From the NCBI GenBank assembly GCA_033398695.1, contig CM065801.1, positions 104,091,170 to 104,155,169 on the forward strand: a DNA stretch of 64,000 bases, given 5' to 3'. Source of the stretch: Orobanche coerulescens. Its lineage: Eukaryota; Streptophyta; Magnoliopsida; Lamiales; Orobanchaceae. Below, one piece after another: positions 1 to 64,000 of the stretch (within the stretch, counting starts at the first letter, position 1; every line of letters starts with the position of its first letter). The position numbers and the translations under genes are program-made. The notes under the pieces were generated by a model that was not told the origin of the DNA, did not search any database, and saw nothing but the letters and a program-made list of their open reading frames with translations.

Positions 1-1428
1 CTCATAAATTGAATTATTAGTTTGATAATTACAAGTCCCAACATGATTAATATACTAAGTATGAATTATACGTATGAATGAACAACAATGAAAGGAATGA
101 TTATCCTTTTAACTGAGCAATGATCAACTTGCCTCAAATACCAGTGAAGAATGTCCTTCTTCGAACAAACGTCCTTAATGGAATTATCGGTCGCTCGAAC
201 AACCCTGAATAACACAATTACCAGTAATTCACTTAATATTTGCATCAATTATGATCATAACCAATTCAAGAAGTCGATACAACAAACCCAAACTCATTGG
301 GGTATTCTAACAAACACGTTGTAAACAACCCCCAATCATTTACGACCAATCTCAAATATATCGAATACCAACCTCCAAACAAGTGATTCAATCCAAGAAA
401 ACATCATCAATACAATCAATAATCCAATAGGAATACAAAACTCGAGATTAAGACAACATCCAAATGAAATCCCCAATTCCAAATCAACATTCAAAGTGTT
501 CTTGAATAATCCTCCAACAATCCGATGATAACTCATAAAAACTCCTAATCATACATATATCCTTCACAAATCATGATTATATGATCCAAAACATCATGCT
601 CCAACTCAAAATCGAATCTAGTGTTGAAGAAGTTACCTTGAATTAGGATGAAGAACCCAAGAAGATGTTGTTAATCCATACCAATAACTCAAGAAGGATG
701 AAATCTCTGAGATTGAAGATGCCAAATCGCCCAAAAATTCGGCCGAAAGTCACCCACGGAGAGGGGGAATGAGAAAGGGGATGAAATAAACTTCTCTCCT
801 CAAAAATCCGTTGAAAAAGGGATGACTGGCTCGCATACCGCGGCGCGGACTAAGTGTGCCACGTCCCGCGGCTGAAATCAGCTCCCATCTCCCAGGTTAG
901 TGTCGTGGCACGGCCAGCAGAGGGCCGCAGTGCACGGTACAGCTGCTGCCCGGTTCAACTGCACAAGGTGTGTGCCGCGGCGCGCAACCCCTTGTGCTGC
1001 GGCGCACACTATTCGGGCCCAAAAAATGATGAAAAATGACCCGGGAAGAGAATAAACGTAATAGAAATAAAAAACTTGGGAAAAAATAACATGAAATGGA
1101 ATTGCGGGAACCCCAAAAAGGCGGTTCTGAGCAATGATTATGAGAGTTGGTCCAAAAATAGCACGATCCGAACAAGGAGTAAATTCAAAATGATATGAAC
1201 CCTAATATCAACATCAACTTACTAAGCAATTACAACGATCAAGATAATATTCTCATCTCGTTTTTCAAACAGGGTTGAATAATGAACAATATCGATACAC
1301 GACTCAAAGTTACGCCGAATGGTGAACACGAATGAATGAATATGAATGATGAATGATTATTAATGAGTGAGAATTACAGAGTGACAAATACTGAATGAAA
1401 ATAAATGAGTTCACAACCGGGTATTACA
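1..1428 (-). repeat. 3' LTR of element A1, cut by window edge
   Basis: This matches the LTR of A2 at 36313-37553 and ends at 1428 in CCGGGTATTACA, next to the polypurine tract of a minus-strand element. About 0.8 kb of the LTR lies outside the window. Compared with A2 it has an extra block of about 185 bp at 886-1070, which is GC-rich and contains CCGCGG palindromes (also at 838-848 and about 974-995). The open frames inside it look random. Confidence 0.9.
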
Positions 1429-1465
1429 TACTCCCCCTTAAAAAGGGTTTCGTCCTCGAAACTAG
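1429..1465 (-). promoter_or_regulatory. polypurine tract region of A1
   Basis: Read on the minus strand this is AAGGGGGAGTA immediately before the LTR, with the coding tail phrase (FRGRNPF-like, stop already passed) just upstream. A purine run abutting the 3' LTR primes plus-strand DNA synthesis in LTR retrotransposons. The same layout occurs at 7668 for A2 and 10298 for D. Confidence 0.75.
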
Positions 1466-2609
1466 GGGTCAAATAATTCGGGATAACCCTCCCGCATACT
1501 ATTATTGGTTTCCCAAGTAGCCTCTTCGACTCCGTGTCTCGACCACTGAATCTTAACCAATGGAATTGCCTTGTTCCTCAACTATTTGATTCGTCGCTCT
1601 AAGACTCGTACAGGATGCTCCTCGTATGTATTATCATCCGCTATCTTGATTTCATCGAACTGAAGTATGTGACTAGGTCGGCAACATACTTCCGCAACTG
1701 AGAGACATGAAACACATTATGAATTCGGCTTAAAGTCGGAGGTAAAGACAATCGATAAGCCAGATCGCCTACTCGATCCAAAATCTCAAATGGTCCAATG
1801 AATCTCGGACTCAACTTCCCCGCTTCCCGAAATGGAAGATACCTTGACTCGGGGATACCTTGACCAAACGTGGTCACCTGCCTCGAACTCTAATGGTCGA
1901 CGACGATTATCTGCATATGATTTTTGTCGACTCTGAGAGGTCAACAACGACTCCGGATCAACGCTACCTTCTCGAGCGACTAATAGCATATCGGGTTCAG
2001 TGCAGATTGATTCTGATAAGTCATCCCAGCATAAGGGAGACCGAAAACAACGACCGTATAAGGCCTCGTAAGGTGCCATCTTAATCAAAGCATGCCAACT
2101 GTTATTGTTCGTGAACTCGATCAATGGTAGTTGGGCTTCCCAATCATCTCTACAATCAATAACACATGTCCTCCAATGTCTGAATAGTTCGCTCTAATTA
2201 TCCGTCGGACTGAGGGTGAAAAGCTGTGCCGAAATTTAGCTGAGTTCCCATGGCACGATGAACGGATTTCAAAAAATGTGACATGAATCGCCCGTTACGA
2301 TAAAAAACGATACTCTTAAGGGTACAGTGTAATCTCACGATCTCTTTAATGAATAACTAGGAAAGTCTCTCAGGACCCCACATATCCTTAATCTCAAGGA
2401 AATGAGCTAACTTAGTTAAACAGTCCACAATTACCCAAAATTACATTTATGCCACAACGACTCGTCGGCAAAATCGTGATGAAGTCCATTGAAATATCCT
2501 CCCACTTCCATTCTGGGATAAGAAGCGGTTTCAGCATACCCGCCGGTAGCTGATGTTCTATCTTGACATGCTGACAGGTCAAACATCTCGAAAAAAATTC
2601 TACGACTTC
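1466..2609 (-). pseudogene. A1 integrase, C-terminal half and chromodomain-like tail (decayed)
   Basis: Integrase joins element cDNA to the host chromosome. Minus-strand pieces at 1786-2124 show the late integrase core (NNSWHALIKMAPYEALYG and SPLCWDDLSES), 1641-1877 shows the [20 protein letters not shown] and [13 protein letters not shown] phrases typical of gypsy integrase C-termini, and 1466-1660 encodes the tail (KQLRN, LVKIQW, ATWE) that in Tekay/Del chromoviruses follows integrase. The frame changes several times and there are stops, so this is not functional. It parallels B at 24240-25483 domain by domain. Confidence 0.85.
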
Positions 2610-3416
2610 TCACTTCATATTACTCCACCAGTAATTTTGCTTCAAGTCCTTGTACATCTTGCTAGACCCCGGGTGGATAGAATAAGGGGTAGCATGGGCC
2701 TCTCTCAAAATCGAGTTTTTCAACTCGTCATTCGGCGGAATGCATAGTCGGTTCTTAAATCGCAAAAGTCCATCCTCGTGGACCACAAATCCAGGGGCTT
2801 TCCCCCGAGCCACATCATCTCGAATGCGCAACAAAAATGGGACTGAACCCTGATTCACTCGGATCACCTCCTCAAGTGGCGATGAAATCTCTAACATACA
2901 AAGTTTCCCTTTCACTCGCTGTAACCAGACCTCGATCTCAGGCCTTAGGAATTCCTGTTGAAGTTCCTTCTGAATAGTTAATCGAGCAAGCATTTGCTCC
3001 TGAACAGACATACGGCTCAAGGCGTCAGCAAAAACATTCACCTTTCCCGGGTGGTATTGTATCTCAATATCATAATCTTTAATCAGTTCCAACCACCGTC
3101 TATGCCGCATGTTCAACTCCTTCTGAGTAAATATATACTTCAAACTCTTATGATCGGTGAAAATCTGACAGGTGACGCCATAAAGATAATGACGCCAAAT
3201 CTCCAATGCGAATACCACGGCCACTAGCTATAGATCGTGGGTTGGATAATTGACCTCGTAAGGCCTCAGTTGCCACGAAGCATAGGCAATCACCTTCCCG
3301 TTCTGCATTAATACATATCCGAGACCGTGTCCGGACACGTCACTATAAACCACGAATCCTTTCATCCCTTATGGTAAAGAAAGGACATGCGCTGAAATTA
3401 AACGGCTCTTGAGCTC
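2610..3416 (-). pseudogene. A1 RNase H and integrase zinc-binding region (decayed)
   Basis: A 204-residue open stretch (3224 to 2610) begins with the RNase H half ([45 protein letters not shown]) and runs into the HHCC zinc-binding domain of integrase ([25 protein letters not shown]). Upstream, to 3416, the RNase H start (YSDVSG, CVLMQN-like) is present with stops. RNase H removes the RNA template during reverse transcription. The domain order protease-RT-RNase H-integrase is that of Ty3/gypsy. Confidence 0.85.
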
Positions 3417-4260
3417 CTAAAAAATCTGCTGACACGCATCAGACCACGTGTATTTCTTATCCTTCCGCAAAAGGTTCATCATAGGTTGAGCGATTTTAGA
3501 AAATCCTTCCACAAATCGCCGGTAATAGCCTGCTAATCTGAGAAAGCTTCGAATTTCCTTAATATTCTTCGGAGGTTGCCAATCTCGGATAGCCTCCATC
3601 TGCTAAGGGTCGACACTTACTCCGTCTAATGAAATCACATGCTCGAAAAATTTCACCTCGGACATTCAGAACTCACATTTGGAAAACTTTGCATAGAGTT
3701 GCTCTCATCTCAACACGTCGAGAACCTGATGAAGGTGAAGCTCGTGCTCCTCTCGGTCACGAGAATAAATCAAAATATCATCTATCAAAACAACCACAAA
3801 CTGATCTAAATAATCGATGAAGACTCGGTTCATCAAGTCCATGAATAACGCTGGTGCATTAGTTAATAAAAACGGCACCACCACAAACTCGTAATGCCCA
3901 TAGTGTGATCAAAACGCCGTTCTTCGATATCCGACTCTCAAATTCGCAATTGATGATACCCAAATCTTAAATCGATCTTGGAAAATACTGAAGCTCCCTG
4001 AAGTTGATCCAAGAGGTCATCAATGCGGGGTAAGGAATATTTATTCTTGATCGTCACCTTGTTCAGCTCTCGATAATCAATGCACAAGCAAAAGGAACCA
4101 TCCTTCTTCTTGACAAATAATACTGGTACCCCCCACGGGGATGCACTCGGTTGGATATAACCCTTCTCGGTCAATTCCTCCAGTTGATTCTTCAGTTCCT
4201 GCATTTCGTTCGGGGCCATATGATATGGTGCTTTCTATATTGGGGATGTACCAGGCTCCA
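3417..4260 (-). pseudogene. A1 reverse transcriptase (decayed)
   Basis: Minus-strand segments 4219-3938 and 3820-3417 encode the RT palm and thumb: [51 protein letters not shown] (motif A aspartate), then an IDD catalytic pair near 3780 preceded by leucine where B and H have phenylalanine, and [22 protein letters not shown] at the end. A stop or frame change separates the blocks. This copy keeps about 275 bp that A2 has lost. Confidence 0.88.
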
Positions 4261-4870
4261 ACTTTATTGCGAATTCCACATCTCTCTATGGAGGCAAACT
4301 AGGTAACTCGTCTGGAAATACGTCGGTGTATTCTCTCACTACCGGGATATCCGCCAACGTCACTGATGGTTCCTCGGTCTTGGTCATATAGCACCAATAA
4401 CCAACACACCCCTGATTGAGTAATTTCACTACTTTCATCATATTAATGACTCTTCCGGAACATATGGGATTACTTCCCTAAAATACACACTCGACTCCAT
4501 CGTCTGATACAATAGTAACCAAACACTTATGGACACTAAGGATGGCATCGTGACGATACATCCAATCAATACCCAAAATAACATCATCTCTAGGTAAATC
4601 TACCACGATGAGGTCCACCAACCAATCACGGCCATTAAGCTGAATCGGACAATTTTTAATCTCACGATCTCCGATAATTCTTCTACCGTTCGGTAGCCCA
4701 ATGATATATGGTTCACAACTAGTAGCACTATCCAGGTGAAGTCTATTCAAGCATGACTCGAAAATGAATGAATGTGATGCGCCAGTATAAAAAAGGGTAC
4801 ACATAGGTTGAGATAAAATTTTGAGTGTTCCTGAGATCATTCGTGCCTCCGGATCATCGGTCCTCTTTAT
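4261..4870 (-). pseudogene. A1 aspartic protease region with altered active site
   Basis: The open frame 4840-4478 is a retropepsin: ILSQPMCTLFYTGASHSFI, GLPNGRRIIGDREI, DDVILGIDWM. The catalytic aspartate of the DTGA triad reads Y (YTGA); A2, B and H all have D. This change would abolish protease activity, which matures Gag-Pol in the particle. The stretch 4477-4261 encodes the linker to RT ([18 protein letters not shown]) with stops. Confidence 0.85.
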
Positions 4871-5038
4871 CTCATAAGTTCGGGGCTTGCCAGTCCCTGA
4901 ACCGGATGCTCCTGCCTGATAACTATGGGCTCCGCCTTTAGATGCTCCCGTCGTCTTAAATGATGCGGAGGGAGTGGCCTGATTCTGAATAGCTGACTGC
5001 TTCGGGGTCTGAGATACCGTCGGAGTAGGTTTGGGGTC
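4871..5038 (-). pseudogene. A1 gag C-terminal fragment, cut by T insertion
   Basis: It aligns with A2 at 16272-16440 (SASFKTTGASK, SYQAGASG, LGTGKP region, between zinc knuckle and protease). Homology with A2 stops at 5038, exactly where the T LTR begins; the zinc knuckles, the rest of gag and the 5' LTR of A1 are not found in this window. Confidence 0.75.
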
Positions 5039-6156
5039 TGTTGTGTCGAGATTTATTCAACTCGATAGGCGATCGACTACAAGGCCGAGCGACCGAACCC
5101 ACAACCAACCGAGCTATGGCGAACTCGCCTAAATGAAGATAACAGTCTACCTTCGAGTATCTAGCGATTGACTCTCAAGGCGATCGCCTATTGGCACCTA
5201 GCGATCAACTCTGGTGCCCAACTTAGGACAACCGTCCTGTACCGCGAACAGAGACCTTCGTCCGTCAAAGTCTACGAAGACTGGATCTCAAAGCAGCGCC
5301 CATGTGCAGATCCGCGACAGGCGCTGCATTTCATGGGTCGTTGACCACATCCTGTCACTACCTTATCACCTACCGACAGACCCGCCGAAAGGTACAAGGT
5401 GGGACTGCCCGTGATAGCGACTCAGACGCGTGCAGACTTCCCATTAGACCGCACAGCTGGCTGCCAGCAACTCCTGCGGACTTTAAGGGGACCAGCCCAT
5501 GTGCTAAAGACGATCGCCCGCTTATTATAATACAGCAGAGGCGATCGCCCAGCATCTCCTAGTGCTATAAATAGAGAACCCCCAGCAACTGGAAAAAGGT
5601 TCTCCATTCTGTTCAGAGAAAATGCTAAGTTGGCAACTACGTTGGCAATTACATACAAACATACATACTTTCAAGCTCTCGGCTTCATCTCTCGGATCTA
5701 CCTCAGGATTTTTCTCTGAGCACCTCTCAACCAGAAGACGGTCGGCAGAGGGAAGAAGTCTCCACAGCGCAGATTCGAAGAGACTCACAAGCCTAGGAGC
5801 TCAAACATACAGCTAAAACACACCGTGAGGGACTGTCGATTTCTCTCGGTCGTCACAGCTCATCATCGTTGTTACAAGAATTCACAGAGCTTCATATCTG
5901 GTTCTTCCGGCAATCTTCACGCTCAATAGCTAAGATAACTAGGGTCTTTACACTCATTATAATTGTACTCTAACATTAATACTTGTATCCTAGAATATTT
6001 GTATTAATAATATCTCGCGAGAGAATTTAAGCCCGGGACTAACAACCCCGGCAAATCTTGTGTTATTTACTTTCCCACGGAAGTGTTCTCGCACTTTGTT
6101 TGCTATCCACCCATTCCAGCAATATCTATCTCCGGATAATATTTTGGGTAGCAACA
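5039..6156 (+). repeat. 5' LTR of Tat-type element T
   Basis: Bounded by TGTTG at the left and CAACA at the right, so it has the usual short terminal inverted repeat; a primer-binding-like site follows two bases later. Length 1118 bp. The U3 part carries palindromes around GGCGATCGCC: perfect copies at 5179-5188 and 5540-5549, variants at 5068-5077, 5118-5129 (GGCGAACTCGCC) and 5509-5518. A TATA box follows the last one. Confidence 0.85.
5566..5573 (+). promoter_or_regulatory. TATA box of T LTR
   Basis: TATAAATA, 17 bp downstream of the last GGCGATCGCC palindrome, in the middle of the LTR where the U3/R boundary is expected. Confidence 0.7.
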
Positions 6157-6158
6157 AT

Positions 6159-6176
6159 TGGCGCTAGAGGAAGGGC
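6159..6176 (+). promoter_or_regulatory. primer binding site of T
   Basis: TGGCGCTAGAGGAAGGG lies two bases after the LTR. TGGCGC at this position is typical of Tat and Athila lineages. I do not assign the tRNA. Confidence 0.7.
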
Positions 6177-6282
6177 ATCTTAACCTTCATTTTTATTCCT
6201 ACCGTCCCGAAGAACACTCACTATTCTCGGGGCATATACTTGAAGTGACACTCACTGCTCCTCAAAAAAATCCTTCAGAATC

Positions 6283-7526
6283 ATGACGTCCGCCACCACA
6301 TCGAAGAGAGCCGTTCTCCGAACCGCCGGACACCATATCCTGGCTTAATCCGAGCCCCAGCCGACGGCAGGGGGAAGCTGCGGCAACGCGAGACTCTCGA
6401 TCCCGCACCTAAGGGGTGGCCCCAGCCTCTCACTCGACCAGTTCCAAACCGAGGAACAGATCGAGGAGGCTATGTCCATCCTAAAGGAGCGACGGAGAGC
6501 ATGCGCGGCGCCCACAATAACTCCCTCGGCCATCCGCCGCGTAGGCAAACGGAAAATCAAAGGGCTACTGGGCGAGCGATCGTCAGAAAGCCCCGATTCG
6601 CGAGAAAAGGCTCTTGCACGGCCGGACGGTTCTGTATTCAGTCGCTTAGGAAGTGACTCATCATGGCGACCGGGGCATTCTGGCCCCAACCACGAGATGA
6701 CGAAATCCGAGTTTGTCACTAGGAGTTCGGCCTACACGACTCCCAGCCGAACACAGGTCAGCCGTCTGACTCCCGCTCTGAACGCCAGGGGGTCAGTACT
6801 TGATCACCTTAGCTCCCGCTCCGAGCGCCTAGCCGCGAGCATCCTGGCCACGACAATGGCCTCTATGCAACGCCAGCTCGACGAGATGAAAGCACTCTTG
6901 GATACTGGGGAAAGCACCAGTAGAAAGGTCATCGGACCAACCGAGCCACTCGCGGTCCACATCGAGCTTGCCCCCATGCAACCAAGGAGCGGCTCCTCCA
7001 AAAACACCTCTATATGAAGGGAGATCGGACCCCGAAACCCACCTAAGTAAGTTCCGGATTTACATGACCGGGTGTGGGGCATCAGATACAACCAAATGCC
7101 GAATCTTCCCGTTAACTTTGGGCGAGCTGGCCCATAGGTGGTACGTCTCGCTCCCACCATGATCGATCATCTCATTTGAGAAACTGGCGAATGACTTCAC
7201 GTCATACTTCGCCGCCAAGGTCAACAGACCCGAAGGCCCCCACCACATGATGAAAATTAGGCAGGGGGAAGACGAATCCGACGCAGATTATATCGACCGA
7301 GTAGACGAAATCATCCTCACCGGCGAGCCCATCAGCGACGAGCTCGCTCTCTACTCGGTCCTGGGGGGATTCTACGGTCATTCACCCATGTTTAGACATC
7401 TCACGAAGGACATACCCCCAACCTACGCGATCTTCCGCGCTAAAGCTGTCGACTTTCTGGCCATGCAAAGGCTACTCACCCTCCGCCTAGGCGAGGGAAC
7501 GCCTCCTCCTGTCCGGAAGACGACGA
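6283..7526 (+). pseudogene. T gag, N-terminal and central part (decayed)
   Basis: The likely start ATG is at 6283. The frame has a stop at 6346-6348, then continues (FQTEEQIEEAMSILKERRR, basic stretch, SILATTMASMQRQLDEMKALL) to about 6990. It then switches by one frame into PLYEGRSDPETHLSKFRIYM, a stop at 7160-7162, then FEKLANDFTSYFAA and SDADYIDRVDEIIL, FRHLTKDIPPTYAIF. This is the Retrotrans_gag fold of Tat elements, which forms the virus-like particle core. Homology ends at 7526, where a truncated A2 LTR begins. Confidence 0.8.
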
Positions 7527-7667
7527 TCGCCAATACACAACTCAAAGTTACTCCAAACGGTGAACATGAATGAATGAATATGAATGATGAATGAATATTA
7601 ATGATTGAGAATTACAGAGTGACAATTAATGAATGGAAAATAAACGAGTTCACAACCGGGTGTTACA
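7527..7667 (-). repeat. A2 3' LTR remnant (inner 141 bp)
   Basis: Aligns with 1289-1428 of the A1 LTR and 37406-37553 of the A2 5' LTR, ending CCGGGTGTTACA. The outer part is missing and the junction at 7526/7527 joins it directly to T gag, which indicates a deletion rather than a clean insertion edge. Confidence 0.85.
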
Positions 7668-7913
7668 TACTCCCCCCTTAAAAAGGGTTTCGTCCTCGAA
7701 ACTAGGGGTCAAACAATTCGGGATAACCCTCCCGCATACTATCCTCAGTTTCCCAAGTAGCCTATTCGACTCCGTGTCTCGACCACTGAATCTTAACCAA
7801 AGAAATCGTCTTGTTCCTCAACTGTTTGATTCGTCGCTCTAAGACTCGTACAGGACGCTCCTCGTACGTATGATCATCCGCTATCTCGATTTCAGCTAAC
7901 TGAAGTATGTGAC
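7668..7913 (-). pseudogene. A2 polypurine tract and integrase chromodomain-like tail
   Basis: Minus strand: purine tract next to the LTR, then a coding tail reading LAEIEIADDHTYEERPVRVLERRIKQLRN, KTISLVKIQWSRHGVE. In Tekay/Del elements this C-terminal piece follows integrase and is thought to guide insertion into heterochromatin. D is inserted at 7913 between this tail and the [16 protein letters not shown] end of the integrase core, which continues at 13316. Confidence 0.82.
7909..7913. repeat. left target-site duplication of D (GTGAC)
   Basis: GTGAC here and at 13311-13315; the undisturbed A1 copy has a single GTGAC at this site (near 1668). Confidence 0.92.
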
Positions 7914-10297
7914 TGTAACACCCCCAGATCCAACCGGGAATATTACACGCCGTGGGCCCCGCGCCGGAACCCACCAGGCTAAAAACCATTTACAAAAACG
8001 ACAAGAAGGCCGATGACGGTAGTATTTTCCAAAACTCACAAAATCATTTGAAAACACCAACCACCGTCAAGATAATCAAGGCCAAAACTCGGTTAAGGGA
8101 ATCGGTTTTCGAAATCAAACTCAGTTGGCATAAAGCCGAAAGCCATTTGAAAGAACTCACGCAGCGGATAAAAATACAGTCCAAGATACATATACATCAA
8201 TAGTTAATACACAGACAAGATACACGATTCCCCAACAATATGCCATAGCCAGTATCGTCCGGAATCCTCGCTTCACGACCGCTACCATCAAAGTTCTCAA
8301 TACCTGAAAAACAAGTCCCACAACGGGGTCAGCAATAATGCCCGACAAATAACCGCAAGTACATAAACATAAATATTCACATGCCATGCATCATGAGAAT
8401 AATAACCTCAACGATAACCTTACCACTTCCGGTAATCCAACGATTCTCGTCAAAATCCCAATATCACGATAATACTATAAAAATCCCAGTATCACAACAA
8501 TACCGTATAATACCTCAATACCGAATACTTTCTCGTACATAATCCTCTAGGTACGATTACCATAAAACATACCTCTATCCGGACTTCCTTCCGGAATGCA
8601 TACACAAACCAAGAATATCCAAAACGACATCAACAATATCCGAATACTACAATCTTCCCAAGATTGTCCAAGTATCTCAACAATCATCAACTGTGCATTC
8701 TAATCCTTTTAGAACATCACTGAACATTCGTCAATATGCAATACATCATAAAATACTTATGAAATGTAAATGGAATTACTCATCAAAACATTACAACCGA
8801 ACAAGTAAACACTTGCCTGGATACCAACATGACAAAACCAACACCGAACTCATCGCCCTCGTCTACGAGCTCTTCAGCCCTGACTGGAACGAATCTACGG
8901 TCTTCCAACGAAGCACAACGGTTATACCTATTGATTAATCACCCTAGAACAATAATCATGTCAATAATCGGACCAACTTGGTCACAAGGATCATAACATG
9001 CTCAATCTGGAATTCAACCTCGTATTATGATCTAGAAATCCATCTCAAAACGGTTTAAACGAATCATCATCCTTAATAATATGAAGAAACATTCGAAGTT
9101 CTTAACAAAATCCATAAAATCCCATATAACATCGTTATATGATTATCCAACATGTTCCTCACATGTAATCATCCAAGAAAAACGAACCATTAACAAAGGA
9201 ATACGAAGATTACCCGGTTTAGACGAACCAAAAAGAAGAACACTAGAACTCCATCCAAAGAATCATGAACCACTTGAAGAACAAGGCTTGAATCCAAGCT
9301 CTCAATCTTAATCTTGTTAAAGATTATCATTATACAGTGTTTGTGAACCTCGAATAACTCTCAACTCTCTCTCTCCCGAGTGAAGGAAGAAGAATGGACG
9401 AAATGCCTTACAATACCCGTCTGTCCCCTTTTATAATAAACATTATTAGCGTGCGCTAACATCTCATGTTTAGCGTGCGCTACAGCCTTAGCGTGCGCTA
9501 ACTGACTTTGTTAGCGTGCGCTATCGCAGTCCAGAGGCTACTGCCTTGCTTCGTAAACTAACTTACGTACGTAATGCCCATGCATTAACGTACGTAAAAC
9601 ATCATGCCTAGCGTACGCAAGTCCTTGACCTTAGCGTGCGCTATCTGAAGTTGACTTGCTACAGTGTTCACCTACCACTCGTGCCCCCACATGCCGACAG
9701 CATCTGACAAGGACAAGATTCCCTCTGCCCGATCTGGAATTAGCGTGCGCTAATCATACGGTTTTAGCGTGCGCTAGCTCTACATGACAAACACTCGTTG
9801 ACCTTATCTGGACACGCGCCGAACATGGCCGGGTCCACCCGCCGAAAGCTAAGATTCCATTATTGGCGATCTGATGTTAGCGTGCGCTAACCAACATGCG
9901 TTAGCGTGCGCTAACCGAATATAAAAATCAACCTGGGCCTACCTGTCGGCCACCTTCCGAAACTAACCCAGCAAGTCGTTACGTACGTTAGGGGTCCTCC
10001 TTAGCGTACGTAACCGAACCTCTTAGCGTACGCTATCAATACTTCGTAGCGTGCGCTACCTGTACCCAGTAGCGTGCGCTAATGAACACTTATAGCGTGC
10101 GCTATCGTTGCTGTGCCTAGCCATATTCACTTATCCTCAACCAATATCTCGACATACCAATCAAACATACGGCACAATGAATACATATACGCATTCAATA
10201 ACATTATCAAACGTTCAGAACGTTCTCAAGCACAAATATCCATCAACGATATCCAACAGACAAACGAAAAATATATCCGAAAAATCGGGGTATTACA
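7914..10297 (-). repeat. D left LTR (3' LTR)
   Basis: 2384 bp, TGTAACACC to GGGGTATTACA. No convincing coding sequence; short open frames are repeated in the other LTR but resemble nothing. It contains 18 palindromes of the TAGCGTGCGCTA or TTACGTACGTAA kind between 9447 and 10104. Confidence 0.92.
9447..10104. repeat. palindrome array in D left LTR
   Basis: 12-bp units start at 9447, 9471, 9489, 9512; 9563, 9586, 9609, 9632; pairs at 9741/9765 and 9878/9902; and 9979, 10002, 10024, 10047, 10070, 10093. Most intervals are 22-24 bp. Each unit fits TWRCGYRCGYWA with two CpG sites about a YR centre. Confidence 0.9.
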
Positions 10298-10944
10298 CTC
10301 TACCCCCCTTAAAAATAAGTTTCGTCCTCGAAACTTGCAATCTCTGTACAAACATCTCAACAGAAAATCCAAATCACCAAGGCAACCAAATAAATACCGA
10401 ATAATATACTTACAGTGCGTGAAGACGAAGATCTCCGTGATACTAGCATATGGCACCATTTCAAAATCTCGACACAACAAGAATGCCAAAACAGAATAAT
10501 CACAATTTGAAAACGATTGGTCTCCGCCAAGACCACAAGAAGTTTAGAGCACTGCCGAGTTCTCAGGATCCGTGACGCCGTGTCTCCTCACCTAAAGCGC
10601 ATGAGCCGCTCCTTGTCACATGCACGTATCACCGGGCCCACTCCACATCGAAAGCCGCACATTGCACGTGCCTCGCACCGGCGTTCACTTCCCGATTGGA
10701 GCCGCACATTGCACATGACCACGGCACCGGGCGTTCACTCCTGCCTCGTCGGTCTCGGGAACACCAACAATCCCCAAACCCACACATCACCACGACAAGT
10801 ACTCAAAAATCACACGTAACCAAAACAATACACCCAAAATAGCCAGAAATCCAGATACACAAAAATCACGCAACTACCACACTGGTAGAGCCACATAACA
10901 CACATGCCCGGTTATCACAAAACCATGGGCTCCGATACCATATT
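10298..10944 (-). other. D internal region, non-coding
   Basis: Starts with the polypurine tract (complement of CTCTACCCCCCTT) and a remnant of the pol end (complement of GTTTCGTCCTCGAAACT), and ends with the initiator-Met-like primer site at 10921-10940. Between them is a short direct repeat (CCGCACATTGCAC twice, near 10658 and 10701). No open frame with gag or pol similarity. Confidence 0.85.
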
Positions 10945-13310
10945 TGTAACACCCCCAGATCCAACCGGGAATATTACACGCCGTGGGCCCCGCCGAACCC
11001 ACCAGGCTAAAAACCATTTACAAAAACGACAAGAAGGCCGATGACGGTAGTATTTTCCAAAACTCACAAAATCATTTGAAAACACCAACCACCGTCAAGA
11101 TAATCAAGGCCAAAACTCGGTTAAGGGAATCGGTTTTCGAAATCAAACTCAGTTGGCATAAAGCCGAAAGCCATTTGAAAGAACTCACGCAATGGATAAA
11201 AATACACCCAAGATACATATACATCAATAGTTAATACAGACAAGATACACGATTCCCCAACAATATGCCATAGCCGATCGTCCGAATCCTCGCTTCACGA
11301 CCGCTACCATCAAAGTTCTCAATACACGAAAACAAGTCCCACAACGGGTCAGCAATAATGCCCGACAAATAACCGCAAGTACATAAACATAAATATTCAC
11401 ATGCCATGCATCATGAGAATAATAACCTCAACGATAACCTTACCACTTCCGGTAATCCAACGATTCTCGTCAAAATCCCAATATCACGATAATACTATAA
11501 AAATCCCAGTATCACAACAATACCGTATAATACCTCAATACCGAATACTTTCTCGTACATAATCCTCTAGGTACGATTACCATAAAACATACCTCTATCC
11601 GGACTTCCTTCCGGAATGCATACACAAACCAAGAATATCCAAAACGACATCAACAATATCCGAATACTACAATCTTCCCAAGATTGTCCAAGTATCTCAA
11701 CAATCATCAACTGTGCATTCTAATCCTTTTAGAACATCACTGAACATTCATCAATATGCAATACATCATAAAATACTTATGAAATGTAAATGGAATTACT
11801 CATCAAAACATTACAACCGAACAAGTAAACACTTGCCTGGATACCAACATGACAAAACCAACACCGAACTCATCGCCCTCGTCTACGAGCTCTTCACTCG
11901 ATCGAACGAATCTACGGTCTTCCAACGAAGCACAACGGTTATACCTATTGATTAATCACCCTAGAACAATAATCATGTCAATAATCGGACCAACTTGGTC
12001 ACAAGGATCATAACATGCTCAACTGAATTCAACCTCGTATTATGATCTAGAAATCCATCTCAAAACGGTTTAAACGAATCATCATCTTTAATAATATGAA
12101 GAAACATTCAAGTTCTTAACAAAATCCATAAAATCCCATATAACATCGTTATATGATTATCCAACATGTTCCTCACATGTAATCATCCAAGAAAACGAAC
12201 CATTAACAAAGGAATACGAAGATTACCCGGTTTAGACGAACCAAAAAGAAGAACACTAGAACTCCATCCAAAGAATCATGAACCACTTGAAGAACAAGGC
12301 TTGAATCCAAGCTCTCAATCTTAATCTTGTTAAAGATTATCATTATACTGATGTTTGTGAACCTCGAATAACTCTCAACTCTCTCTCTCCCGAGTGAAGG
12401 AAGAAGAATGGACGAAATGCCTTACAATACCCGTCTGTCCCCTTTTATAATAAACATTATTAGCGTGCGCTAACATCTCATGTTTAGCGTGCGCTACACT
12501 TTTAGCGTGCGCTTAATCGACTTTGTTAGCGTGCGTTATCGCGATCCGCAGGCTACCGCCTTGCTTCAGAACTTAACTTACGACGTAATGCCCATGCATT
12601 AACGCACGTAAAACATCATGCCTAGCGACGCAAGTCCTTGACCTTAGCGTGCGCTATCCGAAGTTGACTTGCTACGGTGTTCACCTACCACTCGTGCCCC
12701 ACATGCCGACAAAGATTCGACAAGGACAAGATTCCCTCTGCCCGATCTGGAATTAGCGTGCGCTAATCATACGGTTTTAGCGTGCGCTAGCTCTACATGA
12801 CAAACACTCGTTGACCTTATCTGGACACGCGCCGAACATGGCCGGGTCCACCCGCCGAAAGCTAAGATTCCATTATTGGCGATCTGATGTTAGCGTGCGC
12901 TAACCAACATGCGTTAGCGTGCGCTAACCGAATATAAAAATCAACCTGGGCCTACCTGTCGGCCACCTTCCGAAACTAACCCAGCAAGTCGTTACGTACG
13001 TTAGGGGTCCTCCTTAGCGTACGTAACCGAACCTCTTAGCGTACGCTATCAATACTTCGTAGCGTGCGCTACCTGTACCCAGTAGCGTGCGCTAATGAAC
13101 ACTTATAGCGTGCGCTATCGTTGCTGTGCCTAGCCATATTCACTTATCCTCAACCAATATCTCGACATACCAATCAAACATACGGCACAATGAATACATA
13201 TACGCATTCAATAACATTATCAAACGTTCAGAACGTTCTCAAGCACAAATATCCATCAACGATATCCAACAGACAAACGAAAAATATATCCGAAAAATCG
13301 GGGTATTACA
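10945..13310 (-). repeat. D right LTR (5' LTR)
   Basis: 2366 bp, nearly identical to the left LTR. Differences are largely short indels or local scrambles at CAG, CTG, CGG and CGTACG positions (for example near 11276, 11897, 12541 and 12575). The palindrome array repeats at about 12461-13117. Confidence 0.92.
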
Positions 13311-13315
13311 GTGAC

Positions 13316-14105
13316 TAGGGTCGGCAACATACTTCCGCAACTGAGAGACGTGAAACACATTATGAATTCGGCTTAAAGCCAGAGGTAAAGCCAATCGATA
13401 AGCCAGATCGCCTACTCGATCCAAAATCTCAAACGGTGCAATGAATCGCGGACTCAACTTTCCCCGCTTCCCGAAATGGAAGATACCCCGACTCGGGGAT
13501 ACCTTGACCAAAACGTGGTCACCTACCTCGAACTCTAATGGTCGACGATGATTATCTGCATATGATTTTTGTCGACTCTGAGCGGTCAACAAACGACTCC
13601 GGATCAACGCTACCTTCTCGCGAGCGACTAATAGCATATCGGGTTCAATGCCGATCGATTTTGATAAGTCATCCCAGCATAAGGGAGACCGAAAACGATG
13701 ACCGTATAAGGCCTCGTAAGGTGCCATCTTAATCGAAGCATGCCAACTGTTATTGTACGTGAACTCGATCAATGGTAGTTGGGCTTCCCAATCATCTTTA
13801 CAATAGAGAACACATGCCCTCAACATGTCCTCCAACGTCGGAATAGTTCGCTCTGATTGTCCGTCGGACTTAGGGTGAAAAGCTGTGCTGAAAATTTAGC
13901 TGAGTTCCCATGGCACGATGAACGGATTTCCAAAAATGTGACACAAATCACCCGTCACGATCATAAACGATACTCTTAGGGGTACCGTGCAATCTCATGA
14001 TCTCTTTAATGAATAACTGGGCAAGTCTCTCAGGACCCCACATATCCTTAATCTCAAGAAAATGAGCTAACTTAGTTAAACGGTCCACAATTACCCAAAT
14101 TGCAT
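13316..14105 (-). pseudogene. A2 integrase catalytic core and C-terminus (decayed)
   Basis: The open stretch from 13835 down to the D boundary encodes MEDMLRACVLYCKDDWEAQ, IEFTYNNSWHASIKMAPYEA, a GDHVLVKVSPSRGIFHFG SH3-like part and [18 protein letters not shown]. Above 13835 the core continues with breaks (a KSDGQSERTI-like glutamate motif region near 13850, DRDG near 13950). D interrupts it right after VADPSH. Confidence 0.85.
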
Positions 14106-15120
14106 TCATACCCAAATTGCATTCATGACACGATGACTCGTAGGCAAAATCGTGATGAAGTACATTGAAATATCCTGCCACTTCCATTCTGGGATAGGAA
14201 GCGGTTTCAGCATACCCGCCGGTAGCTGATGTTCTATGTTGACTTGCTGACAGGTCAAACATCTCGAAACAAATTCTACGACTTCTCGCTTCATATTACT
14301 CCACCAGTAATTTTGCTTCAATTCCTTGTACATCTTGCTAGACCCCGGGTGGATAGAATAAGGGGTAGCATGGGCCTCTCTCAAAATCGAGTTTTTCAAC
14401 TCGTCATCCGCCAGAACGCATAATCGGTTCTTAAATCGCAAAAGTCCATCCTCGTGGACCATAAATCCAGGGGCTTTCCCCCGAGCCACATCATCTCGAA
14501 TGCACAACAAAAATGGGTCTGAACCCTGATTCACTCGGATCACCTCCTCAAGTGGCGATGAAATATCTAACATACAAAGCTGCCCTTGCACTCGATGTAA
14601 CCAGACTTCGATCTCAGGCCTTAGGAATTCCTGTTGAAGTTCCTTCTGAACAGTTAAACGAGCAAGCATTTGCTCCTGAATAGACTTACGGCTCAAGGCA
14701 TCGGCGACAACATTCGCCTTACCCGGGTGGTATTTAATCTTAATATGATAATCTTTAATAAGTTCCAACCACCGTCTTTGCCGCATGTTCAACTCCTTCT
14801 GAGTAAATATATACTTCAAACTCTTATGACCGGTGAAAATCTGACAGGTGACGCTATAAAGATAATGATGCTAAATCTTCAACGCGAATACCACGGCCAC
14901 CAGCTCCAGGTCGTGGGTCGGATAATTGACCTCGTAAGGCCTCAGTTACCACAAAGCATAGGCAATCACCTTCCTATTCTGCATTAATACACATCCAAGA
15001 CCGTGCCCGGACACGTCACTATAAACCATGAATCCTTCTGTCCCTTGTGGTAAAGAAAGGACAGGCACTGAAATTAAACGGCTCTTGAGCTCCTCAAAAC
15101 TCTGCTGACACGCATCAGAC
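14106..15120 (-). pseudogene. A2 RNase H, HHCC zinc-binding domain and integrase start
   Basis: A 237-residue open stretch (14819 to 14106) holds the RNase H end ([35 protein letters not shown]), a linker, the integrase HHCC domain ([36 protein letters not shown]) and the start of the catalytic core ([12 protein letters not shown], where Y replaces the usual catalytic D of SMDFIT). A 17-bp tandem duplication lies at about 14094-14127. The RNase H start, to 15120, has stops. Confidence 0.85.
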
Positions 15121-15660
15121 CACGACTATTTCTTATCCTTCTACAAAAGGTTCATAATAGGTTGAGCTATTTTAGAAAACCCTTCCACAAATCGCCGGTA
15201 ATAGCCTGCTAATCCGAGAAAGCTTCGGATTTCCTTAACATTCTTCGGAGGTTTCCAATCTCGGATAGCCTCCGTCTTCTGAGGGTCGACACTTACTCCA
15301 TCTGATGAAATCAAATGCCCGAAAAACATCACCTCGGACATCCAGAACTCACATTTGGAAAACTTTCCACAGAGTTGCTCTCGTCTCAACACGTCGAGAA
15401 CCTGCTGAAGGTGAAGCTCGTGCTCCTCTTGGTCACGAGAATAAATCAAAATGTCATCTATGAAAACAACCACGAACTGATCTAAATAATCAATGAAGAC
15501 TCAGTTCATCAACTCCATGAATACTGGTTCCCCCCACGGGGATGCACTCAGTCGGATATAACCCTTCCCGGTCAATTCCTCCAGTTGATTCTTCCGTTCC
15601 TGCATTTCGTTCAGGGCCATACGATATGGTGCTTTCTATATTGGGGACATACCAGGCTCC
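15121..15660 (-). pseudogene. A2 reverse transcriptase with 275-bp internal deletion
   Basis: The stretch 15473-15141 holds the catalytic [12 protein letters not shown] motif, the palm end ([20 protein letters not shown]) and [16 protein letters not shown]. Compared with A1, the segment corresponding to 3848-4122 is missing, with the join at 15519-15526 sharing the 4-bp sequence AATA. The lost part includes RT motif A (SKIDL). 275 bp is not a multiple of three, so the frame is also lost. Confidence 0.85.
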
Positions 15661-16271
15661 AACTCTATCATAAATTTCACATCTAACTGTGGAGGCAAAC
15701 CAGGTAACTCGTCTCGAAGTACGTCGGTGTATTCTCTCACTACCGATATATCCGCCAACATCACTGATGGTTCCTTGGTCTTGGTCATATCGCACCAATA
15801 ACCAACACACCCCTAATTAAGTAATTTCACTGCTTTCATCATATTAATGACTCTTCCGGAACATCTGGGATTACTTCCCTGAAATACACACTCGACTCCG
15901 TCATTTGATATAATAGTGACCAAACGCTTACGGACACTAAGGATGTCATCATGACGATCCATCCAATCAATACCCAAAATAACATCATCTCTAGGTAAAT
16001 CTACCACGATCAGGTCCGCCAACCAATCACGACCATTAAGCTGAATCAGACAATTTTTAATTTCACGATCTCCAATAATTCTTCTACCGTCAGGTAGCCC
16101 AATAATATATAATTCACAACTAGTAGCACTATCCAGGTGAATTCTACTCAAGCATGACTCGGAAATGAATGAATGTGATGCGCCAGTATCAAAAAGGGTA
16201 CACACAGTTTGATATAAAATTTCGAGTGTACCTGAGATCATTCGTGCCTCCGGATCGTCGGTCCTCTTCAT
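15661..16271 (-). pseudogene. A2 aspartic protease region
   Basis: The open frame 16271-15813 encodes MKRTDDPEARMISGTLEI, the intact active site LFDTGASHSFI, GLPDGRRIIGDREI and DDVILGIDWMDRHDDI. It ends in a stop after MKAVKLLN, just before the linker to RT (15812-15661). Unlike A1, the catalytic aspartate is present. Confidence 0.87.
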
Positions 16272-16280
16272 CTCATAAAT

Positions 16281-17559
16281 TCAGGGCTTGCCAGTCCCTA
16301 AACCGGATGCTCCTGCCTGATAGCTATAGGCTCCGCATTTAGATGCTCCTGTCGTCTTAAACGACGCGGACAGAGTGGCCTGATTCTGAACAGTCGACTG
16401 CTTCGGGGTCTGAGATACCGTCGGAGTAGGTTTGGGGTCTTTTCGGCAGAAACGGGACTTATGCCTGGTAATCCCACAGTCATTACACGTGATAGTCTGC
16501 CTCGGACACCTAGTGCTGAAATGACCCTGATCTCCACAATTGAAACATGTGATGGCCGAAATGGCCGCTCGGGACTGAGATTCCACAGGTTTAGGCGCTG
16601 TAGGAGTTTACTCAGAAAAAGTAGGGCACGCACAAGGCTTCTTGAAGGTTGCCTGACTGCCTTCAGACTGATTAGGATTCTTCGATTTCTTGCCAGAAGA
16701 TGAAGTTTGATGCTTAGTAATTTCCTTCGCAGTAAGCTCATAAGTAAGAGCTTTCTCGATGAATTCGGACAGGGTGGTGCAATGATGACTAAGCAATTGT
16801 ATCCGCATACGATCTTTCAACCTCTTACTAAAATACTTGATCTTATCCGCCTCGGAATGAATAATAGATGAGGCAAATGGAAGTAGCTCCTGAACCTTCT
16901 CGGCGATGGCGAGAACATCTTCTTCCGCAGAGTAACTCCGATAACTTGGCCTCCCTAAGTGGGTCTGGATAATACATTTCCATCATGAGAGTCTTGAACT
17001 GGTCCCAAGTACAAGACCCGTCGGTGGGCTTCAAAGATAGCCACCCAGAGTGAGCGCTCTTACCCAGATAGTAAGCCGCAACTGAAACTCTGTGCCCTTC
17101 AGGACACTCCACCATAGCAAATATCTTCTCAAAATGTTCAAGCCAGTGAATAATATCCGCAGGCTCAGATGAGCCCTCAAAAGTAGGTGGCCTCTGGCGA
17201 GAGATGTCGCCGATAATACTGCTCACACTCCTTTCTTGCCTCTGAGGTGGCGGCCGAGGGGCCTGTTGAGCTTGAGTGGCTGAGTTATGCATCATCTCCG
17301 TCAGACGTGCCATCTGAGTCATTTGGGCCATCATGCCCTGCATAAAAGTGAGTGGATCAACCCGAACACCTTCCGATTGATCTGTATCTCGGGTACGACT
17401 TCCTAACAGTGAATGATTATATCCAGGTGAATGAGTGGAAGCGTCGCTACTTGTTGAATTGATATTATTCCTCGCGTTCGTGAGGGTATTCACACGAGCT
17501 CCCGGGTTTCGGCCCGTACCGCGGCCTCTTCCACTGCATCCTCTGACAGCTCTCTCCAT
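16281..17559 (-). pseudogene. A2 gag (frameshifted)
   Basis: The start ATG at 17559 gives an Arg/Gly-rich N-terminus (MERAVRGCSGRGRGTGRNPG), then RPPTFEGSSEPADIIHWLEHFEKIFAMVECPEGHRVSVAAYYL, the gypsy Gag core. The frame shifts near 16850 (KLSELL), continues at 16820-16608 (CTTLSEFIEKALTYELTAKEI), breaks again, and resumes at 16586 with two CCHC knuckles (CFNCGDQGHFSTRC and CNDCGITRHKSRFC). Gag forms the particle and the knuckles bind RNA. Confidence 0.87.
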
Positions 17560-18098
17560 GCTGAAGTAGGAAAGTCGCATGATAATTATAGATCTCCCAT
17601 TATGATTACATTATGAAATGATAATAATGAGCATACACGCTCTAACACAATGGATGCATTAATAATGCAGTAAAATGATCGTCGACATTACGTCGGAATA
17701 TGATAAGATTGCATGAAAGATCAACTGAGGTGACATGATTATCTGATGAAATTCCTGAAATGATTATCTTGAACAAGTTAACAAGATTAATAATACGATC
17801 CACAAGATCAACAACTGAGCAATGAGATTGACTGAGTGATTAATGAGTCGACATGATCGACAAGATCCAAGAAAATGATGATTGGGGATTGTTGACTGAT
17901 GAATGATGAGTGATTCTTATTGCGATAAATTAAACCATGTCGTCAGAAATCATACCATTTATTTGGTGTGAGGGGCTTGGCACTTGCACAGGTCACACGT
18001 GACGCGAAAGTCCAATGATACTAGTCTGATGAATGATGATTTCAAATGAGACATGACTCGAAAGGGTAGTATTCAAAACCACGCTCTGATACCAACTC
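17560..18098 (-). promoter_or_regulatory. A2 leader and primer binding site
   Basis: Untranslated leader between the 5' LTR and gag. The complement of 18077-18094 begins TGGTATCAGAGCGTGG, which matches the 3' end complement of initiator tRNA-Met, as is usual for chromoviruses. The rest is AT-rich with no open frame of note. Confidence 0.85.
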
Positions 18099-18197
18099 TG
18101 TAACACCCCAAACTAGGCGGCTATTAAAGTGTCGTGGAGTTCCAACCGGGACCCACCAGGCGAATGAAAATTAATGAATTAAATAATATAACTATAG
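18099..18197 (-). repeat. A2 5' LTR, inner 99 bp
   Basis: Starts TGTAACACCCC next to the primer site and is interrupted at 18197 by element B; the last five bases (TATAG) are the target duplication of B. It continues at 35592. Confidence 0.88.
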
Positions 18198-18352
18198 TGT
18201 AATATCTGGATTTATTAATGTGTATTTTACCTGTATTCGAACCCTGTATTATTCAGAATTGTGATCTTGATGATTGGGGTATGATATTTCTTACATTGGT
18301 ATCTTTGTACATAAGTATATCAACATGCAAAATTTCTCATGCAAACTCGTAA

Positions 18353-18578
18353 TAGCGCACGCTAAGAATGTAGCTTAATGCGCGCTATCGGCTACTACTA
18401 GCGCACGCTACGTATGTAGGAGTTGCGTGCGCTAGGCACTCAATTATTGAGCTGGGCGGCTAGCACATGCGCCAGCGGGGACATGGGTCCGGATAAAATT
18501 CCCGCGGACGAACCTGGATAGTTTCGAAGTCAACTCTTATTAGCGCGCGCGCTAAGGAATGCTTAGTAGCGTGCGCTA
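18353..18578. repeat. B upstream palindrome group and TATA-proximal pair
   Basis: Four 12-bp units start at 18353, 18376, 18399 and 18423, followed by a pair at 18541 and 18567 shortly before TATATAT. In the 3' LTR the same units start at 25674, 25697, 25720, 25744 and 25862, 25886. Confidence 0.9.
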
Positions 18579-18600
18579 ATCTGCTTTTGTACATAAAGTT

Positions 18601-18607
18601 TATATAT
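18601..18607 (+). promoter_or_regulatory. TATA box of B 5' LTR
   Basis: TATATAT just after the palindrome pair; same context in the 3' LTR (25920-25926) and in H (53641). Confidence 0.6.
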
Positions 18608-19433
18608 GGGCCAACACTCCATTTTATTCTCATTTCCTTCATTCACCTTTCGTTTTTGAGAGACCAGAGAGCATATCATCTTCCTTAGACACACTTATAA
18701 CACATCCACTTGATCATTGGACATTGAATACTTCTTGTGATTGATCATTGAAGAGAAGTAGCACCTTGGAGTGGCATATAACCAACCGGAGTCAGATTCT
18801 ACTTTTGGAGTTCAGTGATTTCGTCATATTAAGGTATGTTGATTCTATCACCAACTCTAGATTCGTGTTATGGAGAATGAGATGATCATGCTAGCAAAAT
18901 ATTGAGTTTCTTGAGTGAATTATCCAACCACTTCATGTTTGGAATATTGAAATGATTATGCCTTAAGTACCTTGATTATGAACATCATGATTCGAATCTT
19001 ATTACAATGAATAAGTAGAGGAAGATTCTATCATTGGTAATCCGAATCTAGTAGGTGTATTCATAGCAATCTTGGACTTGACTTTAACATCATTATTGTT
19101 AGACGAATCTAAAGGATTGATCATGGAAGGATTTATCTTGTAAAGATGGAATGTTAATCAAACTACAGAATGATAGTTTTTGATTGGGATAAGGGTGTTG
19201 ATATCGACCGATAAGCTTTCCGAATTATCGCATGAAGAATGGTAATCGAAATGGAATATGGTTTTATAATAGTATACATATCCTTTAATCCGAAGTTGTT
19301 GTTATATGTAGGATCATTCATAACCGTATAAACATGATATTCATGGAGGTAACATGAATTAACACTGAAGATTTCATTGGTTTGATCATGTTGAGATTAG
19401 TCTACTGCCCTGTAGTAAACTGCCATGCACAGT

Positions 19434-19649
19434 TAGCGCACGCTAAGTTATGTAGATTAACGTGCGCTATCGAGCATGAGTTAACGTATGCTATGTTTGG
19501 TACGTAACATACGTTAGGCCATCATACGAATCAGTCGGCTGATCAGTGAAGTACTGACTATGCACAGTTAGCGTACGCTAGGCTTTGTTGTTTGCGTGCT
19601 CTATCGAGCAGACTTAATGCACGCTACACAGAGTACTTAGCGTGCGCTA
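19434..19649. repeat. B downstream palindrome groups (two quartets)
   Basis: Quartet one starts at 19434, 19458, 19482, 19505; quartet two at 19569, 19592, 19615, 19638 (exactly 23 bp apart). Units include TAGCGCACGCTA, TAACGTGCGCTA and TAGCGTGCGCTA. The same two quartets are in the 3' LTR after the C insertion (about 34441-34660). Confidence 0.9.
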
Positions 19650-20193
19650 AGCAGTTCAGGCAGATTACATTTTATAAGCTTTTGGCCGTAAATCGAATTG
19701 TTAGACATTCGTACGACGTGAGATAAGTTCTATATTATTTCTTTTGTTAATGTTCGAGCTTGTTACGTGATTAATTGAGGGGGGGCGACCTTCGAGTGTT
19801 CGTTTTCTTGGAAGTATTGTTCTTGTCTTCGAATCGAGGCAAGTACCTTATTTGTTTTATGTATTGATGTTATACATATTGTCGTGCATGTATGTCGTTG
19901 TTGTATGTCCACCTCGTGTTGGTCCGAGGGGATCATCGGGGGATCTATGCTAGCGTGCGCTGGATCATCGGATGGGTTTTTCCACCACGGGTTGGTCTGA
20001 CGGGATCATCATGGGTTCTAGGCAGTGAACGCTGGATCGTCGGAATTTCCATGTGTATGTTGTGATATCATGTTGTGATTATCAGTTATGTATGTCATTT
20101 ATGAGTTTCTCGTAGGAGAAGACTTGTTGGTATTTTTGTCATTTACATTATTATTCTTCGTGAAATATGAATAATATGTTGTGGTACTTGTAC

Positions 20194-20242
20194 TAGCACC
20201 GTTGTGCTAACCCCTTCGGGGGTGAACATTTTGTTTATGTTC
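20194..20242 (+). promoter_or_regulatory. chain of three RNA stem-loops in B LTR
   Basis: TAGCAC/GTGCTA with loop CGTT (20194-20209), ACCCC/GGGGT with loop TTCG (20210-20223) and GAACAT/ATGTTC with a 7-base loop (20224-20242) follow one another without gaps. A C(UUCG)G tetraloop is an unusually stable RNA fold. H keeps all three (55209-55255), E keeps the first two with compensatory changes (50376-50419). Confidence 0.7.
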
Positions 20243-20510
20243 AGGATCCAGGAGAGTGGGAAAACAACCACTGGAGCTGCATGACGACGAGGGTGCAGAG
20301 TGATGTTCCGGCCGGGTTTATTTGTCTGTTGTTTATTGGTTATTTCAATCTCGAGTACGAAGTTGTTTATGATGAATTTGAATTTGGCGATGTATTAATA
20401 AGTTTCTGTTGAACATTTGTATTTTTAATATTTGGTCAGAACTGTTGTATCTTAATTCCGTTATTTCCATTCGTTAGTACCTCTTAATGTCTGTTCAATT
20501 CTTCAGCCTT

Positions 20511-20535
20511 GTAAATCCTTATGTAAAGGATTTAC
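20511..20535 (+). promoter_or_regulatory. 10-5-10 stem-loop near B LTR end
   Basis: GTAAATCCTT, loop ATGTA, AAGGATTTAC: a perfect 10-bp stem, 38 bp before the LTR end. It is present in every B and H LTR, and in E with a covarying pair (50727-50751). It could act in polyadenylation, packaging or priming; the sequence alone does not say which. Confidence 0.75.
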
Positions 20536-20578
20536 GGCGATGTAATATTCCTGAATATATCGGGGGTGTTACAGAATA

Positions 20579-20592
20579 TGGTATCAGAGTTA
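20579..20592 (+). promoter_or_regulatory. primer binding site of B
   Basis: TGGTATCAGAGTTAAG starts five bases after the LTR and matches the initiator tRNA-Met 3' end complement. Confidence 0.88.
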
Positions 20593-20808
20593 AGATTATG
20601 GATATCTTGGCCATTGGGTTAAAATAGGGGTCATTGATGTCTTTTGAGGTAACCAGCCGCGAATAAAATCACTGTTCTGCCTATGTCTTCGTGCGGGCGG
20701 TGGTTGTAAGTTCCTAAACTCTATCTCATATTTTACATGTTATATTCCTTTGTACTTGAGCATTTGAATGGTATTGTTTTCGGTATATTGAGTATTTATG
20801 CTTACAGT

Positions 20809-22057
20809 ATGTTGAGAGGCGGACGTGGACGTGGTTGCGGTCGCGGTCGCGGACGCGGACGAAGGAATACAGAAAGGGAAGCATCGCCTTCAAATCAAGC
20901 AGTCATAGCTCAGGCGAGCCACAACGATCTATCAATAACGAACCGGAACCTGCTGTACCAGAGATCCTTCGTCAAGTGGTGAACCAGATGACTCAGTTCG
21001 CCCAAGTCGTGGACCGAATGCAAGTGGCGGTGGGACTACAGCAGGGAGAGAGACAGCAAGGGATCCCAGACATGGGAAATCGAGGTGATCGGTGGCTGCA
21101 AGAGGTGGCGAAGATGCAACCACCCAAATTCGACGGTATTTCTAAGACCCCCACCTGGGACCATTGGTTGAAGGAACTAGAGAAAATCTTTGCCGGAATT
21201 AGCTGCCCAGACGACCGGAGAGCCTCTATCGCTCAATACTTTCTGATAGGGGAAGCGTCCGAATGGTGGGAAGCTATCCAGACTGTAGACCATGATGCTG
21301 ATTGGACAGAGTTTAAATTAATGATGGAGGCTCAGTACTGCCCTCGTCCTGTGAGGGAAGCCAAGGTTCGGGAGTTTTTCTCCGCTCAGCCTTCAGATGT
21401 GCCAGTATCTCAGGCAATTAAGACGTTTAACCAGCAGCTGGCATTTGTTCGACATCTGGTCAGAACAGATGTAGAAATGATGATCCATTTTGATATGAGG
21501 ATGAAACCAGAAATCCAGAGGAACATGTCCGGTTTTGAATGTACCACACTCCGTCAATACCAGGATAAGGCGTTGGCGTATGAGATCAAGGAAGTAGCTA
21601 TGGAGAAATTTACGGAATCCAAGAAGCAGAAAATCTCTGGTACTTATACAGAGCACAAGAGCAGCGGGCCCCGCAAGGCCCAGTCATCTTTTCATTCTTT
21701 CAAAAACCTCCGCACCCAGTTAGGAGCGGAAAGAACTTCGGAGCAACATCAACCATGACTGATGTTACCAGGAAATGCTTTAACTGCACCCAGAAGGGGC
21801 ACTATCGACGGAATTGCCCCCTACCTGCCGTGACTTGTTTTGATTATGGTCGAGAGAGACATCGTGCGGTGTTCTGTGAAGAGGCTACAAAGTCTTTTAT
21901 AGCCCGTACACCACAGCCAGTCCAGAAGGAAGCCAGTATCCAACAGACACAGCAAAGTGTTCAGATGCCTTAGAATTTTGGCCGCGGGTGAGGCAGAGGA
22001 CAGTGGGACCGAAAGGGTACATCGAGTGCCGGATCTATTCCCCCACATCTGTACGAG
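20809..22057 (+). pseudogene. B gag (frameshifted)
   Basis: The start ATG at 20809 gives MLRGGRGRGCGRGRG; the same start context occurs in H at 55813. The frame changes near 20880, then a 300-residue stretch to 21758 carries the Gag core (MQPPKFDGISKTPTWDHWLKEL, GEASEWWEAI, EAQYCPRPVREAKVREFF). A second shift near 21740 leads to the knuckles CFNCTQKGHYRRNC and CFDYGRERHRAVFC; the second has lost a metal-binding Cys (Y instead, C in H). Stops lie at 21971 and 21989. Confidence 0.88.
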
Positions 22058-25000
22058 ATGAGGAGAACAGACGATCAGGATGCTGCTGTCGCATCAGGTA
22101 CTGTCCAGATCCTTTCCCAGCCAGTTAGCGTTTTATTCGATACAGGAGCTACGCATTCTTTTATATCCTTGTCTTGTGTAAATCGTTTGAATATTTCTGG
22201 TTTTCATACTTGTGAACCTTATGTTGTTGGTTTACCGAGTGGAGAGAGGATTGTCGGGAACTTAGAAACCAGAAATTTCCCTGTATCATTTGGAGGTAGA
22301 GAGTGGCTCTCAAATTTGATTGTTATAGAAATGCAAGGAGACGACCTGATACTCGGAGACGATTGGCTTAATCGATATGGAGAAATTGTAAACTACCGAA
22401 GGAGGAATATCTCGCTAATCGCTGACGATGGTTCCGAAATACTGTTTGAGGGATGGAAACCGGGAAGCTCAGGAAAGTTGATCAAAGCGATGAAAGCTGT
22501 CAAATTGTTGAAACAGGGCTGCACCGGATACTGGTGCTATGCAATGAGAAAAGAAGACGAAATTGTGGAACTTTCATCCATTCCTGTTGTGAACGAATTT
22601 CCAGATGTATTTCCTGATGAGTTACCTGGACTACCTCCACGAAGGGATGTAGAATTTACCATTGAGCTGGAACCCGGAGCTACACCAATTTCTAAGGCGC
22701 CGTATCATATGGCACCTACTGAGATGCACGAACTGAAGAAGCATCTAGAGGAGTTATTGGACAAAGGCTATATCCAGCCAAGCATTTCGCCTTACGGAGC
22801 GCCAGTTCTTTTTGTTCGGAAGAAGGATGGATCGCTGCGACTGTGTATTGACTATCGATAACTGAATAAAATGACCATTAAGAACAAGTATCCATTACCA
22901 CAGATTGATGATCTGTTTGACCAGTTTCAAGGAGCAACAGTATTTTCTAAAATCGATCTGAGATCAGGATATCATCAGCTGAGGATTAAGGAATCTGATG
23001 TTCCGAAATCAGCGTTCAGAACTCGTTACGGACACTATGAGTTTGTAGTGATGCCGTTTGGTCTCACCAATGCACCTGATGTATTCATGCAATTGATGAA
23101 CCGAGTGTTCATCGAATATTTGGATAAATTTGTGGTCGTGTTCATTGATGACATTCTAGTGTATTCTAAGAACCCGGAAGAGCATGCACAACATTTGCGG
23201 ATTGTATTAGAACTTTTAAGAAGCGAGCAACTGTACGCCAAACTCTCTAAGTGTGAATTCTGGCTAAAGGAAGTAATGTTCCTCGGTCATGTGGTATCAG
23301 CTGAAGGGGTCCGAGTAGATCCTCAGAAGATTGAAGCGGTTTTGGATTGGAAGCCTCCAAAGAACGTGAAAGAAGTCCGAAGTTTCTTAGGACTTGCTGG
23401 GTATTATCGTCGGTTCGTGGAAGGGTTTTCCAAAATTTCCCGCCCACTTACTCGACTCCTGCAGAAAACTCAAAAGTTTGAGTGGAACGAGTTGTGTCAG
23501 ATTAGCTTTGATGAATTTAAGAAGAGACTGACGACGGCGCCGATTCTATCACTTCCATAGGGAACTGGAGGATTTATAGTTTACAGTGATGCTTCGAACC
23601 AAGGGCTCGGATGCGTATTGATGCAGAATGATAAGGTGATCGCTTATGCATCGCGACAGCTGAAACCTTATGAAGTGAATTACCCAACGCACGATTTGGA
23701 GCTGGAAGCAGTGATTTTTGCTTTGAAAATCTGGAGGCATTATCTGTACGGGACTCACTGTAAGATCTTTACGGATCACAAGAGTCTCAAATACATCTTC
23801 AGTCCGAAAGAGTTGAACATGCGGCAAAGAAGATGGTTAGAACTGATTAAGGACTATGACTTGGAGATTTTGTATCATCCAGGCAAAGCGAATGTAGTGG
23901 CCGATGCACTCAGCTGCAAGCCTGTTTCTATTCAGATGCTGGAGACTCTGACCTCCGAATTTAGCCTTCAGCGAGAGATGATTTGAGAAGGAATTGAAGT
24001 GTGGTTACAAAGAGTCCAAGGAAAACTGTGCGTGATGGAAATAACTTCATCATTAACCAATGAAATCAAATCTAGACAGACAGATGATCCTCTGATGATT
24101 CGGTTACGTGATGAAGTGATCAAGGGAAAGGCCCCCGGATTCCTAATTCATGATGATGGAGTTTTGAGATTTCAGAACCGACTCTGCATTCCTAATATCG
24201 ATGTTCTGAAACAGACGATTATGAAGGAAGCTCACAGCACGCCCTATTCTATCCATCCGGGCACCAGTAAGATGTATAAGGACCTGAAACAGAACTTTTG
24301 GTGGGGCAACATGAAGAAAGAGGTAGCGGAGTATGTCTCAAAATGCTTGACTTGTCAGCAGGTTAAGATCGAGCATCAACGACCTGCCGGGATGTTGAAG
24401 CCGCTCTCGATTCCTGAATGGAAGTGGGAGGACATATCGATGGACTTTATTACTAGTATGCCGAGAACCAAGACAGGAATGAACATGATTTGGGTGATAG
24501 TTGATCATTTAACCAAATCAGCTCATTTTCTAGGCATTAAGGATACGTGGGGACCAGAGAGGTTGGCACGAGTATTTATTTCGGAGATAGTTCGATTGCA
24601 TGGTACGCCGAAGACCATTGTTTCTGATCGAGACGGCCGTTTTGTGTCTCACTTTTGGAAAGCAGTTCATAGGGCCTTGGGAACTGAATTGAACTTCAGG
24701 ACAGCTTATCACCCGGAGACTGATGGGCAATCTGAGAGGACTATTCAAACAGTAGAAGATATGCTGAGGGCTTGTGCCTTAGATTGGTCAACTGATTGGG
24801 AAGTTCATCTACCGTTTATTGAATTTACCTATAACAATAGTTGGCATGCTTCCATTAAGATGACACCGTTTGAGGCATTATATGGAAGGAGATGTAGATC
24901 GCCCCTATGTTGGGATGATTCATCAGACTTGATTGGGACAGAACTAGAGTTGATCGTACAGACTAGAGAGAAGATAGCCTTGATTCGTGAAAGGCTGTTG

Positions 25001-25483
25001 ACCGCCCAGAGTCGGCAGAAATCTTATGCAGACGTACGCCGTTGCCCTTTGGAGTTCAGTACTGGAGACCACGTACTTTTAAAGGTTTCTCCTACTCGGG
25101 GGATCTTCCGTTTTGGAAGGAAAGGAAAACTGAGTCCGAGATATATCGGACCATTCGAGATCCTTGAGAGAGTTGGAGAGTTGGCATACAGGTTGGCATT
25201 ACCGCCGTCATTGAGCCATGTTCATAACGTGTTCCACGTATCCCAGTTACGAAGATACATAACAGATCCTAGTCATGTCATTGATTTCGGCGAGATCGAA
25301 GTCGCTCAAGATGGGACGTTTGAAGAAAGACCGGTCAAGATACTCGAGAGTCGAGTTAAGCAATTGAGGAACAAACCCATCGTTTTGGTCAAAGTTCAAT
25401 GGTCACGTTACGGAGTGGAAGAAGCCACATGGGAAACAGAAGATGGCATGAAGTCCACATATCCCGAGTTATTTTTGTCTTGA
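22058..25483 (+). pseudogene. B pol polyprotein, one frame with three internal stops
   Basis: Protease (LFDTGATHSF, Asp codon at 22139), RT ([21 protein letters not shown] at 23141-23152), RNase H ([11 protein letters not shown] from 23579, TDHKSL, DALSC), integrase HHCC ([26 protein letters not shown]), integrase core (SMDFIT, IVSDRDGRF, DGQSERTIQ: the D, D, E triad) and a chromodomain-like tail (LVKVQWSRYGVEEATWE) all lie in one frame. Stops: TAA 22859, TAG 23558, TGA 23984. The final 494 residues (23999-25483) are open. With the stops it cannot make a full polyprotein. Confidence 0.93.
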
Positions 25484-25496
25484 GTTTCGGGATGAA

Positions 25497-25518
25497 ACTC
25501 CTTTTTAGTAGGAGAGTA
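25497..25518 (+). promoter_or_regulatory. polypurine tract region of B
   Basis: AGTAGGAGAGTA directly precedes the 3' LTR, after the phrase GTTTCGGGATGAAACTCC, which is the plus-strand counterpart of the A and D polypurine context. Confidence 0.7.
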
Positions 25519-26725
25519 TGTAATATCCGGATTTATTACTATGTATTTTACCTGTATTTGAACCCTGTATTATTCGGAAGTGTGATCTTGATGATTGGAG
25601 TATGATATTTCTTACATTGGTATATTTGTACATAAGTATATCAACATGCAAAATTTCTCATGCAAACTCGTAATAGCGCACGCTAAGAATGTAGCTTAAC
25701 GCGCGCTATCGGCTACTACTAGCGCACGCTACGTATGTAGGAGTTGCGTGCGCTAGGCACTCAATTATTGAGCTGGGCGGCTAGCACATGCGCCAGCCGG
25801 GACATGGGTCCGGATAAGATTCCCGCGGACGAACCTGGACAGTTTTGAAGTCAACTCTTATTAGCGCGCGCTAAGGAATGCTTAGTAGCGTGCGCTAATC
25901 TGCTTTTGTACAGAAAGTTTATATATGGGCCAGCACTCCATTTTATTCTCATTTCCTTCATTCACCTTTCGTTTTTGAGAGACCAGAGAGCATATCATCT
26001 TCCTTAGACACACTTATAACATATCCACTTGATCATTGGACATTGAATACTTCTTGTGATTGATGATTCAAGAGAAGTAGCACCTAAGAGTGGCATATAA
26101 CCAACCGGAGTCAGATTCTACCTTTGGAGTTCAGTGATTTCGTCATATTAAGGTATGTTGATTCTATCACCAACTTTAGATTCGTGTTATGGAGAATGAG
26201 ATGATCATGCTAGCAAAATATTGAGTTTCTTGAGTGAATTATCCAACCACTTCATATTTGGAATATTGAAATGATTATGCCTTAAGTACCTTGATTATGA
26301 ACATCATGATTCGAATCTTATTACAATGAATAAGTAGAGGAAGCTTCTATCATTGGTAATCCGAATCTAGTAGGTGTATTCATAGCAATCTTGGACTTGA
26401 ATTTAACATCATTATTGTTAGACGAATCTAAAGGATTGATCATGGAAGGATTTATCTTGTAAAGATGGAATGTTAATCAAACTACAGAATGATAGTTTTT
26501 GATTGGGATAAGGGTGTTGATATCGACTGATAAGCATTCCGAATTATCGCATGAAAAATGGTAATCGAAATGGAATATGGTTTTATAATAGTATACATAT
26601 CCTTGAATCCGAAGTTGTTGTTATCTGTAGGATCATTCATAACCGTATAAACATGATATTCATGGAGGTAACATGAATTAACACTGAAGATTTCATTGGT
26701 TTGATCATGTTGAGATCAGTCTACT
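25519..26725 (+). repeat. B 3' LTR, left part
   Basis: Aligns with 18198-19404 of the 5' LTR and stops at CTACT (26721-26725), the target duplication of C. Confidence 0.93.
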
Positions 26726-28559
26726 TGATGAGTCGATTTTTGATCGTCTCATTCTGTTCTATCGAGTCGCACTTTCATTTGTTTTCGAGTGTTTTTGCCC
26801 TTTTTACGCGTGGTATGTTGTGTTTATGTTTTGTAGGTATCCGGACGAAGATTGTGGTGAAATATGCGCTTTCATTGCTAATATTGGAGTTTATGACAAT
26901 CAAAAGCTAAAACGGGGCCTAAAACGATGAAAGATTTAAGCAGTATCGGCCGAATCTCCTAAATACCAGAATCTCCACTCCGAATTGAGATGTATTCTCC
27001 TTTGATATAAATTCCTCGTGAAATTAGCTTCGAAACGGTATATCATATGCTAAAATCCGAGGTGAATTGATACAAGAACGAAGGATCATGCCGAAGAAGA
27101 CTAAAAACCGGACTAGGCTGCACCAGGCAACCGGACTAGGCTGCACTGTGCAACTCAATTAGGTGCGACAGCGCTCGGCAGCATCAGGTAACTCGGCCGT
27201 GCCATGGGACACGACCGGGTCTCATTCAGCCGAATCGCACTTTCCGGATGAGAAGGACTCGACCGTGCCTTTTGGGACACGGCCGAGTCACTTTCGCCAT
27301 TTCGCCTTTCCCGCATAGTGCCGCACGACCGTGTCACGGACACGGCCGAGCCTCTCGGCTGAACTACTTTTCGATTATTCAGCGCAGATGCGACACGGCC
27401 GTGTCCTAGGACACGGCCGTGCCACTTTTGTTTCATGTCACTTTCCTTGACATCTTTGCATATTTTAAGCCTTTGTCTTGATTTTTGGCTAAAAACAAAG
27501 TGGAGTGACCCTGAGAGGTGTGCTTGTCTTGTGAAGAAGATATTTTGTGGAAAAACACAAGATTAGGGAGGAAAAACACCAAAAGAGTGGGAAAGAGAGA
27601 GATTTTCATCATCTTCCTTGTGTGTTCTTGGAGTGAGAAAAATACTTTAGTGAGATATAATAATTCCTTGTATAAATTTGTTGTGAGTTCTTGTAAGAAG
27701 ATCATCAAACCTTCATCGGGAATTCGATTTCGGCATTTACAAGGGAAGTTTTTACCATGTTTTGTTCTTCAATTTCCATTATTGTTGTTGAATTAATCAT
27801 GTGTGGCTAAACACTTCATATGGGTTTTTAGATATAGCCACACACACGTTTTTGATTGTTAGTTCCTTTTGATTTTCCGGATAAAGTTTGGGATTGTTCC
27901 TGTTGTTCGTTCTTCGTTTAAGAACTTTTGAATTAGATCATCAAACCTTTTTCATTGTTGTTATTATTATTCGAATCTAGGGTTTTTATCGGTGTTCGCC
28001 ATCAAACGACCCGAAAGAAACGATTGTGAATGTTCTCGAGCTTTTTCGCGCGATCTTTTAACGATTTACCTCATCAAAAGTAGTCGGTTAATTGATTGTT
28101 AGCTAGGGTTTCGTCCCCATCAAAAGAGTATCCCTTAATTTTCGTTGAGAACAATCGTGATTTTTAGAATTTCCGCCATCAAACGGATTTCTTTTAATCG
28201 TGAGCAATCGATAATTCCTAACCTTATTTATTTGAGTATCGGAACTAACAATTGATTATGTGTGTGTCGGTGACTCTAAATTCCCATATTAATCTCATTA
28301 TTGTTATCTCTCATTTATCCGACTATCAAATTGGTGTTGTTATCACTTAGTTCAATTTAAATTTTGTGCATTAGTAATTGTAATCATAATCAACCAATGA
28401 TGTATTTTAATTTAATTTACTTTTGTTCATTCGACTATTTGCCGAACATTATCGAATTTTAAACCGTTTCCAATTCCTCGAGAGATCGACCTCGGAGTTA
28501 CTTGCCGCTTACTACAAGAGCGATTCGTACACTTGCGAGTATTTAATTTGAATCCATCA
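26726..28559 (+). repeat. C 5' LTR
   Basis: 1834 bp, TGATGAGTCG to TTTGAATCCATCA. It carries a group of CACGGCCGTG-type palindromes at about 27193-27422. Confidence 0.93.
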
Positions 28560-28565
28560 AGTTTT

Positions 28566-28583
28566 TGGCGCCGTTGCCGGGGA
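28566..28583 (+). promoter_or_regulatory. primer binding site of C (tRNA-Asp type)
   Basis: TGGCGCCGTTGCCGGGG equals the complement of the plant tRNA-Asp(GUC) 3' end as I know it; typical of Athila elements. Confidence 0.85.
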
Positions 28584-28679
28584 ATTGGTGTTTAATTTTT
28601 AATCTTGTTTTAATGATAGTTGAATTGCTATTCTTGATCAATACTATTTCGATAAAATTCGCTCTTACTTCCTTTGTTT

Positions 28680-30375
28680 ATGCTTGGTAGGAGATCGTTG
28701 GGTAACCCGATTCTTCCACCGATAGACGAAGTTCAAAGAATTAGAGCACCAAAAATAATGGCCACAACATCAATGGCAAACGACGAGGTGAATCCGGACT
28801 TTGAAGAGCGACTTTTGATCCAAGAAGAAAACACTCGTCAACCAAGGGTTGAGAATGTTGCACAAAATATAGATGAGGAAGAAATTCACAACCAAGGTTT
28901 CCGAGATATGATAATGTTGGGCAATCAAGGGATACCGAAGCTCAACAAGGGAGGTACTTTTATCCGAGACAACCACCCGTCGGAATGCAATATGGAGCGA
29001 ATTATTATCCGGACCTCAATATGGGATGGAGGCGAACTATAACATGCCGCAACAACCTCCGGTCGAACATCTTATGAGGGACTATGCAAAGCCCGTAGTG
29101 AACACCGCCATTTCATGCATCCAATTAGCACCCGCAAGGAACTACCACATAAGCGGATTTCACATCGAGCAATTGCCCTCATTTCACGGATTAGCACGAG
29201 AGGATCCGTTATCATTCATCCGAGATTTCTATGTGGCGATTGATAACTTCCCATTGAATGGGTTGAGCGAGGATCAACTACGAATGAAGTGTTTCCCTTA
29301 TACACTCAAGGACGGGGCGAAACAATGGTTGATGACTTTGGCGCCCGGATCACTAAGAACATGGGATGAAGTTTACGATAAATTCATTACCAAGTACTTC
29401 TCCCATTCAAAAACGCAATTGAGAACTCAAATCTCAACTTTCGGACAACAAGACGGAGAGGCATTTCACGAAGCGTGGGACCGATTCAAAATGCTACTCA
29501 TTCAATGCCCACACCATCACTATCCGCTTCAACTACTAAATCAATTCTTCTATGACGGATTGACTCAATATTGCCAAGGAGCGGTAGATAATGCAGCCGG
29601 TGGTTCGTTTTGGGGTTTGACGGAGAGACAAGCATATGACGTGTATGAAACATTGGGAGCAAATTCTCAACAAAAAAGTGTACGTGTTCGTAGGGGAGCC
29701 GTGCACCAAGTGAGCGAGAAGGACGAGATGCAATCTAAAATCGATGAGTTGACAAATGAAATAAGACAACTCAAGACTCAAAATAAACCTTCTAGCTCAC
29801 GAGTTTGCGAAATTTGTTGGGGACCCGGACATCATGCTAATTCTTGCCCTTATATTTTTCCGGGAGAACAAACCGAACAAGTTAATTGGGCTATGGGACA
29901 AAGCACGGGAAGGCCCGAGTGGGAGGAGAGGAGGAATAATTATGGCGGAAACGCAAGAAATGCACCTCTCCCAAATACTTATCACCTGATGGCATACGAC
30001 GCAAATGTCCAAACTCAATACAATGGAGGAAACCGAGCCCAACAACCAACGCGAAGTGAACCACCTCCACAACAAAGGAACTCTCTTGAGGAGAGTATTG
30101 CGGCATTCATTAAGGAGGGCAAGGAAAACCGAGTGGAGAGCAATAAAAGGTTTGAATCTTTAGAAGTTTCGATGAAGAAAATGGAGATTCAAATTGGGCA
30201 ACTTGCTACCGAGGCATGCAAACAAGAAACGGGTAAACTACCAAGTCAACCCGAGCAAGTTCAAGCTATTACCACCATCCGAAGTGGTAAAGTGATAAAT
30301 AAAGAAACAATTACCGCGAAAGAGAGGGCGGTGAGAAAGAAGAATTGCCGAGTCAATCGGAGAAATCTATGGTGA
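28680..30375 (+). pseudogene. C gag (mostly open)
   Basis: The N-terminal piece from 28680 (MLGRRSLGNPILPPIDEVQR) runs in one frame to about 28975, then two frame changes lead into a 449-residue open frame from 29026 to 30375. This has the Retrotrans_gag core (LPSFHGLAREDPLSFIRDFY, MKCFPYTLKDGAKQWLMTL, WDEVYDKFITKYFSHSKTQ, AFHEAWDRFKMLLIQCPHH), one CCHC-like knuckle (CEICWGPGHHANSC, near 29806) and a coiled-coil-like C-terminal part (FESLEVSMKKMEIQIGQLA). All are Athila Gag traits. A product from 29026 lacks the N-terminus. Confidence 0.88.
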
Positions 30376-31049
30376 TTGAAGAGGATGAGTCGAACGATGA
30401 AGAAATCCGAGTAATCGCTACCCAATCTTGCGAGACTCGAATTCCTTGGGACAAATCTAAAGATCAAATCGAGAAGCCAATTGAAGAGAATAAGAGCGAA
30501 CTACCAACTCAATGCATCAAAAGGAGGACCTAGAAAGCTTTGATATGGAAGTTCTTTTCGTGGAGAAAGAAGTTCCTGCTGAACTTAGGAGCGAGTATTA
30601 ATTTAACGCAAAAATCAATATACTCGCCACTAGATTTGGGGGAGGTGATAGCCTCGATGGATTTCGTGATACCAAACATAGAAGAAACATCACCAACAAA
30701 AATCACGTCACTTATTCTTCAAGGAAGACATTTCATGGTAACGATGATACTGAAAATTGAAATGGTGACAAAAGCGCTCACAATGGAAATCCATGGAACC
30801 ACTCTCCACATCCTTACAAAGGAAAACGAGCGAAAAATGACGAGCTATATGGTTGGACCTAGCACATTTCCATTTAATCCGGATAGAAGAATCCGAAGAA
30901 GTCGAGCTAAAGACTATAAAAAAGCGCTGCTTGGGAGGCAACCCAAGGGAGTTTTAATTTTTATCGCTTTTATTATTATTATTATTGCATTAATTTTGTT
31001 TTTGTCTGTGGCGTGTGTAGGTAATCTAATAAAGGAAGTATTCATCTGA
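30345..31049 (+). pseudogene. C protease trace joined to pol end phrase
   Basis: In frame 3, a short acidic linker (VIEEDESNDEEIRVIATQSC) ends in a stop at 30533. Then LNLGASINLTQKSIYSPLDLGEV recalls the Athila protease (LGASINxMP and NLGxL) but without a catalytic DxG. Soon after comes DYKKALLGRQPKGV, a phrase that in full Athila elements lies after integrase. The whole RT, RNase H and integrase block seems to have been deleted between them. Confidence 0.65.
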
Positions 31050-32570
31050 GGAAGAAACCTAGCCTATTGAAAGTAGAGACCCGAGCACAAAATCATGGTG
31101 CCCCGCGATCGAAAACCACACATCTTAATCCGGTATTTTTATTTTCTTTCTTTTTAATTTGCGTTTTTGTATTTTTCCTGACTTAATCTTTTTGCTTGGG
31201 GATAAGCAAAGGTTTAGGTTTGGGGGGGGTGCAACTTCTTCGATTTTTATTTATTTTTTGTTTGCGTGATGTTTGTTTCCTTTCTTTATTTTTTTTTCTT
31301 GCGTAATGTCGTAGTTGGATTGCAATAACCTTGTTAACTGTTGGGTATATGGATGATTAATCGTGTTTGTGTTTGGCTCGTAGAGTTTAATAAATCTAAT
31401 TGATTGCTTGACCTTGCGAGTGAATGTATAGTTTTTGGTTACTTGATTTGACATGTAAGGAATGAGTATAGTAGTCCAAAAGCCGTGAGTCCTTGTGCCT
31501 AATTAAACCGTTCACTTTTAGCGGTGAAATTCTTTCATGAGTGATTTCTCTTCTTATGGATTGTATTCTTTAGAACTTGCATGATTCTGTCGGATGACGT
31601 GTTGATATTTACATACACGAGGAATGATTAGGGCTGCCCATTTTTTGTCTTGAACCTACTTATCTAAAAATATCCACCAATTCATATCAATATCCTTTGC
31701 TAGCCTCGTTGAGCCTTTAGCCGTAATTTTGTTCGAAAAACCCGCATCTTATTGCTCCATATCCAAAAGCCATAACTTACCCAAGTATTGGTCCACGTAA
31801 GAGCATGAGAGGGTATATTTGAAAAACGAAGGTGTGCAAAGTTTGTGGTGTATAGAGGCAAAAATCTTCTCTCCTGCCTCGAAAATAATAAGCCCCATCC
31901 TAATAATAATAGTGGGATAGAAAAAATAGGGAGGAGAGGAGTGAGCCTAAGAAAACAAAAGGGAAGTCGTTGGGTTGTGAGAAATAGGCCAATATCATAA
32001 GAATTACACTTAACAAGGCCTAGAAAAAAAGAGGGAGATATATATACGGGAGAATTGAAGTAGAATGATCGATCTTGCTTTGAGTTTTTATTTCATATAT
32101 ATGAGGATCGTATATGCTCTACTTGACCGAACTTGTAACTACTAGCCAAATTTTCCCAACCCGAGCCACACTGTTACAACCAAAAGTAAGACCCTATGAC
32201 TCATGTTTTGTGAATATTGATGCGTTTGATGAAGAGAAGAAGTGCAAGCATATAGTAGAACTTTCCATTTGAATCGAGTTGAGCGTATTGACCTATCTAA
32301 ACACTTGGGAGATGAGTGAATCGATATAATTCAGTGAGGGATTATTAAGACTTGTTTTCTTGCATGTTCGATCTAGTGCCATTGCTTTCTACTCATTTGT
32401 GAGTTTAGGCTTCCATGATGAATTACGAGACTTTACGATACTTTTACATCCCCGGTTGATTGTATGTATACCCGATGATTAACTTGATTATTCAATCCTT
32501 CTCGTTTTCTTTGTCGTGTGTTTTATTTATTTTTGCTTGGGGACAAGCAAAGTTTGGGTTTGGGGGGATT
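31050..32570 (+). other. C 3' non-coding region with two polypurine-like sites
   Basis: 1.5 kb without coding signs. The phrase TTGCTTGGGGAYAAGCAA followed by a G-run occurs at about 31192-31230 and again at 32533-32570. The second abuts the 3' LTR (GTTTGGGTTTGGGGGGATT) and is the polypurine tract; the first may be an internal one. The flanks TTGCTT and AAGCAA can pair. Confidence 0.75.
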
Positions 32571-34410
32571 TGATGAGTCGATTTTTGATCGTCTCATTCT
32601 GTTCTATCGAGTCGCACTTTCATTTGTTTTCGAGTGTTTTTGCCCTTTTTACGCGTGGTATGTTGTGTTTATGTTTTGTAGGTATCCGGACGAAGATTGT
32701 GGTGAAATATGCGCTTTCATTGCTAATATTGGAGTTTATGACAATCAAAAGCTAAAACGGGGCCTAAAACGATGAAAGATTTAAGCAGTATCGGCCGAAT
32801 CTCCTAAATACCAGAATCTCCACTCCGAATTGAGATGTATTCTCCTTTGATATAAATTCCTCGTGAAATTAGCTTCGAAACGGTATATCATATGCTAAAA
32901 TCCGAGGTGAATTGATACAAGAACGAAGGATCATGCCGAAGAAGACTAAAAACCGGACTAGGCTGCACCAGGCAACCGGACTAGGCTGCACCAGGCAACT
33001 CAATTAGGGTGCGACAGGCGCTCGGCAGCATCAGGTAACTCGGCCGTGCCATGGGACACGGCCGGGTCTCATTCCAGCGCGAACTGCACTTTCCGGATGA
33101 GAAGGACTCGACCGTGCCTTTTGGGACACGGCCGAGTCACTTTCGGCCATTTCGCCTTTCCCGCATAGTGCTGCACGGCCGTGTCACGGGACACGGCCGA
33201 GCCTCTCGACAGACTACTTTTCGATTATTCAGCGCAGTGCGACACGGCCGTGTCCTAGGACACGGGCCGTGCCACTTTTTGTTTCATGTCACTTTCCTTG
33301 ACATCTTTGCATATTTTAAGCCTTTGTCTTGATTTTTTGGCTAAAAAACAAAGTGGAGTGACCCCTTGAGAGGTGTGCTTGTCTTGTGAAGAAGATATTT
33401 TGTGGAAAAACACAATATTAGGGAGGAAAAACACCAAAAGAGTGGGAAAGAGAGAGATTTTCATCATCTTCCTTGTGTGTTCTTGGAGTGAGGAAATACT
33501 TTAGTGAGATATAATAATTCCTTGTATAAATTTGTTGTGAGTTCTTGTAAGAAGATCATCAAACCTTCATCGGGAATTCGATTTCGGCATTTACAAGGGA
33601 AGTTTTTACCATGTTTTGTTCTTCAATTTCCATTATTGTTGTTGAATTAATCATGTGTGGCTAAACACTTCATATGGGTTTTTAGATATAGCCACACACA
33701 CGTTTTTGATTGTTAGTTCCTTTTGATTTTCCGGATAAAGTTTGGGATTGTTCCTCTTGTTCGTTCTTCGTTTAAGAACTTTTGAATTAGATCATCAAAC
33801 CTTTTTCATTGTTGTTATTATTATTCGAATCGAGGGTTTTTATCGGTGTTCGCCATCAAACGACTGAAAGAAACGATTGTGAATGTTCTCGAGCTTTTTC
33901 GCGATCTTTTAACGATTTACCTCATCAAAAGTAGTCGGTTAATTGATTGTTAGCTAGGGTTTCGTCCCCATCAAAAGAGTATCCCTTAATTTTCGTTGAG
34001 AACAATCGTGATTTTTAGAATTTCCGCCATCAAACGGATTTCTTTTAATCGTGAGCAATCGATAATTCCTAACCTTATTTATTTGAGTATCGGAACTAAC
34101 AATTGATTATGTGTGTGTCGGTGACTCTAAATTCCCATATTAATCTCATTATTGTTATCTCTCATTTATCCGACTATCAAATTGGTGTTGTTATCACTTA
34201 GTTCAATTTAAATTTTGTGCATTAGTAATTGTAATCATAATCAACCAATGATGTATTTTAATTTAATTTACTTTTGTTCATTCGACTATTTGCCGAACAT
34301 TATCGAATTTTAAACCGTTTACAATTCCTCGAGAGATCGACCTCGGAGTTACTTGCTGCTTACTACAAGAGCGATTCGTACACTTGCGAGTATTTAATTT
34401 GAATCCATCA
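32571..34410 (+). repeat. C 3' LTR
   Basis: 1840 bp; differs from the 5' LTR by scattered small indels, for example near 33000, 33076 and 33365. Palindrome pairs with CGGCCG cores at 33041/33059, 33109/33129, 33176/33194 and 33245/about 33263 (18-20 bp apart). Confidence 0.93.
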
Positions 34411-35586
34411 CTACTGCCCTGTAGTAAACTGCCATGCACAGTTAGCGCACGCTAAGGTATGTAGATTAACGTGCGCTATCGAGCATGAGTTAACGTACGC
34501 TACGTTTGGTACGTAACGTACGTTAGGCCATCAGACGAGTCAGTCTGCTGATCAGTGAAGTACTGACCATGCACAGTTAGCGTACGCTAGGCTTTGTTGT
34601 TTGCGTGTGCTATCGAGCAGACTTAACGCACGCTACACAGAGTACTTAGCGTGTGCTAAGCAGTTCAGGCAGATTACATTTTATAAGCTTTTGGCCGTAA
34701 ATCGAATTGTTAGACATTCGTACGACGTGAGATAAATTCTATATTATTTATTTTGTTAAGGTTCGAGCTTGTTACGTGATTGATTGAGGGGGGCGACCTT
34801 CGAGTGTTCGTTTTCGTGGAAGTATTGTTCTTGTCTTCGAATCGAGGCAAGTACCTTATTTGTTTTATGTATTGATGTTATACATATTGTTGTGCATGTA
34901 TGTCGTTGTTGTATGTCCACCTCGTGTTGGTCCGACGGGATCATCAGGGGATCTATGCTAGCGTGCGCTGGATCATCGGACTGGTTTTTCCACCATGGGT
35001 TGGTCTGACGGGATCATCGTGGGTTCTAGGCAGTGAACGCTGGATCGTCGGAATTGCCATGTGTATGTTGTGATATCATGTTGTGATTATCAGTTATGTA
35101 TGTCATTTATGAGTTTCTCGTAGGAGAAGACTTGTTGGTATTTTTGTCGTTTATGTTATTATTCTTCGTGAAATATGAATAATATGTTGTGGTACTTGTA
35201 CTAGCATCGTTGTGCTAACCCCTTCGGGGGTGAACATTTTGTTTATGTTCAGGATCCAGGAGAGCGGGAAAACAACCACTGGAGCTGCATGACAACGAGG
35301 GTGCAGAATGATGTTCCGGCCGGGTTTATTTGTCTGTTGTGTATTGGTTATTTCAATAAGTACTCGAGTACGAAGTCGTTTACGATGAATTTGAATTTGG
35401 CGATGTATTAATAAGTTTCTGTTGAACATTTGTATTTTCAGTATTTGGTCAGAACTGTTGTATCTTAATTCCGTTATTTCCATTCGTTAGTACCTCTTAA
35501 TGTATGTTCAATTCTTCAGCCTTGTAAATCCTTATGTAAAGGATTTACGGCGCTGTAATATTCCTGAATATATCGGGGGTGTTACA
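34411..35586 (+). repeat. B 3' LTR, right part
   Basis: Begins with the duplicated CTACT and continues the B LTR sequence of 19400-20573, with both palindrome quartets (about 34441-34660), the three-hairpin chain and the 10-5-10 stem-loop at 35524-35548. The LTR ends at 35586, followed by TATAG. Confidence 0.93.
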
Positions 35587-35591
35587 TATAG

Positions 35592-37553
35592 TACCGAACC
35601 ACATTATATTACCAATTACTCCGATGAGGAGTTTCAAGTATAATACACCCAGGAATACAAAATACATATATATTTCATATGAAGATAAAATGTACAACAC
35701 TGAATAAAATGAAAGTCCAAACAGAAACTGCAGCGAAAATACACATCAAGAAACATGAATAAATGGAAAGACTGGGGGGCCCTACTAGTACACTGGGACT
35801 CCTCGCCGTCAATATTCTCTTCCCGTGCCTTTGCCTTGCCATGACCTTAAAACAACATCCCCAACGAGATCAGTTACACAGAACAACATTCCTCAAGAGT
35901 TGAACCAATACAATAATCACATGAATTAGTTATGAAAATCAAGTAGAATAAGGGGCATCATAGTACGCCACGAATGGGATGTACAAGTGCACAAGCATGC
36001 CGAGTGCCCGGCATCCCGCATAAACACCCGCAACACTTGGCCTAATTAGTCTCATGGAGGCACGTTACCGTGTGCACAGTCCAGTGTGTCCGGAACCCCG
36101 CATAAACACAATGACCTTAATGTGCCCGACTAAAAGTTCCACGCATATACCACCCAGAACGCAATACAATCTCGGAAGGTCACAAGAACAAAAGCGACCA
36201 TGATGAAGAACAATGAATATAAATCCGACAAGGGTCAAGAATGACTCACCGAGGTGAAATAATGACGCAATGAATGATAGCTTCAAATGAAATGATTGGA
36301 ACCGTTGTTCCTCATGAATTGAATGATTAGTTTGATAATTACAAGTGCTAACATGATTAATATACTAAGCATGAATTATACGTATGAATGAACAACAACG
36401 AAAGGAATGATTATCCTTTTAAGTGAGCAATGATCAACTTGCCTCAAATACCGGTGAAGAATGTCCTTCCTCGAACAAACATCCTTAATGGAATTATCGG
36501 TCGCTCGAACAACCTTGAATAACATAATTACCAACAATTCGCTTAATTTACGTATCAATTATGATCATAACCAATTCAAGAAGTCGATACAACAAACCCA
36601 AACTCAGTTGGGCATTCTAACAAACACGTTGTAAACAACCCCCAATCGTTTATGACCAATCTCAAATATATCGAATACCAACCTCCAAACAAGTGATTCA
36701 ATCCAATAAAACATCATCAATACAATCAATAATCCAATAGGAATACACAACTCAAGATTAAGACAACATACAAACAAAATCCCCTATTCCAAATCAACAT
36801 TCAAAGTGTTCTTGAGTAATCCTCCAACAATCCGATGATAACTCATAAAAACTCATAATCATACGTATATCCTTCACAAATCATGATTATATCTCCCAAA
36901 ACATCATGCTCCAACTCAAAATAAAATCTAGGGTTGAAGAAGTTACCTTGAATTAGGATGAAGAACCCAAGAAGATGTTGTTAATCCACACCAAGAACTC
37001 GAGGAGGATGAAATCTCTGAGATTGAAGATGCCAAATCGCCTAAAAATTCGCCCCGAAGTCGCCCACGGAGAGGAGGAATGAGAAAGGGGATGAAATGAA
37101 CTTCTCTCCTCAAAAATCCGGTGAAAAAGGGGTGACTGACTCACGTGCCGCGACGCGGACTAAGTGTGCCGCGGCCCGCGGCTGAAATCAGCTCCAAAAC
37201 TTGTGAACAATATCACGAAATGGAATTGCGAGAACCCCAAAACGGCGGTTCCGAGCAATGATTACGAAAGTTGGTCCAAAAATAGCACGATCCGAACAAG
37301 GAGTAAATTCGAAATGATATGAACTCCAATATCAACATCAACTTACTTAGCAATTACAACGATGAAGATAATATTCTCGTCTCGATTTTCAAACAAGGTT
37401 GAACAATGAACAATATCGATACACGACTCAAAGCTATGACGAACGGTGAACACGAATGAATGAATATGAATGATGAATGATTATTAATGAGTGAGAATTA
37501 CAGAGTGACAATTACTGAATGAAAAATAAATGAGTTCACAACCGGGTGTTACA
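35592..37553 (-). repeat. A2 5' LTR, main part
   Basis: Continues the LTR begun at 18099-18197 after removal of B; total 2061 bp. It ends CCGGGTGTTACA at 37553. The segment from 36313 aligns with the A1 LTR but lacks a block of about 185 bp at 37193. Confidence 0.9.
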
Positions 37554-39152
37554 CATACCAAGAATTCTTGGAGCGCGCTAGCTCCCACATTTCGGCTGAG
37601 GAAGCTATGCCGGACCGAGTCCTAGTCATGTCCACCGATCCAAAAGGATCTTATAAGAAAGAACACAAGCATGACCTCAAAGAGGCCCGTTGGGAGAACA
37701 AGGCCACTGCCTCCTCTTCGACCACCCCGATAACCCGAAATTACAGGGAGCAAAGGCCCGAGCTCATGGCCAGCTTCGCCGAGATATATTTTGTAGGGAC
37801 TGCGGCCATATTTGAGCAGATAAAGAACAAGAATTTGCTCCCGGTCCCTCGTCCAATTTACAAGGACCAGAAAGACATGGACCAGACCCACTTATGCAAA
37901 TAACATGAAACAGCGGGTCACAACACCGAGCAGTGCCGAGACCTTGCCTTGATTGAAGTCTGCGACGATACCGGGTTGAGGCGATTTACCCAGAATCCAC
38001 CCAGGGATCACCAGGATCGGGCCGACCAGGCAAAATCAAAAAACAATTGGTGCTTCCAACCCCTAAATCTCCCCGGGAAATCCTTACGGTCATGGGGACG
38101 GCCGAAGTCAAGGACCATCGGTCTAAGTGGCAGAAGAAAGCCAATATTCGAGAGGCCACTACATCCTATCAGCGGAGTGAGCGCCGACCCAAAGGATTTC
38201 TGTCAGTGGCCGAAGAAACCCCCAGAAACCCCCAGCTGGCCGTCACTTTCGAGGAATCAGATGCTGATGGTTTGGATCATCCCCACTCCGATGCCCTCGT
38301 CATCACCCTGCCCATAATGGAAATCTTTGTACACAGGGTATTTGTGGATTTAGGGGCCTATGCCAGCATCATCTACCTTCATACCCTTCGCAGGATGAAA
38401 GTGGATCAATCCTATGTCCGGCCCTACCAGGAGGACATCAGAGGGTTTGCCAACTACCGCGCCACACCGTTTGGAGAAATCAACCTTGCCCTGGAGTTCG
38501 GTCAGGGGCCAATCAATAGAACGATGATCACCACATTTAAGACCATCGACGTGCACAGTGACTATAATGCCATCATAGGCCGACATGTTATGTCAAGGCT
38601 GAGGGCCACTCAATCCACTTATTATATGTGCATGAAATTCCCCACCCCAGACAACATCGGGGTACATAGGGGAGATCAACATGCCGCCCGAAAATGCAAA
38701 CTTAGCATCCGGGCTCGTGAAATAAATGCCGCAGAGGGCACACCGGGAAGTATGTCGGAAGAAATGGGAGCAATCGGAACCGAACAACTGGGATAAGGTG
38801 CCCGGCTTGAACAAGACGCCAGTGGTTCTGGGGCCGCTCAAGCCCTAGAAATAGAAATTAACTAGGACGTAGACCGAGGCCGTAGGCTAGGAAAAGAGCC
38901 GATCCTGGAGGAAGATCCCGTCGACCCACGATTCCAGAAACTGAAGAGAAAGATTCGCCACGCTGAGCCGACAGAAGAACTGGATCAAGTCGACATGGAC
39001 ATATCTAATCCCGTCCGATAGGTTAGGATCGGCCACAACCTCTAAGAACCGATCCGTTCCGAGCTAATCTCCCACCTGAGACAAAATTTGTATGTCTTCG
39101 CGTGGACCTATTCAGACATGTCTGGGATTGACCCGGAATTTGCGTGCCACCA
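37554..39152 (+). pseudogene. T gag end, protease and start of RT (decayed)
   Basis: Frame 2 from 37556 reads YQEFLERASSHISAEEAM, a stop at 37901, then GHNTEQCRDLALIEV (half of a zinc knuckle). Frame 1 from about 38050 has the Tat protease: DALVITLPIMEIFVHRVFVD, LGAYASIIYLHTLRRM (DLGA at the DxG site), YNAIIGRHVMSRLRATQSTYY. After stops, LRQNLYVFAWTYSDMSGIDPEFACHH is the very start of Tat RT; homology ends there. Probably the same element as 5039-7526, split by A2, though the joint does not restore a clean frame. Confidence 0.75.
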
Positions 39153-39544
39153 TTTGTTTGGTTGCTTGAAATGAACTTTCAAAAGATTCGGTTTAGCCTC
39201 GTTAAAGGCTCTCTTTCAAAATGCGTGTGTATTTTATGAATGATTTGTTTTGTGAATGATTAAGTGAATCCTATAGATAGGTTTGATGTTGTTGTTGTGA
39301 TTTGATAATATACATATACATATATTATCTCATTTCGGTGCGTTGTGATTCGACAATTGTGTCGTGCTAAGTGTTTGTTGCCTTTGGATGCATTATTGTG
39401 ATATTCTTGGTGTATTGTGTTGTGTGATGTGAATGCATGGTCATAGTCCAACCGTGATGTTTGGACGAGGTCTATGGTGACACATGGCTTGTGATCATGG
39501 TGGTCAGGACACGGCGAGTGATCGGTCCAACCATGAGAGCCTAA
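39153..39544 (+). repeat. LTR E, left part (5' end missing)
   Basis: AT-rich sequence with CATAGTCC and GACGAGGTCTA phrases that recur at 49801-49870, past the F array. It stops at CTAA (39541-39544), the edge of F. The start of this LTR was not found; it joins T at about 39152 without TG. Confidence 0.7.
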
Positions 39545-40663
39545 TGTCACGGGGTTGGGTTTGAGCACTCGAAAGATCTTCGGACCCGTGCGGCACTAGA
39601 CTGGAATTGCCTCGATCTAGCTAGTAAGCCTTAACTCACTCGGTTGCTAAGTATGAAAGAAGGGGTTTACACTTGGGAGTTGAGAGAAAACTTCACTATT
39701 TCACAAACACTTACAAGTACACAAGAATGTTGAGTCTTTGAGGGTTGGGTTGCAAATGAGCCACTCCTTATCTATTTATACTACTCCTAAGAACCTAGAA
39801 CCTTATACTCCACCTCCTCATTTGGAGGGTTCTAGACCTATCTACATCATACCAATTCTAGAACCTATCTCTAGAATCATCCACACAAGTCTACATACAC
39901 AAGGCTTACAAACACATTCTAGAGTATTCTACCAAGTACAATCTAGAATGCTCCACAATTTTCAAGTACTATATCCTTCTAGGAGGGTCCTAGAAGATTC
40001 TTCCATCCACCGGGCGCCCCGGCCCGTCTCTGTCCGTCCCGACCCACATTGGCCCGTCCCGGACCGCACCGGCCCGTCTCGGCCCAACCATCTGGGCCCG
40101 TCTCTACAATGCTCCATACTCTTCCCGAACCTCCAGGACCAAGCCGGTCCGCTTCTAGCTGCTTCCGGTCGAGTCTTCCCTGCTGAGTGACTCCTCAGCT
40201 TTTCAATGTCTACTGCCCCCACAAGGCTTTTTCCGTCTAAGCCTATTATAGGGGGGGAGGGTCTCCCTCACACCTCGCGCGTGCGCGCCCGCGCACGCCG
40301 GCCGCGGCCGGCATCCCACGCCCGCGTCCGGCCACCCAGCTCGAGTCTTGTTCCCCGACTCGGCCTTGTCCCGTCGTGCCTTGTCCCACACGACTGCTGC
40401 TCGTCCGGCCTTGCTCAAGGCCAGATCACGGACACCCCGAACATGTCCAGTCCGAAATGCCCCTTGGGCGATCCGCTTCCCACAGCTGCGTCCGTGCTCC
40501 CACGGCTTACTCGCGTGATTCTCTGTCCGATCACGCCGTCCTGAAGGCTGACTCTTCACTTGCAGCCCGATGCCATCCTTGGCGTCCTGCTCATGCCGGT
40601 CCCTCGGCACCGTGCGGCGACCGCTTCACGCACACTGTCTCGCTGCCGATCGTCGCCGTGACA
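39545..40663 (-). repeat. F LTR 1 (3'-most)
   Basis: 1119 bp, TGTCACGGGG to CGCCGTGACA; TGTCAC and GTGACA are inverted terminal repeats. A complementary TATA (AGTATAAATAG on the minus strand) lies near 39773. The GC-rich part at about 40010-40110 is built of GGCCCGTC/CCGGCCCG repeats. Confidence 0.93.
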
Positions 40664-42543
40664 TTCTCCCCCGCCCATTTCATCGACGTGCTCGGCGACG
40701 TGGCGGCCCCTCTATGAACCGAACTGCTCCAAGGTGGTAACTCGGCTCCTCCACAAGCTTCCTCACGTACTTGAGTGCCGACATAGCTTGTCTCGAAGGC
40801 TATGTGGTCAAGTGTATTTCCTGTAGCTTGGCTTGATCACACACGTACAACGCCCTCTTATGCGGAACAACGCCAACATTATTCTTCCTCAGGAAGTCCA
40901 TGCCCAGTATAATGTCCCGATCATCCATGCTCGTCACCTTGAAGTGCACGCGCGGTTCCCATGTGCCAATCTTTAGTCGCACCCCATTGGCGACCCCTAT
41001 AACCCGAACGGGTGGTGCATTATTCGACTTCATCCAGACCCGTCCCTCGATGACCTGCAGCCCCAACCTCTGTGCTTCAGCCTCGTCAATGTAGTTGTAA
41101 TCGGCCCCTGTGTCGACCAACGCCTTGATGGGTTTCCCATTGATCAGCCCCGTCGCATACATCAAGTTTCCCTCAAGCGGTGCTCCGTCCCGCGATGCCA
41201 TCCCTATGGCTGAGTTCAACACCTGAAGCGTCAACGATGTCCCATCACCCTCGGCATTGTCCCGTGCCTTGGTGTACTCGATGGTGGCTACCCTCGGAAA
41301 CTTCGAGCATTGCCTCGTCGAATGCTCCGTGCTCCAGCAAATCTCACATTTCTTTTTCTTCGGGCACGCTGCTACGAGATGGTCTGCACTCCCGCACCCA
41401 TGGCAAGTCCGAGCCCATCCTGACTGCTTGCCGTCCTTGGGCCTGGCCATCCTCGCGCCCCTATCCACATTACCCTGGTACGACTTGTCCTGCGTACCGA
41501 TGCCGTCCTCGTCCCTCCTGGACTTCCGTCTCTCCCCGGCTGGTTTCAACTCGATCAGCCGTTCCACTATCGCAATTGCCTCGGACACGTTCTGTGCCTT
41601 GGCCCTCTGCACTTCCAACTTTGCCCACGATTTTAGCCCATCTATGAATGCGAACAAAGCTTCCTGCTCACTAAGGCTAGGCAACTCCAGCACGATCTCC
41701 TGGAACTCCTTCACATAGTCCTTGATCGTCTTGTCAAGGCCAACTCCTTCAACCTAGCCCAGACCTCAAACTCAACATTCTCCGGGTAAAACTGCCGCTT
41801 GAATTCGGCCTTGAAATCCTCCCATGTCTCCATCCGACATGTACCACGCGCGATCTCTGTTTCGCGCCTTCTCCACCATAGCAGCGCCACATCTGCTAAG
41901 AAGAATGGAGCCGTCTGCAACTTGGTCGCATCATCTGCTATCCCCGATGCACCAAAGTAACGCTCCATGTTCCACAGGAAGTCGTCCACTTACCTACCAT
42001 TCCGCGATCCTTGGAACGAACATGGTCGGGGGATGTCGATTCGATGGGGTGTCGCACCCCGCTGGTCCCTGCCGTGGGCCATCGCCCGCTCGTACAGTGC
42101 TCTCCTTCCTTCGATGGTCTCGATCCTCCCTATGATCTCCTCTCGAAAGGCCGCGATCATCGACCGAACCTCCTTCCTGACAGCTTCAAGGATCTCTTCA
42201 CACAACTCACGTCGCAACGCGTTAAGGGTGCCCGTCACCCGATTCTCAAGCTCCTCCAATGACTCGCTCATCTCCGTCACCTGATCGGCCACATTGCTCC
42301 ATACCTCAAGAGCATCTGCGTGCTTGCCCATGGTTTCCTCCAGCCGAGCCACTCGGGCTTCCATGGCAATACCTCTTTCCACGGACTTGTCCCTAGACCC
42401 TTTCCTAGACTTGTCCTTCTCCTAGCCGGGTTGAACTTTGGTGACGCTAGACATAGTCTCCATCGGTCCTCCTTGCACAAAACCTCTCAGCAATGTCTCA
42501 CTGCGGAAGCTCCTTGAACCACTAGCGTGGCTCCGATACCACT
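40664..42543 (-). pseudogene. F unit 1: gag-protease (broken)
   Basis: The start ATG is at 42463. Stops at codon 14 (42422-42424) and at 41990, and a frameshift at about 41735. The readable parts are a coiled-coil-like N-terminus (VARLEETMGKHADALEV to IETIEGRR), Gag core (FLWNMERYFGASGIADD), two CCHC knuckles (CHGCGSADHLVAAC and CEICWSTEHSTRQC) and a protease (ALVDTGADYNYIDEAEAQRL, DRDIILGMDFLRKNN). The open frame 41714-40800 holds the last three. The complement of GATACCA near 42534 is the primer site; the polypurine tract is at 40664-40680. Confidence 0.88.
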
Positions 42544-43666
42544 TGTAACGGGGTTGGGTTTGAGCACTCAAAAGCTCTTCCGACCCGTGCGGCACTAGAC
42601 TAGAATTACCTCGATCTAGATAGTAAGCCTTAACTCACTCGGTTGCTAAGTATGAAAGAAGGGGTTTACACTTGGGAGTTGAGAGAAAACTTCACTATTT
42701 CACAAACACTTACAAGTACACAAGAATGTTGAGTCTTTGAGGGTTGGGTTGCAAATGAGCCACTCCTCATCTATTTATACTACTCCTAAGAACCTAGAAC
42801 CTTCTACTCCACCTCCTCATTTGGAGGGTTCTAGAACTATCTACATCATACCAATTCTAGAACCTATCTCTAGAATCATCCACACAAGTCTACATACACA
42901 AGGCTTACAAACACATTCTAGAGTATTCTACTAAGTACAATCTAGAATGCTCCACAATCTTCAAGTACTACATCCTTCTAGGAGGGTCCTAGAAGGTTCT
43001 TCCATCATCCGGGCGCCCCGGACCGTCTCTGTCCGTCCCGGCCCGCATTGGCCTGTCCCGGCCCGCACCGGCCCGTCTCGGCTTGACCATCTGGGCCCGT
43101 CTCTACAATGTTCCGGACTCTTCCCGAACCTCCTGGACCAAGCCGGTCCGCTTCTAGCTGCTTCCGGTCGAGTCTTCCCTGCTGAGTGACTCCTCAGCTT
43201 TTCAATGTCTACTGCCCCCACAAGGCTTTTTCCGTCTAAGCCTATTATGGGGGGGAGGGTCTCCCTCGCACCTCGCACGCACGCGCCCGCGCACGCCGGC
43301 CGCGCCCGGCATCCCACGCCCGCATCCGGCCGCCCAGCTCGAGTCTTGTTCCCCGACTCGGCCTTGTCCCGTCGTGCCTTGTCCCACACGACTACTGCTC
43401 GTCCGGCCTTGCCCGCACACCCTGCGCTGCCGGACAGTCCCGAACATGTCCAGTCCAGAATGCCCCTTGGGCGATCCGCTTCCCACAGCGGCGTCCGTGC
43501 TCCCACGGCTTACTCGCGTGATTCTCCATCCGATCACGCCGTCCTGAAGGCTGACTCTTCACTTGCAGCCCGATGCCATCCTTGGCGTCCTGCTCGTGCC
43601 GGTCCCTCGGCACCCCGTGCGACCGTCTGTGCACACCTGTCTCGTCGTAGACTGTCGGCCGTGACA
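42544..43666 (-). repeat. F LTR 2
   Basis: 1123 bp; begins TGTAACGGGG (TGTCACGGGG in LTRs 1 and 4) and ends GCCGTGACA. The minus-strand TATA is near 42770. Confidence 0.93.
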
Positions 43667-45547
43667 TTCTCCCCCGCCCATTTCATCGACGTCCTCGGCG
43701 ACGTGGCGGCCCCTCGATGAACCGAACTGCTCCAAGGTGGTAACTCGGCTCCTCCACAAGCTTCCTCACGTACTTGAGTGCCGACATAGCATGTCTCGAA
43801 GGCTCTGTGGTCAAGTGTATTTCCTGTAGCTTGGCTTGATCACACACGTACAACGCCCTCTTATGCGGAACAACGCCAACATTATTCTTCCTCAGGAAGT
43901 CCATGCCCAGTATAATGTCCCGATCATCCATGCTCGTCACCTTGAAGTGCACGCGTGGTTCCCATGTGCCAATCTTTAGTCGCACCCCATTGGCGACCCC
44001 TATAACCCGAACGGGTGGTGCATTATTCGACTTCATCCAGCCCCGTCCCTCGATGACCTGAAGCCCCAACCTCTGTGCTTCAGCCTCGTCAATGTAGTTG
44101 TAATCGGCCCCTGTGTCGACCAACGCCTTAATGGGTTTCCCATTGATCAGCCCCGTCGCATACATCAAGTTTCCCTCAAGCGGTGCTCCGTCCCGCGATG
44201 CCATCCCTATGGCTGAGTTCAACACCTGAAGCGTCAACGATGTCCCATCACCCTCGGCATTGTCCCGTGACTTGGTGTACTCAATGGTGGCTACCCTCGG
44301 AAACTTCGAGCATTGCCTCGTCGAATGCTCCGTGCTCCAGCAAATCTCACATTTCTTTTTCTTCGGGCACGCTGCTACGAGATGGTCTGCACTCCCGCAC
44401 CCATGGTAAGTCCGAGCCCATCCTGACTGCTTGCCGTCCTTGGGCCTGGCCATCCTCGCGCCCCTATCCACATTACCCTGGTACGACTTGTCCTGCGTAC
44501 CGATGCCGTCCTCGTCCCTCCTGGACTTCCGTCTCTCCCCGGCTGGTTTCAACTCGATCAGCCGTTCCACTATCGCAATCGCCTCGGACACGTTCTATGC
44601 CTTGGCCCTCTGCACTTCCAACTTTGCCCACGGTTTTAGCCCATCTACGAATGCGAACAAAGCTTCCTGCTCACTAAGGCTAGGCAACTCCAGCACGATC
44701 TCCTGGAACTCCTTCACATAGTCCTTGATCGTCTTGCTGTGCGTCAACTCCTTCAACCTAGCCCGGACCTCAAACTCAACATTCTCCGAGTAAAACTGCC
44801 GCTTGAATTCGGCCTTGAAATCCTCCCATGTCTCCATCCGACATGTACCACGTGCGATCTCTGTTTCGCGCCTTCTCCACCATAGCAACGCCACATCTGC
44901 TAAGAAGAATGGAGCCGTCTGCAACTTGGTCGCATCATCTGCTATCCCCGATGCACCAAAGTAACGCTCCATGTTCCACAGGAAGTCGTCCACTTCCCTA
45001 CCATTCCGCGATCCTTGGAACGAACACGGTCGGGGGATGTCGATTCGATGGGGTGTCGCACCCCGCTGGTCCCTGCCGTGGGCCATCGCCCGCTCGTACA
45101 ATGATCTCCTTCCTTCGATGGTCTCGATCCTCCCTATGATCTCCTCTCGAAAGGCCGCGATCATCGACCGAACCTCCTTCCTGACAGCTTCAAGGATCTC
45201 TTCACACAACTCACGTCGCAACGCGTTAAGGGTGCCCGTCACCCGATTCTCAAGCTCCTCCAATGACTCGCTCATCTCCGTCACCTGATCGGCCACATTG
45301 CTCCATACCTCAAGAGCATCTGCGTGCTTGCCCATGGTTTCCTCCAGCCGAGCCACTCGGGCTTCCATGGCAACACCTCTTTCCACGGACTTGTCCCTAG
45401 ACCCTTTCCTAGACTTGTCCTTCTCCTAGCCGGGTTGAACTTTGGTGACGCTAGACATAGTCTCCATCGGTCCTCCTTGCACAACACTTCTCAGCAATGT
45501 CTCACTGCGGAAGCTCCTTGAACCACTAGCGTGGCTCCGATACAACT
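43667..45547 (-). pseudogene. F unit 2: gag-protease, best preserved copy
   Basis: One frame from ATG 45467 to 43683 with only two stops, at 45426-45428 (codon 14) and 44592-44594 (after LEVQRAKA). The 263-residue part (45386-44595) is coiled-coil plus Gag core (WWRRRETEIARGTCRMETWEDF, ARLKELTHSKTIKDYVKEF); the 302-residue part (44591-43683) has both knuckles and the DTGA protease, ending KYVRKLVEEPSYHLGAV and an Arg-rich tail. No RT, RNase H or integrase follows before the polypurine tract at 43667. It would depend on another element for reverse transcription and integration. Confidence 0.9.
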
Positions 45548-46671
45548 TGTAACGGGGTTGGGTTTGAGCACTCAAAAGCTCTTCGGACCCGTGCGGCACT
45601 AGACTAAAATTACCTCGATCTAGATAGTAAGCCTTAACTCACTCGGTTGCTAAGTATGAAAGAAGGGGTTTACACTTGGGAGTTGAGAGAAAACTTCACT
45701 ATTTCACAAACACTTACAAGTACACAAGAATGTTGAGTCTTTGAGGGTTGGGTTGCAAATGAGCCACTCCTCATCTATTTATACTACTCCTAAGAACCTA
45801 GAACCGTGTACTCCACCTCCTCATTTGGAGGGTTCTAGAACTATCTACATCATACCAATTCTAGAACCTATCTCTAGAATCATCCACACAAGTCTACATA
45901 CACAAGGCTTACAAACACATTCTAGAGTATTCTACTAAGTACAATCTAGAATGCTCCACAATCTTCAAGTACTACATCCTTCTAGGAGGGTCCTAGAAGG
46001 TTCTTCCATCATCCGGGCGCCCCGGACCGTCTCTGTCCGTCCCGGCCCGCATTGGCCCGTCCCGGCCCGCACCGGCCCGTCTCGGCCCGACCATCTGTGC
46101 CCGTCTCTACAATGTTCCAGACTCTTCCCGAACCTCCTGGACCAAGCCGGTCCGCTTCTAGCTGCTTCCGGTCGAGTCTTCCCTGCTGAGTGACTCCTCA
46201 GCTTTTCAATGTCTACTGCCCCCACAAGGCTTTTTCCGTCTAAGCCTATTATAGGGGGGGAGGGTCTCCCTCGCACCTCGCACGCACGCGCCCGCGCACG
46301 CCGGCCGCGCCCGGCATCCCACGCCCGCGTCCGGCCGCCCAGCTCGAGTCTTGTTCCCCGACTCGGCCTTGTCCCGTCGTGCCTTGTCCCACACGACTAC
46401 TGCTCGTCCGGCCTTGCCCGCACACCCTGCGCTGCCGGACAGTCCCGAATATGTCCAGTCCAGAATGCCCCTTGGGCGATCCGCTTCCCACAGCGGCGTC
46501 CGTGCTCCCACGGCTTACTCGCGTGATTCTCCATCCGATCACGCCGTCCTGAAGGCTGACTCTTCACTTGCAGCCCGATGCCATCCTTGGCGTCCTGCTC
46601 GTGCCGGTCCCTCGGCACCCCGTGCGATCGTCTGTGCACACCTGTCTCGTCGTCGACTGTCGGCCATGACA
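45548..46671 (-). repeat. F LTR 3
   Basis: 1124 bp, TGTAACGGGG to GGCCATGACA. Confidence 0.93.
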
Positions 46672-48550
46672 TTCTCCCCCGCCCATTTCATCGACGTCCT
46701 CGGCGACGTGGCAGCCCCTCGATGAACCAAACTGCTCCAAGGTGGTAACTCGGCTCCTCCACAAGCTTCCTCACGTACTTGAGTGCCGTTATAGCTTGTC
46801 TCGAAGGCTCTGTGGTCAAGTGTATTTCCTGTAGCTTGGCTTGATCACTCACGTACAACGCCCTCTTATGCGGAACAACGCCAACATTATTCTTCCTCAG
46901 GAAGTCCATGCCCAGTATAATGTCCCGATCATCCATGCTCGTCACATTGAAGTGCACGCGCGGTTCCCACGTGCCAATCTTTAGTCGCACCCCATTGGCG
47001 ACCCCTATAACCCGAACGGGTGGTGCATTATTCGACTTCATCCAGCCCCGTCCCTCGATGACCTGAAGCCCCAACCTCTGTGCTTCAGCCTCGTCAATGT
47101 AGTTGTAATCGGCCCCTGTGTCGACCAACGCCTTGACGGATTTCCCATTGATCAGCCCCGTCGCATACATCAAGTTTCCCTCAAGCGGTGCTCCGTCCCG
47201 CGATGCCATCCCTATGGCTGAGTTCAACACTTGAAGCGCCAACGATGTCCCATCACCCTTGGCATTGTCCCGTGCCTTGGTGTACTCCATGGTGGCTACC
47301 CTCGGAAACTTCGAGCATTGCCTCGTCGAATGCTCCGTGCTCTAGAAAATCTCACATTTCTTTTTCTTCGGGCACGCTGCTATGAGATGGTCTGCACTCC
47401 CGCACCTATGGCAAGTCCGAGCCCATCCTGACTGCTTGCCGTCCTTGGGCCTGGCCATCCTCGCGCCCCTATCCACATTACCCTGGTACGACTTGTCCTG
47501 CGTACCGATGCCGTCCTCGTCCCTCCTGGACTTCCGTCTCTCCCCGGCTGGTTTCAACTCGATCAGCCGTTCCACTATCGCAATCGCCTCGGACACGTTC
47601 TGTGCCTTGGCCCTCTGCACTTCCAACTTTGCCCACGGTTTTAGCCCATCTACGAACGCGAACAAAGCTTCCTGCTCACTAAGGCTAGGCAACTCCAGCA
47701 CGATCTCCTGGAACTCCTTCACATAGTCCTTGATCGTCTTGTCAAGGCCAACTCCTTCAACCTAGCCCGGACCTCAAACTCAACATTCTCCGGGTAAAAC
47801 TGCCGCTTGAATTCGGCCTTGAAATCCTCCCATGTCTCCATCCGACATGTACCACGCGCGATCTCTGTTTTGCGCCTTCTCCACCATAGCAGCGCCACAT
47901 CTGCTAAGAAGAATGGAGCCGTCTGCAACTTGGTCGCATCATCTGCTATCCCGGATGCACCAAAGTAACGCTCCATGTTCCACAGGAAGTCGTCCACTTC
48001 CCTACCATTCCGCGATCCTTGGAACGAACACAGTCGGGGGATGTAGATTCGATGGGGTGTCGCACCCCGCTGGTCCCTGCCGTGGGCCATCGCCCGCTCG
48101 TACAGTGCTTTCCTTCCTTCGATGGTCTTTATCCTCCCTATGATCTCCTCTCGAAAGGCCGCGATCATTGACCGAACCTCCTTCCTGCAGCTTCAAGGAT
48201 CTCTTCACACAACTCAAGTCGCAACGCATTAAGGGTGCCCGTCACCCGATTCTCAAGCTCCTCCAATGACTCGCTCATCTCCGTCACCTGATCGGCCACA
48301 TTGCTCCATACCTCAAGAGCATCTGCGTGCTTGCCCATGGTTTCCTCCAGCCGAGTCACTCGGGCTTCCATGGCAACACCTCTTTCCACGGACTTGTCCC
48401 TAGACCCTTTCCTGGACTTGTCCTTCTCCTGGCCGGGTTGAACTTTGGTGACGCTAGACGTAGTCTCCATCGGTCCTCCTTGCACAAAACCTCTCAACAA
48501 CGTCTCAATGCGGAAGCTCCTTGAACCACTAGCGTGGCTCCGATACCACT
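46672..48550 (-). pseudogene. F unit 3: gag-protease (broken)
   Basis: The start ATG 48470 (METTSSVTKVQPGQEKDK) has Gln where units 1 and 2 have a stop at codon 14. A 1-base loss near 48188 shifts the frame, a second shift near 47740 is shared with unit 1, and a stop near 47341 falls in the second knuckle (CEIF then stop, where the others have CEICW). The protease part 47290-46688 is open and has ALVDTGADYNYID. Confidence 0.88.
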
Positions 48551-49674
48551 TGTCACGGGGTTGGGTTTGAGCACTCAAAAGCTCTTCGGACCCGTGCGGC
48601 ACTAGACTAGAATTGCCTCGATCTTGCTAGTAAGCCTTAACTCACTCGGTTGCTAAGTATGAAAGAAGGGGTTTACACTTGGGAATTGAGAGAAAACTTC
48701 ACTATTTCACAAACACTTACAAGTACACAAGAATGTTGAGTCTTTGAGGGTTGGGTTGCAAATGAGCCACTCCTCATCTATTTATACTACTCCTAAGAAC
48801 CTAGAACCTTCTACTCCACCTCTTCATTTGGAGGGTTCTAGACCTATCTACATCATACCAATTCTAGAACCTATCTCTAGAATCATCCACACAAGTCTAC
48901 ATACACAAGGCTTACAAACACATTCTAGAGTATTCTACTAAGTACAATCTAGAATGCTCCACAATCTTCAAGTACTACAACCTTCTAGGAGGGTCCTAGA
49001 AGGTTCTTCCATCATCCGGGCGCCCCGGCCCGTCTCTGTCCGTCCCGGCCCGCATTGGCCCGTCCCGGACCGCACCGGCCCATCTCGGCCCGACCATCTG
49101 GGCCCGTCTCTACAATGTTCCAGACTCTTCCCGAACCTCCTGGACCAAGTCGGTCCGCTTCTAGCTGCTTCCGGTCGAGTCTTTCCTGCTGAGTGACTCC
49201 TCAGCTTTTCAATGTCTACTGCCCCCACAAGGCTTTTTCCGTCTAAGCCTATTATAGGGGGGGAGGGTCTCCCTCGCACCTCGCACGCGTGCGCCCGTGC
49301 ACGCCGGCCGTGCCCGGCATCCCACGCCCGCGTCCGGCCGCCCAACTCGAGTCTTGTTCCCCGACTCGGCCTTGTTTCGTCGTGCCTTGTCCCACACGAC
49401 TGCTGCTCGTCCGGCCTTGCCCGCAACCCCTGCGCTGCCAGACAGTCCCGAACATGTCCAGTCCGGAATGCCCCTTGGGCGATCCGCTTCCCACAACGGC
49501 GTCCGTGCTCCCACGGCTTACTCGCGTGATTCTCCGTGCGATCACGCCGTCCTGAAGGCTGACTCTTCACTTGCAGCCCAATGCCATCCTTGGCATCCTG
49601 CTCGTGCCGGTCCCTCAGCACCCCGTGCGACCGTCTGCGCACACCTATCTCGTCGTCGACTGTTGGCCGTGACA
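48551..49674 (-). repeat. F LTR 4 (5'-most)
   Basis: 1124 bp, TGTCACGGGG to GGCCGTGACA, followed by CTAAGTAGAC of the host LTR E. Confidence 0.93.
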
Positions 49675-50788
49675 CTAAGTAGACTTACGGTGTTACGTTG
49701 CAAGCGATCACGGTATCATGGATATGATTACAGAGGTGTTTTGTTGCTTGATATTGTGATGTGTACTGTAGTGTACTGATTTGTGAATGTGAAGTATTTT
49801 TCATAGTCCAGCTGTGATGTTGGACGAGGTCTACGAAGACATATGGCTTGTGATCATGATGGTCAGGATACGGCGAATGATCGGTCCAACCGTGAGAGAT
49901 TAAGAAGACTTATGGTGATACCTGGCAAGCGATCACAGTATCATGGATATGACTGTGGATGTGTGTTGCCAGGGTCGAGTACCTTGGATGTGTTACCAAG
50001 ATTTCGTATCTTGGGTGGTTATGTTTTGTTGATTTCATGTCCGTCGAGGACACGTGGTGTGGGTTATGTACCCCGTGAATTATTGTTGGTTTTTATTTGA
50101 GAAAGCAAATCTTTGGGATGTGACCCCTTTTATTTTTTGAAAAGAGAAGGATTCGATAATCCTAAATGGTTTTCCATTAAAACTCCCGAGGGCATTTTAA
50201 AACATTTTATAAATTATTCTCTTGATTTGTGATCTTTCGAATTTGGAAAGTTTTACTCAAACTCTTTACCTCGGGAAGTATTTTTTTTCGTTATGTTGAA
50301 TCTTTGAGGATTCCTGATTATTATTATTCTTGGAATATGATTTGTATGACTTGTATTTACACTTTGTACTTGCACTAGCAACATAGTGGAATTTTGCTAA
50401 CCCCCAAGTAATCAGGGGTGGAAGTCTATTTTGCATCCAGGTACATTCAGGTTTTTGGGAGCATAACACAGGTTTGGCACGAAAGATGATGAATGATGAT
50501 CGATACTAATCACATGAGGACCCCTACGATGTTGTATTGGTTTAGTTATAATTACTTCCGCTGTAGTATTTTCCCCGTTGTAAGGGAGCGTGTTGTATTT
50601 TGACCCCTGCGTGGGTATGTATTGAGATTGAGTTGTATGTACTAAATGAAAGACCTAATCGGTCTACTGGGTCGTCATTTAGCCTTAAAGGCGATATTTT
50701 GATGTTTGATTTTAGTTACCAGCCTGGTAGATCCTTGAAGAAAGGGTCTACGACGTGTAATATCCCTGTGTGGATTGGGGGTGTTACA
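49675..50788 (+). repeat. LTR E, right part
   Basis: Resumes E after the F array and ends TGGGGGTGTTACA at 50788, like the B and H LTR ends. 49736-49960 is a second copy of the unit formed by about 39380-39544 plus 49675-49735, an internal tandem duplication. The stem-loops at 50376-50419 and 50727-50751 match those of B and H. No primer site follows, so this is a 3' LTR or a solo LTR. Confidence 0.8.
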
Positions 50789-51056
50789 AAAGGCAAAACT
50801 ACAGATGTTCCATCCTGGGCAAAAGTTGTTGTACCGCCAACAAGGTTATATCTAAGCAGCGAAGAGCACAACTTTACAGACCACCAAGACCCACGAAGAA
50901 AAGAAGTAGTGCCAAACAAAGTCAGTATACTTCACCGGCATAACCATAACACTGCAGACAACATTAGATGAATATTATGTCTCGTTGGCATAATTAATCA
51001 AGGCGTACAACACCTCAATAATGGGCACAGCACCCCAGGCGATCCACACGCAAACA
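50789..51056. other. flank of E, no feature recognised
   Basis: 268 bp. Open for about 60 codons in frame with the end of E (GKTTDVPSWAKVVVPPTRLYL) but without similarity I recognise. Confidence 0.5.
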
Positions 51057-51680
51057 TGTTGAACTAATATAGTTTTGATGATGATTTCAAAAACACTTAG
51101 TATAATATAACGCACGATATATCATTTATTAGCGCACGTTAAATACCTTGAACAGAGGACTGGAAAGAATGTTGATGGCAAGATTAACGCACGCAACTGC
51201 TATGATTAACGCACGCTACCGATAATACGAGCGCACATTATAGTTTCATGTAACACACGCTAACAGACCAGGACAGTAAGCTCAACATTATCATCAGGAA
51301 ATGACTAACGCACGGTAATGTGTCCATAGGGCATGTTAAAGCCTCATGATAGTGGGTTCTGGAATTCACGTATGAAAGAAGGAAACACACACTAAAGATG
51401 AAACAACGTACGCTAAGTGAAGCTATTAACGGACACCAAGTATAAAGCTAACACACGCTATTAAGTTACTACAGAGTAGTCCAAAAAGCAAAACTGAAAA
51501 CAGTAATGCCTACATGCAGGAATAATGCACATTATTGAGCATCTCCAGAGAAGTCCAGAAAACAAGTCTGAAGACATTAACGCACGCTATGGTGAAGGTT
51601 AACGTGCGCTACGTTCAAAATATGAACATTAACCTCTATGAACGTTGGAATTATGACCGTTCACTATAAGAATAAACATC
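51057..51680 (+). repeat. LTR fragment G1 with decayed palindrome array
   Basis: Starts TGTTGAACTAATATAG with TTTTGATGATGATTTC, like the opening of some copia LTRs and like G2 at 63041. Palindrome units such as TAACGCACGCTA occur throughout, for example starting at 51185, 51207, 51229 and 51251 (22 bp period), many with one or two changes. The right end passes into CACTA-like sequence at about 51681. Confidence 0.6.
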
Positions 51681-51825
51681 AAAGACTTCGGATAAAATCT
51701 GAAGTAAAAACGTTATAATTACCGAAGTCTATGTTCGTGTAGTAAAAGGTATACTTTAGACTTTGCTTTTATGCGAAGTCTAATATCCTAATAACCGAAG
51801 TCTATCTCGTTTTTTTTCTAATTAT
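51681..51825. repeat. CACTA-like terminal debris
   Basis: AGACTTCGG and ACCGAAGTCTA motifs occur in both orientations four to five times, and one is followed by TGTTCGTGTAGTA, close to the TGTAGTG end of CACTA transposons. Such subterminal motifs are typical of that superfamily, but no complete element or target duplication is seen. Confidence 0.4.
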
Positions 51826-52875
51826 GATCCAACTGTGGGTGGTAAGTGAAGTGAAAGAATGCCTTTAACTTCGATTCTTTTATAATTGGCGTAGTAAATA
51901 AAGAACTTTTTACTTCAGTTATTGTATAATATATATTAGTATTTTCTGCAGTAATATATATTAATATTTCATATTTTAATTTAAAATTCATTGCCAAAAT
52001 GTACATTCAACTATAACTAACCATCAACCACAAGAGCTCAATAATATAAGAACCAACAATTTCATATCATCCCATCTTAAAAAAAATAACATGCGTTCCA
52101 ACCAATTCAAAACCAGATACGTATCATAACAACGACAAAGAATATGTAATAAGATTCTATCTATTTCATCATGAACACTACAAATAGGAAAAAAAGGATT
52201 AAAAAAAATCATATACTTCGAAACGACAAAGTCTCTCTTCAGCACATCATTGCTTTGACGATCATACTTCTTGTTCATGGAATCATCTTCTCATCAACTT
52301 TTTTCTTCAAATCTTCAACATCGGCACGTGAAGCAAACAAATCCACATAATCACTTTTTTTGCTGGTTTAACAAATCTTCTTCTCAATAAAGAAATTACA
52401 AGGTTTTGCCTAAATGCCAAAATTATATTACCAACTAAAACATATTAGCATAATGTGTCGTAACACACATACTACAACATTACCAAACAGTCAAAAATAA
52501 CTTCTACAAAGTGTGATTAACAATAGAAATATTATGATCGACACAATCCAAAATTTCGGCAGCAAGTTGATCGACTAAAGTGCGAAACTTCTGATTTTTC
52601 TAATATGTAAACATATCACCACAGAATAATTAGTGATACATAAAAAAAACATAATGCTAGCCATCTTTTGGTCAATGCAAATATTGTTCTGATTACACAA
52701 AAATGAAAAAATCTGGGTCATTTCACAATCTCATGATAGGTGGATATTAACCCCCATTTAATTAAATGAAAAACCACACAAAACTTTTTGTGTGAATCAA
52801 AACCAATCTGATAACCCCATAGGGTAAGCACTGCAAACCAGATAAACATATGAAACTGAATGAACATAAATTCAC
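51826..52875 (-). other. AT-rich region downstream of the CHY exons
   Basis: 1.05 kb with no TE domain. If the host gene is real, the part next to 52875 is its second intron, but I could not find the CTCHY or RING exons that should follow. Two short minus-strand open pieces look exon-like: about 52500-52600 (KFRTLVDQLAAEILDCVDHN) and about 52270-52350 (DYVDLFASRADVEDLKKKVD), separated from the next frame (52278-52024) by a frame change. I do not recognise them. Confidence 0.4.
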
Positions 52876-52963
52876 CTTCGCGTCGTTATGACAGTGACGG
52901 CAACTGAATATTTCGTTGCAACAGGGAGCCCTAACACGGCATCTTCGATGGTAGTGGGAACAT
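52876..52963 (-). pseudogene. CHY zinc finger/RING protein gene, exon with CHY motif
   Basis: 88 bp on the minus strand encode [19 protein letters not shown] followed by [10 protein letters not shown], the start of the CHY-type zinc finger found in plant RCHY1/PIRH2-like E3 ubiquitin ligases (MIEL1 and CHYR families). All Cys and His ligands visible in this segment are kept. The upstream side ends in a good acceptor (TTGATTGACAG), the downstream side in a GT donor (GCGAAG then GTGAAT). The split glycine codon (GG|A) joins it in frame to the exon at 53040. Later exons were not found here, so the gene is partial or broken. Confidence 0.8.
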
Positions 52964-53039
52964 CTGTCAATCAAGAAACAAATATTAGCACCAAATCATC
53001 AAATGTACCATCAACTACGATAAATTTATAAAATCATAC
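52964..53039 (-). other. intron between the CHY gene exons
   Basis: 76 bp on the minus strand, GTATGATTTT to TTGATTGACAG, AT-rich, with GT-AG ends. Its presence argues that this is genomic host gene sequence and not a reverse-transcribed copy. Confidence 0.75.
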
Positions 53040-53120
53040 CCATACTCGAGGTATCCTTTATCTAGTGTTTCGCCGCCAGTGACCTTTTTTTCTGAAATTT
53101 TCTCTTTATGGGAAGGGCAT
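53040..53120 (-). pseudogene. CHY gene, upstream exon, 3' part (cut by H)
   Basis: Minus strand, open: CPSHKEKISEKKVTGGETL then DKGYLEYG, leading directly into CSHY of the next exon. In plant CHY/RING proteins a DKGxxEYGC phrase precedes the zinc finger. H is inserted at 53120/53121; the same reading frame continues at 62959-63040. Confidence 0.78.
53116..53120. repeat. left target-site duplication of H (GGCAT)
   Basis: GGCAT here and at 62954-62958, flanking a complete element. Confidence 0.93.
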
Positions 53121-53278
53121 TGTAATAACCGGATTTATTACTGTGTATTTCATCTGTACTTTGAACCTGTAGTATTTTGGGAATGATGATATTGATAATG
53201 GAGTATGATCATTATCGTATTTGTATCCTTATTCATGGGTGTGGCAACATATAAATTTTCCTCCATGCATATACGTGA

Positions 53279-53628
53279 TAACGTACGTTAAGAGTGTAAC
53301 TTAACGTACGTAATCTGTTAATGTTAACGTACGCTACGGATGAAGCGTAGCGTACGTAATGCGGTCAATTATTGGATGGGCCAGCTAGCACATGGAGTAC
53401 ATGGTGGTGGGCTCGACCAAGATACCCACCAGATTCGCACGGCATGAATCTGGACACCTTTTTAAGTCAACGGCTTAACGTACGTTATGAACATTATGTA
53501 GCGTACGCAAACTATATGGGTTACGTACGTAACGCGTTTAGTATAGCGTACGTAATGAAGTTCAGAAATCAGACAGTGAACTATTTTGGGCGATAACGTA
53601 CGTTATGAAGTAGCCCTAGCGTACGTAA
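53279..53628. repeat. H upstream palindrome quartets and TATA-proximal pair
   Basis: Units start at 53279, 53302, 53325, 53348 (exactly 23 bp apart), then 53476, 53499, 53521, 53544, then a pair at 53594 and 53617. Most are TAACGTACGTTA, TTACGTACGTAA or TAGCGTACGTAA. TATAAAA follows 12 bp after the pair. Confidence 0.93.
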
Positions 53629-53640
53629 CACTCAGAAAGT

Positions 53641-53647
53641 TATAAAA
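53641..53647 (+). promoter_or_regulatory. TATA box of H 5' LTR
   Basis: TATAAAA directly after the palindrome pair; repeated in the 3' LTR at 61015-61021. Confidence 0.75.
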
Positions 53648-54480
53648 GGAGCAGCACCCCAATTCATTTGAACTCGTCCTTTTGCTCCTAAACTTCATCA
53701 TATTCGTCCCTAGAAGATTTCCAGCCTCTTTTAACACCTTTATATCAATTGTTACTGAATCATTGAGCTTGTATGACACTACTTGATCATTGAAGACAAC
53801 TTATATTGGACTTTGGAGTAGAAATCATCGCGAGTCGGCGTTGAAGCAACCGGAGTTGGATTTTACTTAGAGTCTCAGTATTATCTTCCTCTTAAGGTAT
53901 GTTATACTACTTCCAATCTTGAAGTTATGTTGATTAAAGATGATATGATCGCATTACCAAGAACAGTAGATCACTTTGACGACATATGCGACCTAGTATC
54001 ATATTTAAACTATAATGATCGAACTATTATGGTGTAGAACACCGTAGTTGAACCTGGTTATGCCATAGATGAGGGTAGTGAATTATTAACCGTATCAAAT
54101 GTTATCGTCATGTTGATTGTAAACTGAGTGTCAATTTCCACTTTTATCAATGGATTTTGGAAAGAATCATCATAGTTGTAATCTTGCTTGCATAGATGAA
54201 TAAGTAGTTCGCCATCTGTATAAGCCTGGATTTAATGACGATATTAGATCAATTACATCAACCTTAGACCAACCGAACCTTGTATGAGTATTTCGATCAA
54301 GATTGAAAATAGTATTACGATGATATCCGTATCCTTGAAATTGAAGATATTAATCCGAAGATCATTCATGAGTATGATATATATATTTGAAGGTATACTA
54401 GATTACTCACTAAGAATTTCGTAATACTTCGTCACTAATCGAGCCAGTCATCCGTCCAGTGAGAAACTGACATGCATGAT

Positions 54481-54685
54481 TAACGTACGTTAAGTTTGGT
54501 TACTAACGTACGTTATATGACGTTGTTAACGTACGCTACGTTCGGTACGTAACGCACGTTACACTATCAGACGACTGATCAGAGAGGAACTGTTGGTATA
54601 TGTTTAGCGTACGCTATACTTCATAGTTTACGTACGCTAACGAATAAGTTTAACGTACGTTACAGAGGACATGTAACGTACGTTA
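54481..54685. repeat. H downstream palindrome quartets
   Basis: Starts at 54481, 54504, 54527, 54550 and at 54605, 54628, 54651, 54674; every interval within a quartet is exactly 23 bp. Each unit is 12 bp and spacers are 11 bp of unrelated sequence. Confidence 0.93.
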
Positions 54686-55581
54686 TTCAAGTCAGACAGT
54701 TTCGTTTTATAGACTCTCAACCGTAATTCGGATTGTTAGATGTTCGTTCGACCTAAGGTGAATTCCATGTTATTTCTCTTATTTAAGGTTCGAACTTTGC
54801 TACGTGATTGATCGGGAGGGGCAACCTTCGAGCGTTTCGTTCTCGTGGAAGTATTATTCTTGTCTTCGAACCGAGGCAAGTATTCTAATTAGAAATGTTT
54901 ATATTATGACAATGTGATTGTATCATGTAAATATGTAGTGATTATATGTCCACCATGTGTTGATCCGACGGGAATCATCATGGGAATCTATAGCTGTGTG
55001 CGATGGATCGTTGGACAGGTAGTTCCACCATGTGTTGGTCCGACGGGATCATCATGGGAATCTATAGCTGTGTGCGCTGGATCGTTGGAATACCATCAGT
55101 ATGTTGAAACTGTTATGATATGATATGTGTTGTGGATATTCTCGTTGGAGAAACTTGTATGATATAATTGTTGATTATATCACTGTTGTATGATTATTGT
55201 ACTTGTACTAGCATCGTTGTGCTAACCCCTTCGGGGGTGAACATTTTGTTTGTTCAGATCCAGAGAGCGGGAAACAACCACCGGAAATGCATGACGAGGG
55301 TGCAAAGTGATGTTCGCCGGTTTATCGTCTGCTATTTGTTGGATATTTCAATAAGTACTCGAGTACGTCGTCCGTTTATAATGTTGGGATTTTAATGATG
55401 TAATAAATTTTCATTGGATATTTGTATTTCGATTTTTGAACCAGACGGTTGTATTTTACTTCAGTAATTTCATAAAGCGGTACCTGTTATTGTCTTTTCT
55501 TTTGATCAGCCTTGTAAATCCTTATGTAAAGGATTTACGGCGCTGTAATATTCCTGAATACTTCGGGGGTGTTACAGAATA

Positions 55582-55597
55582 TGGTATCGGAGCTAAG
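55582..55597 (+). promoter_or_regulatory. primer binding site of H
   Basis: TGGTATCGGAGCTAAG, five bases after the LTR, initiator tRNA-Met type with one change (CGG for CAG). Confidence 0.85.
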
Positions 55598-55812
55598 ATT
55601 ATGGATATCTTGGCCGTTGGGTTAAAGTAGGGGTCATTTATGTCTTTTGAGGTAACCGGCCGTGAATGACATCACCGCACTGCCTACGTCTTCATGCGAA
55701 CGGTGGTTGTAAGTTCCTAAAACTCTATCTCATTCTTTACATGTTATGTCTCTTTATACTTGAACATTAGAACAATGTTGTTTCCTGTATATTAAGTACT
55801 TGTACTTACATT

Positions 55813-57051
55813 ATGTTGAGAGGCGGACGTGGACGTGGTCGCGGTCGTGGACGCGGATGGAGGAATGCTGAAAGGGAGGCGTCGCCTTCTAATCAGGCTA
55901 GTCATAGCTCAGGCGAGCCGCAGCAATCCATCAATAACGAACCGGAACCTGGTGTACCAGAAATCCTTCGTCAAGTCGTGAACTGAGATGACTCGGTTCG
56001 CATGTGTCGTGGACCGAATGCAAGTGGCGGCAGGAATTCGCAGGAGATGGACAACAAAGGATTCAGAAATGGGAAATCGAGGTGACCGATGGTTACAAGA
56101 GGTGGCAAAGATGCAACCACCCAAATTTGACGGCTTTTCCGAGACTCCCACTTGGGACCATTGGTTGAAGGAACTGGAGAAAATTTTCTTTGGAATTAAT
56201 TGCCCAAATGACAGGAGAGCTCCTATTGCCCAGTACTTTCTGACAGGAGAAGCGTCCGAGTGGTGGGAAGCTATCCGACCCGTAGATCATGATGCCGATT
56301 GGGCGGAATTTAAAATGATGATGGAGGCTCAGTATTGCACTCGTCCTGTGAGGGAAGCCAAAATTCGAGAATTTTTCTGCTCGGCCATCGATGAACCCGT
56401 ATCCTGCATTTATCAAGACGTATAACCAGCAATTAGCATTTGTTCGACATCTGGTCAGAACAGATGCAGAGATGATGATTCATTTTGAAATGAGAATGAA
56501 ACCAGAAATCCAGAGGTACATGTCCGGTTTTGAATGTACCACTCTCCGCCAATACCAGGATAAGGCGTTGGCGTATGAAATTAAAGAAGCAGCAATGGAG
56601 AAGTTTATGGAGTCGAAGAAACAGAAAGTCTCTGGTACTTTTAAAGAGCACAAAAGCAGTGGGCCCCGCAAGGCCCAAACTTCTTTTTCTTTCAAGAAAC
56701 CTCCGCACCCATCCAAGAATCGAAAGAATTACGGATCAGTGTCAGCCACGACGGATACAGCTAGGAAGTGTTTTAATTGTGGTCGCCCAGGCCACCTTTG
56801 GCGCGATTGTTTGCGCACCCCAGTTACATGCTTTGACTGCGGACAGGAAGGGCACCGTGCGACGTTCTGCAAGGACGCCACCAAATACAAAGGAACCCGT
56901 TCGTCACAGCCAGTTCAGAAGGAAGGTAGTATTCAACAGACGCAACAAAGTGTTCACATGCCTCAAAATTTTGGCCGTGGACGAGGCAGAGGACAATGGG
57001 ACCAAAAGGGGACATCGAGTGCCGGATCTGTTCCCCCACGCCTGTATGAGA
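55813..57051 (+). pseudogene. H gag (frameshifted)
   Basis: ATG 55813 gives MLRGGRGRGRGRGRGRGWRN; the frame stops at 55984 because CAG of B reads TGAG here, an insertion. Frame 2 then carries the Gag core (MQPPKFDGFSETPTWDHWLKEL, GEASEWWEAI) to about 56380, a second shift enters frame 3 (FIKTYNQQLAFVRHLVRTDAE), and two intact CCHC knuckles follow (CFNCGRPGHLWRDC and CFDCGQEGHRATFC). From here frame 3 continues straight into protease. Confidence 0.88.
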
Positions 57052-60000
57052 TGAGACGGACAGACGACCAGGATGCTGCTGTCGCATCAGGTACTGTCCA
57101 GATTCTTTCCCAACCAGTTAGCGTTTTATTCGATACAGGAGCTACGCATTCTTTTATCTCTTTGTCTTGTGTAAATCGTTTGAATATTTCTGGTTTTCAT
57201 ACTTGTGAACCTTATGTTGTTGGTTTACCGAGTGGAGAGAGGATTGTTGGGAACTTAGAGACTAGAGATTTTCCTGTATAATTTGGGGGTAAGAAATGGC
57301 TCTCAAACCTAATTGTGATAGAAATGCAAGGAGATGACCTAATACTCGGAGACGATTGGCTTAATCGATATGGAGCAATTGTGAATTACCGAAGGAGGAA
57401 TATTTCGCTAATCGCTGATGATGGCTCCGAAGTACTGTTTGAAGGATGGAAACCAGGAAGCTCAGGAAAGTTGATCAAAGCAATGAAAGCTGTCAAATTG
57501 TTGAAACAGGGCTGTATCGGGTACTGGTGTTATGCAATGAAGAAAGAAGATGAAATTGTGGAACTTCCATCCATTCCTATTGTGAACGAATTTCCAGATG
57601 TATTTCCTGACGAGTTGCCTGGACTACCTCCACGATGGGAAGTAGAATTCACGATTGAGCTAGAACCCGGAGCTACACCAATTTCTAAGGCACCGTATCG
57701 CATGGCACCTACGGAGATGTACGAACTGAAGAAACAACTCGAAGAATTACTGGACAAAGGCTATATTCAGCCAAGCGTTTCACCCTGGGGAGCACCAGTT
57801 CTTTTTGTTCGAAAGAAGGATGGATCGCTTCGACTGTGTATTGATTACCGAGAGCTGAACAAGATGACGATTAAGAACAAGTATCCGTTGCCACGAATTG
57901 ATGATCTGTTTGACTAGTTGCAAGGAGCAACAGTGTTTTCAAAAATCGATCTAAGATCAGGATACCATCAGCTGAGGATTAAGGAATCTGATGTTCCAAA
58001 GTCAGCATTTAGAACTCGCTACGGACATTATGAGTTTATAGTGATGCCATTTGGACTCACTAATGCGCCTGCTGTATTCATGCAGTTGATGAACCGAGTG
58101 TTCATTGAATATTTGGATAAATTTGTGGTCGTGTTCATTGATGATATTCTGGTATATTCTAAGAATCCGGAAGAACATGCGCAACATTTGCGGATTGTAT
58201 TGGAACTTTTGAGAAGCGAGCAATTGTACGCCAAACTTTCCAAGTGTGAATTCTGGCTAAAAGAAGTAATGTTCCTCGGCCATGTGGTGTCAGCTGAAGG
58301 AGTCCGAGTAGATCCTCAGAAGATCGAAGCAATTATGGATTGGAAGCCTCCAAAGAATGTAAAAGAAGTCCGAAGTTTCTTAGGACTCGCTGGGTATTAT
58401 CGTCGGTTCGTGGAAGGGTTTTCCAAAATTTCCCGCCCACTTACTCGACTCCTTCAGAAAACTCAAAAGTTTGAATGGAATGAGTTGTGTCAGATTAGCT
58501 TTGATGAATTGAAGAAGAGACTGACGACGGCACCGATTCTATCACTTCCGCAGGGAACTGGAGGATTTATAGTTTACAGTGATGCTTCGAACCAAGGACT
58601 TGGGTGCGTATTGATGCAGAATGATAAGGTGATCGCTTATGCGTCGCGACAGCTGAAACCTTATGAAGTAAATTACCCAACACATGATTTGGAGCTAGCA
58701 GCAGTGGTTTTTGCTTTGAAGATCTGGAGACATTATCTGTACGGGACTCAGTGTCAGATCTTTACGGATCATAAGAGTCTCAAGTACATATTCAGTCAGA
58801 AGGAGTTGAACATGCGACAAAGAAGATGGTTAGAGCTGATCAAGGACTATGACTTGGAGATTTTATATCATCCAGGCAAAGCGAATGTAGTGGCCGATGC
58901 ACTTAGCCGCAAGCCTGTATCTATTCAGATGCTGGAGACACTGACCTCCCAACTTAGCCTTCAACGAGAGAGGATTCGTGTAGGAATCGAAGTGTGGTTA
59001 CAAAGAGTCCAAGGACAACTGTGCGTGATGGAGATAACTTCATCATTAACCGAAGAAATCAAATCCAGACAGGCGGATGATCCTCTAATGATTCGGGTAC
59101 GTGATGAAGTAATCAAGGGAAAGGCCCCCGGATTCCTAATTCATGATGATGGAATTTTGAAATTTCAGAACCGACTCTGCGTTCCTGATATCGATATTCT
59201 GAAACAAACGATTATGAAGGAAGCTCACAGTTCACCCTATTCTATCCACCTGTGCACCATAAAATGTATAAGGACTTGAAGCAAAATTTCCGGTGGGGCA
59301 ACATGAAGAAAGATGTAGCGGACTATGTTTCAAATGCTTGACTTGTCGTGAGTTAAGATCGAGCATCAACGGCTGCCGGAATGTTGAAGCCACTCCCGAT
59401 TCCTGAATGGAAGTGGGAGGACATATCGATGGACTTTATCACTAATATGCCGAGAACCAGGACAGGAATGAACATGATTTGGGTGATAGTTGATCGTTTA
59501 ACCAAATCAGCTCATTTTCTAGGCATTAAGGATACATGGGGACCAGAGAAGTTGGCACGAGTATTTATTTCAGAGATAGTTCGATTACATGGTACGCCAA
59601 AGACCATTGTTTCTGATCGAGACGGCCGTTTTGTGTCTCACTTTTGGAAAGCGATTCATAAGGCCTTGGGGACCGAATTGAACTTGATCTGACTTATCAC
59701 CCGAGGTGACGGACAATCCGAAAGAACTATACAAACGGTGGAAGACATGCTAAGGGCTGCGCCTTAGATTGGTCAATCGATTGGGAAATTCATCTACCGT
59801 TGATTGAATTTAACTACAACAATAGTTGGCATGCTAACATTAAGATGGCACCGTTTGAGGCATTATACGGTAGGAGATGCAGATCGCCCCTATCTTTGGG
59901 GACGATTCATCGGACTTGATCGAGCAGAACGAGTTGATCGTACAGACTCGAGAGAAGATAGCCTTGATTCGTGAAAGGCTGTTGACCGCCCAGAGTCGCC

Positions 60001-60467
60001 AGAAATCTTACGCAGACGTACGTCGTCGCCCTTTGGAGTTCAGTATTGGAGACCACGTACTTTTAAAGGTTTCACCTACTCGGGGGATATTCCGTTTCGG
60101 AAGGAAAGGAAAGCTAAGTCCGAGATATATCGGACCATTTGAGATCCTTGAGAGAGTTGGAGAGTTGGCATATAGATTAGCATTGCCACCGTCATTGTGC
60201 CATGTACATAACGTGTTCCACGTATCCCAATTACGGAGGTATATACCAGATCCCAGTCATATCATTGATTTCGGCGATATCGAAGTCGCGCAGGATGGGA
60301 CGTTTGAAGAAAGACCGGTCAAGATACTCGAGAGTCGAGTTAAGCAGTTGAGAAACAAACCCATCTTTTTAGTCAAAGTTCAATGGTCACGCCATGGAGT
60401 GGAAGAAGCCACATGGGAAACGGAAGGTGGCATGAAGTCCAGATATCCCGAGTTATTTTCGTCTTGA
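57052..60467 (+). pseudogene. H pol polyprotein (two stops, integrase frameshifts)
   Basis: Frame 3: protease LFDTGATHSF (Asp codon 57132), stop TAA at 57279-57281, RT start, stop TAG at 57915-57917, then 453 open residues (57918-59279) with RT ([16 protein letters not shown] at 58134-58145), RNase H ([27 protein letters not shown]) and the start of integrase HHCC. A cluster of small indels between 59250 and 59930 breaks the integrase core (SMDFIT and DRDGRF remain at 59381-59692); the C-terminal part and chromodomain-like tail (59877-60467) are open. RT and RNase H show all catalytic motifs. Confidence 0.92.
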
Positions 60468-60502
60468 GTTTCGGGACGAAACTCGTTTTTAGTAGGAGAG
60501 TA

Positions 60503-62953
60503 TGTAATAACCGGATTTATTACTATGTATTTCATCTGTACTTTGAACCCTGTAGTATTTTGGGAATGATGATATTGATAATGGAGTATGATCATTATCG
60601 TATTTGTATCCTTATTCATGGGTGTGGCAACATATAAATTTTCCTCCATGCATATACGTGATAACGTACGTTAAGAGTGTAACTTAACGTACGTAATCTG
60701 TTAATGTTAACGTACGCTACGGATGAAGCGTGGCGTTTAAATGCGGTCAATTATTGGATGGGCCGGCTAGCACATGGAGTACATGGTGGTGGGCTCGACC
60801 AAGATACCCACCGGTCGCACGGCATGAATCGACACCTTTAAGTCAACGGCTTAACGTGCGTTATGAACATTGTGTAGCGTCGCAAACTATATGGGTTACG
60901 ACGTAACGCGTTTAGTATAGCGTCGTAATGAAGTTCGAGAAATCGATAAGTGAACTATTTTGGGCGATAACGTACGTTATGAAGTAGCCCTAGCGTACGT
61001 AACACTCAGAAAGTTATAAAAGGAGCAGCACCCCAATTCATTTCAACTCGTCCTTTTGCTCCTAAACTTCATCATATTCGTCCCCAGAAGATTTCCAGCC
61101 TCTTTTAACACCTTTATATCAATTGTTACTGAATCATTGATCTTGTATGACACTACTTGATCATTGAAGACAACTTATATTGGACTTTGGAGTAGAAATC
61201 ATCGCGAGTCGGCGTTGAAGCAACCGGAGTTGGATTTTACTTAGAGTCCCAGTATTATCTTCCTCTTAAGGTATGTTATACTACTTCCAATCTTGAAGTT
61301 ATGTTGATTAAAGATGATATGATCGCATTACCAAGAACAGTAGATCACTTTGACGACATATGCGACCTAGTATCATATTTAAACTATAATGATCGAACTA
61401 TTATGGTGTAGCAGACCGTAGTTGAACCTGGTTATGCCATAGATGAGGGTAGTGAATTATTAACCGTATCAAATGTTATCGTCATGTTGATTGTAAACTG
61501 AGTGTCAATTTCCACTTTTATCAATGGATTTTGGAAAGAATCATCATAGTTGTAATCTTGCTTGCATAGATGAATAAGTAGTTCGCCATCGGTATAAGCC
61601 TGGATTTAATGACGATATTAGATCAATTACATCAACCTTAGACCAACCGAACCTTGTATGAGTATTTCGATCAAGATTGAAAATAGTATTACGATGATAT
61701 CCGTATCCTTGAAATTGAAGATATTAATCCGAAGATCATTCATGAGTATGATATATATATTTGAAGGTATACTAGATTACTCACTAAGAATTTCGTAATA
61801 CTTCGTCACTAATCGAGCCAGTCATCCGTCCAGTGAGAAACTGACATGCATGATTAACGTACGTTAAGTTGGGTTACTAACGTACGTTATATGACGTTGT
61901 TAACGTACGCTACGCTGATGCACGTAACGCACGCGTTACACTATCGAACGATCGAGAAGGAACTGTTGGTATATGTTTTGCGTACGCTATACTTCATAGT
62001 TTACGTACGCTAACGAATAAGTTTAACGTACGTTACAGAGGACATGTAACGTACGTTATTCAAGTCAGACAGTTTCGTTTTATAGACTCTCAACCGTAAT
62101 TCGGATTGTTAGATGTTCGTTCGACCATAGGTGAATTCCATGTTATTTCTCTTATTTAAGGTTCGAACTTTGCTACGTGATTGATCGGGAGGGGAAACCT
62201 TCGAGCGTTTCGTTCTTGTGGAAGTATTATTCTTGTCTTCGAACCGAGGCAAGTATTCTAATTAGAAATGTTTATATTATGACAATGTGATTGTATCATG
62301 TAAATATGTAGTGATTATATGTCCACCATGTGTTGATCCGACGGGAATCATCATGGGAATCTATAGCCGTGTGTCTTGGATCGTTGGATGTAGTTCCACC
62401 ATGTGTTGGTCCGCGGGATCATCATGGGAATCTATATTTGTGTCTTATTTGGATCGTTGGAATACCATCGGTATGTTGAAAGCTGTTATGATATGATATG
62501 TGTTGTGGATATTCTCGTTGGAGAAACTTGTATGATATAATTGTTGATTATATCACCGTTGTATGATTATTGTACTTGTACTAGCATCGTTGTGCTAACC
62601 CCTTCGGGGTGAACATTTTGTTTGTTCAGGATCCGGGAGAGCGGGAAACAACCACCGGAAATGCATGACGAGGGTGCAAAGTGATGTTCCGGCCGGGTTT
62701 ACTGTCTGTTATTTGTTGGATATTTCAATAAGTACTCGAGTACGTCGTCCGTTTATAATGTTGGGATTTTAATGATGTAATAAATTTTCATTGGATATTT
62801 GTATTTCGATTTTTGAACCAGACGGTTGTATTTTACTTCAGTAATTTCATAAAGCGGTACCTGTTATTGTCTTTTCTTTTAATCAGCCTTGTAAATCCTT
62901 ATGTAAAGGATTTACGGCGCTGTAATATTCCTGAATACATCGGGGGTGTTACA
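60503..62953 (+). repeat. H 3' LTR
   Basis: 2451 bp. Same landmarks as the 5' LTR: palindromes from 60663 and 61856, TATAAAA 61015, stem-loop 62891-62915. Several palindromes have lost two bases (CGTACG to CGTCG or CGACG near 60880, 60900 and 60920). Confidence 0.94.
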
Positions 62954-62958
62954 GGCAT

Positions 62959-63040
62959 AAGTCCGACTCACCACTCTTTATCCAGTTTTTGCTCTCATTC
63001 TCTTCAACTACTGTAGTTTGTGGGATTTCCGGTTGAAAGC
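62959..63040 (-). pseudogene. CHY gene, upstream exon, 5' part (beyond H)
   Basis: Minus strand, open in the frame that continues across the H site: FQPEIPQTTVVEENESKNW, IKSGESDL, then CPSHKEK at 53120. With the 81 bp at 53040-53120 this gives 163 bp of uninterrupted coding frame after removing H and one GGCAT. It is cut at 63040 by G2, so the true exon start is unknown. This N-terminal stretch is poorly conserved in the family and I identify it only by continuity. Confidence 0.65.
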
Positions 63041-64000
63041 TGTTGACTCAAAAGTATTTTGATGATAATTTCAAAACATTTAATAAAATCAATCTAAGCA
63101 CGTTGTTATATTGAAGGAGCAAAACAGACTTAGCGCACGCTACTTATAACAGAGTAGCGCACGCTATCGAGGAATATATATACAGCCTAGTCAGTTAGCT
63201 GCAGTCCAGTGAAGTTACCTGATGAATAGCGCACGCAAGATCTTCAACATTTGCGCATGCTAAATTACTATATTTAGCACACGCTAATCAACAATATTAA
63301 CGCACGCTATCGCATCTCCAGTCAGAGGACAGTAAGGTCTGGAAACAAAAAGGCAAAGGACTTGTGCACGCTACGGACAATTATTTACGTACGCTAAAAC
63401 AAGGACTTAGCGCACGTTATTCTTCATTACTTGCGCACGCTACCGGATATCATGGTCAGTAGTCCAGTAGCTACTGGACTCACAATGAAAAGTGCTTTAC
63501 GTATGCTACACAGGGTAACGTACGTTACAGAAGAAAACATTTAGCGCACGCTACGATATATACATTAGCGCACGCTAAATCAGTCAACAGCCTACCATTG
63601 GATTTTCTACCGTTGGAAAAGCAGGAGTCAATGAAGATCCGTGAAATCTGGAAAAGCTAGAATTAATTAATACTAGCGCACAATATGCATGATTGCTAGC
63701 GCACGCTAAGTTCAAATTTAGCCGTTGGACAAAGAGACGTTGGGGAGACAAACGAATAATTTCAAGGTCAAAATTGAAGACATGTTGACCAACCGATAAC
63801 GCACGCTACGAGTACATGACGAGCGCACGCTAGCTATATTATTTTACCATTGGAACAGTTTTGTGACCGTTTAGAAATGTCAAGTCAGAGACGATTGCGC
63901 ACGCTAGAAGGCATTATTAGCGCACGCTAATAATACGATTTTCAGTATTTGAAGAATGGCTTTCACCTATAAATACCCATAGGACTTAGGTATCATTCAC
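63041..64000 (+). repeat. LTR G2 with palindrome array, runs off window
   Basis: Starts TGTTGACTCAAAAGTATTTTGATG, resembling G1 and some copia LTRs. Palindrome units start at 63131/63155; 63227, 63251, 63275, 63298; 63362, 63385, 63408, 63431; 63497, 63516, 63542, 63566; 63674/63697; 63797/63821; and 63895/63918. TATAAATA at 63968-63975 follows the last pair. No internal region is visible. Confidence 0.65.
63968..63975 (+). promoter_or_regulatory. TATA box of G2
   Basis: TATAAATA, 39 bp after the last palindrome; position relative to the palindrome pair is like that in H and B. Confidence 0.65.

Follow-up and report, generated by a model that had tools for sequence, protein, structure and literature searches.

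The long terminal repeats (LTRs) of several retrotransposon families of Orobanche coerulescens carry dense arrays of a 12-bp near-dyad site with CG in its core, repeated at a nearly fixed step of 22-24 bp and grouped mostly in twos and fours. We lean towards the view, drawn from the DNA sequence, that these arrays are promoter-proximal cis-regulatory operators (in two of the elements, H and B, also located downstream) for a host DNA-binding protein that would occupy them as pairs of dimers. In the window (i.e. the whole 64-kb stretch of DNA analysed), exact matches to the site consensus TWRCGYRCGYWA number 103, compared with 0.15 ± 0.39 in 100 dinucleotide shuffles (largest count, two). Of these, 84 lie in LTRs, those of the three elements H, B and A, and the other 19 form two more arrays, termed C and D. 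It should be noted that all the site statistics come from this one window, and that the arrays of H and B are not independent of each other.

Element H (53121-62953, plus strand) is flanked on both sides by the target-site duplication GGCAT. Its 5' LTR (H5, 53121-55576), with the ends TGTAATAACCGG...GGGGGTGTTACA, contains 18 exact sites and is followed by the primer-binding-site-like sequence TGGTATCGGAGC, while its 3' LTR (H3, 60503-62953; 96.7% identical to H5) contains 13. Element B (18198-35586, plus strand, target-site duplication TATAG) has eight exact sites in its 5' LTR (B5, 18198-20573; sites at 18353-18578 and 19434-19649) and 12 in its 3' LTR (B3), which is interrupted by a nested element at about 26726-34410 and has six sites in each of its two parts (25519-26725 and 34411-35586). 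Element A (7914-13310, minus strand, target-site duplication GTGAC) consists of two 2.4-kb LTRs around 647 bp; this short-interior element still has 15-18 sites per LTR, namely 18 in the 3' LTR (A3, 7914-10297) and 15 in the 5' LTR (A5, 10945-13310). Paired LTRs, TG...CA ends and a target-site duplication, the criteria for an LTR retrotransposon, were found in each of H, B and A. Array C (51108-51611) is decayed, with five exact sites and pairs at 22 bp, and array D (63131-63929), with 14 exact sites, runs towards the end of the window.

The reading frames of B matched gag, protease, RT, RNase H, Integrase_H2C2 and SH3_Tf2-1, and a Chromo match (E 2.1e-5) scored 24.8 bits, just below the cut-off of 25.1. 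Those of H matched gag, protease, RT, RNase H and SH3_Tf2-1, and no match to Integrase_H2C2 or Chromo was found in its broken frames. The domain content of both elements is that of Ty3/gypsy, and they may be of the Tekay lineage of chromoviruses, a name suggested by the long LTRs and by the methionine-tRNA-like primer site. When the integrase frame of B was compared with known proteins, the organism-named matches among the best 120 of 7981 were plants, and the top identity among all 120 was 67%. All six frames of at least 100 aa in the interior of B are gag, protease, RT, RNase H or integrase; five of the ten in H match such domains, and the other five, without a Pfam match, overlap or adjoin gag-pol. 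No frame of at least 100 aa lies beyond the gag-pol span in either element. Since the frames of this length in B are all gag-pol, and half of those in H match such domains, the element product that an earlier note on this DNA had proposed as one possible binder is unlikely, apart from Gag or Pol themselves.

No exact site was found in the nested element within B (about 26726-34410), nor in a 3-kb tandem block at 39.5-49.7 kb. The latter (39545-49674) consists of a 3-kb unit repeated head to tail about 3.4 times, with 93-97% identity between copies, and contains a retropepsin-like minus-strand frame at 43683-44594. Exact sites were also absent from the LTR pieces (within 1-1.7 kb and 35.6-37.6 kb) attributed to E, an older Ty3/gypsy element whose pol is about 70% like that of H in DNA. 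Several CCGCGG-type palindromes can be seen by eye in these pieces (about 1-1674 and 35587-37560), and no further array was established there by such reading.

The pattern is clearest in H5, from which the earlier note had described 18 sites, about one sixth of the 103 in the window. All 18 12-mers were found where they had been reported, with the intervals then given. Upstream of the TATA-like box of this LTR (TATAAAA, 53641-53647, plus strand, assigned by sequence) lie a first quartet (53279-53359; steps 23, 23 and 23 bp), a second (53476-53555; 23, 22 and 23 bp) and a pair (53594-53628; 23 bp), whose end stands, as claimed, 12 bp before the box. Two more quartets with all steps equal to 23 bp (54481-54561 and 54605-54685) lie about 840-1030 bp downstream of the box, the first of them starting 840 bp from it, and both have counterparts in B. 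The part of the H LTR downstream of the TATA-like box also contains a 74-bp tandem repeat (54949-55089; 1.9 copies, 95% match).

The spacers between the sites had been called unrelated, and this was borne out: their mean identity was 0.272 over 119 pairs from the same LTR, compared with 0.270 for random 11-mers from the same sequences. Since the spacers are as unlike each other as random LTR sequence while the site and the step are kept, the sequence between the sites is not conserved, and a recent tandem duplication with similar spacers, which the note had named as a refutation, was rejected. Nor is the pattern peculiar to H, because regular spacing recurs in other LTRs within the 64-kb window, so that the note's other refuting condition, a lack of excess 23-bp spacing in further LTR copies, also fails there. 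The description of the units was less accurate. The sequence given for most of them, TAACGTACGTTA, is that of only seven of the 18 sites of H5, and the palindrome is perfect in nine of these 18 sites, but in only 15 of 67 over the non-redundant set defined below. The argument that a 23-bp step places all dyads on the same side of the helix does not hold, because at 10.5 bp per turn 23 bp corresponds to 2.19 turns, so that successive dyads are about 69 degrees off per step; a step of 21 bp would keep them on the same face. The proposal of cooperative sites for a dimeric protein thus loses its same-face argument, while spacing, unrelated spacers, recurrence and promoter-proximal position still favour sites for a multimer. 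The view of the single palindromic site as the unit is incomplete, since two sites together seem to make up the unit, the palindrome is imperfect in most sites outside H, and two of the four quartets of H are downstream of the TATA-like box.

For counts over the whole window, a non-redundant set with one copy per family was used (H5, B3, A3 and arrays C and D; 67 of the 103 exact sites), the mates H3, B5 and A5 (36 sites) being excluded. In this set, 39 of the 46 steps of at most 60 bp between neighbouring sites measured 22-24 bp, and 26 exactly 23 bp; in 20,000 runs of random placement within the same spans, such steps numbered 3.1 and 1.0 on average and never exceeded 12 and 6, respectively. 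When one mismatch was allowed, the preferred step differed with cluster size: 24 bp in isolated pairs (7 of 13, with three each at 23 and 22 bp) and 23 bp in clusters of at least four (28 of 35 steps). Information content was 1.0-2.0 bits per column inside the 12 bp, and at most 0.25 outside. The two central bases, counted in element sense for H, B and A and on the plus strand for C and D, were CA in 33 sites, TG in four, CG in two and TA in 28. A symmetric dimer does not explain this strand bias towards CA centres in the mostly asymmetric sites outside H, which counts against it. A scan of prokaryotes for two TARCGYRCGYTA at a step of 23 bp gave no hit; a scan of viral contigs returned a lone pair on one contig, within G+C-rich DNA, and this was judged unrelated.

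The sites are also grouped in even numbers. When sites with up to one mismatch were linked by steps of 22-24 bp, there were eight single sites, 13 pairs, ten clusters of four and one of six, and no cluster of three or five. Odd clusters above one were therefore absent, against 7.1 expected when the links were shuffled within each array set (P 0.0002). Five other definitions gave P values between 0.027 and less than 0.0001: clusters of three numbered one or two when only exact sites were counted (P 0.004 and 0.027), whereas with two mismatches there were three clusters of three under the 22-24 bp rule (P 0.016) and none under a gap rule (P 0.0001). These values overstate the case, because the test was conceived after the data had been viewed and because three quartets are common to H and B by descent. 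Even sizes are thus observed as a pairing rule that depends on how a cluster is defined, and that is softer with exact sites and with two mismatches.

In four of the five families, the array ends shortly before a TATA-like box, the gap from the last upstream site being 12 bp in H, 22 bp in B, 11 bp in A (before TATAAAA) and 38 bp in D (before TATAAATA); in the piece containing array C, no TATA-like box was listed. Both H and B have a second array downstream of the box, followed in both by the sequence TTTTATA, 19 bp (H) or 20 bp (B) past its last site. Judging from this motif, the downstream array may mark an additional start site or be an internal enhancer; that it belongs to a second promoter is a guess. 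When the sites were masked, only H and B aligned substantially among H5, B5, A3 and arrays C and D; C and D had one 55-bp match in common, and the A LTR aligned with none of the other four at E 1e-3. The site and its step of 22-24 bp are nonetheless present in all these LTRs and arrays.

Comparison of H with B, whose LTRs are 67% identical over 2285 aligned columns, shows how the sites change. Twelve sites of H have positional counterparts in B, and among these, columns 1, 4, 5, 9 and 12 were identical in 60 of 60 comparisons, and column 8 in 10 of 12. Columns 3, 6, 7 and 10, in contrast, agreed in only 25 of 48, which is below the agreement in the six spacers of equal length (41 of 66). Substitutions within counterpart sites comprised 25 transitions and three transversions, a bias that is partly due to the counterparts having been chosen in part by their fit to the consensus. 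Three of nine counterpart spacers differ in length by one base, and both flanking sites are kept. At the four purine/pyrimidine columns, likeness was 0.76 between sites of H, 0.56 between sites of B, 0.52 between H-B counterparts and 0.49 between non-counterparts, and the mean number of G or C among the four columns was 0.61 in H, compared with 1.8-2.5 in the others (permutation P 0.0002). The CG core is therefore kept between H and B while the purine/pyrimidine positions vary by family, as a kind of dialect. We read these differences as a concerted change of spelling, as expected if one factor reads all the sites of an element.

Differences between LTR mates were treated with more caution. 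In H (53121-55576 vs. 60503-62953) and A (7914-10297 vs. 10945-13310) they are patchy. Insertions or deletions make up 18 of the 45 groups of differences in H and 17 of 29 in A, compared with 4 of 65 in B, and the differences of H and A include single-base losses within sites. CAG/CTG differences are directional (16 to 4 in H, 12 to 1 in A), and they are so in B also (3 to 12). H5 and H3 differ at 95 columns; B3 matches H5 at 47 of these and H3 at 23, and is unlike both at the remaining 25. We suspect that the differences in H3 and A5 are base-calling errors, possibly at methylated sites, rather than evolution, and for this reason the losses of sites in these two LTRs were not taken as evolutionary events.

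The operator reading accounts for homotypic clusters of 12-bp near-dyad sites, paired at 22-24 bp and stopping shortly before a core promoter, in the following way. A sequence-specific host protein would bind the sites as dimers, one per site, and two such dimers spaced by about 23 bp would form one unit, either a tetramer or a cooperative pair. Several such units together would switch on the LTR promoter wherever the factor is present, and element families following variants of the factor would acquire their own dialects at the purine/pyrimidine positions. Packing limited by the footprint of the protein, or a tetramer spanning two sites, would suit the 23-bp step better than same-face phasing. 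Several observations count against this reading: the strand bias at the site centres, the decay of CpGs in the site copies of B, the place of two of the four H quartets far downstream of the TATA-like box, and a complementarity of partner sites that by some measures is a little above expectation, as a hairpin would also have it. More tentatively, we suggest as a possibility a single paired-dyad code (12-bp sites, a step of 22-24 bp, groups of two, four and six) common to several retrotransposon families of one plant, including a near-interiorless element, and rewritten in concert in each family; the common activator (or anti-silencer) would then be a host multimeric DNA-binding protein that the elements exploit and track.

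With 11 bases between them, two such near-palindromes also form an inverted repeat, and the arrays could act as RNA, i.e. as stem-loops in U3 and R-U5 that the element uses for packaging or stability, or that the host cuts into small RNAs, a fate proposed for the palindromes of Sireviruses. We consider this rather unlikely, even though it accounts for several of the data. Even cluster sizes are what hairpins need; the four H quartets fold with z = -6.0, -2.5, -1.7 and -5.6, and all except the second fold as two adjacent hairpins. The 36 partner pairs exceed permutation both in complementarity between sites at the variable positions (P 0.003) and in contiguous extension into the spacer (P 0.005), which the 12 links between pairs do not (P 0.62 and 0.36, respectively), and folding becomes weaker when the second site of a partner pair is swapped (P 0.010), an effect not seen for the links between pairs (P 0.58). 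In addition, a small-RNA excess over palindrome clusters is mentioned for maize Sireviruses in the available portion of PMC10760457, citing Bousios et al. (2016). Other measures, however, do not point the same way: P was 0.095 for complementarity of the spacer ends over three positions, 0.47 for the inner half of the sites and 0.19 for folding under spacer swaps. Non-palindromic neighbours have the same orientation in 12 cases and opposite orientation in three, which places mismatches in the stem, and when whole clusters of four were folded, pairing of site 1 with 2 and of 3 with 4 was the main pairing in only six of ten. Arrays D and C keep the array grammar, yet their partner pairs fold weakly (means of -8.5 and -4.5 kcal/mol, compared with -14 to -16 kcal/mol in H, B and A). 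Furthermore, near-palindromes are expected to fold without selection, and a twofold-symmetric pair of dimers would yield the same small complementarity.

A CG-bearing array might alternatively be the target of a protein that demethylates or methylates DNA, in the way that VANC acts on the motif arrays of VANDAL transposons; this (anti-)silencing function seems to us unlikely. As far as the consulted portion of PMC5735166 describes them, VANC targets are dense, short, non-coding motif arrays whose family variants change together, much like those found here. Each exact site by definition has two CpGs, which are kept between H and B counterparts, and site CpGs show no decay between the mates of H (0 of 38, vs. 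10 of 90 outside sites) or A (0 of 38 vs. 12 of 100). Those, however, are the mates that look error-prone, while in B the site CpGs decay like the others (5 of 33 vs. 15 of 79), and B and H have no extra gene of known kind among frames of at least 100 aa. Signals for the element's own integrase, Gag or chromodomain, serving for example targeting or packaging, would suit the relatedness of the H and B pol genes, and also the short-interior element A, which retains its sites and would need them in cis. The Ty3/gypsy element E, however, has no exact site in its assignable LTR pieces, and we regard such signals as very improbable. Still less credible is a neutral origin, in which a 23-bp unit was multiplied by tandem duplication or replication slippage: the unit length is fixed and the sites within H are alike, but the spacers are random-like where site and step are kept, three of the nine H-B spacers have shifted by one base in length between preserved sites, and the same grammar occurs in LTRs that do not align.

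The closest known parallel is provided by the RM palindromes of Sireviruses, which are Ty1/copia elements. According to the sections of Bousios et al. (2010; PMC2829016) that were consulted, 8-32 short palindromes with CG in the core are present per element, clustered in the LTR, where they define CpG islands followed by a TATA box on average 37 bp further on. As described there, their cores are near-identical despite low overall homology and have the form CGG-CCG (Tnd-1 excepted), in nine elements they are also found upstream of the envelope gene, and a regulatory role was only proposed. The present arrays resemble them in clustering upstream of an LTR TATA box, the gap being 11-38 bp in H, B, A and D; in H and B, an additional cluster lies downstream of the box. 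They differ in their carriers, which by the domains of H and B are Ty3/gypsy and not Ty1/copia, and in their core (RCGYRCGY); moreover, neither a constant step nor an even-number rule is reported for RM in the same sections. Assignment to the Sirevirus palindromes thus fails on element type and core, while the likeness in arrangement is strong.

The likeness to VANC arrays is of another kind. In the available sections of PMC5735166 and PMC10398659, VANDAL DNA transposons are described as carrying dense, short, non-coding motifs, with C-type and T-type variants that differ by subfamily and evolve together. The VANC21 motif, YAGTATTAY, is given there as lacking CpG, having one orientation, lying often in tandem repeats and being bound by a family-encoded protein. 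Dense, family-specific motif arrays are therefore common to both systems, whereas the VANC binder is encoded by the element family and the exact sites described here contain CpGs. When six of the 12-mers were looked up in the literature, seven papers were listed, and no title among them concerned a plant or a retrotransposon.

The EBNA1 site clusters of Epstein-Barr virus are likewise palindromic dimer sites in groups. One 12-mer of the window lies within the EBNA1-site region at promoter Qp, as given in the consulted part of PMC2921154. We see no relation between the two systems and take the common 12-mer as a coincidence; EBNA1 clusters are an analogue in architecture only.

By titles and the beginnings of abstracts, no report of such arrays in Gypsy LTRs was found among the matches listed in the literature searches, in which subscription papers are thinly covered; nor was one present in the available sections of PMC6911290, PMC12844716, PMC11656987 and PMC5311732. 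On this background, the arrays are best read as a Gypsy counterpart of the Sirevirus palindromes, with another core and strict spacing. Palindrome arrays in the LTR promoters of Copia Sireviruses are already known; what is new is the even cluster sizes, the arrays that stop 11-38 bp short of a TATA-like box in four families, and the CG core kept with a family dialect.

If Gypsy elements have such arrays independently and in a stricter form, this would suggest a general way for retrotransposons to keep their grip on host factors. The near-fixed step, the even sizes and the dialects make the binder directly searchable, with the 35-bp pair as a bait, and the dialects predict which elements one variant of the factor should activate.
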